The translations under genes and the position numbers were made by a program. The notes beneath the pieces were generated by a model. That model did not search any database and had not been told where the DNA came from. It saw nothing but the letters and a program-made list of their open reading frames with translations. A stretch of DNA of 64,000 bases, from contig OY754472.1 of assembly GCA_963575645.1 (NCBI GenBank), positions 1,550,001 to 1,614,000 of the forward strand. Direction: 5' to 3'. Numbering within the stretch: position 1 is the first letter of the stretch; each line of letters opens with the position of its first letter. This DNA comes from Xanthostigma xanthostigma. Lineage: Eukaryota; Arthropoda; Insecta; Raphidioptera; Raphidiidae. Below, piece after piece: positions 1 through 64,000 of this stretch.

Positions 1-178
1 ATTTCTTCGATCTGTCATCTGAGCTTCATATTGTAATACAACAAAAAGAAGAACGTTATAAGCAGTGTGCAAAATTAGAAATGAATTGAATACCTGCAAT
101 CATATTTTAAAAAATAATTTTGTAAAGTGATAATTATTATACTCATTTAGTGCGAATAATTCTCACAGGTCACTCTAG
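1..178 (+). mobile_element. Non-autonomous Helitron, 3' part
   Basis: The segment ends with a short hairpin (GTGCGAATAATTCTCAC, one mismatch), an 8-nt spacer and CTAG followed by T, the usual Helitron 3' end. The same sequence returns at 10,742-10,915 with a perfect hairpin. The 5' end lies outside the window. No coding capacity is seen. Confidence 0.7.
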
Positions 179-185
179 TATATAT

Positions 186-186
<1 letters not shown>

Positions 187-230
<44 letters not shown>
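187..230. repeat. (TAA)n microsatellite
   Basis: About 14 uninterrupted ATA/TAA units directly downstream of the Helitron 3' end. The leucine-rich open frame across it on the minus strand is a by-product of the repeat. Confidence 0.95.
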
Positions 231-231
<1 letters not shown>

Positions 232-376
232 TACATAATACATAATATACTTTTACTACATATCGAGCATTGGAAAAAATCGCAATCGAACTATTAGGGT
301 GCAAACATATTCTTCTGTCATTTTGTCTTTTTAAAGTCGTAAGAGCTCGTTGGTTCTGATTGGCTAACGCCATAGA

Positions 377-856
377 CAGTGCCGGATTAAGACTCCTTGA
401 TGCCATAAGCATTTCTTGTTTATGGGCCCCCATCTCTAATATGTTCAGCTATATAAAAAAAATCAAATTGATAGAAAAAAGTTAAAAAGCATAGATTTTT
501 AGGAAAAAAATTGAATTTTACAATCAATGCGCTCGTTGAAAATTTGGCTGTCTATAAAATCGGACTTTAGGCATTTTTATACAATTAACAGAAAAAAAGT
601 TTCAAAACTATAAAATTAAAAAAATTGAACCCTTTTTCGTTTCCATTTTCAAAAATAAATTATTTATTTTTAACTTTTATACTTCTAAAGACAAACCAGT
701 ATAGATCAAATTTTTGAGAACATGACAAAAAGAAAAAAAACATGTTGACACGGTTTAGTGAGGTACTTTTCATTTCTGAGTTGTGCTCCTTGGTGCCCCC
801 TGAAACGTGATGCCTTAAGCAATTGCTTAATTTGCTTATAGGTTAATCCGGCACTG
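377..856. mobile_element. hAT-type MITE with perfect 8-bp target duplication
   Basis: Terminal inverted repeats CAGTGCCGGATTAA and TTAATCCGGCACTG bound a 480-bp AT-rich body. It is flanked by identical 8-bp copies of GCCATAGA (369-376 and 857-864). TIRs of the CAGTG type and 8-bp duplications are hallmarks of hAT transposons. The element has no transposase and was mobilised in trans. The intact duplication suggests a fairly recent insertion. Confidence 0.9.
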
Positions 857-968
857 GCCATAGATAAAGACATATTAATACTTTTGGTATTTTATATAAG
901 CGTTCTTACGACCGAGATATGGAGAAAAATAGTACAAACCACACACTGGCCGAAAGAGTGATATACTA

Positions 969-1174
969 TGATAGAGTTTTGGAAAGAATTCCGTGGCATA
1001 AGGATCGAAAATGAAGCAATACTGAAATTTTTTTTAATACTAACGTTTCGATACGTTTTGTATCATCTTCAGAGTTTTCATACAAAACGTATCGAAACGT
1101 TAGTATTAAAAAAAATTTCAGTATTGCTTCATTTTCGATCCTTATGCCACGGAATTCTTTCCAAAACTCTATCA
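969..1174. repeat. Perfect inverted repeat with hammerhead-like core
   Basis: Arms 969-1063 and 1080-1174 (95 bp each) are exact reverse complements around a 16-nt loop. The left arm plus loop read on the minus strand gives CTGAAGA, a GATAC/GTATC stem and GAAACG (1041-1072), similar to a hammerhead-ribozyme core. A single, non-inverted copy of the same repeat lies at 62,527-62,660 in the Ctf18 intron. The open frames on both strands here are mirror images of this palindrome, not genes. Confidence 0.9.
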
Positions 1175-1269
1175 TTAACTTCAATGGATCACAGTTACTC
1201 TATTTATTGAATAGAGTCAAATTCAAGTGATATACTATTTTCATGGGGAGTAATTTACAAGTTGCAACC

Positions 1270-1558
1270 CTTGATAACATCGGTACGGATTTTGGACTCC
1301 CTGTTCTCAGGGTATATAGTGTAATGTTATCGATTTAGTGGCGCCACTGGATGACGTCACAGTGTAAACCAATCACCCACCGGTACGAAGTATGGAGCGC
1401 TATGCGGATGCCGGCAAGAGATGAACTGCCCGGTACCATATTTGATTCTCCACGCTTCACGAGGGTTGAGGGTTGAACGCAATGTGGCCCAGGGTTCCGC
1501 TGTCATGCTACAGTATGAGTGCGTGGACTGAATGCGGTTGTTGAAAAAGCCGAGTTTC
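1270..1558 (+). other. GC-richer island ending in a splice-donor-like site
   Basis: This stretch is clearly less AT-rich than its surroundings, contains a DREF-like TATCGATT and ends at GTAAGT (1559-1564), a consensus donor. It could be a promoter with a non-coding first exon, or an unrecognised repeat. No open frame of note crosses it. This is only a hint. Confidence 0.2.
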
Positions 1559-1560
1559 GT

Positions 1561-3295
1561 AAGTCGGTTGCCTGTGATTTTAAAGGAAGAGTAAATACAT
1601 CAAAATTATTTGTTCTTGTTTAAATTGAAATCAATATTGTATATAAATATAGTGTTAATAACTTACCTTTAGTGATAAGTAGTTAACTTAAATCATAAAG
1701 TAAATAAATCTTTGTTTTTTTAAAATCAGGGTTTGATGTTGAAAAAGTGCTTTTTTTTCTTTGAAGTGCGTTAATTGTTGAAGTAGGTACTGATTTTAGA
1801 ACAATTTTCAATAATTTTACATTTGTTATAAATGTTAAGATGTATAGTTAAAGAATTAATGTAAATTAAAAAAAAAATAATCTCATCGTAATTCTTAAAA
1901 GATACTTTGTGCACTAGTGACATCATGAATATAACAGGATTTTGTAAGTATTTCAAAGCACTACCTACTCCAAAAGTGTGTGTCTATGAGTTGTCGAGCG
2001 TTACTGTGTTATTTAAATAATTTTTGTTGTTATATCCATTAAAATCTGGTCAGCGGAAATCCGCAATATAATCAATTTTCTGTAGTTACGTACTTTTGCC
2101 AATTTATATAACTATATGTGCGCTGTTTATATAAAGAGGGCTTAATTAAAATAATCATTAAAGTGACCCAGATTTTCAGTAAAACTTGAAATTCGCGTTA
2201 ATATTTTAACAAATTGGTACGCAATGCAGTGACATTGTTGACGATTTAGTTCACGTTTTTCGCGTGCTATAAAGTCGATTTTCGCAAAAGCCGGTAGCTG
2301 GCATCCATTGACAAAATCTTGTTTCAATTTAACTCCTATTAATTTTTACGATTAATATCACAATATATTCTGTTCGTTGGCCATAATTCAAAGAATAAAA
2401 ACTACGCAATTATTGACGTTATGTATTTTTTTAAATTTATTTTATTTTCAAAGATGGCCAAACGTAATATAGGTAATGTGTATTTCTATATCAAAGTGAA
2501 ATGAGAAAAATTCACCTGGTGATAGTTTTAATACCGTTATTAAAAATATATATAGTTTACAGTAATTTAATGGAGGACGAATAACTGTTATTTATTAATT
2601 TTGTACATTCGCTATTGCAACAACACTTAATAAACCTACAAGGTTAGGTCTGGAAACATCAATATTTTTTCTCGTTAATTCAATCCACAATTTGGTAGTT
2701 GATTTATTTATGACTACGCCAGCTTGACAAAATGTAAAAAATGTGAAAATTATAAATGGGTTTTTGAGTTTGCGCAATTATATTCGTCAATTAAGAAGTT
2801 AATAATCAGCATGGAATGAAAGAAGAAATTTTGTTTTATTAATATTTTTCCGATTGTGTTAGCGCGCTCCATTGATCAAATACTAGATTCAAGTCAGATT
2901 AAATATTAACAATCGAAATAAGAACTCTAAAAATCTAGGCAATCATCGATGTGATAAGCTTTTGCTGAGGCAACCTTACACTGTTAGGTAGGGAATGAAA
3001 TAGCCTTTGATTTCATAAAAAAAATATTAAATAACTGATGAGGGTATATTAATAACGCTTGCTTACCTGCTTATACTTGACAACTTTAACTGTTGTGCTA
3101 CAGGGAAAATAGGCAACCTCTATTTTCCAATTCCTTGTGTTATATTCTCTCAGCTAATGCTCGATTTTTATGATTAACAAATCGGGGAAGTCGATCCTAA
3201 AAAGTCAATTAGAATTTATTTTATTTAACAGCATCGGTACGCGATTTAGCTGGGCAACCCATTTGCAATTTATCAATGAATATATTATTCATATA
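1561..3295. other. AT-rich stretch, nothing recognised
   Basis: I see no gene, tRNA or element termini. Short open frames on the minus strand (about 60 residues) have no splice signals or familiar motifs. Confidence 0.5.
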
Positions 3296-3299
3296 AAAT

Positions 3300-3495
3300 A
3301 TTCAATTTAGATCCACTTAAACTAAAAAAACATGTTAAAAACATTTTAATTGAAGAAACTTTGTACAATTTAAGTGACTATTTTAAGATAGATTTTCATA
3401 AATATCCATTGTAACTTTAATATGACGCATTCTACACTGTATTTACAGTATTCCAGAATAAAGCTACATTATTATTATTATTATTATTATTAATA
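3300..3495 (+). mobile_element. LINE 3' end, 5'-truncated
   Basis: One frame from about 3315 reads as a lysine-rich tail with LIEETLYNLSDYF, resembling the last residues of CR1/Jockey-type reverse-transcriptase proteins. A short 3' UTR, AATAAA and an (ATT)n tail at 3470-3492 follow. Only the extreme 3' end is present, as is usual for 5'-truncated LINE copies. A similar tail lies at 43,010-43,195. Confidence 0.55.
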
Positions 3496-3593
3496 TATAT
3501 TATAATCTTTGTCATCATCAAATAAGAGATGAAGGTATTATTAAATAATTATCAGCAAGTCAATAGCTCCCATCAGTATAAAAAATAATTTAG

Positions 3594-3893
3594 ATGTCCC
3601 AAGAGCTAATATTAATATTTTCAAACTCAAACCTAACAACTTTGGAGCAACTTTATATAACCAAACTTCCTGATAATTCTTGCACTGTTACCTCGAGTGC
3701 TTTCAAGAAAAAAAATAAGGATTTACTTCTTTCAAATGGATTCTATTCTATCAACGAATTTATTAACTTTAAAACTGGCATGTCAGATGAAATTAATAAT
3801 TTTCAATTGAATATAAAAATCTATTCTATTCTCTTCTACATTTCTAATACCGGACTAATATCACCACCCTCTAATATACTTACTCAATAATTA
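3594..3893 (+). pseudogene. LINE-like open reading frame fragment
   Basis: A 98-residue open frame includes FKKKNKDLLLSNGFYSINEF, which resembles the conserved C-terminal tail of CR1/Jockey-type LINE polymerases (FK..LK..LL...FYS..EF). Nothing before or after supports a host exon. It is probably a retrotransposon remnant next to the LINE tail at 3300-3495, but could be a chance frame. Confidence 0.3.
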
Positions 3894-4020
3894 GATTTAT
3901 TGATTTGAAACTTTCCACTTCTCTCTATAAGAATTATATAACGAAATATGTATTTAACTAATCTAATACCAACTTAAATATGTACATATTGTGACCAGAT
4001 GTCACCTGTAGATATTTCTC

Positions 4021-4312
4021 ATGGTTATAAGGTTAGAAATATACAAACGATCGATTTTACAGTATATTGAACGCGCTAATTTCAGGAACTACTGGCTCAA
4101 ATTGAAAAAAAAATGTATTTATCGAGGAAGACTATATAGGCTATATATAATATCACGCACGACCAATAGGAAAAATGGAAAAATGTTGCAAAATGTAAGA
4201 CCCCCGGCAGGCGACGACAAAGAATTTCGTAAGTCAACAATCGGCCGTCATTCTAACAATGACACACAGATTGTTGTGGTCCAACAATCGGCTTGTCATT
4301 GTTAGAATGACT
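4021..4312. mobile_element. Helitron fragment and short hairpin
   Basis: Positions 4060-4175 match the 5' body of the Helitron subfamily seen at 41,842 and 62,500 (GAACGCGCTAATTTCAGGAA, ATCGAGGAAG). Positions 4240-4312 form a hairpin with arms around CATTCTAACAATGACA. Both pieces are eroded and have no coding content. Confidence 0.5.
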
Positions 4313-4341
4313 AGCTATCTAAAGGTAGCTTATTAATAATA

Positions 4342-4490
4342 AGTTCGTTCAAAGAAGTCAGCAAACGAAACCGTCATCCGCATGCGCAGTAGGTAAACGA
4401 AGCTGTTAGTGGCGATTTTAGAACACTTTTTAGCTACTGCGCATGCGGGTGAGGGTCTCAAAAGCGTTTGCTGGCCGCTCGGAACGAACC
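4342..4490. mobile_element. MITE family J, older copy
   Basis: A 149-bp element with diverged inverted ends AGTTCGTTC.. and ..GAACGAACC, and inner arms carrying CCGCATGCGCAGTAG. A better preserved copy is at 20,531-20,688. The flanks TAATA on both sides may be the target duplication. Confidence 0.75.
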
Positions 4491-4530
4491 TAATAGTATA
4501 CATTAGATTGTTGCTACACGTGTGATTTCG

Positions 4531-4614
4531 TATTAATAAGTGTTTCTTTTAATCACGTACAATGATTTCAATAATAATTAATATAATTGTACGTGATTAA
4601 AAGGAACACTTATT
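4531..4614. repeat. Short inverted repeat
   Basis: Arms of about 32 bp (ATTAATAAGTGTTTC.. and ..GGAACACTTATTAAT) differ by one or two bases and surround a short AT spacer. It is probably a tiny foldback element. Between here and 5190 nothing else is recognised. Confidence 0.7.
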
Positions 4615-5190
4615 AATTAATAATAATTTTCATTTGCATTGTCTGCTTTAAAAAAAAAGATTATAGGAGCCGTGTGATAAAAACGAGTAAAAATGAAAAC
4701 ATTTTTTTTAAACTTAGAACTTTTGAATTGTAATCGCAGGAGCGTAATTTTTAATACAGTATAAACAAGTGAATGTTTTCAGTGGATCTGTGATTCATAC
4801 AAAGTGAGAATATTTACACAATCATTAATTTTGTTCAAGTGTGTAATTTATCTCTTTGTAGCAAAGTTTCCTTTTTGATTAAAGTAATCAAATCACTGTA
4901 CAAAAAAAATATAGTACTCTATTATAAAAATTAATTGAGAAACGATGTTAATATATTATAATAATCCGTTTCAACCGAAACCGAAATGGCCGAAACGTCG
5001 TAAAGTTTGTTGTTTGTTTAATAAATGGGTAGTGAGACCAATCGTTTGTTTTATTATTACTATAATAATCCATTTATTTATAAAGAAATTGAAACCATTT
5101 TCCCAGATCATTTATTAATTATTAATATTAATTGTACAAGTTCTAATTTAAAAAAAAATGTCAATGTTTTTAAATTTACAGATAATTTCT

Positions 5191-5744
5191 TCTATATATA
5201 TAAAATTGTGTGTCCTGACTGACTGACTGATTAACTGATTCATCAACGCCCAAGTCAAACCGCGTGAGCTATAAATTAGAAATTTGGAGAGTAGGTTCCT
5301 ATTATGACGTAAGCACCCGCTAAAAAGGGATTTTTTGAAATTCGAATCCTAAGGGGGTGGACAAGTTTCTGAAAAAATTGCCATATTTCAAAAATCGTTA
5401 AAATGAGAGACATTGAATTCAACACACGCACTATTCATTAAAAATAAACAAACCAGTGTTTCAGCGTTTTTTTAAATTCAACCCCTAATGGGGTCAAAAG
5501 GGGTGTAAATATTATATTACCCAACAAAATTTAGAGAACGCGAAATCGGAATCTTGCATCAACGCCGAGCTTTTAAGGATACCCATTTTAATGTCAAGCG
5601 TTTTTCGTGGAAATCAATTTTGCTCAAGCTATTAGCTCAGAAGCAAATCTGGTAGAATTTGCTCAAAGCTATTAGTTCAGATGCCGGGCCGCAAAAATTT
5701 TGCAGAATTATATCTTTCGAACCCGAGTGAAACCGGGCCGCTAG
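5191..5744 (+). mobile_element. Non-autonomous Helitron
   Basis: The element starts with TCTATATATATAAAA and ends with a hairpin (ACCCGAGTGAAACCGGG), CCG and CTAG followed by T. The body holds the CTGACTGACTGACTGA tract common to Helitron 5' regions and the repeated GCTCAAAGCTATTAGTTCAG. It encodes no Rep/helicase. Confidence 0.7.
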
Positions 5745-5855
5745 TATTATATAAGACAGTTCGGTACAAAGCATTGGCCGGGTGTGAGTATGTTTTCATG
5801 AAACTTCAATACAGACATCGTGTTAAGCGATCACATAAAAGTCATCACAAAAAAA

Positions 5856-6435
5856 AATTGGTTGTCTGTAAAGTCGGTTTACGGACGATAGTTTTACGTG
5901 ATAACGTATTCCGAATACATAACCTAAATTTATATAATAATTATAATAATTCGAATCTATGATATTGCATCTTTCGCTTAAAATTTAGGTTAATTTTATT
6001 TATTTAAATTACTCACCATATAATATAATTGTTTTTTTCAACTTTCTTTCTTTCGTATTTATTTTATGTCTCAAAGATTAGCTGTCATAATATTTATAAA
6101 ACAATTGTTTCACTGTTTATATAAAATTCCAAAACCTACTTACAATATTTAAGTATTTTCATACGTCAAAAAATTGTTTTTTATAATGATAAAATTTGTA
6201 AGAAAACGATTTTTTCGAGAGATGAGACCTAGCTAAAACGATTGTTTGCCCCCCAAAATCCCTTTTCAGTAAATTTCATCCAAATCGTTAGGGCCGTTTT
6301 CGAGAAAAGCACGCACAGGCTCAGGCGGAACGTTACGAACGTTAGGAACGTTACACTTTTTCGTACATGCAGCCGGTGTTTTATCAATTTATAAGATTGG
6401 TGATTCATCAATTTATAAGACGTTATCACGTCAAA
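5856..6435 (-). mobile_element. MITE family E, copy 1
   Basis: The ends are AATTGGTTGTCTGTAAAGTC and ..GACGTTATCACGTCAAA, the signature of a family with at least seven copies in the window (19,141; 29,511; 40,022; 51,787; 53,943; 58,658). Each end carries ACGTGATAACGT in opposite orientation close to the terminus. The inside is variable and non-coding. Confidence 0.75.
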
Positions 6436-6439
6436 AACC

Positions 6440-7130
6440 AGCGCTTGAAAACCTAGTAGTTAAATCTATAGTAAAGAATCTAGCCACAAAACTAGCCCCG
6501 TTTTAAGCGGCCATAACTTTTCTACTTGTGTCATACTATGTCATTTAAACGATGATATAATTTAAAAGCTATAATTGTTTAACAGTATATACCACGTGGA
6601 AGGGTCGAAGTCTAGTTGTTTGATAAAAACGTAGTAATATGAAAGAGTTCAGTGAAGAATGCCAACAAATAATTTAGTAAATTAATATTGCATTAGTGTT
6701 TATAGACTAACAGTGTAACGCTTTTATTATTTATGTTTATTTGTAATAATTTGCAGAAGTATTTGGGTAACTAGTTTAATGTAATAAATGCGCTGAATCC
6801 CATTTCAAACCAGACTGACGGATTTATTAAAGGTATGTTAATTGCATAAATTCAAGTTTAGAATCCGGCATACTTTTAAATAGAAAATGATTATTAATTT
6901 ATTAGTCTTAAAAAAGATGCGTATGTTTTTAAATTGTATTTATAAATTCATAGCGCTATGTCAATAAAGAACACAACAAGAAAACTACAAAATATTGATT
7001 ACTGATAATGCAATTAGATACTAACATTTTAGTTTTCTTTTATTATTATTTGTCAAACAAACCGTTGGAACCATATACAGAGTGTCCTACGACATGACTG
7101 TGTTGCTGGGGTGATTTCAAGTCAAAAATG
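6440..7130. other. AT-rich stretch, nothing recognised
   Basis: No open frame above 60 residues, no tRNA fold and no element ends could be supported here. Confidence 0.5.
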
Positions 7131-7133
7131 TAT

Positions 7134-7503
7134 AATGAACATATACCCGGAACGCTATCCTAACTGAGCTAGAAGCTTTTTAAATTTTAAATAAGTAAGC
7201 CCACTAATGCAGGTATTAGGTTCGGCTGTTGGTTTTGTTATTATTAAAAAGACCAGGTGGCTGTGAATCACCATTAGTATTTATTCGTACTGATCCTGAG
7301 ACTCTTCGCAGAGCTACCACTTCAATTCTAAGAAGAGCTAGACTATGTATACAGCAACTGGGTGGACATTTTGAGCAACTAATTCAATAAAGCGATTTCT
7401 TTTTAAATGGTTTTTAAATTAGTAAGGAATTCCTACTACTACTTATCTAAAATTTCAAATGCTTCTAGCTCAGTTAGGATAGCGTTCCGGGTATATATTC
7501 ATT
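7134..7503. mobile_element. MITE with ~50-bp inverted ends
   Basis: The ends contain ACCCGGAACGCTATCCTAAC and its reverse complement, extending through CTGAGCTAGAAGC. The roughly 370-bp element has no coding potential. Its class is not clear from the termini. Confidence 0.75.
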
Positions 7504-8273
7504 AGACCTACTATTTTTGAACTTTTAGAATAGAATAAATTTATTTTCCAAAACAGCTAAGCGCAGGATTCGTCAATGAAATGAATTAAAATTTAATAGG
7601 AAGTGCAAAACTTTCAACGCAGGTTGTTATTTCAATAAATTTTAAATAAATAAACAAATATAAGAAAACCTTGCAGTATTTCCGTAAAAATGTTTTTGCT
7701 TCTCAGCTGTTTACTTTATTTGCTTGTATTTTTTCACGTGTATGAATTAAAAGAAATCTATCAATAAGTCAATATTTTTATCTACAAATAGATAATCGCA
7801 TTTTCTTGACATAATATACTTAGACTTTGAAAAAAAAAGAAGTTATCAATTCGACATGTGTATATCACTGCATATTATAAAACAAAGTTCCCCCGCCGCG
7901 TCTGTCTGTCTGTCTGAACGCGATAAACTCAAAAACTACCGAACGGATTTTCATACGGTTTTCACCAATGGACGGAGTGATTCAAAAGAAAGGTGTTTAT
8001 GTATCTATAATTATGGATACATAAACACCTTTCTTTTGAATCACTCAAAAGCTCCCAGTACGCTTGATTTTTTCCGACATCTTCAACAATCATCGTCATA
8101 TTTCAACCAATTTACTCAAAACATTAATAATAATAATAATAATAATAGTATATTGTGCGACTAGTGAGAGAAGGAGAAGATTCCATGAGCGTGAAATTTG
8201 CCGCACGAGCTTAGCGAGTGCGGTAACACGCGAGTGGAATATTCTCCTTCGATCAATGGTCGCACATAATATT

Positions 8274-8650
8274 TTATTCAACTAGCATGAGCAATATGTA
8301 ATCGGGGCCCTGATAAAAGAGGGAAAAATAATAAATCACTTCATTGATTGACGTACACACCGTCCTCGATGCATACAAGATGGCCATGACTTTCGTTGAA
8401 TTGCGATGCTGTTTTCATATATACAATACCGCCTACCACGTTCCTATTGGTCCTGCAGAAGCTGCGTGCAGTTTTTTTTCATTATTGCACGCTTAGGCTT
8501 ACTACTGCGTTCCTATTGGTTCAGAAAATTCATTATCGCACAGTACGGCTCATTATTAGCACTCTACGCGTCAACATGAAGTAATTTATTATTTCTCCCG
8601 AATTTAGCAGGGCCCCGAAATTACATATTACTCACGCGTGTTGAATAATA
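8274..8650. mobile_element. MITE inside the composite Helitron
   Basis: Imperfect inverted ends of about 75 bp share GGGGCCCTG / CAGGGCCCC and AATAATAAATCACTTCAT / ATGAAGTAATTTATTATT. Just left of it, 8155-8272 is a separate GC-rich hairpin (TGTGCGAC..GTCGCACA). Neither has coding content. Confidence 0.65.
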
Positions 8651-9284
8651 CATATTTATTTGCATTGCCAAAAGAAAAATGAATACAAAATGTCACTTTA
8701 CATTTACTTACATCAAGTCGCAAAGATCATAAGGCACAGATCTAAGGAAATATTGTTTTAATTCTTTTTGGAACTTCTTAGAATTCTTTTCTTTTTTAAT
8801 CCTTTCTGGCGCAGCCTTCCGTAAATTTTGTAACCTATATATGTAGGGCATTTTTCATAGAATGCTGTTTTATGTTTTATGGCAACATTGCTGGGTCGTG
8901 TATTATAGTGCCTCAAATTGTAATCTTTATCGACGAAATAATTTAATTTGTACATTTCAGTAATAAGTTCATAAATTATAATTCATTAATGTTTTGAGTA
9001 AATTGATTGTTGAAGATGTCGGAAAAATCAAGCCGACTGGGAGCTTTCATTGAAAACGCTGCCTAATCCCTTTGAAATATAACAAAACAATGTATGGTGG
9101 AATTGTTCCTCTTTTGTAGGCCTACAGAAAAGTCCGCGATGACATACGTTTATCTTTTAAGGATAGCTTACTATACCCATTTTAATCGTGGAGATCGATT
9201 TTGCTCAAGCTATTAGTTCAAAAGCAAATCTGGTAGAATTTTCTCAAAGCTATTAGTTCAGACGCCGGGCCGCAAACATAATAC

Positions 9285-9921
9285 CGCACGTTGAAAACAA
9301 AAGTGACATTAAGCAAAAAATTACATTTTACAGTAGAGCACTTTTCAGTTTTAATAATATTGTTTTGTCCTAAAAAAGTTACTATTTAAATACTGCTTAT
9401 AGAGATTCTTTTGTTAATAATGAGACAATTTATTATTGTTTTAATTTATTTGTTTACCACAATGTTAAAAATAAAGTTATTAAAAAAAGACCTTTCAACA
9501 ATAATCTTTTGTTTAGTGTCATTGTTGTCATAACCTATAACCAGTAAATTGGAGACTTCAACTGCAAAAAGTGTCACTAAACAAAATGTGTCATTTTATG
9601 TATTTACTTACTTGCATTAATTTTTGTAGCAACTGTAATCAGTAAACTGTCATTTAACAAAATGTGTCACTTTTTCACTTACAGCGACGTGCGTACCAAA
9701 CAACTGCTTTGACACAATTAAAATAGTGTCGTTATATCATACACGACCATGGGCAATTCTTCCAAAATATAAAGTGACACTAGCCCAATCTAGCGGAAAT
9801 AAGTGGATTTATGAGCAAACGGAAATTTTCGTATAGTGACACTCTTGCAGTAAAACATGAATCTTACAAAAGGTGAAAAGTTAACTTTTTTGTATAGTGT
9901 CACTATTGTTTTCAACGTGCG
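9285..9921. mobile_element. MITE with ATAC duplication and GTGTCAC subterminal repeats
   Basis: The termini CGCACGTTGAAAACAA and TTGTTTTCAACGTGCG are inverted copies. ATAC flanks both sides (9281-9284, 9922-9925), so the insertion into the Helitron can be read directly. The body repeats GTGTCAC/GTGACAC or close variants at least eight times, as expected of subterminal transposase-binding motifs. There is no coding frame. The superfamily is not obvious. Confidence 0.8.
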
Positions 9922-10247
9922 ATACATTTTACAGATTTATATATCTATCGCACCCGGGTGAAACCGGGACTAGCGGCCCGTCCCGGTTTATAAAAAATAA
10001 TAAGTTGCGCTACTGTTAAGGTAAATAGCACTTTGTTTTTCTGTACTTTGAATTTGTTGTCTGTGATGGGAAGTTCTCGGTCAATAACCTTCACATAATC
10101 TATATGTTTACCTGTATACACCTGAGCAATATGTAAATTATTTGACAAATTTATAGAACCGTAATTATGTATTAATTATTTATTACATAACGAGTAATTT
10201 AAATAACTATACAGGTTTCATATATAAACGACTTTAAAGTCATCAGC

Positions 10248-10310
10248 ATTGTGTTGAGGCCGCTGGTTTTGCCGTTGGACTCACTGCTGGGACTTGGGCT
10301 GGGTGTCGTG
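10248..10310. mobile_element. Fragment of MITE family D
   Basis: GAGGCCGCTGGTTTTGCCG and following bases match the left end of the elements at 11,164 and 58,145. Only this end is left. Confidence 0.5.
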
Positions 10311-10497
10311 CGGGAAAAAAATATCATATACTTATATTAATACGCTAAGGTTAAGAATGTTTGCCTCCCTTTTTAGAAAAAACCACACAATTTCTCCACA
10401 TAAATTATATATCATTTTACAGATAATTGCTTGCTCTACTGACATCGACAACTAAAAAATGTATTATTGCTTTTGTTTTTGTAAATTAATTAAAATA

Positions 10498-10915
10498 CAG
10501 CAACGCTGAACAACGTCTGCCAACTGACGGCTTTAATTTTGAAACAACGTCAACACTTCGATCTGTCATCTGACCTTCATATTGTAATACAACAGACACA
10601 ATACTGCATACTGCCATCTAACGGCTTTAATTTTGAAACAGCGAGCAACGCTGAACAACGTCACAGCAATGCTGCATGATGCCATCTGACGGCTTAGCTC
10701 AACGATTTTGCTACTTGCGCCTCTATATGACAATTTTAGTAAAATATTTCTGTCATCTGAGCTTCATATTGTAATACAACAAAAAGAAGAACGTTATAAG
10801 CAGTGTGCAAAATTAGAAACGAATTGAATACCTGCAATCATATTTAAAAAATAATTTTGTAAAGTGGTAACTATTATACTTATTTAGTGCGAATAATTCG
10901 CACAGGTCACACTAG
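10498..10915 (+). mobile_element. Non-autonomous Helitron with internal repeats
   Basis: The 3' end is diagnostic: a perfect 7-bp hairpin GTGCGAATAATTCGCAC, eight bases, CTAG (10,912-10,915), then T. The upstream part repeats AACGCTGAACAACGTC and CTGACGGCTTTAATTTTGAA two or three times. It shares its last 175 bp with positions 1-178. Confidence 0.75.
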
Positions 10916-11163
10916 TTTACCTTATAACAAATTGCATTATTTTTTTAAGATTTTTGTCTATCGACATTGTTTTTGTTTTGAATAAAAGCTAACAATAGAA
11001 ACATTAAAGGCCATCAGTCGAACTTCAGTCTGTGAATAATTAACAAATCGTTAAAAAAATGCATATTTAATGACAGAATATAAACAAAGGAAAAAAAATC
11101 GATAACAGAGGTCAACAATAAACGAAGGGAGCATTGACTACCGAAATGTTGATAATATATTAA

Positions 11164-11893
11164 AGACCGCTGCACACGCGGCTGTTTTTGCCGCTGGAAT
11201 CACTGCTAGGGCTTGTGCTGGCTGACGCGCTGGAAATGACGTCACTGCGTTTGCTCAGAAAAATATTAAAATTAGAACCGATACTATTTTTCGTGCTTGT
11301 TTTGAGCAAAAAGCAATCAGGAAACTATATTTTGAAGACATGGGCACACGCCCACAAACAAACATGGCGTCATAGTGTGTGTTTTATGTTCAGAGACAAT
11401 AAACGTTCACTTTTGTGAAACATTCGAACTGTCACTGCACGCGCACTAAACCCATCTACAAAGTCAGCTTCCGTATAATACGCGCCACGAATCTAAAAGG
11501 TTCGGAAGTTAGTTATAAACAGCGTCGCAAAGGCACATTTTAGAGCCGTTGATACTCTACCCACCTCCCAGCTACCTGTACGGAACGTGCGCTCGTCGGT
11601 GATTGGCCGTGATCGCTCGTTGCCTTTGTCGCTTTCCTGCTTTAAAGTACAGTCGAGTACGCTATTGTCAAGTTGTTATTGTTATTTTAGTTTTGTTGAG
11701 TTGCGAGTTTGTAGTTTTTCAACAGACTGTACAAGGGCAATCCCCGTATTCGCATCTAACTTCCAAGTCTTTTAGATTCGTGGCGCGCACTATACACGCA
11801 TCGTGTGAAGCGAACACGAAATCCAGCACCACAGCACGCTTGAAAACTAGCAAGGGTCTAGCGACTAAACCAGACTCGTGTGCAGCGGCCTTT
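11164..11893. mobile_element. MITE family D carrying a nested MITE
   Basis: The ends AGACCGCTGCACACG and CGTGTGCAGCGGCCTT are inverted. A second MITE of family C (11,474-11,794) sits inside. Family D also occurs at 21,037-21,488 (near full length) and as pieces at 10,248, 14,578, 45,665, 46,350 and 58,145. The 131-residue open frame spanning the nest is repeat-derived and not a gene. Confidence 0.8.
11474..11794 (+). mobile_element. MITE family C, copy 1 (nested)
   Basis: The inverted ends TATAATACGCGCCACGAATC and ..GATTCGTGGCGCGCACTATA continue inward as CTAAAAGG..CGGAAGTTA. It is closely related to 12,121-12,443 in the opposite orientation. It is inserted in family D, so it is younger than that element. 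Confidence 0.85.
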
Positions 11894-12120
11894 AGCGTCA
11901 TCTCGAAAATGTTTTGTTTTATTTATTTTTATAAAACGAAGGGTATCTTTCAAATGGGACTATCATTAATCTACGGGCAACAAACATGTTTTTTTTAATA
12001 ACTTAATGTTATTTCTAAAATATTATCAAAGCTACGTTGAAAATAGGTAAAATAATCATATTTATTTGTTTTCGACGCAATTTATGATATTAACATCAAT
12101 AATATTTTTTTTAAGTCTGT

Positions 12121-12443
12121 AATAATACGCGCCACGAATCTAAAAGGCTCGGAAGTTAGATGCGAATGCAGGCTTGTGCTTGTACAGTCTGTTGAAAAAC
12201 TACAAACTCGCAACTCAACAAAACTAACATAGCAATAACAACTTGACAATAGCGTACTCGACTGTAATTTAAAGCAGGAAAGCGACAAGTGACAAAGGCA
12301 ACGAGCGATCACGGCCAATCACCGACGAGCGCACGTTCCGTGCAGGTAGCTGGGAAGCGGTGGGAGTATCAACGGCTCTAAAATGTGCCTTTGCGACGCT
12401 GTTTGTGACTAACTTCCGAACCTTCCGTGGCGCGTACTATAAT
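12121..12443 (-). mobile_element. MITE family C, copy 2
   Basis: The ends AATACGCGCCACGAATC and CCGTGGCGCGTACTATAAT, and the interior CAAAGGCAACGAGCGATCAC, are the reverse complement of copy 1. The two copies about 330 bp apart form a large potential hairpin. Confidence 0.85.
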
Positions 12444-12450
12444 AGTCTAA

Positions 12451-12694
12451 TGCTGGGTTGCAGAAAGGTTTGTCAAAAAATCTGATTTGATCATTTGACA
12501 ATAACCTTAGATTGTAAATATATATATATGTTTCCGTATGAAAAGCATAGTAGAGTTTTAAATTGTGTCTGGCGGCTCTGGGATCTTGGGCTATACCTTC
12601 TTTTCTTCATGTATTGTAATAATGCAGTAATATGATCACAATCTAAGATCATTGTCAAAACAAATTTTTAGACAATCCTTTCTGAAACCTAGCA
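12451..12694. mobile_element. Short MITE
   Basis: Imperfect inverted ends of about 60 bp begin TGCTGGGTTGCAGAAAGG and end CCTTTCTGAAACCTAGCA, with inner CAATCTAAGATC-like arms. 244 bp, no coding content. Confidence 0.7.
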
Positions 12695-13158
12695 TAAGTA
12701 ATAAAATCTACGACCAGGCGTCCCCGTTATATTCGGAAATTAAACGTAAAAGGTACATTACACGGAATTTAAGATATTTTTTCTATAAAAATCATGGTCA
12801 TTTGCATTAGAAAGAGAACTTTCGTTACAAAGATTTGACACAAATTTCAAAACAATAACTTGTCCATAATTGCATATTATAAACATCAAGCAATACATAG
12901 ACAAAGTCTTTATGTACACAGCTTATTAGTTCTGCACATTACTCAACTATTTACAGTAGAACTTAAATGTTAGGTTAGGTCATGTTGGACCTACATTAAT
13001 TAACAAGACATAACCTCGAAATTATTCTAGTATAATGATACACACGATTGAATTTATGGTTGTCTGAGGTCGGGTTGATAGTGAAAAAGTTTGCATGAGA
13101 CTATAGAGTGAAACTTTTTCAGTTCTAACATTTGTTGACGATTTTATAGTTAGGAAGA

Positions 13159-14577
13159 CGGTGACAGAAATGATCAAGGAGCACTCGCTTCTTTCGTGTA
13201 GTGTGAGTCCCATTCTATACAAATCCGATTAGTGGCGTAGGGGTTTAGTGCATTTCAATACGACTCTGTGACTGAAAGGCAACTGGGGGGAAGTCCTAAT
13301 TGCAGAAAATAATATTTACCCCCTGCAGAGACTGTCAGTATAATAAAGAAATACAAAATAAATAAATTTTAAAAGAATACTAGGTGAATTAAATCGAGCT
13401 CAAACAGTTCGTTTTTTTGTAGAGGTTCCCGAGGTACAGTTTTCTGCCAATATCGATCTTGCGAAAACGCGTCATGTTCACGGAAAGTTTAACATGGTAT
13501 TCGGTTAAAGCAATGACAAGTACATTATATTGGCAGATTGTTGAACTAGCACTGACATAATAGGTCATATGCATAAAACTCTAAATTGGTTAAAATTTTT
13601 ATTTCGAAATATATTTTAGTTCTTGATCAAAACGTAATGGTTATTTTATTAATCTAATCACTGAAAAAAATACAAATAATAAAAAAGAAATGTAGAAAAT
13701 AAGCGCTATTTTCGAATTTTCAAAACGCATCGTGACGTCAGAGTATATATCTACAACAGTTTTCATGACGACTGTGTCGTCTCACAGTAAGATTATGTCA
13801 GTATTTAGAGAAAACAACAAATAAACTTCATTTAGAACATTGACAATTTGACATCAAGGTTGGCATGCATCGTATATCATGACGTCACATAAGCCCGCGA
13901 ACATGGCCGGTTGTTTAAACTGTCTATTTTTGAATGTGGAATTTAATATTTTTTTTCTTACGATAATATTACACTTTTAAATGATTATCAATTTTTTTCC
14001 GTATTATGGTTGACTAAATAATCTATTAAAAATATAAAAAAAAATCATGCATATGACCTATTGGCAGATAGGTAATACTTTTTTCAAACTTTTTGGATAG
14101 GTATATTAATAGAAATGGTAAGAATTTCCGCCACCGAGCGAGGACTGCGACTTTTTGCCTGTGCAAATTTTGAAGAACTGTCGAAAGGAAGTGAGGTCAC
14201 TTGAAACCACGAGAATTTTTTGTCGTATTCCGGGCCACCAAATCAACCATTCTGTCAAGTTTCAACTTCAAATTCAATTTCTCTTATGTTTTTGAATTTT
14301 TTTCCATTTTCTGAAAGGATTTTGAAAGTCTCTGCAGGAAGTAAATATGTAGAAAATATTTTTTCTGTAATTAGGAGGTCCCCCTAGACGCCTTTCAGTC
14401 ATTTTCTGTCAATTAGTAGAGGAATTTTGAATTTTGCCGTTTTTTTTTAAGTGCCCCAGCATCGTGTCGAAACGCGCTAGACCCCTACTCCACTAAGCGG
14501 ATTTGTAGAGAGAGACTCAGACTACACGAAAGAGAGCGTTTCTGCCACCAAGTGCTGCTTCACCATTTCTGTCACCG
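13159..14577. mobile_element. MITE family P with nested family O element
   Basis: Arms of roughly 190 bp (13,159-13,345 and 14,325-14,577) are diverged inverted copies; they share CGGTGACAGAAATG at the ends and CTGCAGAGACT inside. A separate MITE (13,559-14,062) is inserted in the middle. No transposase frame is seen. Confidence 0.7.
13559..14062 (+). mobile_element. MITE family O, copy 1
   Basis: A 504-bp element with ends AATAGGTCATATGCAT and ATGCATATGACCTATT. A closely similar copy in inverse orientation is in ACSL intron 8 (50,392-50,894). The interior contains TGACGTCA-like and GACGTCAC motifs. Confidence 0.85.
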
Positions 14578-14665
14578 TAAGAAAACCAGCGCTAGAAAAC
14601 TAGTAGTCAAATCTAACAAGGCATTTAGCGGCAAATCCAGCCTCGTGTGGAGCGGCTTAAGAAAG
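14578..14665. mobile_element. Fragment of MITE family D
   Basis: AAAACCAGCGCTAGAAAACT through CCTCGTGTGGAGCGGC matches the right end of the family D copy at 21,400-21,488. From 14,670 to 15,065 nothing is recognised. Confidence 0.55.
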
Positions 14666-15067
14666 GTTAATAGCTTAATATCCAACGTTTTTATTGGTTG
14701 TTTCCGTTGCACCTGAAGACATTTAAAAGCGTAGGTCAATGACCAAAAACAAAACAATTTTTTACAGATCATTCAACCATAATAGAAAAGCTCAGATATA
14801 AAAACAGGTTTTTTATTCTATGTGGCAACTGCACAATGCATTAGGCATATAATCCATTGATTTTTGAATGCCACTTCAAATGCATTAAGATAAAATTGCG
14901 TACGGTGTTTTTTTTCTACTTTTCGACCTTGAAATGTCATAAAAATAATTAAGACATTTTTATCTAAATATAATCGTCTATCTAAAAATAATTATGAATC
15001 ATATTTTCGTTGCTATACTGTTATTATCTCTATGGAAATATATGAGATTTAGTGAAAAATATGTAAT

Positions 15068-15320
15068 TATCATTTGCGTAATAGCAGTAGACTCGCATTC
15101 GGGATGTAGCGGGTTCGAATCCCGGCGGGGGTAGATGTGGCTAGGACTTTTTCCTGCTGCCTCTCGCCGAGAAACGGTAATTCCTGTACCGGCCATCTTG
15201 TTGAGGTTTTCCATGCTTTCCCTCAATAATTACAGATAAATATCGAGATGGTTTTTTATTCAAGGCCATGGTCGATTACCTGTCAAACTCCTAGTCTTAT
15301 CCCGATTTCCTAAAATTCTT
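15068..15320 (+). mobile_element. tRNA-derived SINE
   Basis: A perfect pol III B box GGTTCGAATCC lies at 15,112-15,122, preceded by an eroded tRNA-like half. The body TTTTCCATGCTTTCCCTCAA then AAGGCCATGGTCGATTACC resembles a core known from many arthropod SINEs. The A box is weak, so the copy is probably inactive. Confidence 0.6.
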
Positions 15321-16067
15321 TCGTTCCCCTTTTGCTGTAGTTTAATTTTAAAACAATAAATTAGTAAGTATTTCAATAATTTTATCAGTTTTCAAATTAT
15401 AACTTAGAAACCTTTGGGTTTGTAATAACAACGGCATTCCCAAGACTGCTTATCAAGGTTTATCATAATATTATGTTGTTAATTTACGTATATATATTTT
15501 AAAACACTGTGTATTAGATTTCAATATGCAAAGTGAAAATAAAAGATCAACATATATTAAATTTAAATTTCGTTGCAAAAAGTTGATGGTATTTGAACTA
15601 GAAGCCCACTTTCTTTTTTGATACTCGAAAATGTGTTTCATACGACTTCTAATTCTACTAAATCATGAATCCTTCTAACACATTGTTGTCGAATATATTC
15701 CTGTATCGATTCTCAGACAAAACCCATTTCATCCAAGTGTGTAGGCTTTTACGGCCAGCGTCGTTCCAAATCTTTCCGGGCTTGTAGTCTCTGGTTCATT
15801 GGTATTTCTGCCAATGTATCGCGGCCTACAAGCCTGGAAACCTATAGTAACTAGGAATTTCGTTTAAATTTATGTTTCATATCTGTCAGCTCACATTTTT
15901 TTTATTAAACGGTGTACTGTGAATGGCTCAGGACTTTTCTTGAAACTAGGAAAGTAGCGCTTTTTACGTGTATTTTAGTGCTTCTCAATAATATGAAATC
16001 ATTGGGACACGAAAACCAAACTAGATTTGATCCGAAGTACACTGGGTTGAATTTTTCTACCTGCCAC

Positions 16068-16640
16068 TGACGACCTTATCTACAATGATTAAAAAATCGT
16101 TCAAAAAAAATTATAATTGGCGCAGTTGATGGTTGTAATGTTTTTGGTGGTGTCTTTTCTCAAGGATCCAAATTTTCAGAAAGTTTGTGTGGTAATATAA
16201 GGAATTCTTTGCGGTCACAATTGCAATGACTTGCCTCCTAGCATCATCATCATTACTGATATTCGTTCCAAATTGAATCTTTGGGATTAGGAACTCAAAT
16301 GACTTGATTCGTAAGCACGGTGGGTGACAAAGACCTTATCTACAATGATTCAGAAATCGTTCGAAAATATAGATAATAAGCGCGGTTGTAGGTTGTATGG
16401 TTTTTCTGCAAGGATGAAAATGTCTTTGGAAGGTTTAGCCTGTTTGGATAACACAATTTTTTTCTGTCACAAGTGCAACGACTTTCCTTCAAGCCAGTGC
16501 CGTAACTATTCTTTTAAGCGCCCGGTACAAGCTTCTATGACATCGCCCTTGAAAACTCAAAATTTGGTCCTGGTCTGCGCTCCTTCAGGATCTCGCCCAT
16601 CATCATTATCATTGATATTCGTTCGAAATGATTAGGATAG
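16068..16640. repeat. Diverged direct duplication
   Basis: Two segments starting GACCTTATCTACAATGATT at 16,070 and 16,331 run in parallel for about 220-300 bp and end near GATATTCGTTC. They are diverged by substitutions and indels. The open frame over the second copy has no recognisable motif. Confidence 0.65.
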
Positions 16641-16669
16641 CTACTAATGAGTTTATTGATTTGGTGATT

Positions 16670-16958
16670 CATATTTAATAACTTCTATATTGCTAGTGGG
16701 CGTAAGTGGAAGCGTGGCCCATGAAGTGAGACAGCAAATGACTGTTTTCTACCTCTTTCTTTTTACTCGGCCAGTTGTGCGCAAGTGTCGCGTCAGTAGT
16801 GAGGCAATTAGTAAGTGAAATACAGCAAGCCATCTCCCCAACCACAGCTTAATTACATGTGCATCCATTCACGGACATGCGCATAAATGAGACAGACGTA
16901 GTGTTTAAGTCTTTCTCCCGATCTTTGCTAGCAATATAGAGGGTTTTAAATATATATG
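16670..16958 (+). mobile_element. MITE family T, copy 1
   Basis: The ends CATATTTAATAACTTCTATA and CTAGCAATATAGAGG..TATATATG are imperfect inverted repeats. A second copy in the same orientation is at 57,559-57,880. Between 16,960 and 17,590 nothing further is identified. Confidence 0.75.
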
Positions 16959-17593
16959 GTGATTCATTTGCTCTTTGTCATGTTTTGCTGTAGATGTGCA
17001 TCGATGCAGGTAGACCACAAATTTCTAATAAAAATGATCCTCCTACAAAAACATGCACGTACAAACACACGCACACACAGCAGAGTTCAACAACCTTTCC
17101 GCACCGGCAGTTGGTCACTGTACCAGTATGTACAGCGAGCGAATGTCGACTCTAAACATCAGTCACACAAGGCGCACGGATATAACAGTTTAAAGGTAGC
17201 TGACCTCTTTTCCGTGGACCATAACGGGGTACTGTTGTGTCTGTCCTCACGTATGCCTACTACAAAACGTTAAAAGTAACGACTCTAGAGAGAGACAGTC
17301 GCCGTATCGGTCGTCGAGTGTTAGACGGAGACAGTCGTACGATCGGTTTCGTCATTACCCAGATTGTGTGGTTACTAAAACCAGGGCAACTATTGTTGTT
17401 ATAAAGCTCTTCGAAGTAACCTTGGCCAATTCGATCGCGCGGTTCCATCGCAGCTCTTTTCGGTGCAATGGCCTCTGAAGCGTGGTGGCTGTGACTGCGA
17501 TGTATAGGTTGACAAATACAAGAGTGTCGTCTTTAGGGGGTTCCGTACGATTCAGGTGCGAATCCAGCCCTCAAAAAAGTCAAGTATGAATAA

Positions 17594-17712
17594 CGTGACC
17601 ATACGTCCCGTTTTGAACGGGACCATCCCTTTTTTCGGTTATCTGTCCCGTTGTCCCCAAAGAAAGCTCCGGGACGCACAATTTTGTCCCGTTTTCCGAA
17701 ACCGCGCGAAAA
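17594..17712. mobile_element. Fragment of a TCCCG-rich MITE
   Basis: Repeated GTCCCGTTTT / AACGGGAC motifs in both orientations resemble the interiors of hAT-type MITEs (compare 37,783-38,311). Ends could not be defined. Confidence 0.35.
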
Positions 17713-18006
17713 TTATGGAGCTCGCCGGATACGAGCGGTGCGGATTTCTATTTTAGCTAAAAAAAAGTAAATACGTCAATTAAAAAGATGTAAATATTTA
17801 TCATATTTTTGGCAATTGTATTTCAACCAATTGATATTTCTATATTTGTTTATCATAGATATAAGTGCATATACCTTCTTCTTTTCTCATAAGCAAATAA
17901 TATAAATATGTTCCTCTGATAAATATAAATACCTATAACTAGATATTTTATGTTGCATATTTTTAATTTGTAATAATATCTGAGTTTTTCTGAATAAAAA
18001 ACATTA

Positions 18007-18328
18007 AAATCTTTGATTAACGTCTGATTAGAACTCTTCAATAAATAAAATTATCGACCAATTTTTCAGACAATATATTAACAAAAAAAAATAATTATTA
18101 CATAAACGTTTCAATCCGGATTTGGATCTTCTTCAGAACTGATCTAAAGAATATAAAAAATAATTAATATTTGAATTCTAATTAGCTTTTTATAAAATCT
18201 TTCAAAATTATTAATGATTATCAAAATAATGTATTAATTAGGTATATTTTTTGTTAATATATTGTCTGAAAAATTGGTCGATAATTTTATTTATTGAAGA
18301 GTTCTAATCATACGTTAATCAAAGATTT
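18007..18328 (-). mobile_element. Foldback family G, full-length copy with hammerhead-like core
   Basis: Arms of about 85 bp are inverted: AAATCTTTGATTAACGTCTG at the left and its complement at the right end, continuing through CAATAAATAAAATTATCGAC. The centre (18,106-18,136, minus strand) reads CTGAAGA, GATCC / GGATT stem, GAAACG, a hammerhead-like core. Related copies are at 31,338, 36,029, 32,594, 45,254 and 60,166. Confidence 0.8.
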
Positions 18329-18836
18329 GAATGACATGTATAACTTCCCGGCCGAGACCTTGTACAGGGTACAGGTCCAATCGGGCCTAGCAGCGGGGCT
18401 GCTTAGTCACAAAAATTACAAAACTAAATAATAATTGCAAGGTTCGTTTTATTTTTAAATTTTATTAAGGCATACTGCGAGTGTTGCATTGTTACGAATA
18501 GTTTATGTATATAAAACTGACAGAATTTTCAACACAAAAAATATTTTGTAGTGATATTGAGGTCTAATATGCTATAAATTAGACACTGCGTCTGCGTCTC
18601 AAAATTTAAGTTTTGAAATGTACTGTTATATCTAAAAATACAAATTAATCTTATTTATAATGCAGCATAAAATTCAACTATAATATATTTCGAAATGCAT
18701 CTACAGCTGTTTATTTTTCTTGTTGATATCACTAAAATATTTTGGCAAAAGTCCCTTTTTCGATGATGACTAACCATCTATACTCCAATTTATACCTGCA
18801 ATTAACAGGTACCACCCGCGCATGCTGAAATATTTA

Positions 18837-18962
18837 TCTTTCCTCTAATTTTGGAACGCCTATTTTTTTTAATTAAAAGCAATGTTAACTGTAATCAACT
18901 TTTCCTCTTCTTTTCGAACGCCTATTTTTTTTAATTAAAAGTAATGTTAACTGTAATCAACT
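18837..18962 (+). repeat. 65-bp tandem duplication
   Basis: Two adjacent units each contain ACGCCTATTTTTTTTAATTA then GCAATGTTAACTGTAATCAA (one base different). The sequence from 18,330 to 19,140 is otherwise featureless. Confidence 0.8.
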
Positions 18963-19140
18963 ACAGCCAACTTCATAAGCACTTCTAAGTATTATCCATG
19001 ATTCTAATTAAAAAGATCCAATATTTTCAAATTACTGGTCACCTAACGGAAAAATCTTCTTTCAAAAGAACTCTAATATCTAGGCAACCTAATACCTACT
19101 GTTTGGTAGGGAATGAAATAACGTTTAAATGTCATAAAAA

Positions 19141-19557
19141 AATTGGTTGTCTGTAAAGTCGGTTTACGGACGATAGTTTTACGTGATAACGTTTTCCGCT
19201 CGAATATCATATTTAATAATACATAACCTAAATTTTAGTAGCTGTCAAACTATATTTTTACCGACTAATAATTTGATCAACCAAAGCAAAATACATATTT
19301 TTAAGCAATTATAAAAGACATTTAAAAGAATCTATATATATTATATATTTGTTAACAAACCGTATAATTTATCTGGCCATCTGTCAGATGTAGCTTTCGC
19401 TGGAACAGCCGAAAAAAATGTTGAACGCACACTACTCTCTGACATCACGCGAGAAGAGAGAGACTATCGCTTATATCGCGCTTTCGCTTGCGGAACGTTA
19501 CTCTTTTTCATGCGTGCAGCCGGTGTTTCATCAATTTATAAGACGTTATCACGTCAA
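19141..19557 (-). mobile_element. MITE family E, complete copy
   Basis: Both family ends are present: AATTGGTTGTCTGTAAAGTC and GACGTTATCACGTC. The internal part matches the copy at 53,943-54,357 (TACATAACCTAAATTTTAG, GAGAAGAGAGAGACTATCG). The short open frames in it are not genes. Confidence 0.85.
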
Positions 19558-19559
19558 AA

Positions 19560-20470
19560 AAAGATTAAATAACCGATTAGGGTACGCTAATAACGCTTGC
19601 TTATCTATTTATAACAATTTTTTATCATAAATGATATAAAGGAGAAATCACGTCAACCAAGTATTCTGTTACATTTTTTACACGAAGACTGCTATCTATT
19701 ACTAATAGATTTATGTGTTCCGAAATCACGATATTTTAATAGGATATTTGGACTAGCAATCAGTAAAATCAATTTTATACGAAAGAGAAGAATTTTAGTT
19801 TTCGAAAAAATGGAGAGAGGAAACGCCAGTGAAACCGACCATACACTCTTTTACTGGTCGATCAATACACATCTTTCCAGCGTGTATTTTTTTCTCTCTA
19901 CATCGATCCATAACATACCATAACCAGCAGATAACCTTGCCGATCCGTCATTATTTACATACCTATACCGGTTCATCTCCCATCTTGATTGCGACAACAC
20001 CATGGCTAGGTCATATTTTTTGGAAGTGGGACATTTCCTCTTTTTTACGCCGAAGTACCGTAACAGCAATTGTAACTTTTGTTTTGTTTTTATACATAAT
20101 ATATATTATGTTATATACCTACACAATAAGTACCTTAAGTATATATATTTTTTATTTCCGTCTCTATATATATATACAGTTGGTTTAGTATAGTCGAGAT
20201 AAATGTGGGAGCGGCACATGTCATTTTGTATATTATAATTGTGATGTATACATTTTTATGATCTGTGTTTTTTAAGCACATCAATTTGGCAAATTTATAT
20301 TCTTGTTGCGAATTCTAAGTAACAAATAGCATTGCAACTACTTTTCTGATATTTTCGATTTCATTTGTGTGTAGGTGTCTGTACTCTGTACATAAATGAG
20401 TCCAGCCAATTGGACAACGGGACCATTCTTACTAAAAAATGCGGACATTTGACATAATCTTACCTATAAT
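19560..20470. other. No gene recognised
   Basis: Short open frames of 60-119 residues occur on both strands near 19,830-20,190 but have no familiar motifs and no consistent splice sites. The sequence around 20,400 (GGACAACGGGACCATT) may be another MITE edge. Confidence 0.4.
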
Positions 20471-20530
20471 AAATATATATATTTTTTGTTAAAATTGGTC
20501 GATAATTTTATTTATTATATGATTTATATT

Positions 20531-20688
20531 AGGTTCGTTCCAAGCAGCCAGCGAACGGTTTCGAAACCGTCACCCGCACGCGCAGTAGCTAAAACGTCTT
20601 CTAAAATCGCCACTAACAGTTTTGCTTTTCCTACTGCGCATGCGGATGACGGTTTCGAAACCGTTCGCTGGCTGCTTGGAACGAACTT
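20531..20688. mobile_element. MITE family J, well-preserved copy
   Basis: The arms GTTCGTTCCAAGCAGCCAGC and GCTGGCTGCTTGGAACGAAC extend through CGGTTTCGAAACCGTCA, itself palindromic, and then diverge. The inner part carries GCAGTAGC and GCCACTAACAG, shared with 4342-4490. 158 bp, non-coding. A family G fragment (20,471-20,520) lies just upstream. Confidence 0.9.
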
Positions 20689-20744
20689 CTTATATGATGT
20701 TTGTCTTTGGTTTCGATAGTTAGAATAGCTGCGGCGAAAGATGA

Positions 20745-21523
20745 AGCCACCATAAATGTTGTAAATGTGTCTAGCTTCGTCCAATCTACTTTATTAAATA
20801 ATTAGTACAAAATTACGATGTTTTCTCAAAAAAACTGTTTCAGTAACATGTAACGACATCTGATTGAATTTAATCAAAGCTATTTAGTTCAAAAGCAAAC
20901 GAAAAAAACTGTTTAGTACCAAGTAGCGACATCTGTTAGTATTCTCTCAAAACTATTAGTTCAGAAGCAACTCCGGTAGAATTTGTTCAAAGCTATTAGT
21001 TCAGACGCCGGGCCGCAAAAGAAATACATTTGGTATAGTTAAGGCCGCTGCACAGGTGGCTAGAATACTGCTTGGAGTTCCGCTAGCCGGTAGGCTGGGT
21101 ACGAAGCTAGAAATGACGTCACTGCGGGCTGGCCTGCTAGCTCACAAGATAGGTTTTAAAATTAGAACCAGGGCTATTTTCCCTGCGAGATTTGCTGCTA
21201 CGTATGAGCAAGAACCAATCAGGAAGCAATATCTTGTCACGTGGGCACTTGAACAAACACCCACAAACCAACATGGTGTCGTTCTCTGTTCAGAGTCAGA
21301 CAACAGACACGTTTTGCTCTGTGTTTATATTCGAACTGTCACTGCGCGCGCAAATCAACAAATCAAGCTTGGAAAATAGTCTCGTGTGAAGCGAGAACAG
21401 CAATCAAGAAAGCCAGCGTTAGAAAACTAGTAGGCAAATCTATAGCAAAGAATCTAGCAGCGCTTCTAGCCTCGTGTGCAGCGGCCTTTATCGCACCCGG
21501 GTGAAACCGGGCCGGACCGCTAG
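20745..21523 (+). mobile_element. Helitron carrying a family D MITE
   Basis: The 3' end is clear: CGCACCCGGGTGAAACCGGG, GCCGGACCG and CTAG (21,520-21,523), followed by T. GCTATTAGTTCAGACGCCGG precedes a near-complete family D element (21,037-21,488, ends AGGCCGCTGCACAGG and GTGTGCAGCGGCCTT). The 5' boundary is uncertain. Confidence 0.65.
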
Positions 21524-21904
21524 TTGTATATGCATAATGAAAACCGCCTTTCTCTTTAACGGAAGTAAGTAAACGGTGCGTGCCGCTCTCGTGAATCAAT
21601 GACCGGTTGTCAGTTTGGTTCGTGGTGGTATGATTTGGTCCAGAAGAGAGAATCCCCTACAACATTTATACATAGTTAACCGTTAACAGTCAGTGAATTA
21701 AGTTCGAAAACGATTCTCTTTGTTTTCCGTCCACTTACCAACCAAAACATTCCTTATTTACAAAATATTATTATCATTATGTCGACCACAAAGTAAACTG
21801 TGATAAAATTATATTATTGTCTTGTGATTGTCGTATTTTATTTATATCTATTTATTTATTTTATTTATTTTTTTGTTATAAACGTGACAATTTTTTTCAC
21901 CAAA
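21524..21904 (+). promoter_or_regulatory. Possible ACSL promoter and 5' UTR
   Basis: This non-repeat stretch sits between two Helitrons (ending 21,523 and starting 22,005) and precedes the candidate first exon at 21,905. It contains insect initiator-like TCAGT motifs, for example near 21,690. Placement rests only on position and on being free of repeats. Confidence 0.3.
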
Positions 21905-21971
21905 ATGAAACAAGAAATCAAACGTGTCAAACCAAAAAAAACGGTCAAGAAGCCTAAAAGGCGCATAAATC
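21905..21971 (+). CDS. Candidate alternative first coding exon of ACSL (basic N-terminus)
   Basis: ATG at 21,905 is preceded by CACCAAA, close to the insect start-site consensus, and opens 22 codons (MKQEIKRVKPKKTVKKPKRR then I-N) before a GTGAGT donor at 21,972. The exon ends in phase 1. Joined to the acceptor at 27,806 it reads L-E-E into the ACSL methionine with no stop, giving a strongly basic 25-residue extension (706 residues in all). The phase match has a one-in-three chance of being accidental. An in-frame ATG at 21,800 would add a hydrophobic stretch but lies in very AT-rich DNA. If this segment is only 5' UTR, translation would start at 27,814. Confidence 0.35.
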
Positions 21972-22004
21972 GTGAGTATTATTTTTTTTTAATTTACAAT
22001 TTCA

Positions 22005-22320
22005 CTAGCGGCCCGTTCCGGGTTCACCCGGGTGCAATAAATATATAATTCTGCAAAATGTGTTCCGTTTGTGGCCCGGCGTCTGAACTAGTTAGCTTTG
22101 AGCAAATTTGAGATTTGCTTCTGAACTAATAGCTTTGAGCGAATTCTAACAGATGTCGCTACTTGGCACTAAAACAGTTATTTTTTGTTTGCTTCTGAAC
22201 GAATAGCTTTGAGTAAATTCTATCACATGTTACTAAAACAGTTTTTTTTTTGAAAAAACGCCGTAATTTTGTACAAAATATTTAATAAAAACTATCCTAT
22301 AGCGTAAGTTGCACCAGGCA
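22005..22320 (-). mobile_element. Helitron, 3' part
   Basis: Reverse-strand 3' end: CTAG at 22,005, CCCGGGTGAACCCGGAAC hairpin, then repeated GCTATTAGTTCAGAAGC-type motifs shared with 26,264 and 20,880-21,010. 5'-truncated. Confidence 0.65.
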
Positions 22321-22424
22321 AGATGAGGGTATATTTTTGTAATGCTGGATCTTAGACTATACGATTTATGGATCGTCGAACAATAAATATTATAAACACT
22401 CACTTTTTAAAAGGATTTTGTTTA

Positions 22425-22500
22425 TAATTACTGCGGGGATTCGAACCTCTACCTTCGCGGAAAAGCACACGGTAGAGCTATGAGATATTAAACTGTTTCA
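22425..22500 (-). pseudogene. tRNA-like remnant
   Basis: The minus strand has a perfect B box GGTTCGAATCC (near 22,440) and an A-box-like TAGCTCTACCG about 40 bases before it. The acceptor stem does not pair. It is probably an old SINE head or tRNA pseudogene. The region 22,500-22,890 is featureless. Confidence 0.35.
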
Positions 22501-22893
22501 ATGAAAGTTAAGGGTTGGCCAGAATTTGACATTTAAATAAAAATTAATGTTGTTTTATTCCCAGAAAAAATCGTTCGGTTAAATATTTGAATTAGAGTTC
22601 TTTGTTTATTAAATATCATTTTATGATGTCAGTTAAAAATATTAATTTTTTTCTTTTGTTTAACATTCTCATGATAATGAAAACGAGTTTTAAAGTCATA
22701 AATATCTATTTTTAACGCAATTTTAGTCTTCGACCTATATAAATATAATGCATTTATTTAAAGAAATACTCCCGAAATAACTGCCGTGGTAGCTAAAAAT
22801 AAATTTTTAAATGCATATAGTTGGCCAAACTGACGGAAAATACGTTTTCTTAAAAATTCGATTAAGAATGACCATTTCCATTTTATATAAAGA

Positions 22894-23140
22894 CTAGCGG
22901 TCCCGCCCGGTTTCACCCGGGTGCAAAAGAACGAATGAGGGGGAGGGACTCAGAACGCACGTTCATCTTAGTTTACCGATATGAATGTTGTGTCCAAATT
23001 TCATGATGATCGGAGTTACCGTTCAAAAGTTTTTGTCGAACGGACAATTAATTTTGAGTTATATTTTGCAACATTTTTCATTGTTGCTCCGTTCCTATTG
23101 GCCGTAGCGTGATATTATATCAAATATATTTTTTATAAAC
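22894..23140 (-). mobile_element. Helitron, 5'-truncated, plus adjacent hairpin
   Basis: The 3' end CTAG (22,894) with hairpin CCCGGTTTCACCCGGG begins a copy of the subfamily at 61,853 (GAACGAATG, GATCGGAGTTACCGTTCAAA). The 5' part is lost. Next to it, 23,147-23,276 is a separate hairpin with arms TTTAAAAAGGCAGA / TCTGCCTTTTTAAA. 23,280-24,295 holds nothing recognised. Confidence 0.65.
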
Positions 23141-24679
23141 TGTATATTTAAAAAGGCAGAACAAAAAGCCAGTCGGAACACCCGGCAGACTGCTTTGAAC
23201 ATCCTTTATTTCACCCCTTCAAAGCTGTATGCCGGGGTGTTTCGACCGAAATGTTGATCTGCCTTTTTAAATAAATTTTAGGTTAGAATGGTCCCGTTGC
23301 ATTGACTGGAATTTTTTTTTAAATTCGTAAAATAAGCTATTTAAAATATTAATATACATTGTAATAGTTATTGGCGTAACTAGTAGTCTAAGTCATTCAT
23401 CGCGCTGACACGCCATGACTTAGCCTACAAGTTGTGCCCATAATTTTATTCAACAATTGCGCGTTATTCATGTTTTAATTATAATGAGATGTTGTAAATA
23501 TCTATTTATTTCTTTATAAAAAAAACTGTCAATACTAACAGCACTAAACAGCACGATTCAATGTTTTGGTTTGAGGTTAGCCGGTTATGAATAAACTTCA
23601 TGTCGAAAACATTCGGCCTCTCAATTTTAGTCTCAATGGGTAACAACGGAGTTGTTGTTACGACTCAGAAAATAGTTACGTTTATTTTCATTATTCCACG
23701 ATGGCCGAGCTAGTAGGAATCTTCATTGAGTTATGACAAGTAATTGTCACCAGTCGGTAAATGGCTATTTAGGGTTCGGTTTTTAGGCATGATAAAACAT
23801 GAATAACGCGCATGAGTTGAATAAATACTATTAAAACACCGGTATGTTAATTGTTTATGTTTGCATCAATTGTCTAACATTCACTTATTATTTTCGGTGG
23901 TATTGTTTGTTTAAATAACGTAAAATCTTGTGTAAATATTTTAAAAATCAATTTCATATAAAAATAATTTTCAATTGTTTAGAAATCTCAGAACAAGTTG
24001 ATTAATGCTTATAGAAGTGTTTGTACTTCAATACAAAAATTGTTAAGATAGGCTAAAAATAATTTATTTTATCTCAAAAGATAACTGTGCCTTCTCTAAA
24101 TGCACAATTTATTTCAAGATCATGCTAAGGCAGCGAGGACTATTTTTTGGGGTCATATACATGACATGAAAATCTCTAAATACAGTGTAAACATAAGTTG
24201 GATCGAGCAAGACACATGTACTAAATTTCATTAAAATCGGTTCAGTGGTTTCGGAGATTAGCGCGGACGAACATCGTGACACGAGATTTTTATATACTTA
24301 TAGCGGTCCCGTCCGGTTTCACCCGGGTGTAAAAGAACGAATGGGGAAGGGAGGAATATGAGTACACACATTCATCTTAGTTTACCGAGATTAATGTTGT
24401 GTCCAAATTTCAGGATGATCGGAGTTACGTTCAAAAGTTTTTGTCGATAAAAAGCAGTATTTATACTTTTTTTAAGTAATAAATTTCTTTTAATATAATA
24501 AATATTTAATTGAGAACAATGTAGGAAAATTATTTTTATATAATAGTTGTAACAGTTGTCCAATGAGCTATTAATTAGATTTATTTAATTTTAATTAGTC
24601 GTAATAACATTTTAAAAAATTGAAATGTAAGCCTTAGAAGAAAGCAATGTAGAAAATAAAAAAAAAATAAAAATATATT

Positions 24680-24752
24680 CGCCCAACGTGGGGCTCGAAC
24701 CCACGACTCTGATATTGACAGTCGCATGCTCTACCGATTGATCCATTCGGGG
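24680..24752 (-). pseudogene. tRNA-Lys-derived sequence inside a Helitron
   Basis: The minus strand carries GTGGGTTCGAGCCCCAC (T arm) and a D arm with GGTAGAGCATGCGAC, as in insect tRNA-Lys. The anticodon loop has changed (GTC in place of CTT) and the acceptor pairs poorly, so it is not a working tRNA-Lys gene. Confidence 0.65.
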
Positions 24753-24780
24753 TTGTATACTCACAAAGCTAATATGAGTA

Positions 24781-25252
24781 TACACCTATCCCCCGATTTA
24801 CACGGTAGATACGTTCCTGAGAAAAACGTGTAAATCGAAAATTAAAAATTTTCAAGTCAAAACCGTGTAAATCGAAAAGCTTGCAGAAAATGCATAATTT
24901 TGCTATTTAACAGTTGTGATTTTTTTCAATATAATAATCTAAATTATGCACTCACTTGTAATTTACGAATATGGAAAATTAAATCTTTCTGAAACTGTGA
25001 AACTTTCACTCAAATACAATTTTCCGTAGATAAAACTTTAATTTTATGCGAAGAAATACAGACACAGTGTGCGTGTGCAGCAAGTCAGCACATAAGCTCT
25101 GGATTCCCCGTGAGATGTGTACACAGCGCACGTGTTCAATCACAGTAGCATTTAGTAGAGTGCGATAAAAACAAAAAAAAAACTTATTTGGAAAACCGTG
25201 TAAAAGCGAAAACGTGTAAAACAAGTACCGTGTAAATCGGGGGATGGGTGTA
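24781..25252. mobile_element. MITE with TA flanks (mariner/pogo-like)
   Basis: The ends TACACCTATCCCCCGATTTA and TAAATCGGGGGATGGGTGTA are inverted copies with TA at the edges. GTGTAAATCG and variants are repeated inside. The termini and TA target suggest a Tc1/mariner/pogo-driven MITE; the class is inferred. Confidence 0.75.
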
Positions 25253-25485
25253 TTTAATTAGTACATTTCACCTGAATAGAAGCTTATTTTTGAGATACAT
25301 TTTGTAACATTTTTCATTAATGCTCCGCTCCTAATGATCGTAGCGTGTTGTTATATAGCCTATAGCCTTCCTCGATAAATTGGCTATCCAACAAAAAAAT
25401 TTTTTTTCAATTTGAACCAGTAGTTCCTGAGATTAGCGCGTTCAAACAAACAAACAAACTCTTCAGCTTTATATATTAGTATAGA

Positions 25486-26263
25486 TAGATATGTATATTT
25501 TAAAGATATGAATATTTTTCGTTAAAGGTAACTCTTTGTCGAGGGTGCAAAATTAAGCTCTGTATTATTTAAATAATGAAAGCTAATAATTATTGTAGTG
25601 TTTAACTTTTTAAGCGAAATTAACACCGTTTGAAGTGAACGACATTTTGTGACAGAAGTTTATTTAAGCAAAGTTTACTGACCGACGCGTATGTATTTTA
25701 GTCTATGAATGTTTAGCAGATTTCTTTATTTGTTTTTTGTTAGGATTAAATTAGTTTACTTCAAGATTTCATTTGCGATCTGTTCTTGTACCGAGACAAA
25801 GAGTGTTAAAGTTGTATTTGCGATCATATTTCATAATTTATTACAGTGATGAAAACTATAGTTTTTCAAAATATTACGTACTTGTCATCACCACAAAATA
25901 AACAATGTTTTTTTACGGTTGAAACAATTTTTTGTCCAAATTCTGGTGAATTATCCGGATACTTGAAAATGAACAACAAAGATAAATTGTCGATTTAATT
26001 AGTACAGTGATTTTTGAGTGATTAAATAACTATCTACTTAAATAATTCGTGACATTAAATCTGAAATTGAATAAAAGCAGTTGCCATGTTTACCATAAAA
26101 TGTAAGTGTCAAATCTTGTGACTTAAAAATTGTAATTTTAAAAACTATAGATGCTCAACATGTGTGGTTATTTAAAAATCAGTAAACCTACGTATTCGGC
26201 GTGTTATAGAAAAATAGTTTTTGAAACTTTTTATATAAAAACAAGCGATCCATTATACATACA
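25486..26263 (+). other. Repeat-free stretch upstream of ACSL with a weak exon candidate
   Basis: This is one of the few segments with no recognised repeat. It ends in ATGTTTACCATAAAAT (26,086-26,101) followed by GTAAGT. Spliced to 27,806 this would give M-F-T-I-K-F-E-E in frame with ACSL. The exon is tiny and the start context ordinary, so support is weak. Confidence 0.25.
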
Positions 26264-26670
26264 CTAGCGGTTCGTCCCGGTTTCACCCGGGTGCGATATA
26301 TATAATTCTGCAAAATGTAGTTCGTTTGCGGCCCGGCGTCTGAATTAATAGCTTTGAGCAAATTCTACCAGATTTGCTTCTGAACTAATATCTTCGAGCG
26401 AATTTTCACAGATGTTAATGAAACAGTTTTTTTTGTTTGCTTCTGAACTAATAGCTTTGATTAAATTCTATCAGATGTCGTTACGTGTTACTAAAACACC
26501 GTAATTTTGTACAAATTATTTAATAACAACTTTCCTATAGCGTAAGTTGCACCAAGGAAGACACATTTACAAAATTTCATTAAAATCGGTTCAGTGGTTT
26601 CGGAGATTATAAAAAATAGAAATCGGTTGAGTAGTTTTTGAGTTTCCTCCCGACATACAAACAAACCTTT
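26264..26670 (-). mobile_element. Helitron, 3' part
   Basis: CTAG at 26,264 and hairpin CCCGGTTTCACCCGGG begin a copy sharing TATATAATTCTGCAAAATGT and the GCTTCTGAACTAATAGC repeats with 22,005. It ends around AGATTATAAAAAATAGAAAT. 26,670-27,115 holds nothing recognised. Confidence 0.6.
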
Positions 26671-27116
26671 TTTTTTCTTATGGAATTGAATAAAGAAAAG
26701 GAGTAATTCAAGTTTTAATATAGTATAAAAAACAGAAGATTGTTCGTATATGAAAAACGATACACAAAATTGCATTTCAATCCTTGGTATTTTTGGTCTG
26801 GAATAGATGGTGGGGATTTTCTGTACTCATGCGTCAAGGTCAGACGTCTCGACGCCGCCACGTGGCAGTCGGCGTCGCGATCGAATGTGTAACGTGTTTA
26901 ATTGACACGCTGTGACAAATAAAGAAACTGTTATCTTATTTTTTCGTATATTACATCAGTGAGTGAATGCTTATAAGCTGTGAAGCTAATATTACAATTG
27001 AAAGAGACTGTCGTGCGCCTTTGTGTCCACAAAAACTATAACTGATCGTTAAAACAAAACAACACTACCTATAGGTGAATTTCGAAGTATTAAAAATTGA
27101 CAAGAAAATAGTGATA

Positions 27117-27722
27117 GGTTTAATTCGCATAGAGCTGAAAATTGGTACAGGTCTTAGGTACACTATTACAAATAAAATATCAAAAATCCCAACCTATCCT
27201 ACATCTGCTAAAAAAATTTATTCACAGTCAAAGGTTAAAAGTATCGGTTTTTTTGCACTTTTCTCGTAAACGGTAAATGTTATCTAAAAATATGGTCAGA
27301 CAAAAGTTACAGATCATGGAATTGTCTACAAGAATTGTTCTTATACTTTTTTTCCTACGAATCACCATTCTTTTGAAATGGTGATTTCATACATCGAAAA
27401 AATATGCATATTAATGTTTAACGTTATTTTTGATAAATACGTTCAGTACGTACATAGATATTTTGGACCCATATCTCAAGAATGGTGATTCGTAGGAAAA
27501 AAATATAAGAACAGTTTTTGTAGACAATTTCACGCTCTACAACTTTTGTCTGATCTATTTTTTCGATAACATTTACCATTTATGAGAAAAGTACAAAAAA
27601 ACGATACTTTTGATATTTGGTCTTGAATAAGTTTTGAAGTAGATCTGTGGGGACTTTTGATATTTTATTTGTAATGGTGTACTTAAGACCTGTACCAATT
27701 TTCAGCTCTATGCGAAATATAG
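27117..27722. repeat. Foldback element upstream of ACSL exon 1
   Basis: Diverged arms of roughly 250 bp are inverted (left GAAAATTGGTACAGGTCTTA, right TAAGACCTGTACCAATTTTC; inner CGAATCACCATTCTT / AAGAATGGTGATTCG). The element ends about 80 bp before the exon acceptor at 27,805. It is non-coding. Confidence 0.85.
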
Positions 27723-27813
27723 TAAATTGAAATGTTTATTTTTACTGGACTATATTATATTGTTTCACTTTCCTGTTTACTGATATTTCTTTTTTGTTGT
27801 TTCAGTTGAAGAA

Positions 27814-30800
27814 ATGGATCAATATCTCCATTACATCGGAGGACCAGCCGGTGCCCTAGCACTTACGGGCGTCGCAGCAGCCTCCGCCTTTTACCTTGCC
27901 AGTCGGCCCCAATCGGAGAAACCACTTGTTGAACTTGATAAGCAGAGCAGATTATTATCAGTGAGTACCCACGCATTTTTTTTTTCATTATCGTCGCCAT
28001 TTTTCTTTTTGGATTCTAAAAAATCGTTTCCATATTATGAAGGCGAAGTTCTTTACAAAATGGCCGCACTATGCGAAGCTTTTTGTATACAAGGTTACAG
28101 TGTTTTATTCAAAAAAAACAAGAAAATTGTCGTTGAGCTGATACTAATCCGTCAAAACGTAATTCTATTGTCGGTCACGTTATTTGATGCAAGCTGTAGT
28201 GATAGGGTTAACTTTGTCGCTTTCTGCATGCGAACGTCAAAGTTCTATAGCTGGGAAGAGGATACCGAACATTTTTTCAAATGTGCCTCATCGTAGGGAG
28301 GGATTAAAAGCTATATCAACATTAACACTTGTTTCGCCTTAACATACTAACACAATTAGGTATTGCACAACACATATCATGATTCCTCTTCGATTTTTCA
28401 ACTTGCATAATTGTATAAATTTATAAAAATACGTATTTACTGTATGAAACGCTTCGCATAAGATAGTTCACTGAAATGATGAGTAGATGGCAGCATTGTC
28501 GAATTAAAATCCTAGTACCCTCTCCACTACACTCTGTTGTTAAGCTGGCTAAATGCCATCTGAAAAACATTTGTTGACGCTAAGCTCTATAGCTCTGTGA
28601 AGTAGGCAAAAAACTAAAAGTAAATTCCCATTAACTCGAAAACAATCAAATAAATAAGCGCATGTCTAAAAATAAGTCATTTCACAGCATTGACCAATAA
28701 CTGACCATTTTTAGGGGTGATTATTAACTTTTTGCACTGCATTTATACGTATAGGTTTATAACGTATAGGTTTTGATTCCCAAAAGTCTTGAAAGCCGGA
28801 GACCAAAGAGATCCTATAAGGGTTCCTTTTTTCCTTTTGAGGTACAAAACCCTAAAAATGATACTTCTTCGAGGTTTAGAAGTTTGCAATTCTTAAAATA
28901 CAATTAGGTTAAAACATTAACCAAAATAAAATAAATAAAACAATTAAGTTAAAACAAAAATTTTTTTTCACTTTAATTATCAAAATATAATATAGCTTCA
29001 TCAGATATACAGTATTACAACTGTAATACTGTATATCTGATGAAGCTGCTGTGACAGCGAAACATATGTCATATTTTGATAATTAAAGTGAAAATCTTTT
29101 TTAACTTAATTGTTTTATTTATTTTATTTTATAATGGACTTTCATCAAGTAAAGGCAGAAACTATTAGATTTATTAAAACATTAACCATCGAAGAACAGT
29201 TACTAAATGTTTAAGCATGCCAAAGTCATTGTAACTATATTTTAGACGTCAGAGAAACAGCTCAGAGCTTTGCCTCTTACAAAATTTGTCGTCCAAGGAC
29301 GTAGATAAAGGGGGTAATTACCCCCCCCCCCCCCCGCAGGATCATAATAATAAAAAAATAATACGAATTGCGGAATTGCTGCCTAAAACAATTTAAATTT
29401 AAAAACACTTCTTGAAAAAAAATTTGCAAAAATTGGTTTGGAACTTGATATTTTGCTTGGCATCTTCCTTTGTGAGTATTCTTGTGTGATATTAATAAAA
29501 CTTAAAAAAAAATTGGTTGTCTGTAAAGTCGGTTTACGGACGATAATTTTACGTGATAACGTATTCCGTAATACATAACCTAAACCTCCCAAAATTTGGT
29601 TATCCTTGGTGTCGGAATGATAAGAAATGTCAAAAGTGACGTTTGCAACTGTCAAAGTATTATGTTCTAATAATAATTAGTTATTCCAATACTTAACTTA
29701 GAAGGCGTTGCATTTTACAAAATACTAATGTCAAAAAATTGAATTAAACATTAGAAATGCAGCCGTTTTCATGTTAAGACAAGACATACGTTATTTTCTA
29801 ATTTCCATGTACGGCAAACAAAGACGACCGACCGCGTCGCGCCATGCATTAGACAACATTGCATTTATACAGCTATTTTTCTATATAAATTTGTATAAAA
29901 TATTTTTCTATATAAATTTGTATAAAAAAACTGTTTAGGCAAATTCTGTTATACGAAATCTATGTAAAATGTTCTCCTCTTTCGTTTAAGACTGGTTTCA
30001 AACCGATCTGATTTAAATTGAGCGAGAAATTAGCAAAAAGCACGCACAGGGTCAGGCGGAACGTTACGCGTTACGCGTTACGAACGTTAGAAACGTTAGG
30101 ATTTAGGAACGTTACACTTTTTCGTGCATGCAGCCGGTGTTTTATCAATTTATAAGAAAATTAAAATATCTACGCCCTTGTTGTCGTCTCTTGGGTATGA
30201 TGTTGTAAGAAAGTCGAAATATAATTATTAATAAATGAAAATGCGTATAATTTCCGCTCGTGGTTTAGAATGCGGCCGTTCGAGCCCCGATGCTGTTGGA
30301 ACCAAACTAAAATAAACGACGCTACATGGCGCGCAGCCAAAACGTAGTAGCTAATGTAAAAGACACACAATACTTAAAGTGCAACGCTGTTTAGTGCCAG
30401 GCGAAGACTGCTTCACATTTTATTGCGGAAGGCACACCTGATGTTTAAAAATGAGACCGACAAATTTTGGGTTGATTTTAAGAAAGTTTCTATACGGACG
30501 AAGATCCCAGAAAGCTTTGTTACGGCGTCACAGTCCACCAAAAGTTTGGATTTTTCAAGTCACTCTTACAATTAAGTAGTAGATCCCGCATAAACCTTAT
30601 TGGATTTGGTTCTCGGTTAAATTGATCGTAAATGGTTTTATTTTATAGTTTAAAGGTCACTAAGAAATAAATATAGTTTAAAAAAAACTAAAAAACACGC
30701 TTTATATCGAACTAAAAAGTAAAAAATATTTTTTTTAAAATAAGCTTAAAAAGCGTGGGGTGCTTTGTTCCACATTTTCGTACATCGAGCGCCCCACGCT

Positions 30801-33800
30801 TTTTAAGCTTATTTTAAAAAAATTATTTTTTACTTTTTAGTTCGATATAAAGCGTGTTTTTTAGTTTTTTTTAAACTATATTTATTTTTCACTTTTTAGT
30901 TTGATATAAAGCGTGTTTTTTAGTTTTTTTTAAACTATATTTATTTTTCACTTTTTAGTTTGATATAAAGCGTGTTTTTTAGTTTTTTTTTAAACTATAT
31001 TTATTTTCCACTTTTTAGTTCGATTTATTGTCAAAAATTTGCCGAAAAATAAACAATTTTTTTTTTGGGCGTGGACGGGATTAGAACCTGCGACCCGTGA
31101 TGCCGAGAGTTGACGTCAGCGAAAACCCGTGCCTTAGACCGCACGGCTAGCCAGTGTACTTAGTGTGCTTGCATATTATACCGCTATATAAACCACTTGC
31201 TGTAGTCCAAACGAGTTTACAAACATACATACTTACATACACACAAACTTACAAGTGAAACTAATATAAAGCGTGTAAAAATCAATTGATTTTTAGCTGC
31301 AGATATGTTTAGCGAGATTTTAGATATAGGGATATCCAAATCTTTGATTAACGTCTGAATAGAACTCTTCAAATAAATAAAATTGTCGACCAATTTTTTT
31401 CAGACCATATATTGACAAAAATTATATAAAAATATAAATCAAAATAACAAAGGATGACGTTTCGATCCGGATTTGGATCTTCTTCAGAAAAATCTAAAAA
31501 ATATATAAATTATTAGTATTAGTTATTTAATATTATCTAATAGAATGCACGATGATTGAATTCAATCAATATAATTTTTGTTAATATATGGTCTGAAAAA
31601 AATTGGTCGACAATTTTATTTATTTTTAGGGATATCCATTGAATTAACAATCTTAAAAGCTCTAGAAACATGTTTCCGAGTGCGCTGAATCCGAATATGA
31701 CATTATTATTTATTACAGGGTGACACCTTCCAAAATCACCTAGTTTTCTACTATTTTTCTATTTCTAAAAGAAAGCACAAAAGTTGAACACGAAACATGT
31801 TTGTGAATTCAATGGATATCTAAAATCTCGCTAAACATATCTGTAGCTAAAAATCTATTGGTTTTTAGCTACATGGACACTTTTTCTTAGTGACCTTTAA
31901 ACCCTAAAATAAAACCATTTTCGATCAGTTTAACCGAGAACCAAATCCCATAAGGTTTGTGCGGGGTTCTTTCTCAAAACTGACTGTTTTTTTGATTACA
32001 TTTTGCATAAAAAAATCATAATATTTTATAGAGTAAATTGTGACTAAAATAGACTTTTACTCATCTGCTTTCCTGATGTTATGAAACACAATTTATAAAC
32101 AAACAAATTGGCGGATATATTGTCTAATTAAACCAGCTCAAAGCTACCCTTATTCTCTAAAAATTTCAATAATAAAACAAAGAAACTAGCTGATTACCAT
32201 ATGCTTTGGTTAATTTTTACATGTGAAACCATATATTATGTAACTGTTAAAAGTCGCTGACGCTCGTTTTTAACGTAGTGTTACATTCGTAAAATATTAG
32301 TCATCGCGCGCTAGAAACATAACCTGCTATTATAACTTTCATTCTTTTCAAAATATTGTTTTGAAATATGCAAATATACATCTCATCATAATATGACAGT
32401 CACATGTGAAAGACTAGTATTTTCTACAAAATTATAGATGCACCACTATATTATAGTTATTGAGCAATTTTTTGCTATGAAAACATAATTTGTTTTCAAG
32501 ATGTTATTTTATTATTTTGAGAATACTAGCTTTTACCGGTGGTCTTGTTCACGTCAACTTCCGTTTTGACATAAAATTTATCATAACTTGTCCAAATCTT
32601 TGATTAACGTCTGATTAGAACTCTTCAATAAATAAAATTTTATTTATTATCATAACTTGTACCCACGAAGTCTGTAACCAGGAGACCTAGCTTCCTATGC
32701 TCGATGGACCGTTTTCTGGTGCACACGAGATGGCGCTGTTATCACTACCTGGGAAAACTTCGATTCTTTCCGCTTGTTTTCACCATAGTAACCAAAACTA
32801 TTTCGCAGACACTACACACATAATATAAGCCATGAAAGTGTGTGCGTTACCCATTACATGACGCCATATTGGTTCATGCGACAGATGTCGGTCCACCGCT
32901 ACGCTCGAGCTGAATCTCCTATAGTTACAGACTTTCGTACTTCTACCGTCGATAGTATACCAAGCTACATAAAAAATCGTCGAAACGTTCTATATTCTAC
33001 TATAAAATGATGATAAAATAAAATAAAAATTAATTAAAAATAAACCAGTTTAGAGTTCTTTTATTGCTTTTTGAAATTTTTAAAAAATATTTAGAAAAAA
33101 AATTGTTAATTTGGAGGCGCCGGGTATCGATCCCGGTACCTCTCGCATGCTAAGCGAGCGCTCTACCATCTGAGCTACGCCCCCTGTTATTTGAACACTA
33201 CCAAAAAAAAAGTACTTGCTGTGTTACTGACCTCGTTTTTATTTTCTTGTTTGACCAGACTGTAACTCACATTATAATTTGCTTCATAAATAAGTACCTG
33301 TCTAGGCGAATTATTAGAGCAAATTTAAATTGAAAAAACAATACTACATTTTTTTTAAATCGTTCCTTCGTATAAGAATATTACAGTCCTTGTAAGTGTA
33401 GGAGTGAAAAGCAGGTTTAATCAATTAATAATAATAATTAATGAATTTAATGAATTAAATAAAATGAAATGCTTCAAGAATAGTTACTTGATAGAGTTGA
33501 TCAGACCTAATGCGCTCCCGGATTTTATTTTAGTCTGATCAAAACACTAGAGCCTAGAGTAGTGACCCATAATTATTTCCCTAATGCCCATATTCACCGA
33601 ACACTATTAAGGAACAAATTTATTCTTTTAATTTCAGTTTACCAAGCAAAATATCAGGAAAAGTAAATTAAACTATACTCTTTGCACTTTTTGACGTTCA
33701 CCCAAAAATCCGACCGATGGCGTTAGTGTAGACGTTACAAAAAAAGTTTCACAAAATAATGTTTTATCCTAACCCAATTGCACACAAAAACTTCAACTAA

Positions 33801-36800
33801 CTTTAATGTTTTTACAACCATACACTTCACAAAAGTTTAATAATTAATAACACATAAATAAATTCACAAGAGCAAACTGTAGATATAACACTCCACGTTT
33901 ATAGGTTAGTGTGCTGTATTTGAAATATTATGCAAGTTTCATTTAGTTTAAAAGTATTACGTAATTATATTATTAATATAAATTCTTTTTATTGCAAATA
34001 AATTAACAAGCGAATGCTTTTGAAATTTCAAACAGAACTGATTTTATTTTAGAAAAAGAATTTACAATCTTAATATAATTACGTAATACTTTTAAACTAA
34101 ATGATCCTTGCATAATATTTTATATTTCAAACACAGCACAGTTAGGTATTGTAATCTATGTGGCGGCCGTTATTATATCAGGCGAATAAATATTTATACC
34201 CTGGAAGTAAGACAGAATAGATTTATATACATGCAGTAAACATATTTATGCTTAGTGAATTGAATTATCGCTATTTATTCGGAGGAATAAATAAATAACT
34301 ACGTTCGGTGAATATGGCTCTATTGCTTGTACAATAAAGCCGTTTTTTCGATTATGTTTTTAGTACAATTTGCACTCGGACGAAGCCGGGCCGGCCAGCC
34401 CCCCTCACTTTGAACTCGCGTAAGTAATAGACGTGATCTATACGAAACACGGTGAAAGCTTCCGCGCAAAAATAAAACGAGCTTTTTATTGAAGCGGTCG
34501 ATCTAAAGTCGCGTATCTATTCCTGTCGCTCTCTCAGTCCATCCCTTGGGATAAGCTAGAAAGACATTATTACACACGTTCAGTCCAATCCATTCATTCA
34601 TACAACTCTCATCCCTCCAATTAAACGGGAATAGCTTAATTAGAGTGCGTCTTGTTACAAAATTAAAGGGAACAAAACAATTCGCGTAGTTATGGAACAT
34701 TTGAGTTGCATGTCTTTAACGGTAAATGGATTATTAATGTTGCATAACTGTGTTATGTAACTTATTTGGATTCTGAACGTTTTTAAAACAAGTGAAGTGT
34801 TGTTTTCTTCTTCAACAATGTCTACGAACCGTACATGTTGCGCGAGGTGTTGCCCCTGTTGTTGCACCTTCCAGGAGCCGATAAAAGTTCCGCTCGATCT
34901 TACCAATCAGTCGGATATTATCAAAGTAAGAAGTAGATTTTGTTAATTGTCAAGAAATAAGTCGTTAGTGCCTTAATTAATGAATTACATCAAATTAAAA
35001 AGACGTCGCAATACGTCCACAGGCCTAGGTAGGATTCGAATCCACTACGGTCTGGTCTACCAAGCTGTCCCCTTGCAACAAAGTATATCTATATTTCTTA
35101 TACAGTGGTAACACTGAATAATTCTTGTATCCATGCATTTTTCTTCAAATGCCAACATAAGTATGCTTTTTTTAATACATTTTTGAAATCTCCATTTTTT
35201 TCTCTATAAATTCATATAAAGTTTTCATATATGAGAAAATATTCGATAAATACGTTATCAATTTATTAATTAAATAAGCAGTAATATTAATTATTATTTA
35301 ATATTTACGCATGTAGGGAGTGCTATAAAAAATAATTACCTATTACTGTGTGTTTAATTAATAAATTTCTAACGTTTTTCTCGAACATTTTCTTATGTAA
35401 CCTTATGAAAATGATATGAATTTGTAGAGAAAAAAAGACCTGTAATATTACACATTAGTAATGTAATTTATGGGACAAATGTAATATTACACATAGTACT
35501 GTAATTTATGTGGCAAAGCATTATATTGTGCTTATGTAGTGTCCCAATTTTACAAAAATATTAATAAAAAAAAGCTGTGGTCGTTTAAAAAAAAATGTGA
35601 ATAACTGTAATTTATGTCAACAAAACCGGCGTTATTTTACAATAGTAAAAGCTGCTATCGGCGACACTCCTTTAAACAAGTGAAGAAGAATGTTATTGTT
35701 TCAGTAACTACTTATTAGATCTAATTGTTATTGTGCAATTAAACCTTTTTTCGTGGAAGGAATTCCGACTATAGTCTTGCATCAATTACTAATTTTAAAT
35801 GACCTGCATTGCAGAAACAAGTCGCATGACATTATCTTCTCTCACTATGCAAATGTGACTAGAAAATTTGTGCCAAGACACATTTGTTGATGCAGACGGT
35901 TGAGGATAGTTTGTCTATTAAGGCAATCGTCCACAAAAGGTTTATTTTCAGAAAAATTGACAAATTTTTAAACGTTTTTATTTAGCTTGACTCTGTATAT
36001 TTATTTCTTTATATCTTTACTTATATCCAAATCTTTGATTAACGTCTGAATAGAACTCTTCAAATAAATAAAATTGTAGACCAATTTTTCATAGTTTTCG
36101 ATAATTAACTTCTGCGTTCTATTATAAAATCAGTAGATTTTACTATTTTTTTTTTTATTTTTAGATATTTCTCAAGAAGATCTAAACCCAGATCGAAACA
36201 TCATATTTTGTATTATTGATTTATAATTTTATTTTTGTCAATATATAGTCTGAAAAAAATTGGTCGACGATTTTATTTATTTGAATCTTTAAATATATCT
36301 TTATTTCATTGTTTCAAATCTTGGGACATCTTTTTCATTTACTTCCCGTTATCCGATTGAGTTGAAATTTTTGCACACATATGAAGTTCCGATGACAATA
36401 CAATATTATAATAACTAACTGACCTTTCCGGATTTCGTCCGGGTGCAAAATGCATTTTTTATAAAGCATGCGACAGTTTTTCTTAACTACTTCCCGTTAT
36501 CCGATTAAGTTGAAATTTTGCATACATATGAAGTTCCGATGACAGTACAATATTATAATAACTAACTGACCTTTCCGGCTTTCGTCCGGTTGCAAATCGC
36601 ATTTTTAATAAAGCATGAGACAGCTTTTTTTAACTACTTCCCGTTATCCGATTGAGATGAAATTTTGCACACGTATGTAGTTCCGATGACAATACAATAT
36701 TATAATAACTAAGAGGGCTCCTATCGATCGCGGGGCCCTGGGCACGTGTACAGTGTGCCCAGTGGGAATGAGGGGCCTGGCTATTTATGACCTTAAAAAA

Positions 36801-39800
36801 ATTAAACGAGCTTTGATTATATTATTATGTGAAATGATTTATTATATTTTGACACTAAAGAAATTAGCTATTGCTTGTCGAACATCAAATTACGAATTAT
36901 GTTACAACCATGCTTTTAAATATAGACTACTGTATGTATGCAACATGTTAATTTCTTAAGTCGTATGTTGCGAGTAATAAAAATTATTGATGCCTGAACT
37001 CTAAAGAAACGATATACAGCTTTTGACATTCAAATAATATTTGAACTTAAAATAAATGTTTGTTTTTGATGTGAAACATGTAATGGCGTGTTTGGTCGGG
37101 AATAAAACCGTGCAAAATTAAACCTGCATTAATTAATGTGCAGATTTACTATTGTTACTAGAGCTGTAAAAGTAACGAGAAATTGTGTACCCGTATGTAT
37201 TCGTTACTTAAAGAACCAGTACCCGTTACTTTCGTATCGTTACGTTACTCGTTACTTTTCATACGACATACAATCGTGTACTAACAGCATCAAGCCTGTA
37301 CCATCGCATCGAGGCGCGTCGCATACGTGATACGATATGACTTCGTTCGTATAACGTATAACCGCATCAAACGAGTCGAACTGACATGGATACGACAAAT
37401 GCGAGTAACGAAACGAATTTGTAAGTAACGATTCGTTACTTCGAGTCAGACGATGTACCCGTTACTCAGTAACGAATACATACGGTTTGTTACAGCTCTA
37501 ATTGTTACAGATATTTTGGTACAAAGTTATTGAATGTATCCTTTAAAAAGTGGTTTTACGTAATTTATAAAAGCTTTATGCATCATTGAAATGTATTTTG
37601 ATCAATAAGCACACAAAACAATTGCTTAACGTGTCATTCAAACGAAACAAAGTAGCTTTTATTTTCCTGAATGCATTACTTGCAACTAGTTAACGGCAGA
37701 TAAAATAACTGTTGTTGCCAAAACACTTGTTAATATTGTAAGTCGATTTTAATTAACGCAGGGATAAAGTGTTTATTAAGACCAGCGTTGCCAGACGTCC
37801 CGATTTTGGCGGGACGTCCCGATTTTTAAATCAAAATTAAATGTCCCGCGCGGGACAGGCTCTGTCCCGCTTTTCGGGGATAACTCACAGAAATATCATG
37901 AAGTTATTCTTATAAATAATTATTCTCTTATTGTAAGTTGCAATTTGTAACACTCACTCCACAGACTATTGTTTGAAACGCCATATTTTTCTAATGAATA
38001 AAACTTTTTTGATTTTGATTTCTGTTATTTTTTTTTTTGTATTCTGAAGACAAATAAGACTCAACTATTTAACGATAGGGTAAATCTGATTTAAAATATT
38101 ATATTCTTATTAAAATACATTTTCTATGGCTATTTTTGCTATCTATTGTCACGTAAACGTAATTTTAATTCAAATAAAAATATAAATAGGTATTTGAAAA
38201 ATTATATACGTTTTTTTACTATGTCCCGCTTTCGACGAAATAATCCCGCTGTTTTCACTCAAAGAGTTCCAAAATCCCGACTTGGCAAAAAAAAAAAAAC
38301 TGGCAACGCTGATTAAGACACATATTTTGACAAAAACGCGTCACCACGATGTTACTTCCAAAAATGTTTACCAACTTAAATCTTCAGTCAATGAATTGCT
38401 GACAAGAGTGTCCAATACGATATGGACGTTAAAAAAAATTATGTTCAAAACTGGTTAGTGACGCTAATGTTGACATAACGTAACGACACCCCCACACAAT
38501 TTGGGACACACGTCCAGAAATCACATTTTATATACTGCCCTAGCACTGGTCTAGTAAAGTTGGGTATGAAGCCTGGCATCATGCCTTTTTTTAAGTAAGT
38601 AGGTATTATGAAACAAAGTCCCCCGCCGCGTCTGTCTGTCTGTCTGAACGCGATAAACTCAAAAACTACCGAACGGATTTTCATACGGTTTTCACCAATG
38701 GACGGAGTGATTCGAGAGAAAGGTTTATGTGTATAATTCATTAATGTTTTGTGTAAATTGGTTGTAATATGGCGATGATTGTTGAAGATGTCGGAAATCA
38801 AGCCGACTGCGATCTTTCATCGATAACGCTGCCTAATCCCTTTGAGATATAACAAAACAATGCAGGGTGGAATTGTTCCTCTTTTATAGGTCTAGAGAAA
38901 AGTCCGGGAAGGCATATGTCTATCTTTTAAGGATAGCTTTCTATACCCATTTTAATGTGAATATTAGTCGACGAAAAAACGGTGGCAATCTACAAATTTT
39001 CCGCTAGTAAATAAACAAATTGACGGAAAGCCGGAAAATTATGTATTAACAGAAGGGTTAAAGAACTAGGAAGGTTAAACACAATTTTTAATATTGTTAG
39101 CTACTGAACTACAAAATATATTAACAAAAAACTAAATAAATATATTGCATGTTATTTTATGTATATTAAATGGCTGTAAATTGCTTCAGGAATTTTATTT
39201 GTTTTTATTTCTTTTCAATCATTATAGTAATCACTTTTTTGCGTGATTAGATTTGAAATCCAATATTCGATAAATATTGAACAATTGATTAAACGAAACG
39301 ATAAAAATGAATTTTAACGACGTTTTCAACAATTGGAAACGGTTTTTTTTGTAAAGCTTTTAATAAAGATTTACATTTATTTTCCTATTGAATTGGCAAT
39401 ACGTGTTTATATATTTTTTTTTTAAATCGCTGTCAGCTAAAATTTTTGTAGAAGGATAGGTATGTTTGCTTATAGATATAAAAGGATATTTATTTCAGAT
39501 TTCATTCTTGTAAAAAAAATTTAAATATTAGAAAACAGATTAGAAAAGCTTTTAACAAATTCTACATGCGTTGCGGTGTCGGTGTAATAAAATAAATTAC
39601 AATAAAATTGAAACACATTTTTCTGTGTCGCTTTTCGTAAAAACACAGAGCATGTGTCTATTTTTATTTTTAGTAATATCACATTAGATAACCCATGATT
39701 TTAGCTTTGAATGTAAGCTTGTTCGTCCATTAATAGTCGAATGAACGTAACCGTTGTGACGTCATACTGGTCAAACATTATATGAACATGTAGTATAATA

Positions 39801-42800
39801 AAGAGAATAAAATTTCTGATATCGCGGGAGATGACGCGGGTAATGGCTAGTATTCAATATAATATAATTTGCTATTCGTTGCCATGGTTACCTACATAAT
39901 ATGTTCCACATCATGTAAAGCATGCTTAGCTAGTTTATTTCTGACAGATCTACAAAAGAAAAGAACATCTGATTTTTTATTTTCTAAATATTTCCGAAAC
40001 TATCAAGATTAGAAAAACATTTTGACGTGATAACGTCTTATAAATTGATGAATCACCAATCTTATAAATTGATAAAACGCCGGCTGCATGCACGAAAAAG
40101 TGTAACGGTCGTAACGTTCCTAACGTTCGTAACGCGTAACGCGTAACGTTCCGCCTAACCCTGTGCGTGCTTTTTGCTAATTTCTCGCTCAATTTAAATC
40201 AGATCGGTTTGAAACCAGTCTTAAACGAAAGAGGAGAACATTTTACATAGATTTCGTATAACAGAATTTGCCTAAACAGTTTTTTTATACAAATTTATAT
40301 AGAAAAATAGCTGTATAAATGCAATGTTGTCTAATGCATGGCGCGACGCGGTCGGTAGTCTTTGTTTGCCGTACATGGAAATTAGAAGATAACGTATGTC
40401 TTGTCTTAACATGAAAACGGCTGCATTTCTAATGTTTAATTCAATTTTTTGACATTAGTATTTTGTGAAATGCAACGCCTTCTAAGTTAAGTATTGGAAT
40501 AACTAATTATTATTAGAACATAATACTTTGACAGTTGCAAACGTCACTTTTGACATTTCTTATCATTCCGACACCAAGGATAAGCGGATTGAAACCAAAT
40601 TTTGGGAGGTTTAGGTTATGTATTACGGAATACGTTATCACGTAAAACTATCGTCCGTAAACCGACTTTACAGACAACCAATTTTTTTTAACAGAACTTT
40701 TTTGAAAAAATAAATAGAATAATAGGGCATTATGAAAAGTATACCATTATTATATAAAAAAACACTGTTATAGTATATATATCTTCTGCGACGTCGTCGA
40801 TTTTCCCCAAAAACAATAGGGTTCTTCATATTTGCATACCAAACATCCTCCCAAAATTTGGTTTCAATCCGCTCATCCGTTTGACCTGTATCGTGATCAC
40901 AGACAAACAGACTAACAGATTAACAAACTAACAGACTAACAGACGCACAGAGTTTGTCCAAAAATATGTTTTTTGGATTCGAGGGACCTCAAAACGAAAA
41001 GATGTAAAATTTTGAAACGTGATTTTTGACCTAAACTAGTACCGTTCCCCACTTGTGGGTTGGAATTGTAAAAAAGCCACGTTGTAGCATATATCTATAA
41101 TGCGCATGCCATTTGTTTAGATCTCACAAAATTGTTTGACTTCAGAAATGCAACCGACTAGCTATTTTGACTTTTTTGATGTTTCTGCGAATGTCAACAA
41201 CTCGATTTACTCAATGAACTGCACCAATATTAATAGCGTTAGTATATTTATGACTATTAAAATTTATAAATATAGAATAGATGATTATATTTGTAGTTTC
41301 AAGAGTTTAAAAATAAAAACCGTCAAAATTATATATAGACATTTATGGATCGTAAACTGAAATATTCAACACCATCATTAAAATTTTAATAAACTGGTAC
41401 AAAATTTCATAACTGCTATGTACCTACGCCTTTTGTTCAAATATTAACCTTCAGTTATTTTTATAATAAAATGTGACAACGCAGCATCAACTCTTTGACC
41501 CTGATGCGAAATTCACCGATCGCTTTATGTTTTTGTCGGCGAAATTATAAAAGTCTTGTATATATCTCATTTTGATTCCTTACACCTGCTCAACAATATT
41601 TTTATTTTGTTTTCGACTAAAAGTTTTTTTAGATTTTTTTAAAATAGGATATAGAGAATTTTCAATTTATATAGTTATTTAAATGCTGTATAGATCCGTT
41701 CATTCATTTCTACTGGATATCAATCAAAGATATTTTATGTTACTTAAATACTTGTTTGTTATTTTGTTGCTTTGTTGTCGGCATTATGCGTGCCGAAGAT
41801 TCTAAGAAATTCATTCTTTTGTTGGTTGGGATTATCTATATTCTATACTAACATATAAAGCTGAAGAGTTTGTTTGTTTGGTTGAACGCGCTAATTTCAA
41901 GAACTACTGGTTCGAATTGAAAAAAATTGTTTATGTTGGATAGCCGATTTATCGAGGAAGGATATAGGCTATATAATATTATCACGCTACGACCAATAGG
42001 AGCGGAGCATCAATGAATGTATCTCAAAATTTGTCCGTCCGACAAAAACTTTTGAACGTTAACCTTAGGAAAATTATTTTTATTATATTATAGGTACTGT
42101 AATAGTTTTCAAATGAGCTATTATTTAGATTTATTTAATTTTAATTAGTCGTAATAAAACTAAAATATCTACATTTAAATGATAGCCATAAAAGAAAGCA
42201 ATGTAGAAAATTAAAAAAAAAATATTAAAAACATACGCGTCCAAGGTGGGGCTCGAACCCACGACCCTGAGATTAAGAGTCGCGCGCTCTACCGACTGAG
42301 CTAACCGAGTTTCTGTACGTGCGGTGCTAATATTGGGATATTTAGTTAGGGCATTTCACCTGAATATAAGTATATGGTGAAAAATTTTGACTGACATTCT
42401 GCAACATTTTTCATTGATTTTACGCTCCTATTAGTCGTAGCGTGATATTATATAGCCTATAGCCTTCCTCGATAAATGGGCTATCCAACAAAAAAAAAAT
42501 TTCAATTCGAACCAGTAGTTCCTGAGATTAGCGAGTTCAACCAAACAAACAAACTCTTCTGCTTTATAATCTATTAGTATAGATGATATACTTTTTATAA
42601 CGGTTTATTTTGCGTAGCGATAAAATTTGAGAAACACTGACCTAAAACGCCACCTCCTAACCACAACTGCAAAATGATGTGCTCCTGTCAAACAACACGG
42701 TTGTCGTTAATGAACCTCATAATTAATTACTATGTTTAAAATCGACTCCAGGCTATTTTTAACAGCTGGGACGTTTTGCGTTCCTGTTAGTTTCAAATTA

Positions 42801-45800
42801 AAAAAATATTATACAGAACAGTGGCGCTAGCTTGTCGCATAGAATTTTTATTGGAAATAATATAGGTGTCCCAAAATAATTGTTTTATGATTTTCGATCT
42901 AGGTAGTTCTAACATTAGACAATTTGAAATTGAGCTCAAAAAGTACTTCACTACAAATTGTTTTTATAGTATAAATATAGTATGAATATTTAAATTCTTA
43001 GCTTTTAATTTGATTTTTATTTGACTATTCACATCTATATAAAGACTTGCTTATTGAAAAGGTGTTTTATAATACAAACGAACTATTTTTATAACTATTT
43101 TAATGTAACTATGTAAGATTTAATGTACCTATGTTTGACGTTTTAATCACCTCTCTGAGGTTTTATTTAAATAAATGCATTATTATTATTATTACTTAGT
43201 ATAGCTAGGTGAAATGTTATTATTATTATTATTATTAGTTAGTTTTGAAATCATTACAGCTATTCGGAACCCAAAGGAATGGTGAGACCTCTGGTGAGAA
43301 ATGCGCCGAACTGTTCTAAGGAGGGTTTTTGATGTACATCACTGAGAAGATGTAAAATTTTAACAAATTTTAAATTTTTGACCTGTATTTGAGTTATTGA
43401 TGAGCTTTTGCCTTCAGGTTCACGGTTTAAACTTTAACCGAAATATGAAAAGTATGATTGCAGTTTTTAAATTTATATTATTGTTTCAGGGACCTGAAAT
43501 GATCAGAGTTTCGAAGTTCTATAAAGATTCGAAAGAAGGAAAATTCGTCAGCTATCTCAGGGACGATATCAGAACTTTATACGACACATTTAGACTAGGT
43601 GCTAAAGAATCAAGTAAGTATGTCACGCAGTATTATCAGCTTTAAAAAACGCGGATGCATTCCCATTATTTGGCATAGCTACTCCTTTCTCGACGTAGAC
43701 CATCCATAATAAATTCCAAAAAAATTGATGACATTCACGTGATCAACGTCCTGATGAACTGAAGGAGATTTATTTGGTTGAGGAACAATTAAAAATAAGC
43801 TTTACCAGTGTATCGCTTGTGGCCACAAGCGATACACTGGTAAAGCTTATTTTTAATTGTTCCTCAACCAAATAAATCTCCTTCAATACATATTTTGGAA
43901 CAAAACTTCTACCAGTCCTGATGAACCTTGAAAATGACCCCATGTTGACTCTCTTAGACTATTTACCTCTTTTCACCCTTTGGAAGGGGTTGTTTTTGAA
44001 AAAGCATGAAACACGTGTTTATTTATTTGTTGACAGGAGTAATCCTGCGCATTTTAGAATTGATAAATCTATCTCCATACAAATTTTGAACCCTCGTTAC
44101 ACCCTTTTACGGGTTGAATTTCCAAAAATCTGTTCTTAGCGGATTCCTACGTTATAATTAGGCTTTTGAAAAAAAAATAATTATCGATTTTTTTATTGTA
44201 TTTTAAAACTTTATTATAAATAATATTGATAATCGATGCGAAAACTTTCAAAAAACTTTTTTAAAATTAATTAAAAGCAATTTAAAATTCATAAAATATT
44301 AAAAAAAATCACGTGACTGCAAACGCACTAAAATTGTTTTTGACAGTTGTGACGTCATAATGGTAAAATGTATATACGTAGTATACTATCAATGGCTTCT
44401 ACATGTATTATTATAATAATATAAATTACCATTATGACGTCACATTATGTTCGGGAAATGTCGGCGCGTTCTCGGAACTGGGTACAAAAATTTATTTTTA
44501 ATTTGATATAACTTTTGAATTATAACGAAAATAAAAAAAAAGAAAAATAGTTTTCTTATAAAACTTATATACGATCTTTCCATTTATGACAAAAAAAAAT
44601 TTCATTCAAAAGCCCAATTACTATCTGTGTGCCAAATTTTAGCCCAATCCGTCCAGTAGTTTGAGCTGTGCGTTGAGAGATCAGTCAGTCACGGTTTCCT
44701 TTTATATATTTTGATAATATAAAATTGTATGTTTATTGAGATTGAATTTGTATTATTATTTTATTTTATTACTAGCTGCACCCGCGGCCACTCGTTGCTG
44801 TGGCTCGGGTTTGCGCGTGGTAGTTACGTTCAACATAAGGCGCTCCCATTGCCGTAAAATGTTTAGTATAGCGTGTGTTGCTTTGTCGTCCAACAGGTGG
44901 CAATGTATTCAATAGATGTCGCTCTCATTGCCGTAAAATGTTCAGTATAGCGTGTGTTACTTTAACGTCTAACAGACGACGATGTATTCAACGAATGTCG
45001 CTCTCATTGCCGTAAAATGTTCAGTATAGCGTGTGTTACTTTAACGTCTAACAGACAGCGATGTATTAAACGGATGCCGCTCTCATTGCCGTAAAATGTT
45101 TAGTATAACGTGTGTTGCTTTAATGTCCAACAGATAGCGCTGTTTTTCAAAAAATCTATTTGATTTCTTTTGGATCTTTTGAATATAGTATTATTTTTTA
45201 AACGGAACAAAAATGTTTTTATTGAATTATTTTACTAAAACAAGTTGTGTTTCAAATCTTTGATTAACGTCTGATTAGAACTCTTCAATAAATAAAATTA
45301 TTTTATTTATTGAAAAGTTGTGTTTCAATTTAAGAATGTAATGAAATCGTTCGGTAAACTGTTTTCCTTTTCTAGATAATGGGCCATGTCTCGGTTGGAG
45401 AGAGGGTCCCAACAAACCATATCAATGGTTAAATTTCAACGAAGCCCTGCTGAGAGCAAAGAATTTCGGCTCCGGTTTGGTAGCGCAAGGACTCCAGCCA
45501 AGCCCCAATACTTTCATCGGCATTTACTCCCAAAATTGTCCAGACTGGATCGTCACAGAGCAAGCTGCCTATTGCTACAGTATGTGTATTGTGCCGCTGT
45601 ATGATACATTGGGACCAGACGCATGCGCGTATATTATTAAACAAGGTCAGTTATTCTAAACCCCACTTCACACGAGGCTGGTTTTGCCACTGAAATCACT
45701 GCTGGCCGTGACGTCACTGCGAGCTCACGGGATTTCAAAATTAAGACCGGGGCAATTTTTCGTGCATGTTTTTCTGTTGCTTTTTAGCACGAACCAAGTC

Positions 45801-48800
45801 ATACAGAATAGAATATTGCACATACCGCTAAACTAGCGGTATGTGCTTTATTATCGCTTTGTGCATCAGAGGTGACTTTCGTTTATATAAGAAGTTATAT
45901 CTAAGTTAATTTCACACGAAATCCATTCAAATTGAAGCTTTTTGAAAAGAGGAGATTCTGATCTATAAAACAGAACCATTTTGAAATCAATTCGAGTTCA
46001 TAAATACTATTAAAATTGTAATTGAAAATCACAAACAGCAGTTGTCGGTTGGTCTGTACGTATGTACGTACGTACGTATGTACGTACGTCACGACTCTAC
46101 AGATCGCAATTTTGGTCGGATTGCCTTGGGTTATATTTTATTCACTTTGTTTACTATAAGACCAGAACCCTATTTAAATTCACTAAAATGTGTTCAGTAG
46201 TTTAATTTTTATAAACAGTTTTATTTTATTATTTTTGACAGCTAATAGTTTGAAAAAACAATATAATAATTACTATGTCTTTTATTCCTTATATGGCATA
46301 GAATAAGTCACAATTAAAATATTTGTAAACAATTTAAACACAGTACTTTAAGTGTTCTGTTCAGAGACAATAAACGTTCACTTTTGTTAACATTCGAACT
46401 GTCATGGCGCGCGCACCAAAGCTATCTACAAATTATTTACCGACGCAAAACTACATAAAAGAACACATGACGTGGTTATGTTAGATGTCGCCATTAACAA
46501 ACGCTAAGTTCGCAACTTTGAGTTACAAGTAGAGCCACTTAAATGACACACACACACACACAGCAAGCGCTAACACACATTTTCGCGCTGTCATCTAACT
46601 GAATTAAACGTAACAGCGTCCAGCGTCACGGCATTTGCACGTTTTTATTCCCCTCCAAACACGCCAGTAGATGTTTAGCAACAATAATATTTTAAGTGGT
46701 CTGCGAACTGACTTTGTTATTTTTATCTGTATGGTGTATTTGATTTCAGCTGAAATAAGTGTAGTTATTTGTGAAGATGATGCCAAATGCAATCTTATAC
46801 TAGATAAATCGCCCAAGTGCCTTAAAAAATTGATAGTTATAAAGGATACGAGACCGGCCACCAATCAGAGAGCAAGAAATCGCGGGGTCGAGATTCTTAA
46901 ATTTAACGATGTTGAAAATTTAGGAGCACAAAGAGATCATCCTGAAGTTGTAAGTATAAGATAAATACTTTATTTTTAAACGCTTTATATTAGTTTGGGT
47001 TGTAACTAACTATGTATGTATGTAACTAACTATGTATGTATGTCCGTAACGGAATCTTTGAGCATAATTTTCACCAATTTCCCGAAGTCTGATTAATTTG
47101 AAACTTTGCATACGTATCAAGGACCGATGACAATGCAATAATTTGATAACAGTTTCCCATTATCCTTATTAGGACCCCCAGGATTAATAAATTCTTTTAT
47201 AGATCCTCTGTAGTAAACGCTTTATTTTCACCAATTTCCCGAAGTCTGATTAATTTGAAACTTTGCATACGTATCAAGGACCGATGACAATGCAATAATT
47301 TGATAACAGTTTCCCATTATCCTTATTATTAAACGCTTTATATTAGTTTGGGTTGTAACTATGTATGTATGTCCGTAACGGAATCTTTGAGCATAATTTT
47401 CACCAATTTCCCGAAGTCTGATTAATTTGAAACTTTGCATACGTATCAAGGACCGATGACAATGCAATAATTTGATAACAGTTTCCCATTATCCTTATTA
47501 GGACCCCCAGGATTAATAAATTCTTTTATAGATCCTCAAACTAAAAAGTGAAAAATAAAATATAGTTTAAAAAAAACTAAAAAACACGCTTTATATCGGA
47601 CTAAAAAGTAAAAAATAATTGTTTTAAAATAAGCTTAAAAAGCGTTGGGCGCTCGATGTACGAAAATGTGGAACAAAGCGCCCCACGCTTTTTAAGCTTA
47701 TTTTAAAACAATTATTTTTTACTTTTTAGTCCGATATAAAGCGTGTTTTTTAGTTTTTTTTAAACTATATTTTTTATATAACTATCTGGTCGCTTTTATT
47801 TTAACGCAATAATATACAGATTGTATCAAATCAAAACGGTCCATAGAACATTCTGTGTGTAAGACAGAGACGATATTATATAAAGCACTAAAGCAGTAAG
47901 TAAGAATGAGATAAATGATCGCTAATAGTTACTGTGGTTACATAAATAAATAATTACGTACACTGTAAATCTTTTTATCAATTAAAACAACTAAACTGTA
48001 ATATTAATGTTTTCAAAGACAGCTACAAATAAATTTATTATGTCGGCGGTTGAATTACCACCGTAAAACCATTTAATTATTTGGATTTTTTCCCGAACAG
48101 TATAAATAGCCATTTTATCAATAATTTCTATAGTAAATACTGACATTTGATAAAATTGTGATTTTTACTGTAGAAAACAAAGACGATACTATCAGATTGT
48201 ATAACCACAGTAACTATTAGCGATTATTTATCTCATTCTTACTTACTGCTTTAGTGCTTTATATAATATCGTCTCTGTCTTACACACAGAATGTTCTATG
48301 GATCGTTTTGATTTGATACAATCTGTATATAGTCTATGCCCATTCTGAAGGTCCATTCTAAATATTGGTGAAAAAAAATTGAAATCGGATGAGTAGTTTC
48401 GGAGATCACCTCCTACATACAAACTAACAAACTTTACCTCTTTATAATATTACTATAGATGAAATTTTGAGATTGGTGTTTATGTAAAAAATTATTAATT
48501 TGTCGCATACCTCAAAATATCATTATTTTCCTCCTTTTAGATACTGTTTGAAGGAAGTTATTTTTTTTTCAAAAATTTTTTTTTTATAATTTTCAGCCTC
48601 CAAAGTATACAGACCTGTGTACAATCTGCTATACTAGCGGCACAACGGGGAATCCCAAAGGCGTGATGTTAACACACGAGAACGTACTAGCCGGTGTTTG
48701 TGCCGTAGTACTTCAATTGGGGGAGCACCGCCCCACAAGCGATGACATCATGATTTCTTTTCTACCACTTGCGCACATGTTGGAGAGGTGTTGTGAGGTT

Positions 48801-51800
48801 CGTAACAATTTCTATGTATATACATTTTAAACAAAACACAACGCTGTAGCTTTGTTTGTCATTTCTGAAGATCTGTCAAAAAGAAATGAGTTGCTGTCAG
48901 GCATGCTTTGGTAAAATTAAATTTAAATTTTAAACTAAGTAACAAACGTGTCGCAGTCTAGTAACCAACCTAAACTAGAACCAAAGCTCATAGATTCGAC
49001 CCCGTTACTTCTGTAGTGTGTAGTGTTAAATACACAGTCTCTTTTTTCCAGAATGCTTTATACATGGTCGGCGGCTCCGTCGGTTTCTTTTCTGGCGACA
49101 TCAGAAATTTATCTGAGGACATGAGAGCACTTCGGCCAACAGTAACTCCAGCAGTACCAAGACTTTTAAACCGAATATACGATAAAGTACAAGCTGAAAT
49201 CAACAGTTCGTTCGTGAAAAAAGTTTTGTTTAATATGGCGATGAGTGCCAAAGAAAACGAAATTAAAAGGTGAATACAAAGTTTATGTGTAGGGGAGAAC
49301 GGGGTCAATTGTAACAATGACTATTTTAATGACATCAGCTACCAACAAAATGAGAAAATGATACTACTACTTACATTGAATTATTTAAATATCTAAAACC
49401 GTGTCTGACTGACTGATCTACCAACGCAGAGCTCAAACCACAGTACTGATTGGGACGAAATTTGGCACATAGCTATTATGACGTAGGCATCCACTAAGAA
49501 CAGATTTTTGTAAATGCAACCCCTAAAATGCATGGAGAAATCATATAAGATAGATGTATCAATTCGAAAATGCGCAGGATTACTCCTGTCAACAAATAAA
49601 TAAACACTGCTTTTTCAAAAACAACCCCTTCAGAGGGTAAAAAGTGGTAAATAGTCTAAAAATCAATATGGGTGTCATTTTCAAGGTTTGTCAGGACGTT
49701 GATCACGTGAATGTCATCAATTTATTAGGGGACTTTACGTCGAGAAAGGAGTAACTATGCCAAATATTGGGAAAGTTCCCGTGTTCGTGCGAAGCCGCGG
49801 GCAACAGCTAGTAAATTTATATTTCTGATACATTTTCAGAGGCATAATCCGCAGAAACAGTTTTTGGGACAAACTGGTGTTCAGAAAAGTACAAGAAGGC
49901 ATGGGAGGTCGGTTGAGACTAATGGTGGTCGGTTCAGCTCCTTTGGCAGGCAACGTTCTTACCTTTATCAGGTGCGCGCTCGGCTGTTTGGTGCGTATAA
50001 ATACTCGTGAATTTTTTTGAAATGCAAGAACTATGAGTTATTAATTTTTTTAAAATTTCTTTAAAGGTGGTTGAAGGATACGGCCAAACCGAATGTTGCG
50101 CTCCTGTAACTGTGACAGTCCAGGGGGACCATGTTCCCGAACACGTGGGACCTCCCGTAGCCTGTTGTTGTGTTAAATTGGTAGACGTTCCTGAAATGGA
50201 ATATTTCGCTCACATGGGTCAAGGAGAAGTTTGTGTCAAGGGCACAAACGTGTTCCAAGGTTATTTCAAAGATCCAGAAAAAACAGCTGAAACCATTGAT
50301 GAAAAAGGATGGCATCATACTGGCGATATTGGACAATGGTTACCGGTAAGCAAGTCCTCTGTAGAGACATTTCCTCAAAACTTTTCCTATGAATAGGTCA
50401 TATGCATGATTTTTTTTTATATTTTTAATAGATTATTTAGTCAACCATAATACGGAAAAAAATTGATAATCATTTAAAAATGTAATATTATCATAAGAAA
50501 AAAAATATTAAATTCCACATTCAAAAATAGACAGTTTAAACAATCGGCCATGTTCGCGGGCTTATGTGACGTCATGATATACGATGCATGCCAACCTTGA
50601 TGTCAAATTGTCAATGTTCTAAATGAAGTTTATTTGTTGTTTTCTCTAAATACTGACATAATCTTACTGTGAGACGACACAGTCGTCATGAAAACTGTTT
50701 TTGATATATACTCTGACGTCACGATGCTTTTTGAAAATTCGAAAGTAGCGCTTATTTTCTACATTTCTTTTTTATTATTTGTATTTTTTTCAGTGATTAG
50801 ATAAATAAAATAACCATTACGTTATGAGCAAGAACTAAAATATATTTCGAAATAAAAATTTTAACCAATTTGGAGTTTATGCATATGACCTATTGTAAAT
50901 AGGGGAAGTACAGACTCTCCGACTGTTATCTCTTAGCTTGAGATCTGAGCCTGTGACCTATCCATCAGTTGTACAGTGTTTTAAATACTCCTATGTTGAT
51001 AGTAGTGATGTGCCGGATATCCGTATCCGCGGATATCCGAGGGAGAAGAAAGATCCGTATCCGTTAGTTTTTGGCGGATCTTTTACCTTATTAATTTTCA
51101 ATTCATAGATGAAATTTTATATATATACCTAGGTGATTAGGTAATAATGAAAAACTGTTAAATTCCATTCAGATTATTTTTTATTTTTTAAAATCGTATT
51201 TGGCGCCTTTATATTGCAAACATTTAGTACCAATAGTACATAACTCAAAGGTACTAAAAAACTATCTTTATAATGAGATATTGCACATCGATGTTTGGAA
51301 AGAGACAATCTGTTATGAGAGTTAACTCTTAAAGAGGTTAATAACTTTTTCCCATAACAGATAGTCTCTTTCCAAAGGTCGATGTGCAATATTTACCGCC
51401 GCGTACTCTAAGAAAGTTAAGATCCATATCCGCGGATCTTGAAACCAAATATCCGTATTCAGATCCGTACGGATATACATTTTTAACGATCCGGCACATC
51501 ACTAATTAATAGTACGGGTCTGGAAAATGATGACGACCCAATGATGCAGGCATTGGCTGCAACATTGTAATGATTTTTATAATCGGTTTCAGAATGGAAC
51601 TTTGAAAATTATTGACCGTAAAAAGCACATCTTCAAGTTGTCTCAGGGAGAATATATAGTGCCTGAAAAGATTGAAAACATTTACATTAGATCTCAATAC
51701 GTTTCTCAAGTATTCGTCTATGGCGAATCACTTAAGGTAAGGTTATAAGATTTTAAACTTCAGATTAACCTAACTTTTAAACAAACTTTTGACGTGATAA

Positions 51801-54503
51801 CGTCTTATAAATTGATGAAACACCGGCTGCATGCACGAAAAAGTGTAACGTTCCGCCTGACCCTGTGCGTGCAAGCGAGAGCGCAGTATAAGCGATAGAG
51901 AGTCGGTAAAAATATAGTTTGACAGCTACTAAAATTTAGATTATGTATTATTAAATATGATATTCGAGCGGAATACGTTATCACGTAAAACTATCGTCCG
52001 TAAACCGACTTTACAGACAACCAATTTTTTTTTGTAACCTATACGCATTTTTTTATCTCTCCCAGATATTAAATTTTATAAAGATTAACATTAATTATCC
52101 GCCAAAATCGATGTAGGACATGCTTACCAAGTGCGTCACTACGAATTATTTGATTCCAAGATGAATAACAAAATACATTTAGCATCGTTATAACGACAAA
52201 CTCCTTAATTAAAACGTCGAAATTACTTAACTCTAGTTGGTTTACCTTGTTGCTCATTCAATGATACACTCTAAATAACGACACACCCACTCTAAATAAC
52301 GACAACAATACGTCATCATTAAACAATAAACAGTACTTGTTTGTTATTTTGTTACTTTGTTGTCGGCATCATGGGTACTGAACGATTCTAGGAAATTCGT
52401 TCTTTTGTTTGTTGGGATTATCTTTTATATTATGTTTGTTGGTCAGTTGTAAATTTTATATATTATGAGTAAATACATATTATTGTAAAAAAACATTAAT
52501 GGCCACAAAGTGAGTGTCGCTATATAGAGTTTACACTGTAAATGAAAATCTAATGAGGCCTAATCAAGGCTATTAGTGCAGGGCATAGTGGCGCATTCGT
52601 TTGCAAATTTCGTTTGGTTCGTAATTTTTTTTTTAAATGTCCAGGTGGCTCTCCTGATTATAACAGTGTAACATGACACTCAATATCTGTTGCCGTTATT
52701 GTTTAAACAACGAAAAATTGAAAATATTGCAAAATAAGTTTTTTTGCAAAAAATATTTTTTTTATATATTTTTCAGACTATTTTGAATCAAAAAAGTCCT
52801 TACACTCATTATCGTATCTTCAACCGGTGAATTTTTATGAATTTTTAAAAATTAAAAATCGTTGTAAATCGTGATTTTCTTGAATTAAATAGTACACCTG
52901 AAAAAAAAATACCGTGATTTCTATTTTTTTATTAAATATTTAAACTTTAATAAAAAAAATGGCGTAATCAGATTTCAAATATTTTATTAATTATTATGTT
53001 TATTATTCATAATAACAATATTATGCTCTTTACGCGCATGCACTTTAAGGATAGTAGTATTGTCATCTCACTCCCAGTCCTATGTATGACATTAGTAAGA
53101 GAGAGGCAGATGGTACGTTTCGACAAATTATTGCATATTGTTATTATGAATAATAAACATAATAATTAATAAAATATTTTAAATCTGATTACGCCATTTT
53201 TTTTATTAAAGTTTAAATATTTAATAAAAAAATAGAAATCACGGTATTTTTTTTTCAGGTGTACTATTTAATTCAAGAAAATCACGATTTACAACGATTT
53301 TTAATTTTTAAAAATTCATAAAAATTCACCGGTTGAAGATACGATAATGAGTGTAAGGACTTTTTCGATTCAAAATAGTCTGAAAAATATATAAAAAAAT
53401 TATTTATTGCAAAAAAACTTATTTTGCAATATTTTCAATTTTTCGTTGTTTAAACAATAACGGCAACAGATATTGAGTGTCATGTTACACTGTTATAATC
53501 AGGAGAGCCTCCTGGACATTTAAAAAAAAAAATTACGAACCAAACGAATTTTGCAGACGAATGCGCCACTATGCCCTGCACTATATAGACCAAAGCCTTT
53601 TTATTAATACAACAATTGAATTTTTCAGTCGTGTATAGTAGCTATTGTTGTGCCCGAAGTGGACGTTGTCAAGTGTTGGGCAACTGAGAATCGTATCCCA
53701 GGTACCCTAAGCGTACTTTGTGCGAATCAAGAAGTAAAACAACTCATTTTAGACGACATGATCTCCTGGGGAAAAGAAGCGGGACTCAAATCATTCGAAC
53801 AGGTATTTATAAATTGAAAAATATTATTTGCGTAATTTCTTAACTGGTCCGTCAAACGCGTGTTGACTGTAAAGCCTGCCATTATGCCGTAAGATAACAT
53901 ACTTACCGAAGATAGGAGTGGATTGTTTCACGCATGTTTGTTTTTGACGTCTTATAAATTGATGAAACACCGGCTGCACGCACGAAAAAGAGTAACGTTT
54001 CGCAAGCGAGAGCGCGATATAAACGATAGTCTCTCTCTTCTCGCGTGACGTCAGAGAGTAGTGTGCGTTCAACATTTTTTTCGGCTGTTCCAGCGAAAGC
54101 TACATCTGACAGATGGCCAGATAAATTATACGGTTTGTTAACCAATATATAATATATATACATTCTTTTAGATGTCTTTTATAAATTGCTTAAAAATATG
54201 TATTTTGCTTTGGTTGATCAAATTATTAGTCGGTAAAAATATAGTTTGACAGCTACTAAAATTTAGGTTATGTATTATTAAATATGATATTCGAGCGGAA
54301 TACGTTATCACGTAAAACTATCGTCCGTAAACCGACTTTACAGACAACCAATTTTTTATTTATAGGTTAAGGACATCTATCTACATCCTGATCCGTTCAG
54401 TGTACAAAATGGACTCCTCACACCGACACTAAAATCGAAACGTCCTCAAATTAAATCTTACTTCAAACCACAACTAGAAGATATGTACGTCAAGCTGGTT
54501 TAA
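27814..54503 (+). CDS. Acsl: Long-chain-fatty-acid-CoA ligase (ACSL1/5/6 type), 11 coding exons
   Basis: Activates long-chain fatty acids to acyl-CoA (ATP to AMP and PPi) at ER, mitochondrial outer or lipid-droplet membranes. Exons: 27,814-27,960 (acceptor at 27,805), 43,490-43,613, 45,376-45,645, 46,750-46,949, 48,597-48,797, 49,052-49,269, 49,840-49,990, 50,067-50,345, 51,593-51,736, 53,629-53,802, 54,366-54,503. All junctions are GT..AG and phases match, giving 681 residues, the usual family length. Residues about 8-28 are a hydrophobic anchor. Motifs: P-loop [11 protein letters not shown] (259-269), GYGQTE (441-446), [11 protein letters not shown] (518-528) with Asp524, IIDRKK (536-541), and LTPTLKSKR with the expected catalytic Lys659. 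Introns are packed with MITEs and Helitrons; intron 1 is 15.5 kb. Residue 266 is Asn where many homologues have Asp; this is not expected to harm activity. Alternative N-termini are listed separately. Confidence 0.96.
28300..28922. other. ACSL intron 1, no feature recognised
   Basis: The open frame continuing past the exon 1 donor (27,961) is intron read-through, because GTGAGT is used and exon 2 continues the protein. No repeat ends or RNA genes are seen here. Confidence 0.5.
28923..29132 (+). mobile_element. Foldback element with hammerhead-ribozyme-like core
   Basis: Outer arms AATAAAACAATTAAGTT and AACTTAATTGTTTTATT, and inner arms around TTAATTATCAAAATAT, are inverted. The right half holds a 23-nt piece missing from the left. 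It completes CTGATGA (29,037), a GCTG/CAGC stem, GAAA (29,059), CATATG and TC (to 29,070), flanked by ATAT/ATAT as a possible stem I. This is the layout of a type I hammerhead with a minimal stem III, except for one extra A after CTGATGA. Confidence 0.65.
29321..29335. repeat. Poly-C run
   Basis: Fifteen consecutive C in otherwise AT-rich intron DNA. Its exact length may be affected by sequencing. Confidence 0.9.
29511..30154 (-). mobile_element. MITE family E, long variant
   Basis: Starts AATTGGTTGTCTGTAAAGTC and ends in GCAGCCGGTGTTTTATCAAT; the last bases with GACGTTATCACGTC are missing. The interior is almost identical to 40,022-40,689 in inverse orientation, so the two arose recently from one source. 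30,155-30,585 holds nothing recognised. Confidence 0.85.
30669..31024. repeat. Palindromic H element with tandem tail
   Basis: Arms of about 95 bp meet near GGGGTGCTTTGTTCCACATT / GAGCGCCCCACGC and include AAAAAGCGTGGGG. The right arm end (about 60 bp, GATATAAAGCGTGTTTTTTAG) is repeated three times in tandem. A relative is at 47,541-47,771. Confidence 0.85.
31062..31150 (-). pseudogene. tRNA-Leu-like sequence / SINE head
   Basis: On the minus strand GCCGTGCGGTCTAAGGCAC matches the D-arm/A-box of type II tRNA-Leu, and GCAGGTTCTAATCCCGT is a T arm with a B box (one base off). A long variable region lies between. The acceptor does not pair well, so it is likely a SINE head or pseudogene. A-rich DNA follows at its 3' side. 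Confidence 0.5.
31338..31626 (-). mobile_element. Foldback family G, copy with 11-bp target duplication
   Basis: Starts CCAAATCTTTGATTAACG and ends in the complementary arm ..AATTTTATTTATT. TAGGGATATCC occurs on both sides (31,327-31,337 and 31,627-31,637). The core on the minus strand (31,456-31,487) is CTGAAGA, GATCC / GGATC stem, GAAACGTC. The variable-length duplication suggests target-primed retro-insertion rather than cut-and-paste. Confidence 0.75.
32594..32647 (+). mobile_element. Minimal family G copy (~55 bp) with 14-bp target duplication
   Basis: AAATCTTTGATTAACGTCTG through CAATAAATAAAATTTTATT, with only the outer arm left, is flanked by perfect 14-bp copies TTATCATAACTTGT (32,578-32,591 and 32,647-32,660). 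Confidence 0.8.
32658..32941. mobile_element. MITE family N, copy 1
   Basis: The ends CCACGAAGTCTGTAACCAGG and TAGTTACAGACTTTCG are imperfect inverted repeats. A second copy at 55,225-55,506 is in inverse orientation. The interior shares GATGGCGCTGTTATCACTAC and ATGACGCCATATTGGTTCAT. Confidence 0.8.
33112..33184 (-). tRNA. tRNA-Ala (AGC)
   Basis: On the minus strand: acceptor GGGGGCG pairing with CGCCTCC (one G-T), D arm GTAGCTCAGATGG.., anticodon loop CTTAGCATG with AGC, T arm with B box GGGATCGATACCC, discriminator A. A run of T follows on the minus strand (A run 33,095-33,103), the pol III terminator. There is no intron. It lies antisense in ACSL intron 1 and looks functional. CCA is not encoded, as expected in eukaryotes. 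Confidence 0.95.
33586..34318. mobile_element. MITE with nested inverted repeat
   Basis: The ends GCCCATATTCACCGAAC and GTTCGGTGAATATGGC are inverted. Inside, 33,910-33,985 and 34,065-34,140 form a second inverted pair (TTTAGTTTAAAAGTATTACG / CGTAATACTTTTAAACTAAA). Non-coding. Confidence 0.75.
34818..34925 (+). CDS. Acsl: Alternative first coding exon of ACSL (cysteine-rich N-terminus)
   Basis: ATG at 34,818 (context TCAACA, in-frame TAA at 34,758) opens 36 codons ending at a GTAAGA donor (34,926) in phase 0, the same phase as the ordinary exon 1. It can therefore splice directly to exon 2 at 43,490. The last residues, [15 protein letters not shown], align with [15 protein letters not shown] of exon 1, so both exons encode the same segment of the protein. 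The start differs: [11 protein letters not shown] (residues 6-16) has seven cysteines in place of the hydrophobic anchor, suggesting attachment by S-acylation or another localisation. The predicted isoform is 668 residues. DNA upstream (34,330-34,817) is not obviously repeated and may be a second promoter. Confidence 0.75.
34995..35075 (-). pseudogene. tRNA-like remnant
   Basis: The minus strand shows AGCTTGGTAGACCAG (A-box-like) and GGATTCGAATCCTACC (B box in a good T arm) at tRNA spacing, without a matching acceptor stem. Probably a SINE head. 35,080-36,025 holds nothing further. Confidence 0.35.
36029..36283 (+). mobile_element. Foldback family G, diverged copy
   Basis: Both arms are present (AAATCTTTGATTAACGTCTG at left; AAAATTGGTCGACGATTTTA at right). 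The centre reads CTCAAGAAGATCT..AGATCGAAACATC on the plus strand (36,171-36,202), a degraded hammerhead-like core. Confidence 0.7.
36335..36725 (+). repeat. ~147-bp tandem repeat, three units
   Basis: ACTTCCCGTTATCCGATT recurs at about 36,341, 36,489 and 36,636. Units also share GAAGTTCCGATGACAATACA and a Helitron-like CCTTTCCGGATTTCGTCCGG, so the array probably grew inside a Helitron. Confidence 0.85.
37159..37500 (+). mobile_element. hAT-type MITE, copy 1
   Basis: The ends TAGAGCTGTAAAAG and TTACAGCTCTA are inverted and flanked by perfect 8-bp duplications ATTGTTAC (37,151-37,158; 37,501-37,508). The interior is full of CGTTACT/AGTAACG repeats. A related copy is at 59,830-60,144 in inverse orientation. 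Non-coding. Confidence 0.92.
37783..38311. mobile_element. hAT-type MITE with TCCCG-rich ends
   Basis: The ends CAGCGTTGCCAG and CTGGCAACGCTG are perfect inverted repeats with the duplication ATTAAGAC at both sides (37,775-37,782; 38,312-38,319). The subterminal parts repeat GTCCCG/CGGGAC in both orientations. Confidence 0.93.
38608..38950 (+). mobile_element. Helitron 5' part, truncated
   Basis: ACAAAGTCCCCCGCCGCGTC and GCGATAAACTCAAAAACTAC match 7876-7990; the later part (GATGATTGTTGAAGATGTCG) matches 8990-9170. No 3' hairpin is present. 38,950-40,020 has no recognised feature. Confidence 0.6.
40022..40689 (+). mobile_element. MITE family E, complete long copy
   Basis: Begins TTTGACGTGATAACGTC and ends ACTTTACAGACAACCAATT. 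The interior matches 29,511-30,154 almost base for base in inverse orientation. The two sit about 10 kb apart in ACSL intron 1. Confidence 0.88.
40690..41840. other. Intron 1 DNA with an unclassified repeat
   Basis: 40,780-41,060 resembles a widespread insect repeat (CAGACAAACAGACTAACAG, GTACCGTTCCCCACTTGTGG) but ends are not defined. 41,741-41,836 is repeated at 52,331-52,435 (TACTTGTTTGTTATTTTGTT..GTTGTCGGCAT). No exon is supported. Confidence 0.45.
41842..42583. mobile_element. Two Helitron heads in opposite orientation
   Basis: A plus-strand head begins TCTATACTAACATATAAAGC (41,842) and runs to about 42,065. From there to 42,583 is a minus-strand copy of the same subfamily ending ..TATTAGTATAGA. 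The two 5' ends face outward and the 3' hairpins are missing. The minus copy carries the tRNA-Lys-like segment at 42,236-42,309. Confidence 0.7.
42236..42309 (-). pseudogene. tRNA-Lys(CTT)-derived sequence inside a Helitron
   Basis: The minus strand reads TTAGCTCAGTCGGTAGAGC, anticodon region GACTCTTAATCTCAGG (CTT) and T arm GTGGGTTCGAGCCCCAC, all as in a true tRNA-Lys. Only the acceptor stem fails to pair. It is the best preserved of the three copies. Confidence 0.7.
43010..43195 (+). mobile_element. LINE 3' end, 5'-truncated
   Basis: From 43,041 one frame reads [17 protein letters not shown] then stop, like the C-terminal tail of CR1/Jockey-type LINE proteins. A short 3' UTR with AATAAA and an (ATT)n tail near 43,180 follow. 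Confidence 0.6.
43760..43885. repeat. Perfect 126-bp palindrome
   Basis: 43,760-43,822 and 43,823-43,885 are exact reverse complements (63 of 63) with no spacer; the centre is TTGTGGCCACAA. It lies in ACSL intron 2, inside DNA that resembles the Helitron at 49,380-49,811 in inverse orientation. The nearby open frame at 43,921-44,139 belongs to that repeat. Confidence 0.97.
44772..45150 (-). mobile_element. Helitron with 79-bp internal tandem repeat
   Basis: CTAG (44,772) and GCTGCACCCGCGGCCACTCG mark a 3' end on the minus strand. Inside, GCCGTAAAATGTT recurs at 44,851, 44,930, 45,009 and 45,088, exactly 79 bp apart, with slightly diverged units (TAGTATAGCGTGTGTT). Confidence 0.75.
45254..45314 (+). 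mobile_element. Minimal family G copy with 14-bp target duplication
   Basis: The outer arm alone (AAATCTTTGATTAACGTCTG..TTTTATTTATTG) is flanked by AAGTTGTGTTTCAA at 45,242-45,255 and 45,315-45,328. It lies about 60 bp before ACSL exon 3. Confidence 0.8.
45665..46430. mobile_element. Pieces of MITE family D in ACSL intron 3
   Basis: 45,665-45,800 (CACGAGGCTGGTTTTGCCAC) and 46,350-46,430 (GTTCAGAGACAATAAACGTT) match the left and middle of the family D element at 11,164-11,440. DNA between has no recognised feature except a GTAC-rich microsatellite (46,058-46,089). Confidence 0.55.
46977..47535 (+). repeat. Tandem repeat, three diverse-length units
   Basis: CACCAATTTCCCGAAGTCTG recurs at about 47,070, 47,229 and 47,401; units also share GTATCAAGGACCGATGACAA and TTTCCCATTATCCTTATT. 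Units 1 and 3 include TGTCCGTAACGGAATCTTTG; unit 2 lacks it. Confidence 0.85.
47541..47771. repeat. Palindromic H element, copy 2
   Basis: Arms of about 90 bp (AAACACGCTTTATATCG / CGATATAAAGCGTGTTT) meet around TGGGCGCTCGATGTACGAAA. It is related to 30,669-31,024, with the central loop in the opposite orientation. Confidence 0.88.
47812..48331. repeat. Foldback element with ~130-bp arms
   Basis: The left arm ATACAGATTGTATCAAATCA and right arm TGATTTGATACAATCTGTAT continue through ATCGTCTCTGTCTTACACAC with few differences. The spacer is AT-rich and non-coding. A Helitron 5' end on the minus strand (TCTATAGTAATATTATAAAG, 48,345-48,459) follows. Confidence 0.85.
49380..49811 (+). mobile_element. 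Helitron in ACSL intron 6
   Basis: The body begins near GTGTCTGACTGACTGATC and the 3' end is CGAAGCCGCGGGCAACAG then CTAG (49,808-49,811) and T. It finishes only 28 bp before exon 7 (49,840), close to the branch-point zone. Confidence 0.65.
50392..50894 (-). mobile_element. MITE family O, copy 2
   Basis: The ends AATAGGTCATATGCAT and ATGCATATGACCTATT; the interior is the reverse complement of 13,559-14,062 with few changes. It starts 46 bp after the exon 8 donor. Confidence 0.88.
51003..51504. mobile_element. hAT-like MITE with nested hairpin
   Basis: The ends TAGTGATGTGCCGGAT and ATCCGGCACATCACTA are inverted; the flanks GTTGATAG and ATTAATAG match at 6 of 8 bases. Subterminal GGATATCCG motifs recur. 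51,280-51,400 is a separate hairpin (TTGCACATCGATG..TGGAAAGAGAC and complement). Confidence 0.8.
51787..52030 (+). mobile_element. MITE family E, short copy
   Basis: Both ends are complete (TTTGACGTGATAACGTC and TTACAGACAACCAATT) with a reduced 244-bp body. Inserted 50 bp after ACSL exon 9. Confidence 0.88.
52574..53584. repeat. 1-kb foldback with ~440-bp arms
   Basis: The left arm from TAGTGCAGGGCATAGTGG to about 53,019 and the right arm from about 53,145 to CCACTATGCCCTGCACTA are nearly exact reverse complements. The spacer of about 125 bp includes TCTCACTCCCAGTCC. The element ends 44 bp before exon 10 (53,629). As part of the ACSL pre-mRNA it would form a very long hairpin. Confidence 0.92.
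53943..54357 (+). mobile_element. MITE family E copy abutting ACSL exon 11
   Basis: From GACGTCTTATAAATTGATG to TTACAGACAACCAATTTTTT, it matches 19,141-19,557 in inverse orientation. Only eight bases (ATTTATAG-like) separate it from exon 11 at 54,366, so the pyrimidine tract of this acceptor lies in MITE sequence. Confidence 0.88.
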
Positions 54504-54560
54504 AGTGTTGAAATAGTACGTGCATTGTTTTTTTGACGGACCCTAGTATTAGTAGACTTA

Positions 54561-54566
54561 AATAAA
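54561..54566 (+). terminator. ACSL polyadenylation signal
   Basis: AATAAA lies 58 bp after the ACSL stop codon and is followed by a T-rich stretch. This implies a very short 3' UTR. No stronger candidate is nearer. Confidence 0.7.
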
Positions 54567-55220
54567 TACAGATTTTTTTATTATGAGATTAAACTTTCTT
54601 GTTGGTATTTGAATTGTATAATTTAAAAAAAAGAGGAAAATTAAAAAAATGACTGTCGTTATTGAAACTGATGCAATAAAATATGATCATATTGTATAGA
54701 AACTGTTTTTTTGATAATAGATTCGAATTGTTTGATTAATTCTTTTTAATTTAATTTAAAAATTGGCGCGGTTTTAGAAAATGAATTTTTGTCGGGTCTT
54801 TTGATTTTTACGCGACTATAGCGAAGCCAAAAGAAGACATTTGTATCTTCTAGAGCTTAAACGGCTGGACCGATTTTTATACTACGTTTTAGCGCACGGA
54901 AATGTGCTCTGATACTGTCAGGTCGAGAATTTCATTAAGATTTTTTGCGGCCTGCGCACCCGCTGAAACCGCGCTTGGGAAAAAACGTAAAAAAATATTA
55001 ATAAAATAATAGATATTTAACAAACAGTGTTTAAAATGCAAAATTCGTTCACTATAGACACTAGAAATATGTACACTACTAAATACTTTTAGGAACTGTA
55101 TATTTATAAAGAAAATTAAAAACGAAATTCAATGCAAATAAACAGTATCGAACTTATAAGAAAAGTATCAACGAAAATTGTGTTTACAGTTTTGTTTATA
55201 CAGGGCCGGCTGTAAGTTTA
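54567..55220. other. Intergenic DNA, no gene
   Basis: 54,820-54,990 (GCGACTATAGCGAAGCC, CCTGCGCACCCGCTG) has the flavour of a Helitron-like repeat, but its ends are not clear. Confidence 0.4.
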
Positions 55221-55224
55221 CTAG

Positions 55225-55506
55225 TTCCCACGAAGTCTGTAACCAGGAGACTCAGCTCGAGCTTAGCGATGGACCGATAACTGTCGCATGAACCAATATG
55301 GCGTCAGTTGCTGGGTAACGCACACACGTTCATGGCTTACATGCGTGAAGTGTCTGTGAAGTTAAACAACTTTGGTAACTATGGCGAGAACAGGCGGGAA
55401 GAACCGAAGTTTTCCCATGTAGTGATAACAGCGCCATCTCGCGTGCGCCAGAAAACGGTCCGTCTCGAAACACAACAAGCGTAGTCTCCTGGTTACAGAC
55501 TTCCAG
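55225..55506. mobile_element. MITE family N, copy 2
   Basis: Ends CCCACGAAGTCTGTAACCAG and CTCCTGGTTACAGACTTC. Inverse orientation to 32,658-32,941, better preserved. A Helitron 5' end (CTATACTAATATTATAAAGA) starts at 55,511. Confidence 0.85.
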
Positions 55507-56271
55507 CCTATACTAATATTATAAAGAGGTAAGGTTTTGTAAGTTTGGATCTAGGAGGTAATCTCCGAAACTACTAAATTAAACACACCACTAAATTAAA
55601 AACATGAGACTTCGCTGATATTTTTCTTTACAATAAACTGTTGTTTTGCATTTTGTTGTAAGCCTAATTAGTTACAAAATACACACGTTGTTTATTTAAG
55701 TTATATATAATGAAATATTTAAATTGTTTTAACGCAAAAAGTAATAAATTTGATCTAAACTAAACGAAATAATGGATTATACGTGTTTTCTATAATTTTT
55801 AATTTAGGTTTGACTCTAAATTTCTGATTACTGAAACAAATTTCGGGTTGTATTCATCGAAGCAAGTAAAATGTAATGTTTAACTAAGTATACAGATATA
55901 TTTTGCTGGTTTTTATTTAACTGGGCTCAGTAAATATAACCCTCATAAAGTAAAGGTGATAGGACATCAAAACAGGATTAAATAAAAAAAAATGTCGTTA
56001 TTTCGTCAAACTGAAAGGTAATTTTAACAAAGTATTTATCGCGTAATTTTTCTCCGCAGATTTTTATTTCGTAATAATTTTGTGTATATATAACCTACAA
56101 ATACAATTTAATTTGTGGTCTTAGGGCTCTCAGAGTAAAAAAATGGACCATAACCAGGCAGAGGCAACAGGGGACGGAAGGAGGGCTCCAGAAAGATCGA
56201 AAAAATTCGCATTAGATTAAAAAAAATTTGAAAAGTAGTTTGACCCTGCAGGCCATCCCTGTAACTTCCCG

Positions 56272-57134
56272 CTATTTTCGAGTTCAAAACGCTCAAAAAT
56301 ATGTCAAATATAGCAAGAAGTTTATTTTTTAGCTCTTCGAGCTCAAAAAAAAACACTTTGTTACGAAATTTTCGTTCACGATATCTCATGAACAAATGAA
56401 GCGATTTTGATGCGATTTGCGGCAGTCGACGCAATTTTTTAACCTTAAAAAGTAATTTTATACAGAAAAATCGATCTCATAGGAATTTTACGAGAAATTT
56501 AAAAAAAAACACTTTTTAAAAATTTTTCGTTCACGATATCTCGTGAACAAATGAGCCGATTTTGATGCGGTTTGCTGCAATCGACGCAGTTTTTTTAACC
56601 TAAGAAAGTAAATTATTACAAAAAAATCGATTTGATAAGAATTTTACGAGTAATTTTAAAAAATTACTTTTTTCCTAATTTTTCGTTCACGTTATCTCAT
56701 GAACAAATGAACCAATTTTGATATGGTTTGCGGCGATCGACGCAGTTTTTTTAGCTTAAGAAAGTAATTTATTACAAAAAAATCAATCTGATAACAATTT
56801 TAAGAGTCATTTTAAAAAAACACTTTTTTACGATTTTTTCGTTCACGGTTTCTCGTGAACAAATGAACCGATTTTGATGCGGTTTGCGGAAATCGACGCA
56901 GTTTGTTAAGGAGAAGAGCTGATTAGTTTTTGGAATTAATCGGTTTAGTAGTTTAGAAAATTTTTTACAAAAACAAATTTTTAAAAATTTTTGAAACTTG
57001 TTTTTTTAAGATTTCTCAAAATTTTTTGGGCCGAATCGTTTCAAATTTTCAGGAAGTCTAAGTTCACCAAGATCACGTCAGATGCCGCAAACCACGTTTC
57101 AGTCGGACACTCCGTTCAAAAGATATAAAAGGTT

Positions 57135-57177
<43 letters not shown>

Positions 57178-57351
57178 CCATACATACAGCCCTACGGACA
57201 TCATCGCCAAAATAGTTTCAATAGCTTCCTAGGACCCCAAAACGTCGAGATCTGGCGAAATCTCGATTTTCGAAAATCGGGGTGAAACCAATAACTTCCC
57301 GATTTTTGAAAAAAAAAAAATTTTTTTTTTTTTTTTTAAAGCGGGAAGTTA
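56272..57351 (+). repeat. Element with TAACTTCCCGC ends and 156-bp tandem repeats
   Basis: TAACTTCCCGC at 56,272 and GCGGGAAGTTA ending at 57,351 are inverted ends. Between them four units of about 156 bp are anchored by CGTTCACG at 56,373, 56,528, 56,684 and 56,840; each contains a palindrome-like GTTCACGATATCTCGTGAAC. A (CA)n run follows (57,151-57,176). The short open frames across it are repeat artefacts. Confidence 0.75.
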
Positions 57352-57558
57352 AAAAAAACTACGCTTTTCAAATACTTTTTTGGGAACTAGTCCAAAAATA
57401 ATAGCCCACCTTCCCCAACCTTACCACTATCCTAACAACACAGTAGTTAAAAAAATATCACGTAAATTGAAAAATCGCTCGTAGAAATCAGTGGAAAATC
57501 TTTAACTCCCTCCAAAATGTATTTTTCTACTGCTTAAAACTTAGTGTAAGGGGGCCCC

Positions 57559-57880
57559 ATATATTTAATAACGTCTATATTGCTAGTGGCCGTAAGTGGA
57601 AGCGTGGCCCATGAAGTGAGACAGCAAATGACTGTTTTCTATCTCTTTCTTTTTACTTGACCCGTTGTGCGCATGTGTCGCGTCTGTAGTGGGGCAATTA
57701 GTAAGTGGAATAGAGCAAGCCACCTCCCTTTCACAGCTTAGTTCCATGTGCATCCATTCACGGACATGCGCATGAGACTCAGAGTTTAATAAGTGAGACA
57801 GACGTATAAATGTCTGCACCGTAGTGTTTAAGTCTTTCTCCCGATCTTTGCTAGCAATATAGAGAGGGTATTAAATATAT
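57559..57880 (+). mobile_element. MITE family T, copy 2
   Basis: CATATATTTAATAACGTC and CTAGCAATATAGAGAGGG.. bound a copy of 16,670-16,958 with a small extra segment (AGACTCAGAGTTTAATAAG). Confidence 0.78.
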
Positions 57881-58144
57881 GGGGAAGGGGTGCCTCTAAA
57901 AAGTTAATTACGGTCTTGAAAATGCCAGTACATTGGTCCATTTCTTCACTGGTAAATACCTATAATTCCCTGTTCTTTACCATAACCATAAATTATGCTA
58001 TGGTAACGATTGTGGCGTTGTAAATTTAGCTTTGCATATTTATTACATCAAAGAGGTTTACTTTAACACTCAATACACCATTTTAGCAGATATTCTTTGA
58101 GCAATAAGACATGTTCTTCTTTTATTTAAAACAATAAGGTTCTA

Positions 58145-58330
58145 TAAAGGCCGCTGTACACGAGGTTTTGCCGCTGGATTCGCTGTTAGATTTCAAGCGT
58201 GCTGTGGTGCTGAATTTCGTGATGGCTTTTTTTCACACTATGCGAGTATCGAAGCTGGATTTCTAGATAGTTTGGGGGCGCGCGCCTTGACAGTTCGAAT
58301 GTTAACAAAAATGGACGTCTATTGTTTCTG
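58145..58330. mobile_element. MITE family D, one half
   Basis: AAGGCCGCTGTACACGAGG and CGCGCGCCTTGACAGTTCG match family D elements at 11,164 and 21,037. The right end is missing. Confidence 0.65.
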
Positions 58331-58657
58331 AATAAGGACGTAGTTTTGGGAGTTTTATTTTGAAAAGGACCGATAAAGCAAATTCTTGCTGTTTTATAAG
58401 TAAAAATAGTAGGTACCTCTTTACAAAAATATGAGACAGTGTGTCAATAATATGAAGTAATCGTTTTATTCTTTAAATTCTATAGTATATAATTAAATAC
58501 AGCATTGCAGACTGCAGTCCACTAGTTGCGAGTAGATAGTAAGTTAATAATAAAAAAATTAGTAATTCACTAGTGTCAATTGTTTCTTGTGATAAATTGT
58601 AATATCTTAAAAGTAGAATTTTTGTTATTTTCTGTTAAAAATTGCGTTGTTTTCTTT

Positions 58658-58866
58658 TTTGACGTGATAACGTCTTATAAATTGATGAAAATTGAAACAC
58701 CGGCTGCATGCACGAAAAAGTGTCACGTTCCGAAATGTGTCGCGTTCCGCGCACGATCGGCCCAAGTTTGACAGCTACTAAAATTTAGGTTATGTATTAT
58801 TCGCGCGGAATACGTTATCACGTAAAACTATCGTCCGTAAACCGACTTTACAGACAACCAATTTTT
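58658..58866 (+). mobile_element. MITE family E, short copy
   Basis: TTGACGTGATAACGTC to TTACAGACAACCAATTTTTA with a 209-bp body. 58,867-59,829 shows no recognised feature. Confidence 0.85.
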
Positions 58867-59829
58867 ATTAAAAATCACGTGTACCCTTTGAATTTATTTA
58901 GATTTTAGAACTGTAGGATTTCATCCATTCCCTGTGGATATTACAGTCTATTCAGAATGTAGGAGACGCGGGACCGTTTAGGGTTTCAAATTATTAACTT
59001 TTTTGATATCTTTTGTTATAGATGATCATAAAAATGTATCACTCTTGTTTTTTCTTTATAACATTTATTGTTATATTATAGGATATAGTGATTAGAAAAT
59101 GTTTAATTGATTCCCTGCGCAAAAAATAATTTTTTAAAATTCATTATTTTTTTAATAAAATTTTGTTAAAATATTCACTAATAATTTTATTGCTATTTCA
59201 ATTTTCGCTGATCGAAAGTATGTTTATTTGACTAAACCTTTTTTCTGAACATGGCGCGAAAATCTGGACGATATTTGAAAATAAATGAATGGCTTATGAC
59301 ATCAGAAATAGTTTAAGTAAGTTTTTTGATTGTTTGATTTCCTTATTTGTCATACTTACAACCGCAACCCTTACATTTTTTAGTTCTTATTTCCAGTTCG
59401 CAGTTGGTAGGTATGCTGGATATATTAGTTTTCACATCATGACGTAAATTTTCACGAAACTGTTTGTATATGACTTAATGTTTTTCAATAATTTTTTTTC
59501 TTTTATACATTATGATATTCTAATTTATTTTATGTAGGTACGCATTACATATATGCTGATATAATTTTTTCGTTAAAATAAGAAAAGTGATGTATTTTTG
59601 TTTAGATTTTCGAGATTTTATGTTTGCACCAAATACCGATCAATAAATCTCTGTAAATAAAATTATTTTTAAAAAAATATCTTTTTTATTGCACTTTAAA
59701 ACCTTTATATGCACGCTAATAACCTTAGATTTTGAGCGTCTATAATATTTAATCCTATATCAAAGCTTTTTTATAGAAATTAATTAAATTTCATGGAAAT
59801 TATTTTTTGTTCTAATTTTGTATCAATGT

Positions 59830-60144
59830 TAGAGTTGTAACAAACCGTATGTATTCGTTACCGCGTAACGGGTACATCGTCTGACTCGAAGTAACGAATC
59901 GTTACTTACAAATTCATTTCGTTACTCGCATTTGCCGTATCCATTTCACTATTCAGCGCAGTAAATAAAGTACGAACGTATGCGGCGCGTCTCGATGCGA
60001 TGCTACATGCTTGATGCTGTTAGTACACGATTGTATGTCGTATGAAAAGTAACGAGTAACGTAACGATACGAAAGTAACGGTACTGGTTCTTTAAGTAAC
60101 GAATACATACGGGTACACAATTTCTCGTTACTTTTACAGCTCTA
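59830..60144 (-). mobile_element. hAT-type MITE, copy 2
   Basis: The ends TAGAGTTGTAAC and TTTTACAGCTCTA are flanked by perfect ATCAATGT duplications (59,822-59,829; 60,145-60,152). Reverse-complement relative of 37,159-37,500. Confidence 0.92.
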
Positions 60145-60165
60145 ATCAATGTTACTAAAGTTACT

Positions 60166-60216
60166 CAAATCTTTGATTAACGTCTGTTGCTCTTCAATAT
60201 TCAAATATTATTTATT
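60166..60216 (+). mobile_element. Minimal family G copy
   Basis: AAATCTTTGATTAACGTCTG followed by a degraded arm; the flanks GTTACTAAAGTTAC and ATTACTGAAGTTGTAC look like an imperfect duplication. It sits only 14 bp from the hAT MITE's target duplication. Confidence 0.6.
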
Positions 60217-60693
60217 ACTGAAGTTGTACTTACCCAAAGTTATTTAAATTTCATAAAACCGAAAATTGCCTTGAAAGTTTTACTGTACCTAATATTCCTA
60301 TTTTACAATATTCTACTGAACATTGCATGGGTGGAAATTCATAGGACACCATATAACTTTTTTATATTTAATGAAGCACGGTGAACAAATCTGTTCAACA
60401 ATTATACCTTAAAATGGCTTTTTAACAAGAATTAAAGAGGAAGTTGGTTGTAGTTTTCCATTCTTATAATGCTGTTGGCCAACAATAAAAATGGTTTCCT
60501 TGATAATTGACATTTGCTTCAAATAGTCAAAAATACTAATTTTCATAATAATTTACTTTTATAAAACTTCACTTATCAATCCCGTTGAAGATTTTTGTGT
60601 AACACAATTAAATATAAATAGTAAAGTGTACTTACATCTAAAAGATGACTCTGCCAGTTCACTGTTTGTTTGTGGTTATGACATTTCGAAACC

Positions 60694-60701
60694 GCGGGAA
60701 A
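60694..60701 (-). promoter_or_regulatory. E2F-like site upstream of Ctf18
   Basis: GCGGGAAA (TTTCCCGC on the other strand), embedded in AACCGCGGGAAAAC, matches the E2F consensus about 100 bp before the ATG. E2F control is well known for replication genes, which fits Ctf18. One motif of this size can occur by chance. Confidence 0.4.
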
Positions 60702-60796
60702 ACTTATGCACAACAGTAAACAGGTGTCTATACACTTTTTTATTAAATAATATTTAATTTCTACACGCGTATATCAATTTTCAATAACAGTGCAGA

Positions 60797-63700
60797 ATGG
60801 ACGAGTATCCCGATTTCGAAGACGAATATAATCCATTCGATAACGACGAATATGAAGCTATGATGGAACAAGGTATTTTATTTATGATAACCTTATTTAA
60901 TGTGTCACAATGTTTGTACCTCACATATCAGTGTTAAATTAATTTATGTATAATTTTAGATTATCCTGATGGCCCTGATATAGCAGTGGCGTTGCAGTCA
61001 TCAGGAAAAAGTGCTAAAAAGTTAGATTTCGACAACTTGTCACAGAATAAATGCTTGTCAAACTCGTCATCACAACGAGAAAATCGGTTATTAAATGAAC
61101 CTGCCACTTTACCAATATCATCTCTAAATAATGAACAATCGCAAAATAAACCAACTGAACCAGAAGTTTTGTACGACTTGACACCTGAGTTGTTTAGCGA
61201 AGAACAAGACGATATTTTAACTGCGTTGAATTCGGATGTTAATAGCAAAAAACGTCACATCGAAGAACTGTTCGGAGATATAAATGATATAGAAATTGAA
61301 GACACGTTGAATCGAAAACGAAAAAAGTCAAAAAGCGACGGTGATCCGGACTTAGAACTTATCGAAGTAATAAAAGAGAGACGTGAAAGGATAAAAGAAC
61401 AAAATAATGTAGCTTCGTATTTTAATAAGAAGCATTCGATTGGTACTGAATATATAATTAAAGATAATATATCGACAAGTATACCGAAGTGGCCTTTTAT
61501 ACCTGTTTGTAAAGGTAACGGAGAAAGACTTTATGTTCGATTTCATTCCGAAGAATATTTCCAAGAGGAAATCGACAGAATAGCTACCAAATCTAAATTC
61601 GTAGGTGTTTTGGGAGACTCGTTTAAAGACACCTGGAAACGTGCAGAAAAATATGTAAGCAACAATCATTTTATGAGTTTTTATAACCCTTATTTCTTTT
61701 CGGTTAACAATTTGCGGATTTTGGAATTTTTTTGTTGGTTTAGAATTTCCAAAATACAGAAACAAATGTTCTGTTTTGTATTTCAAGACCAGAATTTGGT
61801 ATTTCTAGAAGTTACAATGTGAATAATATGTAATCATACACAATATTATTTACTAGCAGTCCCGCCCGGTTTCACCCGGGTGCAAAAGAACGAATGGGGA
61901 AGGGAGGGACATGAGTACGCACATTCATCTTAGTTTACCGAGATGAATGTGTCCAAACTTCATAATGATCGGAGTTACCGTTCAAAAGTTTTTGTCGTTA
62001 AAAAGCAGTATTTATCCTTTTTTTAAGTAATAAAATTTCTTTCAATACATATAATAAATATTTAATTTTAATTAGTCGTAATAAAATTTTAAAAAATTCA
62101 AATGTAAGCCTTAGAAGAAAGCAATGTAGAAAATAAAAAAAAAATAAAAATATATTCGCCGACGTGGGGCTTGAACCCAAGACCCTGGCATTAAGAAACT
62201 TACACTCTACCAACTGAGCTATCCGACCTGTGACCGTCACGCGTAATTATTGCAATATTTAGTTAAGGCATTTCATCTGATAATATTTGTCGGATGGACT
62301 AATTTTGAGATACATCTTGCAACATTTTTCATTGATGTTCCGCTCCAATTGGTCGTAGCGTGATATTATATAGCCTATAGCCTTTCTCGATAAATGGGCT
62401 ATCCAACAAAAAAATGTTTTTTCAATTCGAACCAGTAGTTTCTGAGGTTAACGCGTTCAAACAAACAAACAAACTCTTCAGCTTTATATATTAGTATAGA
62501 TTAGCAATATTAAGTTTTTATTGATGAGTATTTGGAAAGAATTCCGTGGCATAAGGATCGAAATTGAAGCAATACTGCGACTTTTTTAAACTTGCATTTA
62601 ATACTAACGTTTCAATACGTTTTGTATCATCTTCAGAGTGTTCAAATGCTGTCACATTGAATAGAGTCAATCTTCATTAAGTTTTTAAATTTATTTCAGC
62701 TGAACGAAAAAGAGCAGTTACAAAGCAACGCTGCATCGACTGAAAAACCCAACACGATTGAAGTATCTTTAAACGATGACTCGAACCAACTATGGGTGGA
62801 ACTTTACAAGCCTCGTAAGTACATGGAATTGCTAAGTGATGATTGTACAAATCGGACGTTACTTGAATGGATTAAAATGTGGGATAAAGTCGTTTTCAAC
62901 CGAGAACGTAAAAGACCAGTACGCAAAATCGATCCAAAACCGCAAGCTAAAACCAAATTTAATCAAAAGATGAATCCGACGTTAGACGAACACGGAAGAC
63001 CGCAACAAAAAATAGCTTTGTTGTGCGGTCCTCCGGGGCTAGGTAAAACAACTTTAGCCCACATCGTAGCGAGACATTGCGGTTATAATGTCGTCGAAAT
63101 AAACGCTTCCGATGACAGGAGCACGGATGCTTTTAAGATCGCTTTAGAGAATGCGACGCAAATGAAATCGGTACTCGATAACGATAAGCGACCCAACTGC
63201 CTGATCCTCGATGAAATAGACGGAGCGCCGGCCACGACGATAGACTATTTAATAAAATTTATTAACGGAATGCTTCGACCGAAAACAAAACGAGGCGAGA
63301 AAACTAAACCGGTTCTATTAAAGCGCCCGCTCGTGTGCATTTGTAACGACATGTACGTCCCGGCGCTTCGAGCGCTGAGGCAAATCGCTTTTATCATCAA
63401 TTTCCCGCAGACGGCAAGTTCGCGACTCGCCGAGAGACTGATGCAGATCGCCCGATATCAAAAAGTCAACACCGATTTAAGTGCAATGTTAGCTTTAAGC
63501 GAAAAAACTCAGAACGATATACGAGCGTGTTTGTCGGTGCTGCATTTTTTCAAATCTCAAAACAGACCGGTGAAACTCTTCGACATTTACAAATCGAGCA
63601 TCGGGCAGAAGGACATGCACAAAAGTTTGTTTCAAGTGTGGCAAGAAATTTTTTTAATCCACCGACCGAAACACAACGTTACAAATATTGAAAATGAAAG

Positions 63701-64000
63701 TGTTTATAACTTTACGAATTTGAAGTGCAGAATGAAGCGAGTTTTGGATATTATACAGTCCTGCGGTGATTACGACAGACTGATTCAGGGCGTGTTTGAA
63801 AATTATCCGAACATGACGTACCGAGACTCTTCCATGGAAGGCACTTGTGAATCTCTCGAGTGGTTCGTGTTCACCGATTTATTGAACAGAAGTATTTACG
63901 GTGAACAAAACTTTGTCCTTTTTCCGTACTTGCATTACGCGTTCGTTATGTGGCACTTCGTTTTCGGAAGCTTGACGTGGCAGAAACTGACGTATCCGAG
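60797..64000 (+). CDS. Chtf18: Ctf18 (CHTF18), alternative clamp-loader large subunit, 3' part outside window
   Basis: Ctf18-RFC loads PCNA at replication forks and supports sister-chromatid cohesion and checkpoint signalling in the nucleus. Exons: 60,797-60,872, 60,960-61,654, and 62,700 to beyond 64,000; junctions are GT..AG and phases agree, giving 690 codons so far (the human protein is about 975 residues). Residues 1-255 are acidic and low in conservation, with a basic patch KRKKSK. The AAA+ part follows: LWVELYKPRKYMELLSDD (288-305), Walker A GPPGLGKTT (367-375), INASDDRS, Walker B LILDEIDGAP (425-434), and ICNDMYVPALRALRQIAF (sensor 1 region), then the collar domain (FQVWQEIF). The first ATG in a short 5' leader is chosen as start. 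Intron 2 contains a Helitron and a family A repeat. Confidence 0.96.
61853..62500 (-). mobile_element. Complete non-autonomous Helitron in Ctf18 intron 2
   Basis: On the minus strand the element starts TCTATACTAATATATAAAGC (62,500) after A and ends hairpin CACCCGGGTGAAACCGGG, CGGGACTG and CTAG (61,853) before T. All Helitron rules (TC start, hairpin, CTRR end, A/T target) are met. 648 bp. A tRNA-Lys-like segment lies at 62,157-62,229. Confidence 0.88.
62157..62229 (-). pseudogene. tRNA-Lys-derived sequence inside a Helitron
   Basis: The minus strand has GGATAGCTCAGTTGGTAGAG, an anticodon loop with TTTCTTAA (CTT) and T arm TTGGGTTCAAGCCCCAC. The anticodon stem and acceptor are mismatched. Same position in the Helitron as at 24,680 and 42,236. 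Confidence 0.65.
62527..62660 (-). repeat. Family A repeat, single copy with hammerhead-like core
   Basis: Matches one arm of the palindrome at 969-1174 (GGAAAGAATTCCGTGGCATA, TACTAACGTTTCAATACG). The minus-strand core (62,605-62,636) reads CTGAAGA, GATAC / GTATT stem, GAAACG. An additional segment (CTTGCATTTAATAC) shows it is the older, uninverted form. Confidence 0.8.

Follow-up and report, generated by a model that had tools for sequence, protein, structure and literature searches.

The fate of long-chain acyl-CoA is believed to depend in part on the site of its synthesis, and this site in part on the N-terminus of the long-chain acyl-CoA synthetase (ACSL) that makes it. In the 64,000-nucleotide stretch of DNA analysed here (the window), intron 1 of an ACSL gene contains a short open frame that had been put forward as a second, cysteine-rich first exon, and this raises the question whether one gene equips a single enzyme body with two kinds of N-terminus. 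The reading favoured here, which as a whole is quite probable, is that the frame is a true first coding exon, an alternative to exon 1 with a probable promoter of its own and a cysteine cluster that is most likely S-acylated.

The gene model and the exon in intron 1

The gene was rebuilt as 11 coding exons, in frame, from 27,814 to 54,503 on the forward strand (Table 1). A human ACSL5 sequence served as tblastn probe to locate the exons, and the splice sites were placed by eye. The Pfam search of the spliced product gave the AMP-binding domain PF00501 at residues 91-491 (E 9.3e-85) and AMP-binding_C at 23.8 bits, slightly below the cut-off of 24.5. The gate motif D-x4-(F/Y)-LPLAH-x2-E was found in exon 5; in the terms defined in PMC1543647 it is of the F type, and the model contains this one gate. 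Both first coding exons contain the linker (D/E)-L-x-x-Q-S ahead of the enzyme body. Judged by these features the gene is a long-chain acyl-CoA synthetase, a fatty-acid-activating enzyme, of the ACSL1/5/6 type.

The alternative exon has 36 open codons, starting at an ATG with A at -3 and preceded by an in-frame stop, and is closed by the donor AAA/GTAAGA in phase 0, like exon 1. The spliced model gave products of 681 aa with exon 1 and 668 aa with the alternative exon, free of internal stops. In all of these points, from the start to the product lengths, the original prediction agreed with the model. On the forward strand of intron 1 the alternative exon is the sole ORF that starts at an ATG, runs for 20 codons or more and ends at a phase 0 GTRRG donor (1 of 1). 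Its donor ranked 288th of 3,568 GTs, with a score of 4.72. The ten main donors of the gene scored 6.23-9.82 with the matrix that they themselves had trained, and the fair comparison is the leave-one-out one, in which they scored 3.02-7.86. Since two of the ten then fell below 4.72, the donor of the alternative exon is ordinary for this gene. The third-position G+C was 0.556 in the 36 codons against 0.408 in the gene and gave no clear support.

The 36-residue peptide had no match in Pfam. A PDB search gave, for the best 60 of 165 matched sequences, best stretches starting at residue 94 at the earliest; in five alignments the earliest stretch began at residue 76, and none touched the residues of the alternative exon.

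Table 1. Positions in the window of the ACSL exons and of the elements of the alternative exon
Feature	Positions	Strand	Basis or remark
Exon 1, standard, ATG at 27,814, with hydrophobic segment	27806..27960	+	Gene model, acceptor score
Possible promoter region	34301..34600	+	G+C 0.44, TCAGTC sites; suggestive only
Alternative first coding exon, 36 codons, phase 0 end	34818..34925	+	ORF, donor, tail likeness
Cysteine cluster, codons 7-16, 7 Cys, includes CCPCC	34836..34865	+	Sequence, window count
DLTNQS motif, common to exon 1 and rat ACSL1	34896..34913	+	Four codons before donor
Exon 2, to which either first coding exon would be joined	43490..43613	+	Gene model
ACSL exons 3-11, whole span	45376..54503	+	tblastn, gene model, Pfam AMP-binding
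ACSL exons 3-5	45376-45645, 46750-46949, 48597-48797	+	tblastn, gene model
ACSL exons 6-8	49052-49269, 49840-49990, 50067-50345	+	tblastn, gene model
ACSL exons 9-11	51593-51736, 53629-53802, 54366-54503	+	tblastn, gene model

Exchange of the hydrophobic segment for cysteines

The comparison of the two N-termini confirmed the predicted loss of the hydrophobic segment. The best 19-residue hydropathy was 0.59 in the alternative exon against 1.49 in exon 1, and it fell to -0.08 when Cys was counted as 0; the N-terminal hydrophobic anchor typical of ACSL is thus absent from the alternative form. For a transmembrane (TM) helix the customary threshold is 1.6, so that the peak of exon 1 is itself modest, slightly below that value. 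The cysteines of the alternative exon occupy positions 7, 8, 11, 12, 14, 15 and 16. Their density, 7 in 11 residues, is the maximum of 61,887 stop-free six-frame segments of the window (tied with a one-residue shift), and the next separate Cys-rich place, with 6 in 11, belongs to a (CA)n repeat. A simple-repeat origin of the Cys run was rejected, its codons mixing TGT and TGC and being interrupted by GCG, AGG and CCC, and TRF at a score of at least 50 returned no array there.

A CCPCC identical to that of the alternative exon is present in PI4K2A, which is described as membrane-associated through this motif though it has no TM domain, the motif being S-acylated and required for the association (PMC3743005, PMC13380729). 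PI4K2A is a lipid kinase with its CCPCC within the kinase domain, whereas that of the alternative ACSL exon lies near the N-terminus. By this analogy S-acyl anchoring of the alternative isoform through its cysteines is plausible. The exon retains the conserved P-x-x-[DE]-L-x-x-Q-S linker into the enzyme body and brings a seven-cysteine cluster in place of the hydrophobic segment; its product would most likely be held at the membrane by reversible S-acylation and, in that form, would probably sit on a different set of membranes from the exon 1 product.

An N-terminal TM segment is reported to be dispensable for activity in isoforms 1 and 2 of human ACSL6, a member of the same family (PMC2868784). 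Deletion of residues 1-42 of human ACSL6, and with them of the predicted TM segment, is described there as leaving an active enzyme that makes acyl-CoA faster than the full-length one. The Y-gate form gained tenfold in velocity, the F-gate form showed a raised apparent affinity, and the truncated enzyme was still membrane-associated in E. coli. A tag at the C-terminus is reported to have reduced the activity of ACSL6 tenfold. Isoform 3 of the human enzyme, also truncated at the N-terminus, is inactive because it has no gate, and the window gene has one. These results suggest that the alternative product, with an unchanged catalytic part, should be an active synthetase, and that a lipid anchor, though plausible, is not a strict requirement. 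The exon could then be real and used, and the cysteines no acyl anchor, the isoform being cytosolic or peripheral or the cysteines being metal-binding or redox-responsive. The TM-less ACSL6, active and found on membranes, speaks for such an isoform, as no replacement anchor is strictly needed; against it, seven cysteines in 10 residues including CCPCC fit a known S-acylated motif, and they occupy the very site of the exon 1 hydrophobic segment. The non-anchoring alternative is considered unlikely, though deserving of some weight, and S-acylation of the cluster is the reading retained below.

One might speculate further that the alternative enzyme makes the acyl-CoA with which its own anchor is S-acylated, its membrane residence thus tracking the local supply of product. 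The proposal is a doubtful one. If true, the synthetase would anchor itself where and when fatty acid is activated, and the gene would also make a form that is anchored permanently. The review PMC12443782 reports something related for another protein, CLOCK, whose S-palmitoylation is fed by palmitoyl-CoA made by ACSL1.

Enzymes with differing N-termini from one ACSL gene have been described in man, as for ACSL4 v1 and v2 (670 and 711 aa) and ACSL5 v1 and v2/v3 (739 and 683 aa), and ACSL variants other than those of the gate exons are said to differ at the amino terminus and/or in the 5' UTR (PMC1543647). The splice forms of ACSL4 and ACSL5 reach different membranes according to the review PMC13093457. 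As they are described in these sources, the exons responsible are not stated and the human cases differ from the present one, where the anchor is exchanged for a cysteine cluster. For human ACSL6 the accounts give a splice site that alters the N-terminus (exon 3), or a swap of mutually exclusive gate exons; in the window gene, in contrast, the first coding exon is replaced and the model holds one F-type gate. The kind of variation is already known, since human ACSL4, ACSL5 and ACSL6, as these sources describe them, all have variant N-termini. In the open-licence PMC literature, the titles among the matches listed included neither an alternative first exon of an insect ACSL nor an ACSL N-terminus with a cysteine cluster. 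Nor did any of those titles concern an alternative first coding exon that swaps a hydrophobic anchor for a cysteine cluster, and isoforms of this kind may already be present in automatic annotation. A single gene that fitted one enzyme body with either a fixed hydrophobic anchor or a lipid anchor, the latter probably reversible, would offer a clean natural experiment on the relation of location to fate.

Splice layout and the start of the proposed alternative transcript

Exon 1 begins eight bases 5' of its ATG, at the acceptor 27,805, which scored 9.11 in the leave-one-out comparison and ranked 34th of 2,972 AGs. Because this acceptor is strong, exon 1 is likely not the first exon of its transcript and is probably preceded by a 5' leader exon, unseen in the model, farther upstream. 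The claim of mutually exclusive first exons was thus upheld in part: an alternative first coding exon is supported, while exon 1, following a strong acceptor, is probably not a first exon at all. Nested inverted repeats with arms of 78, 106 and 35 nt occupy 27121-27719, immediately 5' of exon 1, so that the main form probably has its promoter and leader exon farther upstream.

Upstream of the alternative exon, the best of the 19 AGs in 34,400-34,817 is that at 34,668, with 3.79 for the full matrix and 4.72 when 27,805 was left out. The latter value is below the full-matrix scores of nine of the ten other acceptors of the gene. The gene acceptors scored 6.64-13.30 in training and 0.74-10.61 by leave-one-out, and 34,668 falls within the second range. 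An AG farther upstream, at 34,363, scored 6.74; both this and 34,668 could act as acceptors for the alternative exon. Since no comparably strong acceptor lies near 34,818, a promoter of its own within intron 1 appears likelier from these scores, and an internal cassette exon less likely. The alternative exon would then be transcribed from inside intron 1 and spliced onto exon 2.

The possible promoter region (Table 1) compares with an intron 1 mean G+C of 0.318 and is third in G+C among the 300-base windows of the intron (the first being 0.46 and the second 0.443). Initiator-like TCAGTC sites are present in it at 34,534 and 34,580, and the DPE sought at these two sites was absent from both. 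These signs are suggestive only, because TCAGTY is present also at the exon 1 acceptor and within the alternative exon. Five ATGs stand between the initiator-like sites and the start at 34,818, and if transcription began at either site the message would carry these five upstream ATGs ahead of the start codon.

Likeness of the exon to ACSL N-termini

The 13-residue tails of both first coding exons were compared with the rat ACSL1 peptide ALKPPCDLSMQSVEV, printed in PMC4865762 as (K)ALKPPCDLSMQSVEVTGTTEGVR(R). The alternative exon scored 29, with 6 of 13 residues identical, and exon 1 scored 21, with 5 of 13. Intron 1 holds 67 real tails, of which the alternative tail scored highest, and the runner-up, with 18, was the same ORF ended at an earlier GT. 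The motif [DE]-L-x-x-Q-S occurs at three places in the 127,996 six-frame residues of the window, namely exon 1, the alternative exon and 49,415 (intron 6), and it ends four codons ahead of the donor in both first coding exons. In an alignment with human ACSL1, ACSL5 and ACSL6, L, Q and S were invariant; human ACSL6 has N in the D/E position.

The weak promoter signs and the upstream ATGs would fit a relic, a start once used as an alternative and today transcribed rarely or not at all, whose frame has survived because it is short. Frame, start, donor and motif are nevertheless all intact, the donor is of ordinary strength for the gene, and the alternative tail is closer to rat ACSL1 than that of exon 1, so that a relic is judged improbable beside an exon in use.

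Order-1 Markov copies of intron 1 were scanned under a strict rule (ATG, at least 20 codons, GTRRG donor in phase 0), which yielded 341 ORFs in 300 copies or 1.14 per simulated intron; under a looser rule (any GT, at least 16 codons) the simulated tails numbered 21,030. The summed tail score of the alternative exon, which takes in a human ACSL5 tail, is 80 and was equalled by none of the 341 ORFs; its rat ACSL1 score was likewise equalled by none, and its exon 1 score by 10. Under the looser rule, the score of 17 against the exon 1 tail was reached by 590 tails, the score of 29 against rat ACSL1 by 2, and both together by 1. The original prediction had taken the alignment with the exon 1 tail as a strong argument. 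The match is real, but equalled this often it cannot carry the case alone, and the good support for reading the frame as a first coding exon of ACSL, alternative to exon 1, comes from its resemblance to the rat ACSL1 peptide more than from that alignment. The rat ACSL1 match and the register of the motif make it very probable that the frame is an ACSL exon, chance being unlikely, and common descent with ACSL N-termini is very likely on the same comparisons. A chance ORF that looks like an exon, for which it may be said that composition alone would give an intron of this length roughly one ORF of the kind and that the exon 1 alignment by itself is often equalled, is scarcely credible against some 0.006 tails expected to reach the rat ACSL1 score among the 67 real ones, a motif in the same register as exon 1 and a summed score unequalled among the simulated strong-donor ORFs.

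Several origins and relatives were considered for the ACSL exon so identified. A recent duplication of exon 1 was rejected, since the two regions shared at best nucleotide matches of 13 and 20 bases (E 0.36). Membership of a repeat was also rejected: a single 14-base word of 34,501-35,000, at 34,723 and outside the exon, recurs in the window. A third first coding exon was sought upstream of exon 1, where the best of three candidates summed to 42, compared with 80 for the alternative exon. In viral contigs the alternative exon with exons 2 and 3 as query gave 8 pattern matches and five aligned N-terminal regions gave 16, and in neither scan was a relative confirmed. The five N-terminal regions gave 93 pattern matches in genome contigs, which led to 32 confirmed loci labelled bacterial or archaeal, none of them covering residues 1-36.

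Further elements were observed around the exons. Inverted copies at 29505-30157 and 40060-40689, with pieces 95-99% complementary and about 10 kb apart, flank the alternative exon in intron 1 and are probably copies of one mobile element. Intron 1 also houses a tRNA-Ala (AGC) gene on the reverse strand at 33112-33184 (ARAGORN; Rfam 59.8 bits), and a weaker partial Rfam tRNA match of 36.3 bits at 42246-42303, also on the reverse strand, is perhaps a decayed or tRNA-derived copy. Directly 3' of exon 2 an inverted repeat at 43754-43891 is made of two 69-nt arms, 97% complementary and without spacer. At the far end, a long open frame on the forward strand (62661-63998) runs to the end of the window. 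It encodes an AAA ATPase domain (E 2.5e-14), and its match to an RFC1-like lid, at 24.7 bits, stays below the cut-off of 34.9; it may be the clamp loader Ctf18.
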